Made by a program: the position numbers and the translations under genes
The notes under the pieces: model-generated
The model's input: the letters and a program-made list of their open reading frames with translations, nothing else
What the model was told of the DNA's origin: nothing
Databases searched by the model: none
NCBI GenBank assembly: GCA_030278955.1
Contig: JAOANR010000012.1
Coordinates: 1,453,858-1,517,857, forward strand
Source of the DNA: Hygrophila difformis
Taxonomy: Eukaryota; Streptophyta; Magnoliopsida; Lamiales; Acanthaceae
DNA length: 64,000 nt
Reading direction: 5' to 3'
Shown: one piece after another, positions 1 through 64,000 of the stretch
Numbering within the stretch: the first letter of the stretch is position 1
How the letters are laid out: each line of letters opens with the position of its first letter

Positions 1-1
1 C

Positions 2-1999
2 ATTGAAGTTGATCCAGCCAAAGTTTCCATCATTTCCAATCTCCCTCTTCCTAACTCGATCAAATCAGTTAGGAGCTTCTTAGGGCATGCCGGTTTTTAC
101 CGGCGATTCATTAAGGATTTCTCTAAAATTGCCAAGCCGCTCACTAATCTGCTTTGTAAAGAAAATCCTTTCTTAATAAACGAAGCGTGTGTCCAAGCCT
201 TTGACACGCTCAAGAAGATGTTGGTTTCTGCACCGATAGTGCAACCACCCGATTGGTCACTGCCTTTCGAGGTAATGTGCGATGCTAGTGGTCTCGCCGT
301 AGGTGCAGTTCTTGGACAACATAAGGAGGGGAGACACTGCGTAATTCATTACGCAAGTCATGCCCTGAATGAAGCCCAAGTTAACTACACCACAACGGAG
401 AAAGAGATGTATGCTGTAGTCTTTGCGTTTGACAAGTTCAGACAGTATCTGATAGGTACGAAGACCATAGTATACACCGATCATACAGCATTGAGATACT
501 TGTTTAGCAAACAAGATGCAAAACCTCGATTAATCAGGTGGGTACTTCTGTTGCAAGAATTTGACATCATAATAAAAGATAGGCGAGGTCGAGATAACGG
601 TGCTGCTGACCACTTATCTCGATTAGATAATGATAAAAAGGAAAAAGCCGTCAATGAAGATTTCCCGGACGAACAGTTGTTCGCGTTGCATCTGCATAAT
701 CAAGCTTGTCCATGGTTTTCCGACATCGCTAACTTCTTGGCATGCGGAATAACCCCCCAGTTTTCGAACTATCAGCAGAGGAATAAGTTCAAACGAGATG
801 TATTAAGTTACTTCTGGGAAGAACCTTATCTCTTCAAACACTGCCCTGATTTAATAATCAGGCGATGTGTGACTGAGCATGAAGCTTATCAAATTGTCAG
901 AAAATGCCATGAATCAGAATATGGAGGTCACCATGGTCCCGCTCGAACGGCCCACAAGGTCCTCGAATGTGGATTTTATTGGCCTCGCATCTATGAGGAT
1001 TGCAGGACATTTGTTAAGGGCTGTGACAGATGCCAAAGATTAGGAAACATTTCCAAGAGGGATGAGATGCCTCAAAAGGGGATTCTCACACTTGAGATCT
1101 TTGATGTATGGGGCATTGACTTCATGGGACCGTTTCCACCATCTGGTGGAAACTACTATATCTTGGTAGCTGTCGATTACGTATCCAAATGGGTCGAGGC
1201 TGTCGCATTACCGACCAATGATGGTAGCCAAGTCATCAAGTTCCTCAAGAACAACATTTTCAGTCGATTTGGCGTACCTAGGGTGGTGATATCTGATGGA
1301 GGAACACACTTTATTAATAAAGGTTTTGAAACTTTAATGAGTAAAAATGGGATCCTCCATAAGATAGGCACGCCTTACCATCCTCAGACTAGTGGTCAAG
1401 TCGAAGTATCCAATCGCGAAATCAAACACATACTCGAAGCCACTGTCGGGATAACCCGTAAGGATTGGGCACGTAAGCTCAATGATGCTCTATGGGCATA
1501 CCGCACAGCATATAAGACTCCCATCGGGATGTCTCCATATAGGCTGGTCTTCGGAAAAGCCTGTCATTTACCCGTAGAGCTAGAGCATAAAGCTTACTGG
1601 GCCGTTAAAACGCTTAACTTTGATCCGAAAGTTGCTCAGAGCAAACGTAAGTTGGACCTCAATGAAATTGAGGAAATACGAGCGCAAGCTTATGAAAGCT
1701 CTCGAATTTACAAGGAGCGGACCCAGAAGTTGCACGATCGCCGGATCAAACCTAAGTATTTTTATGTTGGTCAACATGTGTTATTGTTCAATACTAGGTT
1801 GAAGCTGTTCCCCGGAAAGCTCAAATCTAGATGGGAAGGACCACATGAAGTACTAGAGGTGTTCAAAAATGGAGCTGTCAGGATTCGAACTGGCAGGGGC
1901 GATATAGTGGTGAATGGACAACGATTAAAAGAGTACCTTGGACAGTTCGATCCGGAGAAAGAAAGCCAAGCAGTGGCAGACCCGGCTTACACTCAATAA
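2..1999 (+). CDS. pol: Partial gypsy pol: RT C-terminus, RNase H, integrase
   Basis: Open in one frame from base 2 to the stop at 1997-1999; the true start is off the left edge. The first 70 codons are the RT connection ([12 protein letters not shown]). RNase H follows: DASG near 280, TEKEMYAV near 400, TDHTALRYL near 480. The integrase zinc region (HHCC pattern) spans about 905-1040. The core has Asp at 1118, Asp at 1295 and Glu at 1403, which is D-35-E spacing, so the catalytic triad is intact. The tail carries [16 protein letters not shown], typical of Athila-type integrases. The polyprotein would act in virus-like particles to reverse-transcribe and integrate the element. No frameshift or stop is seen, so the copy looks young or preserved in this part. 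Confidence 0.9.
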
Positions 2000-2096
2000 G
2001 AAACAGCATTTAAAAATACAAAAATTTCAGTTTATATATATAGTATATATTTACAGTATTTATTTCATGGCAAGAAAGTACCCAAAGATCAATTAA

Positions 2097-2136
2097 ACAT
2101 TTAGAGTACTAAGACTCTAAATGTGAGGATGTTGAT
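2097..2136 (+). repeat. Hairpin + TGTGAGGATGTTGA module, copy 1
   Basis: An 11-bp perfect stem (ACATTTAGAGT at 2097-2107 and its complement at 2114-2124, 6-nt loop) runs directly into TGTGAGGATGTTGA. The same hairpin and tail occur, base for base, in the minus-strand element at 31995-32022. A pyrimidine-rich 3' splice-site-like sequence (ATCTTGCAG) follows about 50 bp downstream, then GGAACCACCAAAAAG, which is also conserved in the minus-strand element. Confidence 0.8.
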
Positions 2137-2480
2137 TTTTGGAGAAAATCTAATGCATTTCATTCATCTATCTTGCAGAAGTTTGGAACCACCAAAAAGA
2201 GGAGCAGACAAGAGTAGCATGGAAAACCAGGTTCTTGGTTGGATTAGTTCTATAAATCTGAGAAAATGTTTTCGGGACTTGAAGAAATTCAATACCCGAA
2301 ATAAAATTCACAGATAAAATGGAACTGACCCAACCTAAGCTTATGCAAGTGGATTATTTAATTTTCAGCCCAGTTGAATTTACTTGGACTAAATTTATTC
2401 AGCCCAAGTCAAATAAAATGGACGCAGGCCCAATATCACACTCGGGCCCAGTCCAAGAAAATTCGAAAATTTAAAATTCT

Positions 2481-2795
2481 TTGTCGCGGAAGGACCTTTG
2501 TCGCGATGTCATGCATCGCGACCAGGCCCTACTCCGCGACAAACCCCCTTTTCCTTCTTAACCCTTCCCCACATCTTGTCGCGATGCACCTTGTCGCGGA
2601 GCATGACTCCGCGACCAAGCCCTGCTCCGCGACATGACCTGCGTTGACCTTGTCTCCATACTGAACTTTGTCGCGGTAGCCTTGTCGCGGAGCATGACTC
2701 CGCGACCAACCTTCAACTCCGCGACCTCTCTAATGTCGCTATGCCTTGTCGCGGAACCTTGTTCCGCGACAAAGTCTCGGATTCCGCGACAAAAG
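2481..2795 (+). repeat. GTCGCGG dyad array upstream of the F-box gene
   Basis: Four 23-nt dyads at 2500-2522, 2593-2615, 2684-2706 and 2748-2770, plus single half-sites (GTCGCGGA or TCCGCGAC) between them. Arms differ between copies but keep pairing: GAG/CTC at 2593 and 2684, ATG/CAT at 2500, AAC/GTT at 2748. The array stops about 10 bp before a TATA box. The same motif family fills the LTRs of this and the related minus-strand element. Confidence 0.9.
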
Positions 2796-2801
2796 TTCAA
2801 G

Positions 2802-2809
2802 TATTTATA
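2802..2809 (+). promoter_or_regulatory. TATA box of the internal F-box gene
   Basis: TATTTATA, followed by a long C/T-rich leader (2811-2950) as in many plant promoters, and an ATG in good context (A at -3, G at +4) at 2959. It lies immediately after the dyad array and about 150 bp before the start codon. Confidence 0.6.
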
Positions 2810-2958
2810 CCCCCCCACCCCCTCCAGTTTCTTTTCACCTTCCTCCTGTCATTTCAACTTCTTTCAGTTTCTTCATCTTCTTTTCCCCCATTTTTCTCTC
2901 ATCCGAACGAACACCACGTGTTCTTCGCACCCTTATCACTCTTTTTCTAAGGGAAACT

Positions 2959-4750
2959 ATGGACCGATTTCATGGACTCCTCCCAAACCTTGGACCCGTG
3001 CCTAGACCTGAGCCAAGGAGGAGAGGGTAAACCCTGTTTTCGCCATGTTCATAGCACCCATTCGGACCCTTTATTTTGTTTTTTATTTTGTTGTGTTCTT
3101 GGTGTGGTGTGGTTAATGTGTGCATTTAACTTTAGATTTTTGGAAGTTTTCAAAGTGCTCTCGGTTATGAGCACCATTTTGAAACGCCTGAAACCCCATT
3201 TTGAAACTGGTAATGGTTTTAAGTTTTTGAAGTTTTAAAACTGGAAAGAACAAACTGATGAACATTTGGGTATTGTTTTGAATATCTTGATGTTGTTGGT
3301 TTGATTGATCCTGATGTGATGTGCACAGTGTTGAGTTGGTGTAATAAAAGAGGTAAGATCTCTTTGGGCACATTTGTCCCCATGTTAGAAATCTCATGGG
3401 AATAAATGTTTGTTTGTTTATGGAAACATAGTACAAACACCCAATGGGAAACTTCCACTTTTAATGAAAGCAACCTTTTAGAAAAAGACAAAAAGAGTTA
3501 TTTTTTTTAATGTTTGACTTGAGTCTTTTGTTCCCAATGGAACACTAGTGTGAGTAAGATAGCAGTATTTTTGTCACCCAACTGCTATCATTTCCAAAAT
3601 CAAAAAATGGGACCACTCACATCCCACCTTTGTTAAATAAAACAAGTCAACCATTTTAAAATTAAAAACAGTGTTTGCAAATTTTTGGATGCTTTAACTG
3701 TCCAAACAGTCCAAGCTATCCAGAAATAGCAGATCCGTTCCGCCACGTCTTCATTGCACATTCCAAAATTCGAGCATTCCATTTCCATCTATCCATCTCA
3801 TTCCACTTCCAACAAGTGTCTCGGACTTGTTTAATAAAACCGAAAACTTTTGGGCCCTATGGCCCATTAAAAAGATTTTAGGCCCAATGGCCAATTTCAT
3901 TTTATTTTATTTTGGGCTCTTTAGCCCATTTAAAACCAAATATTATTTACATATGCTTTAAAATTCAAGTCAGAAATTTAATAATCTCACATCTAGAGCA
4001 AAGCTCTAAATGTGAGGATGTTGGTTTCTGAACTTGAATAATTTCTGAATTTATATAAAAATTGGATTCATCACTTCTTATCTTTTCAGGGGTAATCCTC
4101 CCATTCCAGACCCTGCTCCAGAGGGAACCAAGTTGTTGGACTTGCCGGTCGAACTCCTTGGTGAAATTCTCTCCCGGATAGGAGAGGATGAAATCAAGGG
4201 GGTGTTTACTGCACAACGAGTATGCAAGAAGTTCAGAGATGCTGGAAACCTTGCCATCGTGTACAAGCGATGCGAGGTTATCACCTCCACGGTGAAGAGA
4301 TGGCAAGAAAGGATCCGTCGGCAGAAGGAGAGATTCCTGCGAATATGCACAGCTGCAGGAAACTTCAACCTTCAGCTCATTCCAGCACTCAGGGCATTTG
4401 CAGAGGGGAATGAGGAGCGTGCTTGTGAACTGCTACGCCCGGGACTTGAGGACAACCATAAGACATCAATCTTCACCCGCGGATTGATGCTTATGAGTAA
4501 GACAGACGAAAGCCAAGTTGAGCAGGGAATCAGAATGATCGACAGGATGGTGACAGATCGATCAGTTTTTCGGTATACGTCCCTCAACGTTCTCGCTTGG
4601 ATAACTGACAACCCAGACAACCCACAACTGTGGGCAGGCCAAGGAGTCAGAGTCTATTGCCCAGGATGGCATGCACCTCTGAGAAACCGCGATTGGTGCC
4701 TGCGTTGTGAGCTTTCCAGCTGTGTCCTCTGGCTCCGATACATGCCCTGA
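2959..4750 (+). CDS. F-box protein gene carried by the retrotransposon (two exons)
   Basis: Proposed exons are 2959-3026 and 4090-4750. The donor is AGG|GTAAAC and the acceptor is CTTTTCAG|GGG. Exon 1 leaves two bases of a codon and exon 2 supplies the third, giving 729 nt (242 residues plus stop) with no internal stop. Exon 2 alone has no early ATG, which supports the splice. Residues about 40-78 read as an F-box (LDLPVELLGEILSR, later VCKKFRD). The middle resembles the Sel1-like part of plant F-box proteins of the At2g35280 type. The C-terminus has Cys 213, 226, 229 and 234, possibly metal binding. F-box proteins bind SKP1 and choose targets for SCF ubiquitin ligases. It lies where Athila elements usually carry env. 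Capture from a host gene is inferred. Splicing and expression are not shown. Confidence 0.75.
3989..4026 (+). repeat. Hairpin + TGTGAGGATGTTG module, copy 2 (inside the F-box intron)
   Basis: Stem ACATCTAGAGC (3989-3999) with GCTCTAAATGT (4003-4013), one mismatch, followed by TGTGAGGATGTTGG. It lies 76 bp before the F-box exon-2 acceptor, the same arrangement as copy 1: hairpin, conserved tail, then a 3' splice site. Confidence 0.75.
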
Positions 4751-6411
4751 AGAAAGAAGGACGAATTTTAGTCCCACTTTACTCTGCTTTGTTTTAATTC
4801 CAGTCTAGTAGTAGTATTTGCAAGAGATTTCCTCCTTTTGTGTGTGCAGGTTTGTATTAACTGCACGAGAATCCCTTGCTTTGGTTGTATTTATTGCTTT
4901 CCTTAAATTGGAACTCAACTTTTGAGACCACTGAACAATTCTTTATTGCTTTCCTTTGAAAAGATGTCTGCACAGTCCGAGATGAATAAGTGACTGTCAG
5001 GCCAAAAATATGCTGTTGACATACTCAGTATGTCAGCAGTGCCTCTTTACTGCTTTCAATTAAATAACCAGCAAAAATATGCATAAACTTGCTCTAAATT
5101 CACGGGTTGAATTTAGGCTTATGATTAAATTTTCAAACTTTTAAATTGGGATAATATAATTGAAGACATGCATGAAATGAATTCCTGAGGTTTTGAGCTA
5201 TAAAAATTTAATGATGCGATCAGCTTATTGGGTAATAAATCTGCATGTTAGAGATTTCGATTGAATAAATTGTTAGAATTAAGCTTGGATTAAATTTGAG
5301 AATATTGTATGACATGAATTAACCCAACCTTGTGAGATTTGAGCCATGAGTCACTTTTACTCATTCATTTTCTTTGATGTGTGAATCATTTTGATTAAAG
5401 GAAACTAGAACTTGCTATTGTGACCGATTCAAGACCATGCCATATTCCCGAAATTGAGCATATGATCGAGGCACCTAGAAAACCCAAAATTTTTGGCCTT
5501 CGTTTGAAATCCAAACCCAAAAATATTTTCCCTTTAGGATTAACCAATTTGAGCCTATAAGCCTAATTTTTCTTTGAAGCCCTCTATATTATTCCTAGCC
5601 TTCTAAAAAGACCAAGAAATTCAAACCCAAGTGTGCAAGAATGAATTCTATCAAAAGCATTAAAATTATGATCATCAAAAAAAGTATTAATCGGTATTCC
5701 ATGAACCGATTCAAAAAAAAAAAAAAAAGTTGAATGTCATTCAACACAAATAAATTGCAAATGACAAGCAATTAGACAATAGTCTAATGTCATGCAAAAG
5801 AAAATCAAAAAGAGAGAAACATTGATGATCATAAATTTTAATTAAATATGCCAAGTTACGATAGAACAAATCTTTGCCACTTCTTAGCCCAATAATTTCC
5901 CTTTCCTACCTAATGTTACAACCGTATGCCCCGTTATAACCCTTAAATAAGACCTCGTGATCTCGATTTGAAGAAATGAGCCGGTGGCGAGTTGGTCTGA
6001 TTGCAAGCTTATGGGATAATTTAATTAAATTTGATTTTGAGCGTTCATGATTAAACCCCGATTGAGAGTGAGTGAATTTTCCGATTCTCTTACATGTGAG
6101 GCCTTATCTTATTACACATATTCGTGTCATGCCTTAATTCATATTTTTAATCTTTGCATCTTTCAAACATGATGTTCATGAAGGATTGATAATAATGTTT
6201 TATTTGTAGGCCCGATGTAGTGAGCAAGTATCATTTCATTAAACACTGCAATCAAGGGAATTTAACACTTGTAGTTTTTGATTGTCTCATCCCAATCTAA
6301 AAAGAATGATATTTTTGAAGCCACGAAAATGAATTGAATATGTAGAGTCCGTGTTCTTACGAACATTGACTCTGACTGCTCGGGGACGATCAGTATTAAA
6401 TGTGAGGATGT
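4751..6411 (+). other. Non-coding 3' region of the Athila-like element
   Basis: AT-rich with no credible reading frame. From about 5100 to 6400 it matches, in reverse complement, 29300-30640 of the minus-strand element, so it is shared 3' untranslated sequence. It ends with TATTAAATGTGAGGATGT directly before the LTR; this is the likely plus-strand primer region although it is a poor purine tract. A short hairpin (GAGTC...GACTC, about 6346-6373) lies just upstream. Confidence 0.75.
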
Positions 6412-6718
6412 TGATAATGGCCAAAAATGACCATTATTTTCAATCCATTTCCGTGTCTTAAACGGGCATTTGATCGCATTCCGGTCTTACATTAAGTAAG
6501 AAAGCAGTCGAATTGGACTGATTTATGCATAATTGTAAAAATAATAAGCTGGTGTGAAAAAGACATAAATATGTAATTTTATTACATATTTATGTTAGAA
6601 AAATCCAAAAACATGAAAAAAAAGAAAAGGAAACAAAAAGATGGGAAAAAGATAGAAAAGCCCACAAAAAGAATATTTTCGGCCCATCTGGCCCAATCCA
6701 GCAGGCCCAGGAAGACCT

Positions 6719-6960
6719 TTGTCGCGGAAGCCCTTGGCGCGATGCAGTGTTCCGCGACAAAGGCATGTTCCGCGACCAACTGGCCCCAAATGCAGAGGAG
6801 ACCAGCCAAGCCCCTGGCGCGATGACCTTTGTCGCGATGGCATGTTCCGCGACAAAGGCATGTTCCGCGACCAAGATGCACAAATAGAGACACAAGACCC
6901 AGTCGAGAAGCCTTGCCACATGCAGTGTGTTCCGCGACCAACTTGATGTTCCGAGACAAA
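6719..6960 (+). repeat. U3 dyad cluster upstream of the LTR TATA box
   Basis: Repeated half-sites of the GTCGCGGA/TCCGCGAC family, some arranged as imperfect inverted pairs (for example around 6719-6760 and 6831-6860). The last half-site is about 75 bp before the TATA box. TGGGC/GCCCA words between (6990-7020) resemble plant site-II promoter elements. Confidence 0.75.
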
Positions 6961-7031
6961 GCTGTGATGTGTGTGATGTCTTAAGACACAATGGGCTAGA
7001 ATCAAGGCCCATGGGCTTAGGGTTACACTTC

Positions 7032-7039
7032 TATAAATA
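7032..7039 (+). promoter_or_regulatory. LTR TATA box (Athila-like element)
   Basis: TATAAATA in the context CTTCTATAAATATGAGG, 620 bp into the LTR. The minus-strand relative has a TATA box in the same setting (27367-27377). Confidence 0.75.
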
Positions 7040-7689
7040 TGAGGTGTCTCCCATGAGCTTAGGGTTGGAAGGTTGGAATTTTGTTAGAAATTCTTGAAGG
7101 CAAGCAGTAGGAGTTCTCTCTTAGGTAGAGTAGTTTAGGTTTATTTTCATGTATTATTTAATTCTTGCCCTTAGTTTTAGCTTAGTTTAGTGTTTTACTG
7201 TTCACAGTGCTTAGATAGCCATTTTTACACTATGTTTTGGTTTCTAAACTCTTGTTTTAGGGTTTGTAATACCCAAATCATGGGTATTAACAACACCTCT
7301 TCAATAATATGGGAAAACATTCATCATTTGTGTCCCAAATCATGAAATGGGTCTCACACCCCATGGATTTATGCTTTCTTTTTCATTTTGGGGTCATTTG
7401 ACCCTCATTTTGTTATTTTTATGTTTACTGTTGGCATATTATGGATAATGTTGTGTGGATGTGTGATCAAACCCTAGATTAGGACTCATGCTTTATTTTA
7501 ATATTCTGCCCTTCCTTGTTATTTTTGTTTAAGCATGTTCTTCTTTATTTTGAATGTTTCTTGCTTATTTTTAGCTTAGAATAGCTTTTTGATCTGAAAT
7601 AGGGTGAGATCACGCTGTTTGCATGCCACTGTTCATTTCTGCTTTTTCTGACTTTTGTCCTGAACCACCTTGGGCGCCAACCGCCTTCT

Positions 7690-8215
7690 GGCGCGGAACC
7701 ACGTTCCGCGACAAAATGGCTGTTCCGCGACCAAGGTGTTTCAAGACACTTGTCTCCATATTTAAAACCCTTTGTCGCGGAATACCTTGTCGCGGAGCCA
7801 CGTTCCGCGACAAAACTGTCCATGCATAGCGACAAAGGAGCCAAATTCTTGCATTTTGTCTTCATGGCTTCTTGTCGCGGAATCATTTTGTCGCGGAGCC
7901 ACGTTCCGCGACAAAATCCCATTCCGAGACAGAAAAATTATGCCATGATCCTTGATCTTTGAACACCTTGTCGCGGAACACCTTGTCGCGGAACCACGTT
8001 CCGCGACAAAATTTCCATGCATAGCGACAAGGGTTCAAATGCCTTAGAATTTTCTGAAAACACTTCGTCGCGATGTCACCCTTGTCGCGGAACCACGTTC
8101 CGCGACAAAATCTTGCGTAGCGACAAAGAGGCGTTATGCTGCCAAAAATTCTAAAAACTTGTCGGGATGTCCATGTCGCGGATCTCGGTCCGCGACAAAA
8201 TTTATGATATCGCGA
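7690..8215 (+). repeat. Periodic dyad array, about 97-bp unit
   Basis: Dyad cores at 7690-7712, 7789-7811, 7890-7912, 7985-8007, 8084-8106 and 8175-8196, spaced 99, 101, 95, 99 and 91 bp. The usual core is a 10-bp stem GTCGCGGAAC, loop CAC, and the complementary arm. Each unit also has one half-site before the core and one after (TAGCGACAA), with an AT-rich spacer. Confidence 0.95.
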
Positions 8216-11120
8216 CAAGGGTTCCTCTCCCTCTATTTAGTTTCAAACAAATTTCATTCTCTCCCTATTTTATATTGCAACACTCACATCATAGCCCCAC
8301 GGGTTAGGATGTAACATTCTGGAATTGCAATATAGGGTGTTATGCTGCCCAAATTTTGATTCTCCATTTGCATCACTTAACTGATTGAACCCTTGACTCA
8401 TTAATGATTAAAGATTGAGATTAGCAATAATCAAACTTCAATAATCATCTTGACTAAAGGACCTTTGTTCAATTGCCATTAAAACATTCTTGTATAAACA
8501 AAATCCTGATGGCTTAAACAGATAATCTGGACTGTAATTAATTATGGTAGGAAGGATTATTTAAGACCATCAATTGTGGACTCAATCCACAACCTTGCAT
8601 GAGAAACCAATGTCTCTCATACAAGGGATCTTCTTTTATTTCTTATTTATTTTGTCTTTGTGTGTTGTGTGGAACCATTAGTAAAGAATACATCAGACTA
8701 ATGTTGGCGGGTATTCCCTCATGGATAACTAGCTCGTATTCTGGGTATTAGTTACTAATTGTTATTCTGCATGGTCTGGATGATTGTCAGTGGAAGCCTT
8801 GGCAGTTCGCCTATCCGGGGTTATAATAGCTGCTCGGCTGACTCCCATTCAGATACAGTTTTATTTTTATTATCTTAATTTCCAAACCTGAATCCCAATC
8901 CGTACTGGGAGTCAGTTGGCATCAGTCAATGCCAATTGATGATCATTATAGAAGGGAAGCATGTAGGTTTTTATCCGAATTCGCAGACAGTGGAGGCCCA
9001 ACTGGTGTTGACACCACCATTATAGGGTCTAAGCTGTTTAAATTCGCTCCAACCGAGTGATTGGGAAATTGGACAGTAGATGTTTACAGTCCACCTGATT
9101 ACTCTGCCATTACTTTGGTCCCTTGACCACTTCATTCTGTGTTTCACCTTCTGTCTAGACCCGCATCTATATTTTGGGTCAATTAATTTTACACTTCCAT
9201 ATATCTTTATGCATGATAATATTATATAATACTGTGGTCTGTACTTATTTTGGGATCCTTCCCTTGGACAATAGAAGTCTAGATCTTAAACAGATATTGC
9301 TTTATAAATTTCCAACAAAAACTTCTTTATAAAATCCGGATCTGAGTAAGGGATAAATTCTTCAGTTATGACTAATTCATATTCTATCAAGGGTTATATT
9401 TTGGGAATTAAGAAGCAGATTCAGCGATTAGGTCTCGCCTAGACTGAAAGGGTCTGTGTTTTAACTGAGAGTCTAGTACCTGACAGGGAATGATTTTCAA
9501 ATCCATTATTTTCCAAAATTGCTGGTTGATGGAAATGTAAGATTAAGTGCTACACCGAGATGGGGTCCACTTGGATTCAAATACAGTGTAGTAAATAATC
9601 TTAGAGAAACATCATCCAGGCCTTGATTATTTTCCAAGATAGGGTTGAGTTTTCTTTCAACCGCTATCTTCTTCTGCCAAAGCCTACTTTTGAGTCCTGA
9701 GTGAGTGCATCCGGAACGAACTAATTTATTAGTTCGTTTCATTAGTTTGTATCTCATAATCACCCGGAAGGAAGTGAACACATCAGTGGTCCACTGAGGG
9801 CCGGGAATTCTTGATCCATACTCCTTCATTCTGATGGGGAGCTGTCTTTTACTACCAGGGTCAGATTTTCAAAACCTCCGAGTGATAGGTTTTAAATGCT
9901 TTCTTTACCGCTTTCTTTTAATCGCTTTCATTAGAGGTCACTCGGTTGTATTGAGAGTTGTGTAACTGCTACTAGGATTGACAGTTAAGGGATAGTTTAG
10001 GGCTGAATTCAAATCTTTGGGTGTGACATGGGAGAATGATAGTGGTACTTGGCATTTCAATAAATGATGTGTCGGGTGTTGCTTTTCCACCACAGATGAA
10101 GTAACAAACCCAGGCCAGGGCAGTTATGAATCTGTGGTATCTTAGAATTTGCGGTCTTAAGAACATGTAAACTCATATTGCAAGTACCTGTCTGTTAAAG
10201 GGAAAGCCTTATTGAGAGCATGAGAATTAGCTATCTGAAAGAATTATCCCAAACAAAGATCTGCGTATGAAAATGGAAGTTTAACATTGCTGTATCTCAC
10301 TCTTGTCCAATTTTCATTCTTTCCTTCCTGTCCTTTCTGTCTACATTGTGACTCAACTTCACGGTTGGCACAATGCACCTTTTCCCTGCTTTCGTAGATA
10401 ATGTTTACCGCATTCCTAGAATAATTCTTATCCGCTTTCTAGAGTAGATTTATTTGCTTTGTAGATTAATTTAACTGCTTTCTAGATCTAATTTACATTC
10501 ATGTCAGTAGTTATTAATCACCTTTCAAACCTATTGAGCAATACGAATGGAAAATCTAGTAAAACGACGTGGGACCTGCTTCTATCGCACATCCTCCAGT
10601 GAACGATCCGGTCTTACTATAAATTACTGCAATTTTTGACACCGTGCGCTTTCGGGCCACAGTTTCTTAAACACGAGCAACAAAAACATGACTACTTATA
10701 AATGTATCCCTAATCACAACTCCGCTATCATAAATTGGTTTCATTAAATAAAATCTAAACCAGGACTATGATTTTTCGGAAAATACTCATGTAGTGAGAA
10801 CTTGCCAAAAGTTTCATGGCAGGAACTCTCATGGCAAGAATTGATGAGAAGTATCATGGCATACTTGCCGGGGATCCTCAGTGTGACAGGCTGAAGGTCA
10901 ACCTATCCCGGCTATGCCATGAGATTTGTCAACATTTCATGACAGGGAGGACCACAGCGCCATTTGAAATCAAAGCACCACACTTGAGTAATAAAAAGAC
11001 TAATAATCTTGATATATCCCTAAACCCTTTCCCGTGAATCATAACGCTTTTCATTTAATAAATCTAACCTGGTATAATTTTAGCAAAAGCTCGTGTGGAC
11101 GGAAATTGTCAAAAGTTTCA

Positions 11121-22648: not shown

Positions 22649-23298
22649 TGTAAACACGTGAAATTTATTCGCCACTAAAAATGCGACACGTGGAAATTTA
22701 AATATTAATTTAATTATTTTTAGGCATTTTAAATAAATTAAATGCTTGAAATAATTATTTAATATTTATTGGGTCATTTGGATCCATCAAGCCAAATGGA
22801 TTTAATTATGTTGGGCTAATGTGAACAAGTCCAAATGAAAGACTCACAAGTCTCATGGCCTAATGGATGCTCGAAGCAGGCCAACCCAAGAAAATTAATC
22901 AGTGTGAACAAGCCCAGATGAAAGGCCCACATGCTCACTGACCCGATAGAAATGTGGGTTGGACCAGCCCATCGATTGGTCCATCATCCACAAACCCTAT
23001 GATTTTCCCTCTATAAATAGAGGCACCCTGTCACATATTGGAGACACGACTACTCCATACACTTTTCACTTCCAGACACACCCTCTCAAGACCCATACAC
23101 TTGAGATCTACAGCAACAAAACGCTGCAGAAATTCCAAGAAGCCGAAGAAGAAGCATAAAAGCATCTTGACGTCTTCAAGGTTGGAGGAATCAAAGGAGT
23201 AACAGAAGTCGAACACTCATATCGTTTGATATTCTTAAATTTCTTATATTCTTGTAAATTGTAGACACTTTGATTGTGAATTAATAAAATTATTTGCA
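22649..23298 (+). repeat. 3' LTR of the Tat-clade element
   Basis: Starts TGTAAACACGTG after a polypurine tract and ends AATTATTTGCA, about 650 bp. A TATA box lies at 23012-23019. The flanks (GCATC left, GTTGA right) do not match, as expected for a 3' LTR rather than a solo LTR. Confidence 0.8.
23012..23019 (+). promoter_or_regulatory. TATA box of the Tat LTR
   Basis: TATAAATA in the context CCCTCTATAAATAGAGGC, 364 bp into the LTR. Confidence 0.7.
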
Positions 23299-23384
23299 GT
23301 TGACTGTGAAATGTACCTGCCATCACTTCTCCTTGTGCAGACACGTCCGCTTGGTTAACCACATTGAGCCTCCCCATAGGAAGT
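23299..23384 (-). pseudogene. Scrap of layer-0 gypsy gag/pol
   Basis: Read on the minus strand it gives a short peptide of the gypsy gag-protease linker type (ending VMAGTFHSQ). It is trapped between the Tat 3' LTR (23298) and the 5.9-kb-LTR element (23385). Its natural continuation is the gag at 38071-39318, on the far side of the inserted element. It is the link that shows both elements landed in the same older gypsy copy. Confidence 0.6.
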
Positions 23385-26153
23385 TGAAACTTTTGACAAA
23401 TTTCATTAACACGAGTATTTTTCAATAAAATATATCAGGATTGAATTTATTAAAATGAAAAGAATTATGATTCGCGGGAAAGGGGTTTAAGGATATATTA
23501 AGAGTGCCACTTTTTATTACTCAGGTGGGGTGCTTTTAATTTCAAATGGCGCTGCAGTCCTCTCATGTCATGAAACTTTTGACAAGTCTCATGGTACAAC
23601 CGGGATAGATTGACTTTCAGCCTGTCACACTGAAGGTCCCCGGCATATGTGCCATGATACTTCTCATGATTTCATGTCATGAGATTACCTACCATGAAAC
23701 TTTCGGCAGATTCCCACTACATGAGTATTTTCTGAAAAATCACATTTTTATTTACTCGTGCTAAGAAACTGTGCCCCCGAAAGCGCACGGAGTCAAAAAT
23801 TGCAGTATTTATAGTAAGTACCGGATCGTTCACTGGAGGATGTGCGATGGAAGCAGGGCCCACGCCGTTTACTAAGATTTTCCACTCGGTTACTCGATTC
23901 GAGTTTGTGATTGACTATCAACTACTTGACAGAATTTAAACTAGATTATGAAAGCAATTAAAATGAAGCAGATAAAATTATTCTATAAAGCGGATTAAAT
24001 TTAATCTAAGGAAGCAATAAAATTATTCTAGGAAAGCGGTTAAAATTATCTAAGAAAGCAGATTTAAATTATGACAGAAGGGACAGGAAGAAAAGAATAA
24101 AGATTGGACAAGATTCAGATGAAACATAGTTAAACTTCCATTTTATTACACAGATCTTAGCTTGGGATAATCCGTCAGTTAGCTAATTCTCATGCTCTCT
24201 ATACCATGTTCCCTTTAACAGACAGGTACTTACAGCAAGAGTTTACATGCTCTTAAGAAAAAAAATTCTAAGATACCACAGACGCATAACTACCCTTGCA
24301 ATGCATTGCTAAGGTATGTTAATTATCTGTGGTGGACAAGCAACACCTGACACATCATTAGTTGAAGTGTCAAGTACTGCTATCATTCCCCCATGTCACG
24401 CCCAAAGATTCTAATCAAGCCCTGAACTATCCCTTAACTATCAGTCCTAGTAGCAGTTACACAACTCTCAATACAACCGAGTGACCTCTAGAGAAAGTAG
24501 TTAAAAGAAAGCGGTAAAAGAAAGCGGTAAAGAAAGCATTTAAAATCCTATCACTCGGAGGTTTTTGAAAGTCTGACCCTGGTAGTAAAAGAAAGCCCCC
24601 AGTCAGAATGACCGGATGTGGATCAAGAATTCCCTATTCTCGGTGAACCGCTCGCAGTGTTCACTTCTCGTCGGGTGGTTATGAGATACAAACTAATGAA
24701 ACGAACTAATAAATTAGTTCGTTCCGGATGCACTCACTCAGGACTCAAAAATAGGCTTTGGCAGAAGAAGATAGCAGTTGAAAAAATACTCAACCCTACC
24801 TTAGAAAATATCCAAGGCCCGAATGTTGTTCCTCTAGTGTTATCTATCACACCTTGTCGGAATCCAAGTGGAATCTGACCCAGTGCAATATTTAATACAA
24901 GATTTCCAACAAACAGCAATTTTGGAAAATAATAAATCTGAAAATCATTCCCTATCAGGTACTAGACTCTCAATAAGAACACAGACCCTTTCAGTCTAGG
25001 CGAGACCTAATCGCTGACTCTGCTTCTAATTTCCCAAAATCAATCCCCAGTCGGATGTGAATTAGTCATAACTGTGGAATTTATCCCTTACTAAGATCCG
25101 GTTTTTATAAAGGAATTTTTGTTGGAAATTTATTATGAGACATCTGATTTAAATCATGACTTCTATGTCCAAGGGAAGGATCCCAAAATAATAATGACCA
25201 CAATATCTACATAATAATATCATGCATAAATTTATAAGGAAGTGTAAAATTAAATAACCCAAAATATAAGGTGGGTTTAGACAGAAGTTGACACACAGAG
25301 ATGGAATAGCCGGAGATGAGAAGAATTTATTGGCTAAAAAGATGGCAAAACGATTGGGTGGACTGCAAACATCTGCTGTCCAATTTCCCTCTCATTTGGA
25401 TGGAATGATTTTTAGACAGAAAGGAATTCCAAGTGACGGTGACCGCCGTCATTCAGCTCCCTTTTGTCTGTGAATAGAAGAAAAACCCACATATTTTCTT
25501 GTTGTAATAATTCTCAAATAATGTTGGTCGACATCATTTACTAATACTACAACTTGAATTCAGGTTTTGAAATTAAGATAAAGAGAATAAAACTGTATCC
25601 GGATAGGAGTCAGCTGAGCAGCTATTATAATCCCGGATGGACGAACCGCCAAGGCTTCCACCGGCCACTATCCAGACCAAGCAAAATAACATCTAATAAT
25701 TAATATACAGACCACGAGCTAGTTATCCGTGTGGGAATACCCGCCAACATTAATCTGGTATATTCCTTATTAGCTGTTTCACACAACACGGAAAAGACAA
25801 AATAAATAAATAAAAGAAAATATTTTTGGGTCATCTTGTATGAGAGACATTGGTTTCTCATGCAAGGATATGGAATTGATTCCATATTCACTCTTTATGT
25901 CTAAATAATCACTCATTCCATAATTAATTAATTACAGTCCGGATTATATACTTAGATCATTAGAGTTTAATCATTTGTAGAAAAATCTTTTAATGGAAAA
26001 TTGAACAAAGTTCTTTATATCAAATTAATCATGGGTTGAGATCATTGGATTTCAACCTCAAAATGTTAATATAAAGGTTCAATTAATTAATGGAGTGAGA
26101 TGAAGAATAAAAATTGGCAACAAGGTGCCACTTTGTCGTGGAATAGAATTTGT

Positions 26154-26809
26154 GTCGCGGACCATGGGTCCGCGACAAGGGTTTCGCGACAAAGGGGTGG
26201 GAAATAAGAGGAATTAATATTTTGAAAATTAGAGTTTGTTTTGTCGCTAAGCAGAAATTTTGTCGCGGAACATGGTTCCGCGACAAAGGGGGTATAGCGA
26301 CAAAGGGGTTGAAAATTGGTAAGGACATAATTTCTGGTCGCGGAACAAGGATTTTGTCGCGGTACGTGGTTCCGCGACAAAGATTCCGCGACAGAGTCCT
26401 CCCAGAGTAAAATTACAAGTATTTGGGTGCTTGGTCGCTAATCAAGGATTTTGTCGCGGAACGTGGTTCCGCGACAAGAGTTGCATCGCGACCAAGGGGT
26501 TTCAAAAATTAATGGCAAGGCATAATTTTCTGTCTCGGAATAAAATTTTGTCGCGAAACGTGGTTCCGCGACAAGGGTATTCCGCGACAAAAGCCATGCA
26601 GACAAAATGCAAGAATTTGGTCCTTTGTCGCTAAACATGGATTTTGTCGCGGAACGTGGTTCCGCGACAAAGGTTGCATCGCGACAAAGGGTTTTAAAGT
26701 TTATAAAAATTTTGGCAGCATAACCCCTAATATTGCATTACATGGGTGTGCGTTGTGATCCGTGGGATCACAACGGGAAAAATTACGTTGCAACCCGTGG
26801 GGTTGCAAC
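26154..26809 (-). repeat. Periodic dyad array (LTR copy A), 8 dyads
   Basis: Cores at 26154, 26262, 26356, 26453, 26550 and 26646 (23 nt each; spacings 108, 94, 97, 97, 96). Two further 23-nt dyads with different stems follow at 26752-26774 (stem GTTGTGATCC) and 26787-26809 (stem GTTGCAACCC). Six of the eight have a 10-bp stem and a GTG loop on the plus strand or a close variant; two have ATG. The copy at 26154 has ACC/GGT where others have AAC/GTT, so both arms changed together. Confidence 0.95.
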
Positions 26810-27366
26810 GTGATGCAATACAATATAGGAAATGCAATTTTAAAATAAATATGCACAAACATTTTAATAACATCCCTTTCTAGATTTATTATACTAGAAC
26901 TAAAAATAAAATAAAATAAAACAACATCCAAAATAAAAAGAAAAATAAAAGCAACTACTAAACTAAAAAGCAAGATAAAACACACTGGAACAAAAATCTG
27001 AAAAAGATAAACTAAGCTAATAAACCTATCAAGGGATAATATCAAATGATTATGCATTTATTAAAATAAGGAAAGCAATAAAACCTAACTACAATACCAA
27101 AACATGGTTCAACATACACCCATTAATTAAGTGTTTGAAACCCACAAACTACAAAATATAAAACTGGAAAAATAAAAGTGAACACTAGCTACACTAATTT
27201 ATTACAAAGCATAAATTAAAGCTAAGCTAAAATCTACATCTACATTGCATAAAAATAAACTAAACTACCTACTCTAACCTATTTTTGGAGAGCACAGTGG
27301 TGCCTCCAAAGAACAGTGAAAATAAACTATAGTGTAGCTAGGTTACTGTTCAAGGGGGTGTGAGGA

Positions 27367-27377
27367 TATATTTATAG
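27367..27377 (-). promoter_or_regulatory. TATA box of LTR copy A
   Basis: Minus strand CTATAAATATA. Upstream on the minus strand are TGGGCC words (about 27395-27415) and the U3 dyad cluster, the same order as in the LTR at 6412-11120. The twin in copy B is at 36140-36150. Confidence 0.75.
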
Positions 27378-27417
27378 ATGAGTAGGAAAGCCCTAGGCCC
27401 ATTAGAGGCCCACCTGG

Positions 27418-27835
27418 TCGCTAAACAATTGTTTTGTCGCGGAACAAATTGGCTAGGGACAAAACACTTTTTAGCTCCAAGATGGCGCCCAGGAGGGGCG
27501 GGAGCTCGAGGTCCGAGGGGAAGAAGACGAAAATCCATACTTGCGGGAGCAGAGGTCCCTGGAGCTTCCACTAGATTCAGGGGAATTTGAAAAAAGGGGG
27601 TGGGTCGCGTGAGAGCTGCATTTTTCTCTCACTGGCGCGGAGTAGGGTTGTCGCGGTAGGCTGTCTCTGTCGGGGAAGACTTTGTCGCGGTCGCGGTACA
27701 CTTTGTCGCGGAACATTGTTCCGCGACACAATTTTTGTGTCTTACTCCTCTCACAGTCGCGGAGCAATTTTCTGGGCGCGGAGCATTTTTTTGGTCGCGG
27801 AGCACTTGGTCGCGATGTACTACTCCGCGACAAAG
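27418..27835 (-). repeat. U3 dyad cluster (LTR copy A)
   Basis: Half-sites GTCGCGG and TCCGCGAC in several spacings, with one perfect 23-nt dyad at 27705-27727 (loop ATT) and an imperfect one near 27811-27833. It ends about 45 bp from the TATA box on the promoter side. Confidence 0.85.
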
Positions 27836-28149
27836 ATTTAATTTTCTCTTTCTCCTCTTTCTTTTCTCTTTCATTCATCCTCTTTCCTCCATTTCTTTCC
27901 TCCATTTTCGTTTCTTTCTTTCCCCAAATTTCTCTCTTCCAGTTTTCTTCTTCTTCTATTCTTTCATCTTCTTCGTGTTCTTCGTTCTTCTTCTCACAGA
28001 TTTAAATTTCTTCTCCATCCTTCTCCTCCTCCATTTTCTTTCCTCGTTCCATTTCTCTGTCTCTCTCGTTTCTTTTTCTTTGTTCGTCTTCCTTCTCCAT
28101 TTTCGTTTTCAGTTTTCCAATTTTTCTTGCTTCGTTTTTCTTCAATCGA

Positions 28150-28760
28150 GGGCTGCCGAGGCGCTGGGGTGACGGCCAGAGATGGAAGCGCCTCGTGGTG
28201 TTGGGGGAAGGGAGATACGGCGGAGGCAGGTGGTCGGAGTGGCGACTGGAGGTGATGAAGATGGGGGGCGGAGCAGCGGTTGCTCGGTGGCCGCTGGGGT
28301 GTTGGAGAAGGTAGGGGCTGCCGGAGATGGAGAGATGGTGGAGATGGGTTGCGATAGTGGTTGGGCTTGGAAAATGGAGGGGGATGGGTTGGCCGGATGT
28401 GGTGGCTGGATGTGGGCGAGGGAGGTGGAAATGGTGGTGTGGATGCGTTGGCGGTGGTTGAGGAGGCGGAAGGCGGCGGCCGGACGGAGATGGATGACTG
28501 TGGATGGAGGCGGCGGAGGTGTGGAGGGTTTGGTTTGATTTTGGGATTTTGTGGTGTTGGAAGGGTGGTGGCCGCCGGTGGCTGATGAGGATGGGATTGG
28601 TGGTGGTGAAATGGGCGGAAATGGGGGCTGTTTGGTGTTGGTCGGAGATGGTGAGGGTGGTCGGAAATGGGTGGCCGGCGGCGAGGCGGCGGCGGCGGCG
28701 CAGTGGCGGCGGCTAGGGTTAGGGTTAGGGTTGATGGTTGTAATGGTATTGGGCTTGTGG
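28150..28760. other. GC-rich block with telomere-like repeat in LTR copy A
   Basis: A C/T-rich tract (27840-28140) is followed by a GC-rich G-heavy block full of GGCGG and GGTGG words, ending in TAGGGTTAGGGTTAGGGTT near 28712-28731. On the plus strand the order C/T-rich leader then ATG (28182) looks like a gene start, but the frames are Gly/Arg/Trp-rich and not recognisable. It is absent from the LTR at 6412-11120, so it was gained in this lineage or lost in the other. The twin in copy B is at about 36923-37533. Confidence 0.6.
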
Positions 28761-30775
28761 GTGTTGGATTGGGCTAGAATTAATGGTTGGAGTGGGCTTT
28801 GATGTGGTTTGGGCTGATGGACTCAAACTCTTGGACTGGACCAAATTAAACTAAAACACCTGCAATTAATTAAACTGGATTAGTGGACCAATTTATTTAA
28901 TTAAGGCAGAAAATAGAAATAAAACGAAACATAGAAAAATAAATATATACATCAAAATATGAAATAAAATAATAATATAAGTATATTTATTTCCACTTGA
29001 TTATTTGGCTAGTGATTCGTTTAATGGACCCGTGTTCCACCGAACAAATATTACTAGACCATAATTATCAAATGTGGGATTTTTGATATTTTTATCATGT
29101 TTTTGGGTTTTTTAATATAAATTTAATAAAATAACAATATTTTTGTATTTTTCAATACCAGCTTATTATTTATACAAATTTGCATATATCTGTCAAATTC
29201 AACTGCTTTCTTATTTAAATAAGACCGGAATGCGATCAAATGTCCGTATTAGACACGGAAATAGATTGAAAATAATGGTCAATTTTGGCCATTATCAACA
29301 TCCTCACATTTAATACTGATCGTCCCCGAGCAGTCAGAGTCAATGTTTCTAAGAACACGGACTCTACATATTCAATTTATTTCCGTGGCTTCAAAAATTT
29401 CATTCTTTTTAGATTGGGATAAGACAATCAAAAACTACAAGTATTAAATTCCCTTGATTGCAGTGTTTAATAAAATGATACTTGCTCACTATATCGGGCC
29501 TACAAATCAGTCATTATTGATAATTCTTCATGAACATCATGTTTAGAAAAATTCATTGATTTAATTCTAGAATTAAAGTATGACATGAACATAATTAAAA
29601 GCAGAGCCACACATATAGTAGAAACGGAAATTTCACTCACTCTCAAAAAGGGGTTTTATCAATGAGCACTCATAATCAAATTTAATTAAATTATCCCATA
29701 AGCTTGCAATTGGACCAACTCGCCACCGGCTCATTTCTTCAAATCGAGATCATGAGGTCTTATTCAAGGGTTGTAACGGGGCATACGGTTGTAACATTTG
29801 GTAGGAAAGGGAAATTATTGGGCTAAGAAGTGGCAAGAATTAATATTATCATAACTTGGCATATTTAATTAAAATTCATGATCATCAATGTTTATTCTTC
29901 TCTTTTTTTTTTGTGGTTTTCTTTTTCTATTGCATGACATTAGACTATGTCTAATTTGCTTTGTCAATTGCAATTTATTTGTGTTGAATTGAATTGAATT
30001 CAACATTTTCTTCTTCTCTTTTTTTTTATTTTTTTTTTTTGATCGGATTTTTGAATACCGATTGAAATTTTTGTTGATGATCAAAAATTGGAATGCCTTG
30101 ATAAAATTCATTCTTGCCCACTTGGGTTTGAATTTTTTTTTTTTTTTTGGTCTTTTTGAAGGCTAGGAAGAATATAGAGGGTTTCGAAGAAAAATGAGGC
30201 TTAAGGCTCAAATTGGTTAATCCTAAAGGAAAAATATTTTTGGGTTTGGATTTCAAAAGAAGGCCAAAATTTGGGGTTCTAGGTGCCTCGATCATATGCC
30301 CGATTTTTGGGAATATGGCACGGTCTTGAATCGGTCCCAATCGCAAGTTCTAGTTTCCTTTAATCAAAATGATTTTCACACATCAAAGAAAAGAATGAGT
30401 AAAAATGACTCATGGCTCAAATCTCACATGGAATGGTTCATTCATGTCATACAATATTCTTAAATATAATCTTTGAAAATTTCTTACACTCTATTCAATT
30501 AAATTCTCAACATGAGGACTCATTACCCAACAAGATGATTATATCATTAAATTTTTATAGCTCAAAACCTCAAAAATTCATATCATGCATGTCTTCAATA
30601 TATTATCCCAATTTAAAAGTTTGAAAATTTAATCATAAACCAAAATCTCATATGCGAACTTAAACAGAGTTATGCATACTTTGCACTGGATTTAAATATA
30701 AAATAATAATAATAAAATTAAACAAAAAGAAAAGAAAAATAACACTTTTTTTTTAAAGTGAAGAATCAACATCCT

Positions 30776-30802
30776 CACATTTTGAGCCTTGCTCGAAATG
30801 TG
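30776..30802 (-). repeat. Hairpin + TGTGAGGATGTTGA module, LARD copy 3
   Basis: CACATTT.GAGC pairs with GCTC.AAATGTG around a 3-nt loop (one mismatch), followed on the minus strand by GAGGATGTTGATT. It is the most diverged of the three interior copies. Confidence 0.7.
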
Positions 30803-31285
30803 AGTAAATCAATTCCTACTTAAACAAATTATCAAAATCAAAATAAAATAAAAGAGGAGGGAGGGAGGGAGAAAATATTAACATAAAGGATAGGAAAAAT
30901 AATTCCGATAGCCTTTTTCGTCAAACCAATTAAATGTTCAACGATTTTGGCTGTGTGTGATCGTTTGGTTCGTCGAACAAGGCGATTGTTCGATGCCCAA
31001 TACTTAAGAAAAATTCTGATTTTCATCAAAATTGTTCAATCACATTTTAAAATTTAATCTACCATATTTACTTGCATAAATTTGGTCGGATTAATTCTGT
31101 TCTTATAAAAGTTATTCCGGATTTTAAATTGCTTTAAATTCCAAGAATACTTTCAAGTAATCACAGAATCGATCCAACCGGGAACCTGTTTTGCAGCTTT
31201 AATTTTCTTTTTGGTGGTTCCACAAATTCCTGCAAAGTAAACACAGAAGAAGTTATCGGGTTTTCTCAAAAATATCAACATCCTC

Positions 31286-31313
31286 ACATTTAGAGTATTA
31301 GTACTCTAAATGT
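31286..31313 (-). repeat. Hairpin + TGTGAGGATGTTGA module, LARD copy 2
   Basis: ACATTTAGAGT stem with 6-nt loop and perfect complement; minus-strand continuation GAGGATGTTGATA, then ACTTTGCAG about 50 bp on. Confidence 0.8.
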
Positions 31314-31528
31314 GATTCAATTGACTAACACCCAAATTATTTAATAATATGCACAAGAGATATAAATACATATAAATATATATATATATATGATTTTGAC
31401 TTGCAGAAAATTAGGTTGGATCAATTCTGTGCTTGTGAAAATTATTCCGGATTTTATATTTCTTTAAATTCCGGATATAATCTTTGGTCAATTACAGAAC
31501 TAATCCAACCGGGAACCTCTTTAGATGC

Positions 31529-31735
31529 TCAGTCGGGACAGGGGCGACGGAAAGTGAGATGATGGCCGTGGCTTGTCCGATGGTGGTGAGCACTTGGTAG
31601 TCCGAAGATCTGCTGCTCCATTTGTTGTTTCACCAGTGATGAGGGTTTCCCCAGCGCAGTGGTGGTGTTGAGGTGGATGAGCGATGGAGCAGCGGTTGAG
31701 CTTCGTGGTCCGGATGTGGTGGAGATGACAAACAC
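31529..31735 (-). other. Small ORF, 68 codons, unknown
   Basis: An ORF downstream of the first acceptor-like site in the LARD interior. The peptide is Ser/Thr/His-rich (contains KQQMEQQIFGLPSAHHHR) and is not recognised. It occupies GC-richer DNA than its surroundings and lies where the related element has module-1 sequence, so it could be a captured exon fragment. It might equally be chance. Confidence 0.3.
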
Positions 31736-31774
31736 GTGAGTCTCACGTGTTGTGCAATTTACAATTGCGAATTA

Positions 31775-31897
31775 GTGTAGCTCCACTGCTACACTTCTCC
31801 CTTTTTCTTTGATTTTTCGTTTAATTATCCTAGATTTTGCAATTGGCGAGGTGTAATTAAACGAAAAATCAAAGTAGTGTAGCCCCAATGCTACACT
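31775..31897. repeat. Nested palindrome
   Basis: Outer parts are two small palindromes, AGTGTAGC-(6 nt)-GCTACACT types, at about 31775-31796 and 31874-31897. Between them a perfect 21-bp inverted repeat (31807-31827 with 31854-31874, containing TTTTTCGTTTAATTA) is separated by 26 bp. The whole 120 bp can fold as one branched hairpin. It may be a small foldback insertion. Confidence 0.8.
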
Positions 31898-31994
31898 TCC
31901 ACATTTAACTCCGTACACCAATTTCGGTGGCTCCATGATTCCTGCAAGACAAAATACCCAATTGGTTAGGTTTTCCCCTCAAATCAACATCCTC

Positions 31995-32022
31995 ACATTT
32001 AGAGTCTTAGTACTCTAAATGT
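31995..32022 (-). repeat. Hairpin + TGTGAGGATGTTGA module, LARD copy 1
   Basis: Identical over its 28-nt hairpin to the copy at 2097-2124, including the loop, and followed on the minus strand by the same GAGGATGTTGATT. GTCTTGCAG follows about 50 bp on. This identity stands out because the sequences around it are clearly diverged between the two elements. Confidence 0.85.
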
Positions 32023-32132
32023 TTAATTGATTTGAGGGTACTTCTCTGTTCTGAAATAAATACACTAAACTAACACTAAACTAACTATGAGTAATCAGGA
32101 GTGTAATTCTCTTAATAAACGACGCTGCATCC

Positions 32133-32150
32133 TCCCCGGCAACGGCGCCA
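32133..32150 (-). other. Primer binding site, tRNA-Asp type
   Basis: Minus-strand TGGCGCCGTTGCCGGGGA, directly abutting the LTR end at 32151. This is the sequence used by Athila/Calypso-type elements (complement of the tRNA-Asp 3' end). It fixes the orientation and shows that the left flank of copy B is the inner side of the 5' LTR. Confidence 0.9.
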
Positions 32151-35100
32151 TGAAACTTTTGACAAATTTCATTAACACGAGTATTTTTCAATAAAATATA
32201 TCAGGATTGAATTTATTAAAATGAAAAGAATTATGATTCGCGGGAAAGGGGTTTAGGGATATATTAAGAGTGCCACTTTTTATTACTCAGGTGGGGTGCT
32301 TTTAATTTCAAATGGCGCTGCAGTCCTCTCATGTCATGAAACTTTTGACAAGTCTCATGGTACAACCGGGATAGATTGACTTTCAGCCTGTCACACTGAA
32401 GGTCCCCGGCATATGTGCCATGATACTTCTCATGATTTCATGTCATGAGATTACCTACCATGAAACTTTCGGCAGATTCCCACTACATGAGTATTTTCTG
32501 AAAAATCACATTTTTATTTACTCGTGCTAAGAAACTGTGCCCCCGAAAGCGCACGGAGTCAAAAATTGCAGTATTTATAGTAAGTACCGGATCGTTCACT
32601 GGAGGATGTGCGATGGAAGCAGGGCCCACGCCGTTTACTAAGATTTTCCACTCGGTTACTCGATTCGAGTTTGTGATTGACTATCAACTACTTGACAGAA
32701 TTTAAACTAGATTATGAAAGCAATTAAAATGAAGCAGATAAAATTATTCTATAAAGCGGATTAAATTTAATCTAAGGAAGCAATAAAATTATTCTAGGAA
32801 AGCGGTTAAAATTATCTAAGAAAGCAGATTTAAATTATGACAGAAGGGACAGGAAGAAAAGAATAAAGATTGGACAAGATTCAGATGAAACATAGTTAAA
32901 CTTCCATTTTGTTACACAGATCTTAGCTTGGGATAATCCGTCAGTTAGCTAATTCTCATGCTCTCTATACCATGTTCCCTTTAACAGACAGGTACTTACA
33001 GCAAGAGTTTACATGCTCTTAAGAAAAAAAATTCTAAGATACCACAGACGCATAACTACCCTTGCAATGCATTGCTAAGGTATGTTAATTATCTGTGGTG
33101 GACAAGCAACACCTGACACATCATTAGTTGAAGTGTCAAGTACTGCTATCATTCCCCCATGTCACGCCCAAAGATTCTAATCAAGCCCTGAACTATCCCT
33201 TAACTATCAGTCCTAGTAGCAGTTACACAACTCTCAATACAACCGAGTGACCTCTAGAGAAAGTAGTTAAAAGAAAGCGGTAAAAGAAAGCGGTAAAGAA
33301 AGCATTTAAAATCCTATCACTCGGAGGTTTTTGAAAGTCTGACCCTGGTAGTAAAAGAAAGCCCCCAGTCAGAATGACCGGATGTGGATCAAGAATTCCC
33401 TATTCTCGGTGAACCGCTCGCAGTGTTCACTTCTCGTCGGGTGGTTATGAGATACAAACTAATGAAACGAACTAATAAATTAGTTCGTTCCGGATGCACT
33501 CACTCAGGACTCAAAAATAGGATTTGGCAGAAGAAGATAGCAGTTGAAAGAATACTCAACCCTACCTTAGAAAATATCCAAGGCCCGAATGTTGTTCCTC
33601 TAGTGTTATCTATCACACCTTGTCGGAATCCAAGTGGAATCTGACCCAGTGCAATATTTAATACAAGATTTCCAACAAACAGCAATTTTGGAAAATAATA
33701 AATCTGAAAATCATTCCCTATCAGGTACTAGACTCTCAATAAGAACACAGACCCTTTCAGTCTAGGCGAGACCTAATCGCTGACTCTGCTTCTAATTTCC
33801 CAAAATCAATCCCCAGTCGGATGTGAATTAGTCATAACTGTGGAATTTATCCCTTACTAAGATCCGGTTTTTATAAAGGAATTTTTGTTGGAAATTTATT
33901 ATGAGACATCTGATTTAAATCATGACTTCTATGTCCAAGGGAAGGATCCCAAAATAATAATGACCACAATATCTACATAATAATATCATGCATAAATTTA
34001 TAAGGAAGTGTAAAATTAAATAACCCAAAATATAAGGTGGGTTTAGACAGAAGTTGACACACAGAGATGGAATAGCCGGAGATGAGAAGAATTTATTGGC
34101 TAAAAAGATGGCAAAACGATTGGGTGGACTGCAAACATCTGCTGTCCAATTTCCCTCTCATTTGGATGGAATGATTTTTAGACAGAAAGGAATTCCAAGT
34201 GACGGTGACCGCCGTCATTCAGCTCCCTTTTGTCTGTGAATAGAAGAAAAACCCACATATTTTCTTGTTGTAATAATTCTCAAATAATGTTGGTCGACAT
34301 CATTTACTAATACTACAACTTGAATTCAGGTTTTGAAATTAAGATAAAGAGAATAAAACTGTATCCGGATAGGAGTCAGCTGAGCAGCTATTATAATCCC
34401 GGATGGACGAACCGCCAAGGCTTCCACCGGCCACTATCCAGACCATGCAAAATAACATCTAATAATTAATATACAGACCACGAGCTAGTTATCCGTGTGT
34501 GAATACCCGCCAACATTAATCTGGTATATTCCTTATTAGCTGTTTCACACAACACGGAAAAGACAAAATAAATAAATAAAAGAAAATATTTTTGGGTCAT
34601 CTTGTATGAGAGACATTGGTTTCTCATGCAAGGATATGGAATTGATTCCATATTCACTCTTTATGTCTAAATAATCACTCATTCCATAATTAATTAATTA
34701 CAGTCCGGATTATATACTTAGATCATTAGAGTTTAATCATTTGTAGAAAAATCTTTTAATGGAAAATTGAACAAAGTTCTTTATATCAAATTAATCATGG
34801 GTTGAGATCATTGGATTTCAACCTCAAAATGTTAATATAAAGGTTCAATTAATTAATGGAGTGAGATGAAGAATAAAAATTGGCAACAAGGTGCCACTTT
34901 GTCGCGGAATAGAATTTGTGTCGCGGACCATGGGTCCGCGAAAAGGGTTTCGCGACAAAGGGGTGGGAAATAAGAGGAATTAATATTTTGAAAATTAGAG
35001 TTTGTTTTGTCGCTAAGCAGAAATTTTGTCGCGGAACATGGTTCCGCGACAAAGGGGGTATAGCGACAAAGGGGTTGAAAATTGGTAAGGACATAATTCC

Positions 35101-38070
35101 TGGTCGCGGAATAAGGATTTTGTCGCGGTACGTGGTTCCGCGACAAAGATTCCGCGACAGAGTCCTCCCAGAGTAAAATTACAAGTATTTGGGTCCTTGG
35201 TCGCTAATCAAGGATTTTGTCGCGGAACGTGGTTCCGCGACAAGAGTTGCATCGCGACCAAGGGGTTTCAAAAATTAATGGCAAGGCATAATTTTCTGTC
35301 TCGGAATAAAATTTTGTCGCGAAACGTGGTTCCGCGACAAGGGTATTCCGCGACAAAAGCTATGCAGACAAAATGCAAGAATTTGGTCCTTTGTCGCTAA
35401 ACATGGATTTTGTCGCGGAACGTGGTTCCGCGACAAAGGTTGCATCGCGACAAAGGGTTTTAAAGTTTATAAAAATTTTGGCAGCATAACCCCTAATATT
35501 GCATTACATGGGTGTGCGTTGTGATCCGTGGGATCACAACGGGAAAAATTACGTTGCAACCCGTGGGGTTGCAACGTGCAACCTGATGCAATACAATATA
35601 GGAAATGCAATTTTAAAATAAATATGCACAAACATTTTAATAACATCCCTTTCTAGATTTATTATACTAGAACTAAAAATAAAATAAAATAAAACAACAT
35701 CCAAAATAAAAAGAAAAATAAAAGCAACTACTAAACTAAAAAGCAAGATAAAACACACTGGAACAAAAATCTGAAAAAGATAAACTAAGCTAATAAACCT
35801 ATCAAGGGATAATATCAAATGATTATGCATTTATTAAAATAAGGAAAGCAATAAAACCTAACTACAATACCAAAACATGGTTCAACATACACCCATTAAT
35901 TAAATGTTTGAAACCCACAAACTACAAAATATAAAACTGGAAAAATAAAAGTGAACACTAGCTACACTAATTTATTACAAAGCATAAATTAAAGCTAAGC
36001 TAAAATCTACATCTACAATGCATAAAAATAAACTAAACTACCTACTCTAACCTATTTTTGGAGAGCACAGTGGTGCCTCCAAAGAACAGTGAAAATAAAC
36101 TATAGTGTAGCTAGGTTACTGTTCAAGGGGGTGTGAGGATATATTTATAGATGAGTAGGAAAGCCCTAGGCCCATTAGAGGCCCACCTGGTCGCTAAACA
36201 ATTGTTTTGTCGCGGAACAAATTGGCTAGGGACAAAACACTTTTTAGCTCCAAGATGGCGCCCAGGAGGGGCGGGAGCTCGAGGTCCGAGGGGAAGAAGA
36301 CGAAAATCCATACTTGCGGGAGCAGAGGTCCCTGGAGCTTCCACTAGATTCAGGGGAATTTGAAAAAAGGGGGTGGGTCACGTGAGAGCTGCATTTTTCT
36401 CTCACTGGCGCGGAGTAGGGTTGTCGCGGTAGGCTGTCTCTGTCGGGGAAGACTTTGTCGCGGTCGCGGTACACTTTGTCGCGGAACATTGTTCCGCGAC
36501 ACAATTTTTGTGTCTTACTCCTCTCACAGTCGCGGAGCAATTTTCTGGGCGCGGAGCATTTTTTTGGTCGCGGAGCACTTGGTCGCGATGTACTACTCCG
36601 CGACAAAGATTTAATTTTCTCTTTCTCCTCTTTCTTTTCTCTTTCATTCATCCTCTTTCCTCCATTTCTTTCCTCCATTTTCGTTTCTTTCTTTCCCCAA
36701 ATTTCTCTCTTCCAGTTTTCTTCTTCTTCTATTCTTTCATCTTCTTCGTGTTCTTCGTTCTTCTTCTCACAGATTTAAATTTCTTCTCCATCCTTCTCCT
36801 CCTCCATTTTCTTTCCTCGTTCCATTTCTCTGTCTCTCTCGTTTCTTTTTCTTTGTTCGTCTTCCTTCTCCATTTTCGTTTTCAGTTTTCCAATTTTTCT
36901 TGCTTCGTTTTTCTTCAATCGAGGGCTGCCGAGGCGCTGGGGTGACGGCCAGAGATGGAAGCGCCTGGTGGTGTTGGGGGAAGGGAGATACGGCGGAGGC
37001 AGGTGGTCAGAGTGGCGACTGGAGGTGATGAAGATGGGGGGCGGAGCAGCGGTTGCTCGGTGGCCGCTGGGGTGTTGGAGAAGGTAGGGGCTGCCGGAGA
37101 TGGAGAGATGGTGGAGATGGGTTGCGATAGTGGTTGGGCTTGGAAAATGGAGGGGGATGGGTTGGCCGGATGTGGTGGCTGGATGTGGGCGAGGGAGGTG
37201 GAAATGGTGGTGTGGATGCGTTGGCGGTGGTTGAGGAGGCGGAAGGCGGCGGCCGGACGGAGATGGATGACTGTGGATGGAGGCGGCGGAGGTGTGGAGG
37301 GTTTGGTTTGATTTTGGGATTTTGTTGTGTTGGAAGGGTGGTGGCCGCCGGTGGCTGATGAGGATGGGATTGGTGGTGGTGAAATGGGCGGAAATGGGGG
37401 CTGTTTGGTGTTGGTCGGAGATGGTGAGGGTGGTCGGAAATGGGTGGCCGGCGGCGAGGCGGCGGCGGCGGCGCAGTGGCGGCGGCTAGGGTTAGGGTTA
37501 GGGTTGATGGTTGTAATGGTATTGGGCTTGTGGGTGTTGGATTGGGCTAGAATTAATGGTTGGAGTGGGCTTTGATGTGGTTTGGGCTGATGGACTCAAA
37601 CTCTTGGACTGGACCAAATTAAACTAAAACACCTGCAATTAATTAAACTGGATTAGTGGACCAATTTATTTAATTAAGGCAGAAAATAGAAATAAAACGA
37701 AACATAGAAAAATAAATATATACATCAAAATATGAAATAAAATAATAATATAAGTATATTTATTTCCACTTGATTATTTGGCTAGTGATTCGTTTAATGG
37801 ACCCGTGTTCCACCGAACAAATATTACTAGACCATAATTATCAAATGTGGGATTTTTGATATTTTTATCATGTTTTTGGGTTTTTTAATATAAATTTAAT
37901 AAAATAACAATATTTTTGTATTTTTCAATACCAGCTTATTATTTATACAAATTTGCATATATCTGTCAAATTCAACTGCTTTCTTATTTAAATAAGACCG
38001 GAATGCGATCAAATGTCCGTATTAGACACGGAAATAGATTGAAAATAATGGTCAATTTTAGCCATTATCA
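32151..38070 (-). repeat. 5' LTR (copy B) of the LARD-like element
   Basis: Near-identical to copy A with offset 8,766, rising to 8,773 after a 7-bp insertion at about 35579-35585 beside the second alternative dyad. Periodic dyads begin at 34920, 35028, 35122, 35219, 35316, 35412, 35518 and 35553; the first has one arm damaged (CCGCGAAAAG). U3 dyads lie at about 36191-36608 and the TATA box at 36140-36150. As the 5' LTR it is the one that would drive the element. Confidence 0.93.
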
Positions 38071-39318
38071 GGCGTCCTTGGTTGCCCTGCTGATTCGCAT
38101 TCTGCTGCTGATTTTGCTGTTGGTTTTGATTCTGCGGTGGCGGAGGTCGTTGGTTCTGGTTCTGATTCGGCGGCCTAAATTGGTTCTGAGGGGGTCTATA
38201 CCCCTGGTTATTTCCGTTCCGCCCGTTTTGGTTCTGAGGCTGTTCCGGCCCCATGACCAAATCTTCCCTCTTTGTTATGTTCTCCATCCTCGTTCGGCAA
38301 TCCCGACGAATGTGACCCATTCGACCACATCGGAAGCAAGCGCCCTGTTGAGGGCATCCCCTCGCCAGATGGGGTCGTCCACATCTTGGGCAAGGTGGTA
38401 CCGGTTCTTCTTGGTTAAACCTCCTCCCATTGTTGGTTTGTTGTGGCCTATTCGACCCTCTCCGCTGTTCGTTCTTTCCCGTGTTGTTCTCGCTTCTCGC
38501 GTCCCGGTTCCTCTTGTCTTGGGACCCCTGCTGGACTCCCCACTCACCCTTCTCTTCAGTTGTTGCACATGCGCTACTGCCACAGCGCGGTCATACACAG
38601 CTTGCAAATCGGGGTAGTGTACCCCCGCGATCACCTCGCGAACAGACAGGTTCAGTCTCATCTCGAACTTCTGTGCTTTCTCTGCATCCGTGGGTACTAG
38701 CCTTGGTGCGAACCTTACTAGCTCCTTGAAACGAGTGTAGTACTCCTGCACAGTATGGCCTCCTTGCTTCAGCGACAAGAATTCCTCAAACATCGCCGAT
38801 TTAGTACTCAAGGGATAGAGTCGATCCCTGAGTAGTTCCATCATTTCCGCCCAAGAGTAGGGCTCGTCATCTTCAGTCAGCTTGGCTTGAGTTGCCTGCC
38901 ACCAGTCGTCCGCTTCGCCTCCCAAGTAGTACGAAGCGACGTGCACTCTCTCTCCTTCCGGACATTTGACTGCTCCCAGCAACTTGTCGAAGGTTCGGAT
39001 CCACTCCTCCAGTTTAGCTGGATCCTCCTCACCAGCGTAGTGGGGCGGCTGGTAAGGATTCACCATTGCCAAGTAGTTAGGGCGAGCCTGTGGCGGAGGT
39101 ACCGCCGCAGCTTGCCCTTGATTGACTTGCGCGTTCCCTAGCGCAACGAAAACCTCTTCTATCGTCCGAAGACGATCGCCCACATTGTTCGGTGCGGGGG
39201 CGTCCTGCGCACCTTGGGGTTGTTCCTCTACAGGTTGAGCCGGTTCCGTGACATTTGGAGGTGTTTCAGTAGTGGTTTGGGGAGCGGTTTGAGTTCTTCC
39301 TCTTCCTCTGGGTGCCAT
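38071..39318 (-). pseudogene. gag: Layer-0 gypsy gag, frameshifted and interrupted
   Basis: Starts at the ATG at 39318 (MAPRGRGRTQ) and reads a retrotransposon gag domain (WIRTFDKLL, ASYYLGGEADDWW, VQEYYTRFKELVRFAP). At about 38550 the frame shifts by one base. The continuing frame carries a zinc knuckle (CFRCGRMGHIRRDC) preceded by a second Cys cluster, then a Gln/Asn/Pro-rich tail. The tail runs into the LARD insertion at 38070. Gag would form the particle and bind RNA. This copy is dead: one frameshift plus an insertion that separates it from pol. Confidence 0.85.
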
Positions 39319-39661
39319 TCTGGTACAAATATGGTGGATTAGGACTTGTGAAATTAGCATATAGTCTAAACAATTTCTATAAACGTGTATGTGTTTTTTA
39401 ATTTAGCACGTGGTGCTCGATCGAACTAAGAAGCGCCGTACGCTTCTGGGTTTTATTTTATTTTATTCTATTTTATTTCGATTTTTTTTCGTCGGACAGA
39501 TCTGTCCAGATTTTATTATTATTATTATTTTTCTTTTTTTTGATTTATTATAAGTAAATCGGGCATTTTATTCCCTTAAACGAAATTTTAGTACAAGCGG
39601 GAAGGTATACAAAAGTAGAAATATTTTCCTAGCAAAATAGTATCTACTATAAATAGAGTCC

Positions 39662-39997
39662 CTAGCGTCTCAAGACGTCCTCCGGTGGGGTAGCGGGATC
39701 CTCCTCCGGGTCTTCCTCCTCCGAGCTTGGCGGCAGTAGATCGTCAAAGATGGTGTTCAAGTCTTGCCCATGAGCATCGATGTGTTCCATCAGGATTAGG
39801 TTTTGCGTAGTGAGGGTTTGGACTTGGCGTTCGAGTTGGTTTATGCGGTGGTGATCCGCCTCTCTCAAGTTGCCCATGTGGTGCAGATTTGCCTCCAAGT
39901 GAGCCATACGATGTTTCATTTGTTCTATAGTTTGTTGTGAATCAAGGTGAACGTTAATCATTTTGATCATCAAGTTCATCATATCTTGACTAGCCAT
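39662..39997 (-). CDS. Small coiled-coil ORF upstream of gag
   Basis: 111 codons from ATG 39997. The N-terminal two thirds is heptad-like and rich in Met, Gln, His and Leu; the C-terminus is acidic (SSEEEDPEEDP). It lies between the primer site of the layer-0 element and its gag, in the same orientation, where most gypsy elements have only leader. Function unknown. The frame is intact although the neighbouring gag is broken. Confidence 0.5.
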   Translation of the reverse strand: MASQDMMNLMIKMINVHLDSQQTIEQMKHRMAHLEANLHHMGNLREADHHRINQLERQVQTLTTQNLILMEHIDAHGQDLNTIFDDLLPPSSEEEDPEEDPATPPEDVLRR

Positions 39998-40020
39998 CTA
40001 GCGCAAGCAAAAGATCTAAG

Positions 40021-40111
40021 TTAATATTCGCCAAGATTCTAGGTTAACTTCGCCAAGATTCTAAGTTAAAATTCGCCAAGATTCTAAGTTAAAATTCGCC
40101 AAGATTCTAAG
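40021..40111. repeat. Tandem repeat, four 22-23-bp units
   Basis: TTAAAATTCGCCAAGATTCT plus AAG, repeated four times; the last two units are identical. It lies in the leader of the layer-0 element. Confidence 0.9.
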
Positions 40112-40320
40112 TTCTTTACATAAAGGAGATGCAATATGCAAATGCAAATGATGATTCCCCCCAAAAATAGTTCATGCACTATATATATATTTTTTTCCAT
40201 GGGTTTTAAAATAAAAAAAATTTTTCCATGGAAATAATACTTTAAAATTTAAAATAATAATCAAAATATTAATAGTAGTTTAAAAATAATAATGGTTTAA
40301 AAATAATAGTTTAAAAATAG

Positions 40321-40336
40321 CCGGGCTCTGATACCA
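40321..40336 (-). other. Primer binding site, initiator tRNA-Met type
   Basis: Minus-strand TGGTATCAGAGCCCGG, 3 nt from the LTR end. It identifies the 5' end of the layer-0 element and its orientation. Confidence 0.85.
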
Positions 40337-40339
40337 ACT

Positions 40340-43300
40340 TATAACACCCCGGTTTTTTGTCACCCAGGTCGGGATGTCACCGCCACACCTCCCTAGTAAG
40401 ACACGGTTTCTCCGGCTTACTAAAGAGATGCAAAGCTAGGTATTTCAGTAATTAAAAATATTTAAAACATTTGCAACAGCCCATACAATATAGTCTCGAA
40501 ATAATAATATCATAATGCAGCAGAAATAATATTTAAGTATAATATTGCAGCGGAAATGTAAATAAGACCGACATGGTCAAAACACGGGTTAAACAGGCCC
40601 GTTTATTCTATAGTCTAATGCAAGAATTTAATAATAAAGTTTCGCAAAATATAGTTTCCCCCAAGCATGAACGTGCTCATGTTTGTTCCACATACTCTGT
40701 AAGGAAAAAGGAAAAATAAACGGTTTGGTCAGCACAACTTGCTGAGTAAGTTAACACATGCATGATCGTAGGGTTTAAAAGCCATTAATTTAATATTTAC
40801 ATATAAACATGATAATAAGCCATAAATAATTCAACTTAATCATCTAACCAATTTGCATAATATTTTATGTCACTAGACAACAATACATTTAGCACAATTT
40901 AATATGAAAGCCATAATTAATTCAAACAAAGCATTTAACAATTTAAACGACAACTATAAACAATCCAATTTAATTTAAATTCCCCATTACATCCCCGATT
41001 TAGTAACTTCAAGTGTTTCACGATTGCATCGCGATCTCAACAAGTTTAGCCGGAAACCGGCGGCCGCAGCCGTATCTGCCATACCCAGTACCACTCAGGA
41101 GCCTCGGGAAACCCATATGGATATTCACGAGAGTGTAGGCCATATATCTCATGCCGTTTTGGCAATATCATATATCAATTTTCGCGCGGAGTCACCATCG
41201 TCCATAAAGGCACGAAGTGAAGCAGTTAGGGGGCACCCTGCAGAGCACTCACCCCTAATTTTAATTTATCAAGTTTGTAAGGGGATTTATTTATGAAAAT
41301 TCTGGTTCCACTAAATTTATTAAGAAAAGATTTCGACTCGTTTCAACCCTAAAGGCTAATTCCATCGTTTCAACAAAATTTCAAGATTTGACCTGGTAAA
41401 CCGCTGTTTACTATAAAATTAATTTAAAATCAGATTTAAGTCCAAAAATTCTGAAAATTTACCACTGATTAGGAAACATCGAGATGAACAACTTTTGTGT
41501 TTTAACTTTTTCAATCCGAGATACCGAAATAGTCAAAAACGTCAGTTTTCGTCATATCACTGATCTGTCCGAATTTCGTGTACAGCAGTTCAAGATTTTC
41601 AAGATCTACCATAGCGAATCAACTCTAAACTTAAAGAAATTTTACAGAGACCATCTTAAGACATTTGTCTACAACTTTGATGTTCGGCTAAAGATCTAAA
41701 TCGGCCTAGAACCCTAGTCAAAAACGTCATCAAGTTCAGACCTAAGTTCTGTCAAGAAATTCAAGATCCAAATCTTAGCAGTTCGTTTGAGGACTTTTAA
41801 GCATTCGGAAAAATTAGAGAAAATCGTTGCGCCGGTAGAAATCACATGTTGACAGATTTTCGAAAGTTTTGATTAAGCTTTTAGGTTTACGTGTTTTATT
41901 ACTCCCAAACCATGTAAGTGTCAACTTACAGATTCCTAGTCATCCGGGATCATCGATTTTGGAGGCGTGGCTTCCAGTCCACCGTTTATCCTCTCCGTTC
42001 GTCGGGTTCTTCGTTCTAGATCCGATTCGGGGTGTAGAGAAGAAAAGAAGAGAGTTAGGGTTTCGTTTTTGGATTAAAAACAAATGGATGAATGGATCAG
42101 ACTTACCACGACATTGGAAGACTTCCGAATTCGTCCAAACAGTCTCCGGCTTGGTTTTGGTGCCTCCGATGACTTCCGGATCTAGGGTTTTGTATATAGA
42201 GAGTATCGTAGGGTTTTGAAAAGTGTTCGGAGCTTCCAAGAGGTGTTATTTATAGATAGGCACGACCTAGGGATGTCAAAGGTCGGCCTTGGGGAGTCTT
42301 GAGCCGAAAGGTGTTCAACCGAAGTCGGAAAATCCGGATTCGGGCGAGTGAATCTCGCGACCGACGAATCTGTCGCGTGGCGCGGTCGTGGCGCGCCGTT
42401 TCCCCCTTCATCGCGCGACCCTCGCCTGGACTTCGGTCCGGGCGGGTCGTGCGATCCGTCGTGCCTTTCCTCCTCTCTTTCGGACTTCTATCCCTCTATG
42501 CTCCCGGATTCCGATTTCCGGGCCATCTTTGGGTTTACGGAATAGGAACCCCGTATCGTCATTTCCCTCAGATCTAAATTTATGTTTGGACTCAGAGACC
42601 ATCTTAAGACATTTTTCTACAACTTTCATGTTCGGCTAAAGATCTAAATCGGCCTAGAACCCTAGTCAAAAACGTCATCAAGTTCAGACCTAAGTTCTGT
42701 CAAGAAATTCAAGATCCAAATCTTAGCAATTCGGTTTCGGGTTGATTTCATATACCAAATCATCATGAAAATTTCTGAAAATTTTACAGGAGATAGATCT
42801 AAGCCTTAGGAACGTTTTTCGTGTTTTAAGTTTCCTCGTTTGAAGAATTTTAAGGTTCGGAAAAATTAGACAAAATCACTGCGCCGGTAGAAATCACATG
42901 TTGACAGATTTTCGAAAGTTTTGATTAAGCTTTTAGGTTTACGTGTTTCAATTACTCCCAAACCATGTAAGTGTCAACTTACAGATTCCTAGTCGTCCGG
43001 GATCGTCGATTTCGGAGGCGTGGCTTCCAGTCCACCGTTTATCCTCTCCGTTCGTCGGGTTCTTCGTTCTAGATCCGATTCGGGGTGTAGAGAAAAAAAG
43101 AAGAGAGTTAGGGTTTCGTTTTTGGATTAAAAATGAGATGGATGAATGGATCAGACTTACCACGACGTTGGAAGACTTCCGAATTCCTCCAAACAGTCTC
43201 CGGCTTGGTTTTGGTGCCTCCGATGACTTCCGGATCTAGGGTTTTGTGTATAGAGAGTATCGTAGGGTTTTGAAAAGTGTTCGGGGATTCCAAGAGGTGT

Positions 43301-43907
43301 TATTTATAGATAGGCACGACCTAGGGACGTCCAAGGTCGGCCTTGGGGAGTCTTGAGCCGAAAGGTGTTCAACCGAAGTCGGAAAATCCGGATTCGGGCG
43401 AGTGAATCTCGCGACCGGTGAATCTATCGCGTGGCGTGGTCGTGGCGCGCCGTTTCCCCCTTCACTGTGCGGCCACCGCGCGGCCCTCGCCAGGATTTCG
43501 GTTCGGGCGGGTCGTGCGATCCGTCATGCCTTTTCTCCTCTCTTTCGGACTTCTATCCCTCTATGCTCCCCGATTCCGATTTCCGGGCCATCTTTGGGTT
43601 TACGGAATAGGAACCCCGTATCGTCATTTCCCTCGGATCTAAATTTATGTTTGGACTCGAGTTTTCGAGTCCATTGGTATCAGGTACACGTGTAACAATT
43701 TATTTACCTTTATTTAATTCTTTTTATTTAATTAAATTCCTTTAATTCCTTTTTAAGTTAAATTTTATTTCTCATTTCTTTATCTTTATTTATTTAGTGT
43801 ATTTATTTATTATTTATTTATTTATTATTTACTTATTTATTGTTTATTTATTTATTGTTTATTTATTTAATTATTTATTTTATGTTGCAAAATTCTCGGG
43901 TATTACA
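40340..43907 (-). repeat. 5' LTR of the layer-0 gypsy element (3.6 kb)
   Basis: On the minus strand it starts TGTAATACCCGAG (43907) and ends GGGGTGTTATA (40340; the expected terminal CA has become TA), followed by AGT and the primer site. It contains a large tandem duplication with two TATA boxes. Near its start (43720-43890) is an ATTTATTT-type low-complexity stretch. Confidence 0.8.
41649..43661 (-). repeat. Tandem duplication inside the layer-0 LTR
   Basis: Unit 1 (41649-42596) and unit 2 (42597-about 43661) are nearly identical over most of their length; unit 2 has about 120 bp extra near 42735-42850. Each unit holds a TATA box (minus strand; 42247-42254 and 43301-43308) with identical surroundings (GAGGTGTTATTTATAGATAG) and a GC-rich stretch upstream. 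The LTR therefore has two complete promoter copies. Confidence 0.9.
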
Positions 43908-44142
43908 TTAACAGATGAGCTTATATCCGTCAGATGAGCTAAAGGAGAGCACAGACCGTGCCTCCTACGGAGTGGCCTACAATCAACCATTATATTGTCC
44001 TAGAATGGATCGTGGCAAAGCCATATAGGTGTTCTCTGATGTCTTCCCCACGGTTTGGGGCCCAATCGCTCGCCTTGGCTCCCTCCATGGGAAGGCCCCG
44101 CATCCATCATGGAGCGAGTGCACTCAAAATTCGACTGTGGCC
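43908..44142. other. Short spacer, unidentified
   Basis: Between the layer-0 LTR and the copia element. Mixed composition with CCGTGCCTCC and CCCCACGGTTTGGGGCCC; nothing recognised. Confidence 0.3.
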
Positions 44143-47100
44143 TGTTAGAAAATGTGTAGTAATGTTTAAAAATATATAACAATAAAACTAAACATTGTAG
44201 ACACGAAGGGGTAAGAACAAAATGCAGGAATATCACGATCTTGGATTTACTTTGAGGCACTTGAAAGCTTTCGTTATACAATATTTTAACCCCACTTTAT
44301 GCCTTGGGTTTCGTGAAATTTGTATATACAAAAAAGTAAACACTCACGTTGTAGGCGATCCAACGAGAGCAAATAGAAAAACCAAAAATAAAGTATGCCC
44401 GGATGAAGAATTTGTCAGCAAAGCAAGTGAATGCTTTGTTCTGCACTATCATCAAATCTCGTTGACGATCTCTTGAAAATGAAGACAATCACCATGCTAT
44501 TTATAGATATGTATTTGTTGAGTCAATGGTTGTGTCCATTTAATTATAGCTGCACTTCATTCAAATTGAAATTTGAATTGTAAGGCCGTGTTACTTCATT
44601 CAAACAAATTGAATTTCAAATTATATAACCAACCGGTGGTTATATTATTTCATTTCAAATTTCTAAATTTGAATTTTAATTTAAAAAGAAACGGCTACCG
44701 CTGGAATCTTTCTCTGCGATTACTCAACATATTGTCTAATATCGTGTTTAGTTTCTTTGGGCGTGCTCCCCACACGATCCCTTCTCAAAGTTACTTAAAC
44801 CATCGATATTCATATCTTTGAATAAATCCAACCAAGATCAAAATGTCCAACAATCCTCCCCCATTTTGTCATGGTCCTTGATTTATTCAACGTTTAAAAA
44901 TAAATCCATACATACGAAGTAAATGCATAAATGGAAATGTCTTGAAGATTGAATTTCCATATTAGTATATTATACGATCCAAGCATTCGAGAATCGAGGT
45001 GTCTAAACGATTGAACCTCTCAATCCATATTGAATACATGAAGACAATATATACAACTACTCCAAAATACAATTTTTCTACACTTGACACTTTTACTGGC
45101 CATGTGTCCTAATCCGTTCACAAACATTATAGAAGCTAAGTCCATAGCTATTCCTTGAAGCGGCCAAACTTCATGAGGCGATTCCATAATCTCGCTCCTG
45201 CATGCGTTTTTTCAAAGAATCAGTAAGAGATTAATTTCAACCTTTCTTTCTTTAAAATCTGAACGCTTACCTTGGGATGGTAGACAACAGGCGTTCCAAT
45301 TCACTTCACGGTAGCTTTCCACATTGAATTCTGCTCATAGCGTTGTACTAAGAGGGAATTGGGTGTCTCAGGGGAAGTGAATTTAATGGCTTTAAGCCCA
45401 TCCCGATTGATGACTTGTGCACTAAGTCTTTAGTCAATCCTTTAGTCAAGTTATCTGCCAAATTTTGTTGTGATCGAACAAACACAACAGTGATAACCCC
45501 ATTAATAATAAGTTCTTGGGGCATATTATGTCACACAACCAAATATCTAGATTTTCCATTATAGCATTCACTATAAGATTTAGACAAAGTTGTCTTGCTC
45601 TCTCAATGAACCAAAATAGGCATTGGTTTTGGCCATAGTGGAATTTCATAAATTAAATCCCGAAGCCATTCCGCTTCTTTGCCATTCCAAGTTGAATTTC
45701 AACTTCATTTTTTATAAATTTTAAATTTTATAAATAACTTCATTCTTAGCATGTAACAAGTATTCATAACAGTATCTTATTGCATCATCAATAAAAGTAG
45801 CTAAGTACTTTTTATTTCTCAGAGAAGGTGTAGAATGAAAATCACACAAATCATATGAATCAATTCAAGCACCATTGTATTGCTCCATGACCGGCCAGGT
45901 ATCGACCATTTTGTAGTTATTAAAGTTAGACACCAGAAATTTTCTGGTAGATGCAACTTCAGCCATATATTTGACATGCAACTCATCCCATAATTTCTTG
46001 GCAGTACCGATATTTGATAGATATCAAAAAGATTATCTGCTATGGCATTCAGGATATGCCCAGGACATATGTAGTCGTCATTAATCCATTTCACTCGGAC
46101 CCTTGCAATCTCAATGGTTTCATTGTCTGCATTGTTAGGCTTCGCAGGCATTGATGTGCTTAGAGCGTACACCACTTTCCACGTGGTTTCCTTTTGCCAA
46201 CGTCGAAAATCAACCCCATCAAATTTGGATTACTTTCCGAATTTTGAGGTCATATCACCGATCGTTTCCATCATGTTTATGTTTAGTGAAATATTGTATA
46301 ACAATGTTAGAAAATGTGTGTAGTAATGTTTAAAAATATATAACAATAAAATTAAACATTGTAGACACGAGGGGGTAAGAACAAAATGCAGGAATATCAC
46401 GATCTTGGATTTACTTTGAGGCGCTTGAAAGCTTTCGTTATACAATATTTCAACCCCACTTTACGCCTTGGGTTTCGTAAAATTTGTATATGGATACAAC
46501 AAAGTAAACATTCACGTTGTAGGCGATCCAACGAGAGCAAGTAGAAAAATCAAAAATAAAGTATCCCCTGATGAAGAATTTTGTCAGCAAAGCAAGTGAA
46601 TGCTTTGTTCTGCACTATCATCAAATCTCGTTGATGATCTCTTGAAAATGAAGACAATCACCATGCTATTTATAGACATGTATTTTTTGAGTCAATGGTT
46701 GTGTCCATTTAATTATAGCTGCACTTCATTCAAATTGAAATTTGAATTGTAAGGTCGTGCTGCTTCATTCAAATGCAGACAAATTGAATTTCAAATTATA
46801 TAACCAACCGGTGGTTATATTATTTAATTTCAAATTTCTAAATTTGAATTTTAATTTAAAAACAAACGGCTACTGCTGGAGTCTTTCGTCTGTGATTACT
46901 CACACTACAAGAAAAAAAGAAAAAATCCCGAGTAATTTCTCCGAGTACAAGTACTCCCTATACTAGGATTTCCGAGTACATCTACTCGCAAAGTTGTACA
47001 CGGTATTTTCCTGCTCGGTCAAACTTTTCGAGTACATTAGCGAGCAAGAAAATGTAGGAGCAAATTTCCAAGTACAAATACTCGCCCACATCCGGTCCAG

Positions 47101-47701
47101 AGTCGGTTCATGCCGCTCGTTTTTCTACGAATTTTACTCGGTTTTCTGTTCGGAAATAATTCCGAGTATATTTGCTTGGGATTTTGCTCTTAATATCGGT
47201 TCAGGGCTGTTTATTATTCCGTATTTGCGAGTAGTAATACACGGAGATATTACTCCCGCACATTCCAAGTACTAATATACGAAAATGTGCTCGGAAATTA
47301 AGTTCGTTGACCAGTCAATGTCTGATATTTCCGAGTACAAAGACTCCCAAGTCTGCTCGCAAGTTTCGAAACAATGCACAGAATCTGTTTTCCGAGTACT
47401 AGTACTCCCAATTGTACTCGGAAATTTGAAAATTGGGCACCTGTAGAATCTGTTTTCCCTCCTCCCCACCTGCAAATACAAGAAGCCAACACAATCGACA
47501 ACCCATAGAATACCTGTTCAATATATATAAAACCTAACTAATTATCCGAAAATAACCAACAAGAGATTTATAATCAACATACTGACTAATATTGTGTTTA
47601 GTTTCTTTGAGCATGCTCCCCACACGATCCCTTCTCAAAGTTGCTTAAACCATCGATATTCATGTCTCGAATAAATCCAACCCAGATCAAAATGTCCAAC
47701 A
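44143..47701 (-). mobile_element. Ty1/copia element, internally deleted
   Basis: Minus-strand element with LTRs 44143-44852 (3') and 46305-47701 (5', enlarged by a CACTA insertion). LTRs run TGTTGGACATTTTG to ACATTTTCTAACA. A polypurine tract (AATGGGGGAGGAT) abuts the 3' LTR. A TATA box (CTATAAATAG, minus) lies near 44500. The interior keeps only a decayed gag start (about 46290-45830; a WINDDYICPGHILNA-type motif, frames broken) and the RNase H end of pol (about 45640-45380; a GKSRHIGVRHN-type motif in broken frames). Protease, integrase and most RT are gone. No clear target duplication is seen. Confidence 0.8.
46903..47573 (+). mobile_element. CACTA element terminus, truncated
   Basis: Starts CACTACAAGAAAA, the En/Spm-type end, followed by at least six subterminal repeats of the form CCGAGTAC-NNN-TACTC. 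Comparison with the uninterrupted LTR (GATTACTCAACAT near 44718) fixes the insertion: TCA is present on both sides (46900-46902 and 47574-47576), so the 671-bp insert has a 3-bp duplication. The right end (GATTTATAA) is not the expected CTTGTAGTG. Confidence 0.75.
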
Positions 47702-47806
47702 AGCCTTGACTGTGCTGCCAGCCTTCTGAATTGACTCTTAATTGGGAGTCCAACGAGCTCCATTTCAAGCTCTGAAATGGTGTATTCTCTAGATGATGAG
47801 ATATTG

Positions 47807-47807
47807 C

Positions 47808-47899
<92 letters not shown>
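47807..47899. repeat. (TTA)n microsatellite
   Basis: About 30 uninterrupted units. The minus-strand poly-Asn frame here is an artefact of the repeat. Confidence 0.97.
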
Positions 47900-47901
47900 C
47901 C

Positions 47902-50435
47902 TAATTAGATCATTAGAGATGCCATATGATATATGTAGGTAGGTTGATTCCCTAGATGATGATGTTTGCATGTGCTGCTGTCATGCATGACTCATGAGTC
48001 ATGAGGGGCTTCGCAAGCCTACTACTAGCTAGCTAGCTAGCTACTCTTGCACTGGCCTTAAGGATAATATATACGGTCCCAGATCCACCCGCACCATCAT
48101 AATTAGCTATACCACCTTTATGGATCCTTTCCGCCCAATATGGGGCCGGGGCTATGTTTAGGCATCAAGTTCCGTTCATGCATGCGTTTAAGGACGGTAC
48201 GGTGGACCCTATATATTAATTCATTGCTGTTATGTACCAACCATGCATGGACGTTATTAGGATGATGTATGCTAAGCATATTTACGTAGTAGTATTACTA
48301 CATTTAGGACAGATAGATATCGTCTTAGCATGCATATATTGAATTCACTTCATTCATTCACATCATCTTGTACTATATGGTGCATGGTTGAAGTACCTTA
48401 TGTTGATTTTGTCTTATATAGACCACCACGTTGAGGATAGGCGCATCTCATGATGATGATGATGATGATGATGTGGTTAAGGGGTGAGCGAATTAGTTTA
48501 GAGCTACATAATATACCATGTGCTACTCGCTTATGGGACTTATGTATTAATTGTTTATGATTTGTAAGTGTGCCTTAAGAATTATGGTAAGTGGGCTATG
48601 GCCTATGGGCCATTCTGATTATGTATCATGGATCAGGGCTTGTACCCCGTATATGTATATGGTATATCTCCCTTGGTGTTTCGATCTATTCTATAGAGTT
48701 TATATAAATGAAATTTATGGGGTTTTTTTTAAAAATAAATAAATAAATAAAAATAAAATCAATAGAGTTACATTTTTTTACATTCAAAATTATAAAAATT
48801 TTGGGATATGAAACATTTAAAAAGCTTTCTATCGAAATTCCTGAGAAGTATGAAATGCCTTCAAGGGAGTATTATTTTCTTTCTTGTAGTAACATCGTCG
48901 TGAATAATTATAATTATTTTTTTTTATAAAGTGTGAATGGACAACCACTCTTGTTGATAAGAGGAAAAAGGGAGAGGATATGGGGTTTAGGGTCAAGAGT
49001 TTGATCACTCGGCTAACCCGAGTTCCCAGTTTAAGCAACGTGGATGTTTGGGAGTTAGCGGATAACGGATTCGAAAAGAGAACTGGTGAGACAATCTGCT
49101 CTTCCAATCTGCTGGTATCTCCTAGCGGATCTACTCGCTCCCAAACATCCCCAATGTCTCATTCGATATTTGTAAATGTAGAGAATTGCTTTAAAGACAT
49201 TCAACCATTTAAGCTACATGTACCTGGTGATTACTCTTGGACATTTAAAGACACGTGAAATCTTTGCTAAAAGAGAGAGGGAAAAAAAAAAAAAAAAAGG
49301 TTTCGATGGTGATGATATGTTCTCTTTCCCTTATGGAGTAAAAGTAGTAAGTATATTTGTTTTGCTTTGAATATTAGTTGTTGGTACGGTACTTCCTATG
49401 TTTTTTATGTTTAGTACTTCATCCTCACTTATAGATGACGTTTTAGAATAAATTTAAAATACCCAGAAATGTGGGAATAGAGTGGGAATAGGGAGAGAAT
49501 GAATAATATTATGAGAATAAAAGGGTAATATTGAAAAATTTTGATAAAATACTTACCAAATTATTTTGTAATGTTTTTTGATTTCTAAAAAAACATCTAA
49601 AACGAAAGTGAGGGTATAATACATAGGTTTGCTAGTATTTGCTACTCGAACATAAATGTGGTGCAACTGCTCTTTTTACTTTTAGATTTTCAATACTTAA
49701 ATACTAGTAGTAATATCTAAGCATTAATTAACATCATGAGAAGGAGGAGATCAGGACAACACAACCGTCAACTCAACCGGTCTTGTGTCCAATTTTATTA
49801 GGAGTAGCATTATTATTACTCCGTATAATTAGTAATTGGTAAGATCATCTATCGTCTCGGATTATATATTACTAGGGCAATCCGGTTTCTGTAATGGCAT
49901 AACAATTGCCAGTAGGTACAGGCAAATTGATGTGTAGCCCTTTGTAAAGTGATGTATAAGCCTTATAAAGTGATGTATAGACGATAGTTTGTTTTTTTAT
50001 TAGTTTTTTGTTCATAATCTCCATCCATCACTTTTTGATACTCACACATCATTTCATATACACATACACATCACTTTTGAATCTGCCAGCACCTAAACGA
50101 TTTCCTTACTAGGGCAAGATTAGAAATGTCAACTTTATCCGTAGGGTCGACTAACCTGTCGGTTAATCGGGTATCGGGAGCGGATAGGATAAATATAATC
50201 GGGTAATGGGTACGGTATTACCTGAACCCGAAATAAATTATATAGGATGTGGGTAGGGTACGGATTTTATATTTTACCCGATTACCCGATCCTATTACCC
50301 GAATAAATATATATTTATTTTTTACATATATATTTTTATACATTAATATATTTATTTATATATCTGCATATATTTATATTATATATTTAAATATATTTAT
50401 ATATATTATATTTATTTATTCATTTATATATATTC
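47902..50435. other. Intergenic DNA, low complexity
   Basis: No gene seen. Holds (GATGAT)n at 48450-48473, (GCTA)n near 48028-48045, short A and T runs, and a GGGTAATGGGTACGG / CCCGATTACCC-rich stretch (50140-50310) that looks like a dispersed degenerate repeat. Confidence 0.5.
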
Positions 50436-50452
50436 AAATCTGTTGACACTTG

Positions 50453-50617
50453 GGGTTGGGGACTTGCCCTAGTGGTCAAGTCTCTCATCTCCCAGCCATA
50501 GGTTGGGGGTTCGATCCCCACCCGGCCATCTATCCCTCCCCTTATCCCCCTTTATAATTTGTGTGGTTTGGGCTCCCACACACCTTTGTCGACACATGAG
50601 TGTCACCGTTTACCAAA
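50453..50617 (+). mobile_element. tRNA-derived SINE with target duplication
   Basis: 165 bp with an A-box-like GCCCTAGTGGTCAAG and a B box GGTTCGATCCC about 45 bp apart (Pol III promoter). It is flanked by 17-bp direct repeats AAATCTGTTGACACTTG (50436-50452) and AAATCTGTTAACACTTG (50618-50634), one mismatch. The 3' end runs into an A stretch. Confidence 0.85.
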
Positions 50618-50823
50618 AAATCTGTTAACACTTGAGATTTCATAGTAAAAAAGATTTTTGATGAATTTTCTAATGATTTAAAAATTGTCTATTGTTTTAG
50701 CAGTTTTTTTTTTTAAATTTTATTTTTGTGCATTACATGAAGGTTTTATTCTTTTTTATGATAAAAAAATAAGATTTATTTTTTATTAAAATTGGATCGG
50801 GTAGAGTCGGTTAACATGTACTA

Positions 50824-51082
50824 CTCCCTCCGTCCCAGTATACTTGTCTTGTATGACTTTTTGGCACTGTTCATTGTTTAACTTTGACTCAACGTTATTG
50901 CAAGTATATATTTGAAAAAAATAGTCGAGCTGGGTCTTGTTAGAATCGTAAAATCATGTAGTTTTAGAATATATATTTTATTTAATTTTTTGTTGTATAT
51001 ATTTTGAGATATTAACGATTGAAAATGTGCATTGGATAGTGTGCAGAAATGAAACAAGACAGGTTAAGTGGGACGGAGGGAG
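50824..51082. mobile_element. Stowaway MITE
   Basis: Ends CTCCCTCCGTCCC and GGGACGGAGGGAG flanked by TA on both sides, 259 bp. It lies about 270 bp upstream of the carboxylesterase start, within its likely promoter region. Confidence 0.92.
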
Positions 51083-51349
51083 TAATATTTAACATTTCGG
51101 GTATCTGTTTGCCGGAAGATGAATGATAGTTCTGGTTCACCACCTTTTAAAATTTTAACTAGGCTCTTGCCCTTATACCTTATACCTCAGGTAAAATAAA
51201 ATACACTACTTCCCTTCCATTTTTCCCATTTCATTTTTTTAATTATGGAATATAATTTTGTAGTCATGTTATTATTATTAATTTACTACCTTGAATCAGA
51301 ATTCAGATCTGAATCTACCAATTCAGAGCTGAGCTCAAACTCAAATGCT

Positions 51350-52454
51350 ATGGCCGACAACTTCTCTTCACCGCCGCCGCCGCCGCCTAAGCTCCGCCTC
51401 CCCTTCATCACCAGACTCAAGTTGCTTCTTCTGTCCTTGCTTCGCCATCTCTACACGCGCCGCGATGGCACCATCAACCGCCATATCCTCTCCCTCCTCG
51501 ACATCAAGGCCACCGCTCCCGCCACCAAGCTCATCTCTTCATCCACCCGTGTCTCCACCTCCGACGTAACCATTGATGCCTCCTCTCGCAATCTCTGGTT
51601 CCGCCTCTTCACCCCCGATTATTCCCAATCCCAATCATCCCTGCCCTTGATTGTCTACTATCACGGCGGCGGATTCACCAACTACGTACGCCCCTGATTC
51701 CATCACCTTCGATTATCTCTGCTCCCACATAGCTGCCAAAGTGCCCGCCGTTGTTGCCTCCGTAAACTACCGCCTCGCTCCGGAGCATCGATTCCCCGTG
51801 CAGTACGACGACAGCTTTGATGCCCTGAAATTCATGGACGACGAATGGGCCGCTCTACCAGCTGCTGCTGCTGCTGATCCCAGCAAATGCTTTGTTGCCG
51901 GGGATAGCGCAGGCGGCAACATAGCCCATCACGTGACGGTCAGGGCTTTCCAGAACTCTCGTGCATTCAGCAGAATTAGAATCCAGGGGCTTGTGTTGGT
52001 GCAGCCCTTCTTTGGAGGAGAAGAGAGGACTGAATCGGAGGTGAGGTTGATGAGTGCACCTATGATTAATGTGGAGCGCACAGACTGGATGTGGAGGTGC
52101 TTTCTGCCGGCCGATGGCGCCGCTAACAGAGACCATCCAGCAGCACGTGTTTTTGGGGGTACAGGAGGCGCACATGATCATCATCATGATGATCTGGAAG
52201 TGGAAAACAACATTACTAGTAGTAGTAGTATTACTGAATTCCCAAGGGTGCTGGTGGTGCAAGGAGGCTATGATCCTCTGCAAGATTGGCAAAAAAAGTA
52301 TGTGGAATGGTTGAAGAATTGTGGCAAACAAGTGGAGTTAATTCATTACCCTAATGCATTTCACGGGTTTTATGCTTTCCCAGAATTGCCGGAATTCCAA
52401 TTGCTGATTAGCTGTGTCTCCGAATTCATCCATCCGAAAACAATTCTCAAATAA
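51350..52454 (+). pseudogene. Carboxylesterase (CXE/GID1-like hydrolase), frameshifted
   Basis: Single-exon plant carboxylesterase of the alpha/beta-hydrolase family, closest by eye to the CXE18 type. The start is taken at ATG 51350 (MADNFSSPPPPPP); the frame is also open upstream to 51245. Oxyanion-hole motif HGGGF lies near 51663; nucleophile motif GDSAGGN near 51902; the Asp (GGYDPLQDW) and His (NAFHGFY) of the triad are near 52270 and 52360. Directly after HGGGF a 4-bp tandem duplication (TACGTACG, 51683-51690) shifts the frame and gives a stop at 51695-51697; the rest is open in the next frame to 52454. Removing one TACG would restore a normal-length family member of about 367 residues. 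So this is either a very recent loss of function or an assembly error. Such enzymes hydrolyse esters of small molecules in the cytosol. Confidence 0.88.
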
Positions 52455-53783
52455 TACCACATATATTGCCTCCATCAATCAATTCTGAAATACTAGTACT
52501 AATAATATTCAGTTTCTCTTCATTTCTCAACTAGCTATAGCTATAGCTAATACTAGTATATACTACTATGTACTTTCTGTATGTTTTCATGATCTTGCAT
52601 TTTTGGGAAATTGGATTGGGGGACTAGCTAGTTTCTTAATTATAGTATACAGAGAGAAAACATTTGAATCTTATCCATCTCATCATCTCATTCTGTCTGT
52701 CAAAACACTAAAAATACACGCATGAGTCTTTCCTTTAATTACAAATTTGGAATTAATATTCCGGTGTCGGTGTGTCACGTACGGCTTGACTTGAGCTAGC
52801 TAGCTAGCTCAGAACATGCCCCTAGTAGTTTCCATGTTTGATTCTTACTATATCCATTGCAAAAGAGAGAGAGAGAGAGCCACGAACCATAGTATAATAA
52901 TGCAGTGCGTGCGTGCACTTCTGGATGTTTTCAGACGAAGGGAAGGGAAGGGCTTCTCGATCGCACAATATATATTATACCAGATCGATCGACAAGTTGT
53001 GGATGAGTAATGCATGATATGTCAGTCGTCATTGATAGTCTAGTCTCTAATAGTATACTTTAATAATCTAGCTAGGGCTGTGACTGCAGTCTGCAGGAAT
53101 TATCGATCAATATGTATGTGTTCAAGATTGGGGAACATCAATTATGCCAAGCAAGTGTTTGACTTGCGGAAATAGTGATATACTACTACTACTGGAATGC
53201 CAAATTCTCGCAGTCGGTTCTCTAAGTATAATAATTAGCATTAGTAGCTGCAAGAGCATGAACTCAAGACTATGAACAGGCAGGCAGCTGGTAAGGGATG
53301 ATTTAATACAATATTGTGCGATTAGTGGTTGCACTGTTTATAGGAGGAGGAGGTACTTATATGAATTTTATGCGAGCACAATTAATAATGTAGCCATGCA
53401 TATGTAGCTCCTGCTGAAATTCATGTTGTACAATGGATACAAGTTTCCAAGAAGCATAAATCAATTCACAAATACCTAATTATATCTTGTCACTCACTCT
53501 CATTATACTCTTCCACATGCATTTTTCAACGCTTTCTGTTTTTCCAACTAAATTCCAAGTAGTAAATCCTGCATAAAACTTCAAAGTTCAAACTCAATAC
53601 ATAATCAAGTATTGGATGGATCCCCCCTCAATATAATGCCTTCTTTCAAGCCAAACACCAAAAATGTTAAACCATGGCTCAGCGGATCAGATTGCAAGTT
53701 TGACCGTCAAAAAGAATTACCCTCTACATCTGCTTAGAAAATCAAAATCATTCCCTTCGCAGCACCACATGCAATCTGAGGAA
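52455..53783. other. Intergenic DNA between the esterase and NDC1 3' ends
   Basis: No gene seen. Contains (CTAG)n at 52795-52809, (GA)n at 52866-52879 and (TAC)n near 53181-53192. It serves as the shared 3' flank of two convergent genes. Confidence 0.5.
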
Positions 53784-56700
53784 CTAGGTCACATGGAAAT
53801 CCAAGAAAAGACGCAATTTGTGCGCGAGGAGCTCGTGAGTTCCATAGAGAGGTTTGCCGCTAATGATCCAATCCTTCTCGAGAAGACCAACTTTTGAACT
53901 GTACATCATCTCACTGTGAAAAGCAGAGACAATGCTGTAAATTGAAGTTTTTAGGGTATCGGCCAAGTAATATGCTTTGGCATAGACGGGACTCCCTCTT
54001 ATCTTCACCATGGCACCAGTTGTGGACTCTCTTCTCCCAGTATTCATGGTTGCCCATTTGATTCCAGCCGAACCCATCAGATTTGCCGACTGAATGTTGG
54101 TCTTCTTTCCCATGAGAGTTTCCACAGCTAATAAACTAGATAGCAATACTGACAAAACTGCAGCATTGCTACCAGAGAGCTGAGCAACACCAAATCTATC
54201 CTCCTTATGTGACCTTGATGTCAAAGAAGCAACAATCCGGGAGCACCATGCACATAGCTGAAATGTAAGAACCATGATCATAAGATTTGAAACACAACAT
54301 CCAAACATCACTGCTCTTTATTCATCATCCTACAAGGCAGCCCGGAATATCGACTGCAAGTCTTAATCAAACAATATTTTTACATTCTACCTTTTGTATT
54401 GAACCTCTGGTTTCCCATACATATGCCTCCTCCAAATTATTACCCATTTGTACTACTACTAATGCATTCATTTCTAAGATGTAACAATACAATGACAATG
54501 GAATAAAAAACTGTTGCCAATCTTTTCATCTTAGAGGGTGTTTGGGTACGTATTTGAAAAGTGTTGCAGCGTTTAGAAAACGGATAATTAGATAATTGTT
54601 GTAAAAAAACTTGGCATATAAAATTAAATGTTTGGACGAGCTTATGATGTTTCAAATCACAATAATCAGATAATCAATTAATAAGTGTTTGGCATTGCAT
54701 TTTCAAATTGTAAAATTAAGAATGAATAATAAAATAACTTTATTTTCAATTTCTTATATATTTTATAATATTATGTTTTATCCATACCATTTTCCACCAA
54801 GATATATTTTTAAATTTTTAGATATAATTGTTATCAATTTTCATTTTTTAAAAATATATTATTTATATATTGCTGTATAACATTTTTAATATAGTATATT
54901 TAACTTTTTAATACTCTCTCCGTCCCACTTCAAATGTCCCACTTTCTATTTTGGTCCGTCCCATTACAATTATCACATTTTCTTATTTAGAAAATTTTTA
55001 CTCCTTCAAATAAACATCACATCAACTATTTACTTCACTATAACATAATAACTCACTATGCCTAAAATACCGTACCCAAAAGAAATGGGACTTCTCAAAC
55101 GGGACGGAGGGAGTATAGTTTTAATATTTTTCTAAAGTTGTATATTGCATTACAATCCTAACAACCATATTCTAAAAAAAAAATTAAAATAAAAAAAAAA
55201 TCAAATAGTTCTATACCTAATTTGTGAATTAATGGAGGGATAATATGGTAAAAATCTATTTTTGGCTAAACGTGACTTTCTTGCAGCACCAAAATGGACC
55301 TGCAAGAAAATAGCGTTTTCATTATATCAAATCGTAAACAATAGATTATTGGAAATTAGTATACAAACATGATTAACTGATTGTTTGCATTTTGCAAAAA
55401 CAATAATCAGCCCAAAACGCAAAAACAAATACCCCTTTAGTTATTTTAATAACATTTTTGTTCAGGAAGAAAATGTTAATGATGAAAGGTGTCTAGAGCA
55501 AAAAGTTAGGGCATATGATGACTTAATTAACATATAGCAACCAGAATTCATATGATCTCAAAATTGGACATGTTAATATAGTACAACTTGTTAGTACACC
55601 AAGTGTTGTCAGACAGTAGTTGGAACGATGCAAGGACGACAAGAACTAAACAGATTAGAGGAGTTTTTTGCAGCTGATTATGAATTTTTACTTACCTATA
55701 TAAGTGTATGTCCTTGATGAGCTTAGATTGATAGATTGATGAGATTAAGATATTGCTTGATTGAAAATTTGATTTTATAGATTACATTTTAAGAGTTTTG
55801 AGTAAGGGCTTTCAAGAGATATATTTTACAGATTTTAGGAAACCTTGAATGATCTAGATTACACTATTTATATCTTTTCGGCATTAAGGGTTTCGTGTTC
55901 TACATGGTTTTAATAATTCTTTATTGAAGAAGACTTGATTGATCGAATTGAAGATTGCATTGAAACTTGATTCTAGCGATGCTATAGTAAACATCTAAGA
56001 TAAAAGTCAATTGTATCTTGTTTACATCAAATAGGATTATAGGAGTGGCCATCTTGCAACTATAGTTGATGGGGAGTGCTGACTATGGGTTGTTTCACTA
56101 GAAAAAGTCCTAGTGTGTTTAGAGTTTGATGTTGAGTGCAAGATAGATTGAGCTTGTATTGGTTTGGTTTTCCATAGTTAGTTGAAATCGCCTAGATCGG
56201 TATCCCCCACACGTAGGTCGTGAGACCTAACTGGGTTAACAAATACCGTGTTCTTTACTTTTGTTGTTTAATGTTGTTTACGACGTCGGACTAACTATGC
56301 GCACAGAATTCAAGATTCATCAAAAAGGGGACCCAACACAATAAAAACAATTGAGTGATGATCCAGGAACATGGAGAATTTACCTGAGCGTCATAGAATG
56401 AGTCGCGGAGTTTTGAAACAACAAGCAGCTCCGTCGGTGAACTTAACTGATCAGATAACCGCAATGAGTTTTCAGCGATGGAACTCTCTAAACCTTCAAC
56501 AAGCTTTCGAGTGAACTCTTCCAGAGGCTGCAAACAAGAAGCTACAACTCTTTTATAAGTCTCACCAGTCTCCTCGAAAAATGCAGCTCGGCGCCATGTG
56601 TCAACATTATTCTCAGTTACCATACAGAGATCAAGGTAGGCAAGGTATTGCAGGAGTGACTTTGGTGTGCTTTCCTCTAGAGTTTCTAGAAGTGGCTCAG

Positions 56701-58198
56701 TTGGATTTGTTTCTGCTGCTGCTGATCCTTTTGGTGGTGCAAATGCAAACCTCTTGGTGTGTAATACCTACAGAATACATGCAAAGTTCTAAGCTCTCTA
56801 AGTAGCTACAAATAGAGCCCTCAAAGTATGATGATCAATGATTTACACATAGGCAAGTCTCCAGGTATTAAACACTTGCAGATAGGGTTCAGTAAAGGAG
56901 AAACCTGGTGTAAGTAATGATTGAGCTCCCAGCAAAGGAGCACCACAAAACTCCCAATATAGAAAACAAGCTGTTCAACAATGTAGTTTCCTGAAGAGCC
57001 TTGACTTTTGTACTCATTAGGAAGAAAGAACGCAAGTACTCCAGATACTACGCAGCCAATGGCAGAAAACTTTAAAGCACGACCAACGGCTAATGGAATC
57101 CCCATTTTGAAGCTGAAGAATGGAGGGCGCTGCTTGTGGAAGTAATCAGAATTAGTGCATCACATTGAACACAACCACAATGTAGAACTATTTACTAACC
57201 AAGTAGAATGCACATTGCAAAGCAAAATAATGAAATCCTAAAGACCAACAACAATGATTAACATTTGATAAATCAAAATCGGTGATGGCATTTTACAATG
57301 AGTTGTGAATCGCCGAAATCGGTGCTTGCAAATAGTGATATCTTCAGCTCGAGTCACCTACTTGAGGGACTGCCTTTTCTAAAATTTGAGCAGTAACAGT
57401 TACTCACTGAACTTCAAAGAAAGGAGCTTAGAATCTTCTCCAACATTTTCAAAGTTACAAAGAAATCATAAAGCATAGGTTTGTACTCGTATACTAGATC
57501 TATTATCACACTAAATCCATACCGAAGGAAACCCCAAATAAATCAAATGCAGAAAATTCAAAACATAAATATCGAAAGCCACAATTTTTTACCTGAACAA
57601 TAGGAAAGCGCAAGACCCACCGCTGCATATACACATAATGCAACCCATATAACAGGCCAATCATGAAAGCCCTAAATCCCAAACTCCGGAGAACAACAAC
57701 CCTTTTGGCCCCGGACCCAAGAATATAAAAAACATCACAACTCCAGCAGACAGAAACGACCGATATCGCCCCTGCAACAGCACATACGGTGACGAAGAGC
57801 ACGAAGCTGAAGGACACCCGCACCCTTCGCCTGAATAAAGCTTGATCGGCACCGGAGACAAAAATAATGCGGAGAAAAGAAAGAGAAATCTCGAAAGGGG
57901 AGGCAAAAGGCAGGGGATGGGGGGAGGAGAGGAAGAAAATAGAGATGGAGAAGAGGAAAAAGGAGAAGTGGAAGGAAAAGAAGGCGATGAGAGAAAGGAA
58001 AGAAGGAGTGAAAGGGGAAATAGTGAAGAGGGAAAGGAAAAGGGTTTTAGAAAGGAGGAGGAGGAAGGTGGATTGAAGGGATTGCCAGATTAAGAAGCTC
58101 AAGAAACGGTGCTTGATGATGGTGGCGCCTCCGCCTCCGCCGCCGCCTCCGTCCTTGTCTTTGAAGAGAGAGCGCTGTATAGCGGCGGAGATTGGCAT
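53784..58198 (-). CDS. NDC1: Nucleoporin NDC1, four exons
   Basis: Exons in coding order: 58198-57593, 57129-56905, 56767-56384 and 54257-53784, all in phase 0, giving 562 residues plus stop. All introns are GT-AG (donors GTAAAA, GTTTCT, GTAAAT; acceptors ACAAGCAG, TTCTGTAG, ACATTTCAG). The N-terminal half has several hydrophobic segments (membrane anchor), with FLSFLIWQSLQSTFLLLLSK early and RPPFFSFKMGIP at the exon-2 start. The C-terminal half is soluble and ends near EKDWIISGKPLYGTHELL. NDC1 is the membrane nucleoporin that anchors the pore complex in the nuclear envelope. The family assignment rests on recalled plant NDC1 features. Intron 3 (2,126 bp) holds a Stowaway MITE. Residues 16-24 are a poly-Gly run. 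No defects seen. Confidence 0.85.
54914..55113. mobile_element. Stowaway MITE in NDC1 intron 3
   Basis: Ends CTCTCTCCGTCCC and GGGACGGAGGGAG with TA on each side, 200 bp. Confidence 0.9.
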
Positions 58199-58361
58199 AT
58201 TGACTGTTGAATTGTGGGCGCGGACTGCGGTGCCGCTGCCGGTGTGTGTCTGTTACTGTGCGTTTGAATATTTGGTTGCTCAATTCAAAAAGCTTTGATA
58301 CCCAAATGACTGGGCGATTGGGGATTTTGGGGCCTGCTGCCTGCTAAGCTGTTTCTTGCCA

Positions 58362-58656
58362 CTTTCTCCGTTTTTCTATTATTTCAAACATTTGAGATTT
58401 TGGTATTGTTAATGCATACATTTTATCACAAATTAAAATATAGTGAAGTGGGATCTTGTTAAATTTGTCTCGTTTTGTAGTTTTTAAATATTGAACTTTT
58501 AGAATTTTTATTTGTACCGAACTTGAGTTATTAAAATTGTAGTTTTTAAATATTGAATTTTTAGAATTTTTATTTGTACCGAACTTGAGTTATTAAAATG
58601 TGTATCAGACTGGATATATTATGGGTCCGTAGCAATTTTTTAAAAATCGGATGGAG
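58362..58656. mobile_element. Degenerate Stowaway-like element upstream of NDC1
   Basis: Weak ends CTTTCTCCGTTTTTC and ATCGGATGGAGT. Inside, a 62-bp unit starting TTGTAGTTTTTAAATATTG is tandemly duplicated (58475 and 58537). It lies about 160 bp upstream of the NDC1 start codon. Confidence 0.55.
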
Positions 58657-59185
58657 TAATTAGTAGTACTAACTAATTATCACCTTGCCACTCACATTTT
58701 TTCTTTTCTTTTTTTACTGATAATTCAAATGAATCTTAGGCCTCGGTGGGTCCAATATTTATTTATCGAGGATTGGGTGCCTCATTGGGTTCAATACTTA
58801 TTTCTTAATGATTTAGTGAACATTGAAGGGTAGTATCTCCCAAAGCAGAATTTTACATATATAAATGCTCGAATTCGAGATCTTTGCTTAAGTTGTCAGA
58901 ATCTCATATTACTCAGGTCAATTGCTACTATCGCATTTAGATCATTTGATATTTATCATCCTTACGACGTGCTACTTTTCACTTCTATATATCCCAATGA
59001 GGAATATTCAGTGTCAATGTTTTATAAAATGCAACAGAAATGTATGCATCTACAACAAAGAAAATGTTTGGCATGGAGAAATAAAGATAAAAAAGCAAGA
59101 TAACAAAAGAGACAAAAGACCCCAAACATACCTCATTTCAACTAACAATAGATCTAACTCGACCTTTTCCATCCGATATCTTATA

Positions 59186-60830
59186 CTAGTCGGGAACTAC
59201 CCCAGTCAATTGGAAACAATTTACTTTCAAACGTCCTTTCTTTTTGCAATGATCACAGTAAATTGATTTGTTTGTAGTAACAGGAAGCACTTGAGTGTCG
59301 TATGGCCCGGTTTCTTGCAATAACTGCAAGAGACAGTTTTCCCATTTGTATGTAGTATTCTTATCAGACACACCTCTTTCAGATGCAGCTAGTGCAAAGC
59401 CTGATTTTTCTTCTATATAACCAACTCCAATAACATTCTTCTGAGCTACAAAACCATGCCATGAGCTTTTCTTACAGATGGCAGAGGACTCATAAGCAAA
59501 ATTTTATTACACACAACTGAGTACTCTACATTCAACCCCATAAGGAATTGTAGCAACAAACAGATTGCATCAGCATCTTAACTGTTTAAGAGTTCCATGG
59601 AAATGGTTTTAGTGCCCTAAAATCGCTAGTATGCATCTTAAGGTCATCATAGTAGGGAAAAATGTCTAAATTGGTCTTTTATCTTTTAAAAATTTTCAAA
59701 TTCGTCCTTTATGTTATTCTGGCTCCTTTTAGTCCTCTATCTTTTGTGTTAATGGCCAAATCGGTCCTTTTTATATTAAATTGGCCCATAACCTTTTAAA
59801 TTGTTTCATTTCAGCCCCAAAATCATAAATTTTTATTTTTATTGATCTATTTGTCAAATAAATGTTCAATATGATTACAAAAGTAAAATTAAATATTAAA
59901 CTTCATACATTTGATTTGACCGCTTTGTGCCGGGTCTTCCGACCTCTAGGATTTTACGGACTCCCTCCGACAATGCTATTGTAGCCAATGGTTTACCTTT
60001 TTAGATCGAAATAGTTATGGGAGGGAGTCTGTGTGGTTGGAGGAAGTCTGTAAATTTTCAAAGCTAGGAAGACCCAACAACTAGGCAGTCAAACCGAATG
60101 TATGAATTTTAATATTTAATTTTACTTTCTGAAGCATGTCGAGCATTTATTTGATAAATGGATGAATAAAAATAAAAATTTAATATTTTGAGGTTGAAAT
60201 GAAACAATTTAAAAGGTTATGGGCCAATTTACTATAAAAAGGACCGATTTGGCCATTAACACAAAAGATAGAGGACTGAAAGGGGTCAGAATAACATAAA
60301 GGACGGATTTGAAAATTTTTGGAAAGATAAAAGGACCAATTTAGACATTTTTCCCACCATAGTAGTTGGTTACAGTTCGATTTCCTTGCACTAGGTTAGA
60401 AATTCTCTTTTTTAAGCATTAATACATGAGGACCGCTTATTTGACCACGACAATCCTTGCGCTCAATCCATATACCTCTAGCAGTAGCAGTATGCACAAA
60501 TTGACGAGAAATATCAGGAATAAAAGAGTTCCTTGACCATGTTAGTGCCAAACTATTAAACGCAACCAGCTTGAATTGAGGATCTAGGGCAGAAGGAAAG
60601 GGAAAGGTACATCAATAAATCTCCCATTTGCCTTAATCATGGGTGCAGTTTAAAAGGCAATGTGCCAAGACGTCCAATTCGAGCAATCGAGTTGAGCTGG
60701 AATCAAATGTAAATGCGGTTGATCCGTATCCGTGACACTCAAGTCTTCACACACCGGAGTAATAAGAGGGTTGTTGGTACCAGATCTTTCATCGGAAGCA
60801 TTAATAAATTGGAAACGATTGAGTTTGATC
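59186..60830 (-). pseudogene. gag: Decayed copia gag, split by a foldback element
   Basis: Minus-strand fragments with broken frames. The first part (about 60830-60370) has the typical copia gag start (ASDERSGTNNPLITP) and the RQFVHTATARGIWIE region. After the Mutator-like insertion the second part (about 59600-59186) has FLMGLNVEYSVV and a zinc knuckle CDHCKKKGRLKVNC in which the usual His is Arg. No LTRs were identified. It is a fossil with no coding potential. Confidence 0.7.
59655..60355. mobile_element. Mutator-like foldback MITE, 701 bp
   Basis: Ends GGGAAAAATGTCTAAATTGG and its complement. Inverted repeats extend about 180 bp, and weaker pairing continues to the centre, so nearly the whole element is one long hairpin. 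The flanks ATCATAGTA (59646-59654) and ACCATAGTA (60356-60364) are a 9-bp target duplication with one mismatch, the Mutator length. No transposase is present. It splits a copia gag. Confidence 0.85.
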
Positions 60831-61095
60831 GAAAACTATACGACCTTGGAATCGAGTAGCTCTAACATCATCTTGAACGAGCTAAGAATTAAGGAACAAC
60901 AATAATTGTCACTTCATTGAATGAAACGGAATAACGTCGGATGTGTAATGAGGTATTATATGCATCAGAGTGCACACGCTTTCATGTTTTCTATATAGTC
61001 AATACTTCCTAAATAGCACTTTACAGGAAAAGACCTAAATGCCCTAACTGACACCAACTAAAGCCCTATTCTCTTCGCCTAAAATAAGGTGTTCT
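60831..61095. other. Spacer, probably copia 5' leader
   Basis: Upstream (minus sense) of the decayed copia gag. Nothing else recognised. Confidence 0.3.
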
Positions 61096-61275
61096 GATCT
61101 GAATTTTATAAGATCTGATCTGGTCTGGTCTGAATGTTTCTGGTCTGATCTGATTGGATCTAGTCTGGTCTGATCTGATCTGATTACAACTATATATATA
61201 GTGTGATCTGATTTGGTCTGATCTGATCTAAATGGGTCTGGTCTGATCTGATTTGATCTGGTCTGATTTTAATAA
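61096..61275. repeat. TCTGATCTGG-type simple repeat
   Basis: Degenerate array of TCTGA, TCTGG and GATCTG words over about 180 bp. Confidence 0.85.
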
Positions 61276-61479
61276 GAATAAGTAATAGGTCCTAGAAATA
61301 AGTTCAGGAGAACAAACTCTAAGCTAGATAGAAACAGACACAGGTTGGAGCGTGGCCAGTGCCTAGCCAATGCAACACCTGCAATGCATTTCTCTTAACA
61401 TATGTACGTGGTGAGATATTTCTTTGAGCAGACTGCAGAGTAACCTAGCTAGCTAGCTCACTCATAATAGTAATTGATA

Positions 61480-61903
61480 CTCCTCCCGGTAATTGTGGCC
61501 ACTTTCTTTTGGATACGAGAATTTAGGTAGTGGTGTTTAATAGTTAAAGTGTTGTGTTTAAATTTGGCTAACCATCCAATTTATAATGGTTACATTTGAC
61601 TTTTGACACTACTTATTATTTAACTTTGACTCAATATTATCGTAATGATGTAAGAAGAGAAAAATAGTCATGTGTGATCTTGTTAGAATCGTCTAATCGT
61701 ATAGTTTTAGAAGATATATTTTATATAATTTTTACTTATACACATTTTGAGATATTAATGATTAAACAATTGTATTGAACTTTGTGCAGAAAGTATAGTT
61801 GTTATTATTGTGGGATTTTTAATCATACTTATATTAATTTAATTTTTGTTATTGGGACAATCCAAAAAGAAAAAATGGTAAATATTAATGGGACGAGAGA
61901 GTG
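61480..61903. mobile_element. Degenerate Stowaway-like MITE
   Basis: Left end CTCCTCCCGGTAATTG after TA; right end near TTAATGGGACGAGAGAG. About 424 bp. It shares internal words (CTTGTTAGAATCGT, TATAGTTTTAGAA) with the Stowaway at 50824-51082. Confidence 0.6.
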
Positions 61904-62385
61904 TGATATTTTAGGGGTAATGTTTAAAAGGGGCCATCAGAATGAGTCATTTCCACTTTTAGGCCATTATTACTTGATTTATTAAAACAGGCCATCAGAA
62001 ACATAACTAGAAGGAATTTAGGCCATGAGGACTTATTTGAAAAGTCAACTGAACCTAACAACTTTTCATTTATTTCATTTGAACCCCAAATAGTTTAACT
62101 TTGGACATCTTAGTCCTATTCCAATATACTTAATTTTTCATTATATAAATGACACTCAAAGCGCTTGAAAATTAGTATCAGAGCCTAGGTTTTATTGAAG
62201 AACATATTAATTATATTATTTATAATATTTTATTTCTTAATGGAGAAGATTTAATTATTAAATGGATTCAATTAATTTGAAACCAAAGAGTTATTTTCAA
62301 ATTTTGGAAATAAAAAATAGAAATTTCCAAAGGAAATTCTTGAACTTGTCCATAAGACAAGATTTTATTAAAAGTAATTTCTTTC

Positions 62386-62775
62386 ATGAAAATGAGAGGA
62401 ACTGACTGGAAAGAAATTGATCCGGATAGCTCTAAGTTTTCACAAGACTTAAGAGAAATCCAAAAAATGATTCAAGATTATGGTAACCGGGTATTAATTT
62501 TACCAGGAAAAAAAGATAACGTGAATCAATCAACAGAGGAGATCTTGAAATTATTTCAAGATCTAAAGAAAGAGATTTTAAATCTAAAATTTGATATTTC
62601 GGATATCAAGAAAAGGCATAAGGATATTCCTGGATCTTCCAAGAATAACCAAGCCAATATTAGGGATGCATTCGGACCCGTACAAGCTTTACATCAAAAA
62701 GGTAAAGCAACTATGGTTCCAAAGCAGAATTCACAAGAAGAGCTTATGATCGATCTCCTAAAAACAGTCGAATGA
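62386..62775 (+). CDS. Small ORF of the caulimovirid-like insertion
   Basis: 129 codons; charged with a Leu/Ile/Lys heptad-rich centre, probably coiled coil, followed by a hydrophilic tail. Its stop overlaps the next start as ATGA (62772-62775). In badna-type viruses short ORFs in this position encode virion-associated proteins; that role is only inferred here. Confidence 0.55.
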   Translation: MKMRGTDWKEIDPDSSKFSQDLREIQKMIQDYGNRVLILPGKKDNVNQSTEEILKLFQDLKKEILNLKFDISDIKKRHKDIPGSSKNNQANIRDAFGPVQALHQKGKATMVPKQNSQEELMIDLLKTVE

Positions 62776-64000
62776 GCGTTTTCAGGGCAGATCTATCAGA
62801 TCTACAAGAATTAGCAGAATCATTTTCCCAACTTGGGATTATGGATCTGGTTAATGTAAAACCCAATGAAGTTCTTCAATTGGATTATGCGGAAGAATCA
62901 GGATCCAACGTGACCCACGATGGACCGCCTGATGTCCCAATGAGAGAAAGTACAGACTTTCACATGAACAGGTATCCTGAGGTGCATCTCAATGCAAGAC
63001 GAAACCCAGGACGGAATCCGAGTAGAGTACCAGAATCCACACCGTGGGCCAAGATGTTGTTACAACCATTAATTCCATATAGCATAACACTGAACCTCGA
63101 TGTTATCGACTTCCGAAACATCGAAGATCTGATCGACGAATGGGTAGCTTCAATGAAGATTGCTGCAACCACTCTGGATCTCGATAAAGAAAACTTTGTC
63201 AGATTAATAGAGCTAAGTCTCGAAGGATCGGCAAAGTTAGGCTGGAAAAACTCCACAGCGGCTCTAAAGGAGCAAATACTTAAAGGAGAATCCAAAAGCA
63301 CAATCTGCAAAAGATTTGGTCTCTTATTCAAAACTTATTTTGTAGGAGATGGTTATTTTGAAGAACAGAGAACCAAAAAAATCAAGGTCTATACCCAAGC
63401 ACTGTTGGGTATGGAGTTAAGAAGTATTTGCGCAGTAGACGAATATATCTACTGGTTTCGTAAATACTATTTTCGGAGTAAGATGACAGCCGAAGTAGCA
63501 TGTCCCATGTTCTTTGCAAAGATCTGCAGCCCATAGAGAGAGATGTTGATCCAATCGTACACAGTACCCTCTGGTACAGTGGACTCAATAGCCAGGGGAA
63601 TGTCCTTCTTAAAGGATAAGCTCAGAGAATGGTGTCAACAGGCAGCTGCCCAAAAGAACATCAAGAGACTAAGAGGTAAAATAAAAAGAACCCCTCTTTG
63701 CTGTGAAAATAACGATTTTCCAACCATTATAGGAGAATCAGAAGAAAAGAGGAGAAAGAAGAAGAGTCGAGGCTCATACAATAGGAGTTTCAGAAGACCT
63801 CCATTCCGAAGAAGAAGAGCATGGTGGTCCAAAGGCAAGGCCAGATCATACAAAACTGGACAAAGGACGGGAACGACGAAGAGTTCATCCCAATGTTCAA
63901 CTAGCTCAACAGCAAGGAGAACGGGGAGAACGACGTCCAAGAGAACATTCAGACGAGCCCATACCCGAGCCAACGAAAGTTTCAAGGACTGCAACTTTTG
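62772..64000 (+). pseudogene. Coat-protein-like region of the caulimovirid-like insertion
   Basis: The frame from ATG 62772 reaches an in-frame TAG at 63534-63536 and then stays open in the same frame to the window edge. The part before the stop has a coat-protein-like helical region (WVASMKIAATTLDLD area). The part after it has a Trp/Cys patch and a long Arg/Lys-rich stretch (63720-63960), as expected before a nucleic-acid-binding region. No Cys-His knuckle appears within the window. The amber codon suggests an inactive copy. No reconstruction is offered. Confidence 0.5.

Follow-up and report, generated by a model that had tools for sequence, protein, structure and literature searches.

In Hygrophila difformis, an Athila-like family of LTR retrotransposons has an F-box gene located between pol and the 3′ LTR. 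This gene belongs to the element family rather than being a chance insertion, and it evolves under purifying selection. We also consider it fairly probable that the family carries it as a selected accessory gene, expressed by splicing, whose F-box/TPR product would act as an SCF adaptor against a host protein. The adaptor function is suggested by the F-box domain of the predicted protein. Below, "the window" denotes the whole stretch of 64,000 nucleotides that was analyzed.

The F-box gene and its host element

The element with the F-box gene is complete and young. It occupies about 20 kb (C4:1445022-1464977), and all features of a complete copy were found, including two LTRs of about 4.7 kb with TG..CA ends, a target site duplication, a PBS, a polypurine tract (PPT), and an open gag-pol. 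The 5′ LTR is located in the left flank (L011), and positions 6024-10000 of this flank are in frame with the gag-pol of the window, where continuity at the edge follows from the coordinates. The age of the element would be some 60,000 years, a rough figure that assumes a rate of 1.3e-8 substitutions per site and year. The following features lie on the + strand of the window.

1..1999, + strand, gag-pol, 3′ part, covering the end of RT, RNase H, and integrase, its frame open leftward into the flank
2099..2137, + strand, internal hairpin unit 1, an 11-bp stem and then GAGGATGTTGAT, resembling a PPT/LTR junction
2427..2800, + strand, promoter-like region, with the GGCCCA motif twice and an array of dyads (GTCGCGGA..TCCGCGAC)
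2800..2815, + strand, TATA-like box
2816..2958, + strand, C/T-rich leader
2959..3026, + strand, exon 1, with the start codon and 22 codons plus 2 nt
3027..4089, + strand, intron of 1063 nt
3990..4025, + strand, internal hairpin unit 2, intronic, 64-99 nt upstream of the acceptor
4090..4750, + strand, exon 2, with the F-box, TPR_27, a cysteine-bearing C-terminus, and the stop
5111..6411, + strand, 3′ internal region, shared at 84% with the window's minus-strand element, with the terminal polypurine tract AAATGTGAGGATGT at its end
6412..11120, + strand, 3′ LTR (TGATAATGG...TTTCA), showing 7 differences from the 5′ LTR over 4708 bp
11121..11125, + strand, right target site duplication GAGCC (5 bp), also present on the left side

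The first-pass annotation had proposed a two-exon F-box gene with an ATG, a donor, a 1063-nt intron, an acceptor, and an in-phase frame of 729 nt, and all of these parts were found. The joined exons encode 242 amino acids with no inner stop. Because there is no in-frame ATG 5′ of the F-box within exon 2, exon 1 is required for an ATG start, and the ATG at 2959 is the first of two between the TATA-like box (~2803) and the donor. The donor is graded moderate, as its GT (3027-3028) falls among the best 3.2% of the + strand GTs of the window when scored with a plant matrix. The acceptor, a CAG ending at 4089, is graded strong, since an equally pyrimidine-rich tract with CAG occurs at 0.35% of 3668 AG sites. 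A donor-like site at 3353, within the intron, scores above the donor at 3027, and its join is out of frame.

In exon 2, Pfam recognizes an F-box (9.3e-05, 22.6 bits; cut-off 20.5) followed by TPR_27 (1.8e-07, 31.2 bits; cut-off 27), and the full match list for the protein at E 1 consists of TPR_27, F-box, and F-box-like. A chance frame is rejected by the length of the frame, which was equalled in 1 of 5000 simulated sequences, and by the codon score of exon 2 (with the window's two pol frames as training set), which none of 2000 windows from 40-50 kb and none of 2000 composition-matched sequences attained. An env-like identity for this ORF is likewise rejected, because the protein has no transmembrane segment (best 19-residue hydropathy mean, 1.05). 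Searches for homologues beyond the host genome yielded 334 and 155 candidates in a large protein database, of which none was accepted, and none were found in viral contigs; these collections are presumed to be plant-poor. Solved structures gave one match, a synthetic fusion at E 0.23, and structure prediction from the single sequence was uninformative (pLDDT 39.8).

We call the element Athila-like on the basis of its sequence features. In the part seen, the pol order is RT-RH-INT without aRH, which fits the Athila lineage; aRH marks Tat (PMC6317226). RVT_3, the Tat-type second RNase H, is absent from the 593-aa pol part, and it was detected in the Tat-type pol that is the right neighbor of the element. 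The RNase H-integrase part is 58% identical to that of L001, a complete Athila-like gag-pol frame that also has no RVT_3; L001 and L002 are two near-identical Athila-like elements from two assemblies filed as bacteria. The PBS (TGGCGCCGTTGCCGGGGA) directly follows the 5′ LTR and may fit tRNA-Asp. A tRNA-Asp primer is described for Calypso and Diaspora, where the PBS lies 5 bp further on (PMC1142308).

The element resembles the Athila/Calypso/Cyclops group of Ty3/gypsy elements in having an RNase H-integrase without an archaeal-type RNase H, a further ORF located after pol and before the 3′ LTR, and a PBS adjoining the LTR. It differs from that group in that no env-like ORF or transmembrane segment was found, its LTRs reach 4.7 kb, and it carries an intron-bearing F-box/TPR gene together with a promoter-like region. 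The first-pass annotation had placed the gene within an Athila-like element, and this assignment is supported; the gene also occupies a position at which such elements hold extra ORFs. Its further proposal that the F-box gene replaced env fared less well, because an env-like ORF is indeed absent, yet no ancestor with env was seen. Neither an env-like ORF nor an ATHILA ORF-1 domain was found in the F-box gene by Pfam and hydropathy. This result is compatible with Athila membership, because ATHILA ORF-1 is given for 16% of Athila elements (PMC6317226) and because Diaspora is described as env-less (PMC1142308).

Copies, intron retention, and selection

The exon-2 protein served as query against the genome (915 Mb, 246 contigs), and the best 150 of 6337 first-look candidates were scored. 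Exon 2 is full (at least 218 of 219 residues, 95-100% identity) at all 150 scored places, the window's own included, and it has no stop at 145 of these and one stop at the remaining 5. A chance insertion is rejected by this completeness, and the search for other copies that the first-pass annotation had called for revealed an exon that is not randomly broken. When 40 places chosen by pol (out of 2774 candidates) were matched by hand against the best 150 F-box places, 15 of them, window included, had a listed F-box place 2.09-2.18 kb downstream. Conversely, two protein-chosen copies that were read upstream have pol there at 98.9-99.2%. Some relatives do not have the F-box: it is missing from the two distant Athila-like elements L001 and L002, and neither gag-pol nor F-box was seen in the window's minus-strand element, whose LTRs (23385-29297 and 32151-38070) are 99.6% identical.

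Because a protein-based list favors good matches, copies were also picked by intron DNA alone, with the intron recovered at 40 of 40 scored places, own included, among 2727 candidates. Besides the window, 68 copies were read in detail, of which 29 were protein-chosen and 39 were intron-chosen. All of them have an exon 1 of 68 nt, the start codon is kept in 67, and the GT of the donor and the AG of the acceptor are kept in all 68. An intact spliced frame is present in 61 of the 68 copies, comprising 29/29 of the protein-chosen and 32/39 of the intron-chosen, and exon 2 by itself is intact in 33/39 of the latter. Splice-site conservation alone is weak evidence, because 15 of 60 other intron GTs and 15 of 40 other intron AGs are equally kept in all 68 copies.

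Survival of the intron through replication, which the first-pass annotation had regarded as odd, is supported by the near-identical LTRs, by the splice sites retained throughout, and by the exact exon junction (at most 2 mismatches), for which a search run without a positive control returned no occurrence in 915 Mb. Since no intronless copy was found, the genome offers no trace of splicing either.

After removal of 6 sequences with a broken exon 2, which pulls dN/dS down somewhat, 63 of 69 sequences were left for analysis. These form group A (30; all 29 protein-chosen copies plus the window) and the intron-chosen groups B (18) and C (15). Mean dN/dS within groups is 0.12 (A-A), 0.16 (B-B), and 0.18 (C-C), and between groups it is 0.17 (A-B), 0.26 (B-C), and 0.26 (A-C), with dS of 0.44-0.50 for B-C and A-C. 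Neutral simulation with the substitution spectrum of the intron gave 0.78 (1-99%, 0.42-1.43) at the B-C distance, 0.95 (0.22-3.34) at 12 substitutions per lineage, and 0.82 (0.31-2.29) at 18. Because close single pairs are noisy in the simulation, the between-group values carry the argument; for the window versus L054, Fisher p is 7e-11. The earlier expectation of dN/dS below 1 across copies was thus confirmed, with 0.12-0.26 against neutral means of 0.78-0.95. Because copies are mostly intact and dN/dS is far below neutral, we conclude that the element family keeps the F-box gene, and its maintenance suggests that the element uses the gene against or through its host.

These values also bear on the idea that the gene is a passenger, meaning a transduced fragment of a host gene that was amplified by hitch-hiking and is useless to the element. 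Gene captures are often reported in plants (PMC7264820, PMC3726574). However, dN/dS is 0.16-0.26 at dS up to 0.5, compared with 0.78 under neutrality, and 89% of the neutral lineages simulated with 53 substitutions contain a stop. This already largely refutes the passenger explanation, and we give it hardly any credence.

Constraint differs along the protein. For B-C, pN/pS is 0.16 in the F-box, 0.58 in the linker, 0.21 in TPR_27, and 0.39 in the C-terminus, and the corresponding values for A-C are 0.27, 0.47, 0.20, and 0.41. The F-box and TPR parts are therefore under tighter constraint than the C-terminus, and the linker is loose (0.47-0.58). One alternative is that contact with SKP1 merely stabilizes the F-box protein, or serves Gag or particle handling, and that the activity resides in the TPR part and C-terminus. 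In Brassica yellows virus, binding of P0 to SKP1 stabilizes P0 and is not directly needed for suppression (PMC6593998), and in the A-C comparison the F-box ratio is no lower than that of TPR_27. Against this, B-C constraint is strongest in the F-box, and we regard the alternative as a serious one, though unlikely. Even less probable, in our estimation, is a decoy role in which the protein would sequester SKP1 or a substrate with no ubiquitin transfer. The protein is small, and the F-box of the single group-C copy that was scanned (L054) scores 18.8 bits, under the 20.5 cut-off, but the TPR part is constrained too (0.20-0.21). In another copy, L053, the F-box scores 23.2 bits.

Intron-chosen copies have intron distances of 1-6% and exon-2 distances mostly of 4.5-6.5% or 15-18%, and protein-chosen copies have 4-8% in the intron and 0.3-4% in exon 2. 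Furthermore, pS peaks at the C-terminus (0.60 for B-C). This mismatch of intron and exon distances and the high C-terminal pS indicate that the copies are probably mosaics. By eye, L065 resembles a B/C recombinant.

Expression and possible role

The dyad array and GGCCCA motifs upstream of the gene are of the same type as those preceding the TATA of the LTR itself. Over the 68 copies, identity to the window averages 99.1% in the TATA-like box, 92.9% in the leader, 99.5% in the donor hexamer, 99.3% in the hairpin/PPT motif, 98.5% in the acceptor stretch, and 93-96% in the intron body. Between 2700 and 4110, two runs of at least 14 nt are fully identical across all 68 copies. One is a 26-nt leader block (2904-2929) that includes CACGTG, and the other lies in the intron (3399-3412, 14 nt). 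The region 2131-3030 was considered as a displaced LTR and rejected, because the dyads (2481-2800) alone clearly beat shuffled scores against either LTR. Leader and intron score at or near the shuffled level, and the top leader score (38; shuffled maximum, 34) is a C/T-rich match to the reverse strand of the other LTR.

The hairpin units offer a second link to the element. The motif AAATGTGAGGATGTTG occurs 7 times in the window, with 3 copies in the F-box element and 4 in the minus-strand element, all in element orientation. In each element, the final copy forms the polypurine tract where the LTR begins (TGATAATGG). Each of the five internal copies follows an 11-14-bp hairpin of -12.6 to -17.4 kcal/mol, and -12.6 kcal/mol is attained by 22 of 2282 tiled, overlapping 34-nt windows, the units themselves counted in. 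An acceptor-like CAG follows 4 of the 5 internal units, among them the F-box acceptor and a CAG ending at 2178 downstream of hairpin unit 1. L001 likewise has two PPT-like tracts, one after pol and another 2.7 kb on. We infer that the units are internal copies of the PPT/LTR junction that double as, or adjoin, 3′ splice sites. A nested host gene with its own promoter is unlikely, because the dyads and GGCCCA motifs are of LTR type and the 3′ part of the intron is an element hairpin unit.

The same features inform how the gene might be expressed. It could be a selected gene transcribed from the 5′ LTR, with genomic RNA spliced to 4089 as for the env of retroviruses and the internal TATA region serving as no promoter. 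This arrangement is consistent with the recurrence of hairpin units with acceptor-like sites after pol, and with the fact that the stronger donor-like site at 3353 falls inside the intron. However, the TATA-like box and the CACGTG block are among the best-kept non-coding parts, and both the dyads and the GGCCCA motifs have matching counterparts ahead of the TATA in the LTR. We consider this arrangement rather unlikely.

In the mechanism that we favor, the F-box mRNA would be spliced and would start at the internal LTR-type promoter (or come from the LTR by splicing), while unspliced genomic RNA would be the template for reverse transcription. The F-box would bind SKP1, the TPR part and variable C-terminus would contact a host protein, which the SCF ligase would then remove to the benefit of the element. 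Silencing components, proposed as an example in the first-pass annotation, would be obvious candidate targets, and if the target is a silencing factor, the element would be engaged in active counter-defense rather than passive escape. A host target, such as a silencing factor, is suggested by analogy with polerovirus P0, which is viral and is not known to have a TPR part. P0 is an F-box-like silencing suppressor and likewise a parasite-encoded F-box protein that could tap the host SCF (PMC6593998; for the host protein FBW2, PMC9035678). Among plant proteins, those that combine F-box and TPR_27 (Pfam PF23310) have the same two domains as the element protein.

Additional ORFs are a familiar feature of plant LTR elements, mostly without known function. 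They have been reviewed (PMC7264820), and a survey of LTR elements in 121 angiosperm genomes lists 15 frequent extra domains, with F-box not named among them in the accessible part (PMC9289625). The term "F-box" is also absent from the main text of PMC11963269, PMC6317226, and PMC3726574, and in the literature searched, which covered few subscription papers, no title or abstract beginning reports that an Athila element carries an F-box gene. The F-box gene belongs to this class of accessory ORF. A close parallel is the Ty3/gypsy element of orchids with an ORF for an AlkB-type m6A demethylase, in which a host-like domain is also fixed in an LTR family and may have a role against host control, as perhaps here (PMC9289625, same portion). 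That ORF encodes a different domain with activity shown in vitro, whereas the F-box gene is known from sequence and has an intron. Gene23 of Grande is similarly a 3′ internal accessory gene with its own promoter, which is putative in our case; it is antisense and has no clear relatives, whereas the F-box gene is sense and presumably spliced (PMC7264820 for gene23).

One such extra ORF now has clear domains, at least 150 full-length places, and a mark of selection. Because of these attributes, the role of genes between pol and the 3′ LTR can now be tested by ordinary assays. There is also a practical consequence for annotation, in that some "F-box genes" in such genomes may be element genes.

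A second repeat family with F-box genes

A genome search with TPR_27 (150 scored places of 5039 candidates) listed places of which most have a 260-residue open frame at 50-55 bits, compared with 31 for the window. The three that were fetched from the best family (L090-L092; 87-93% mutual identity) are repeat-borne and not single-copy genes. In an 8.5-kb stretch of this second family (C11:18054300-18062800), four F-box genes lie in a row. Gene 1 (L097) is split between frames and has an F-box at 21.5 bits, above the cut-off, and TPR_27 at 15.0, below it. The F-box of gene 2 (L090 3-686) is under the cut-off at 17.3 bits, gene 3 (852-1442; shorter than in L091) scores 26.3 for F-box and 26.6 for TPR_27 (cut-off 27), and gene 4 (1761-2540) is above the cut-off for both. 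Gene 4 is followed by two hairpin units and by long frames; Pfam gave no match for the two of these frames that were scanned. Although gag-pol was not recognized in the 8.5-kb stretch, the second family is likely an LTR element.

Genes 2-4 are 33-37% identical to the window protein and are its nearest relatives seen. The first-pass annotation had proposed a captured SCF adaptor gene; no host donor was found, and these relatives reside in another repeat family. The odd one out among the TPR_27 places (C10:34089231; L093) gave nothing at E 1 in a tblastn search with the window protein.

A broader but tentative proposal, which we hold to be possible rather than probable, is that an Athila-like lineage diversified F-box accessory genes (one here and four in the second family), with C-termini swapped by recombination and each gene probably behind its own acceptor. 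Such genes would provide changing SCF adaptors against host restriction or silencing and would be spread via the hairpin/PPT-bounded 3′ region. If true, they would represent a retroelement counterpart of viral accessory genes. By eye, genes 3 and 4 lie downstream of acceptor-like sites. The two hairpin units seen in the second family share this hairpin type and have the sequence AAATGTGAGTATGGTGAT or -GAC, and the proposed origin of the units from PPT/LTR junctions predicts that the PPT of the second family should match its own hairpin-unit motif (AAATGTGAGTATGG/TGAT).

Polypurine-tract motifs and the minus-strand element

The motif AAATGTGAGGATGTTG is present seven times in the window, on the plus strand within the F-box element, a young Athila-like retrotransposon, and on the minus strand within a second element.

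2099-2137, 3990-4025 and 6397-6415, plus strand: AAATGTGAGGATGTTG copies of the F-box element
near 31994, 31285, 30776 and 29305, minus strand: AAATGTGAGGATGTTG copies of the minus-strand element
23385-38070, minus strand: element with 5.9 kb LTRs that are 99.6% identical

The terminal copies are the polypurine tract (PPT). The five internal copies are each accompanied by a hairpin, and an acceptor-like CAG follows four of these five copies; they look like internal duplicates of the PPT/LTR junction. The interior of the minus-strand element is just 2.85 kb, neither gag-pol nor a target site duplication was seen for this element, and it is probably non-autonomous or rearranged. By eye, the stretch that interrupts one of its hairpin units (31528-31906, minus strand) holds a long inverted repeat and appears cargo-like.

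Copies of the F-box gene and a second F-box family

Because intron and exon 2 distances disagree within the same copies of the F-box gene (39 intron-chosen, L051-L089, compared with 29 protein-chosen, L014-L042), the sequences point to recombination of these copies with one another. The 26-nt leader block at 2904-2929, which carries CACGTG and lies 3′ of a TATA-like box, is unchanged in all 68. A second dispersed repeat family carries four F-box genes in tandem (C11:18054300-18062800; L097 63-756 and L090 3-2540), at least one of which, the first, is broken in this copy, and has its own variant of the hairpin unit.

Neighboring sequences and distant relatives

11121-16400 and 17819-19926: Tat-type pol, then a pair of frames in antisense orientation, each matching the plant mobile domain
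51200-52454: host gene trace
53784-54317, minus strand: host gene trace

The F-box element adjoins the Tat-type pol stretch, with a target duplication at the border. One plant mobile domain match lies above the cut-off and the other below. Among the host gene traces, a carboxylesterase-like frame shifts near 51690, and a weak minus-strand match to nucleoporin Ndc1 falls below the cut-off (29.1 versus 29.8 bits). The assemblies that contain two nearly identical Athila-like elements (L001 and L002) bear the names Solirubrobacter and Geminicoccus, each of them a CPCC strain; these elements are most likely plant contamination.
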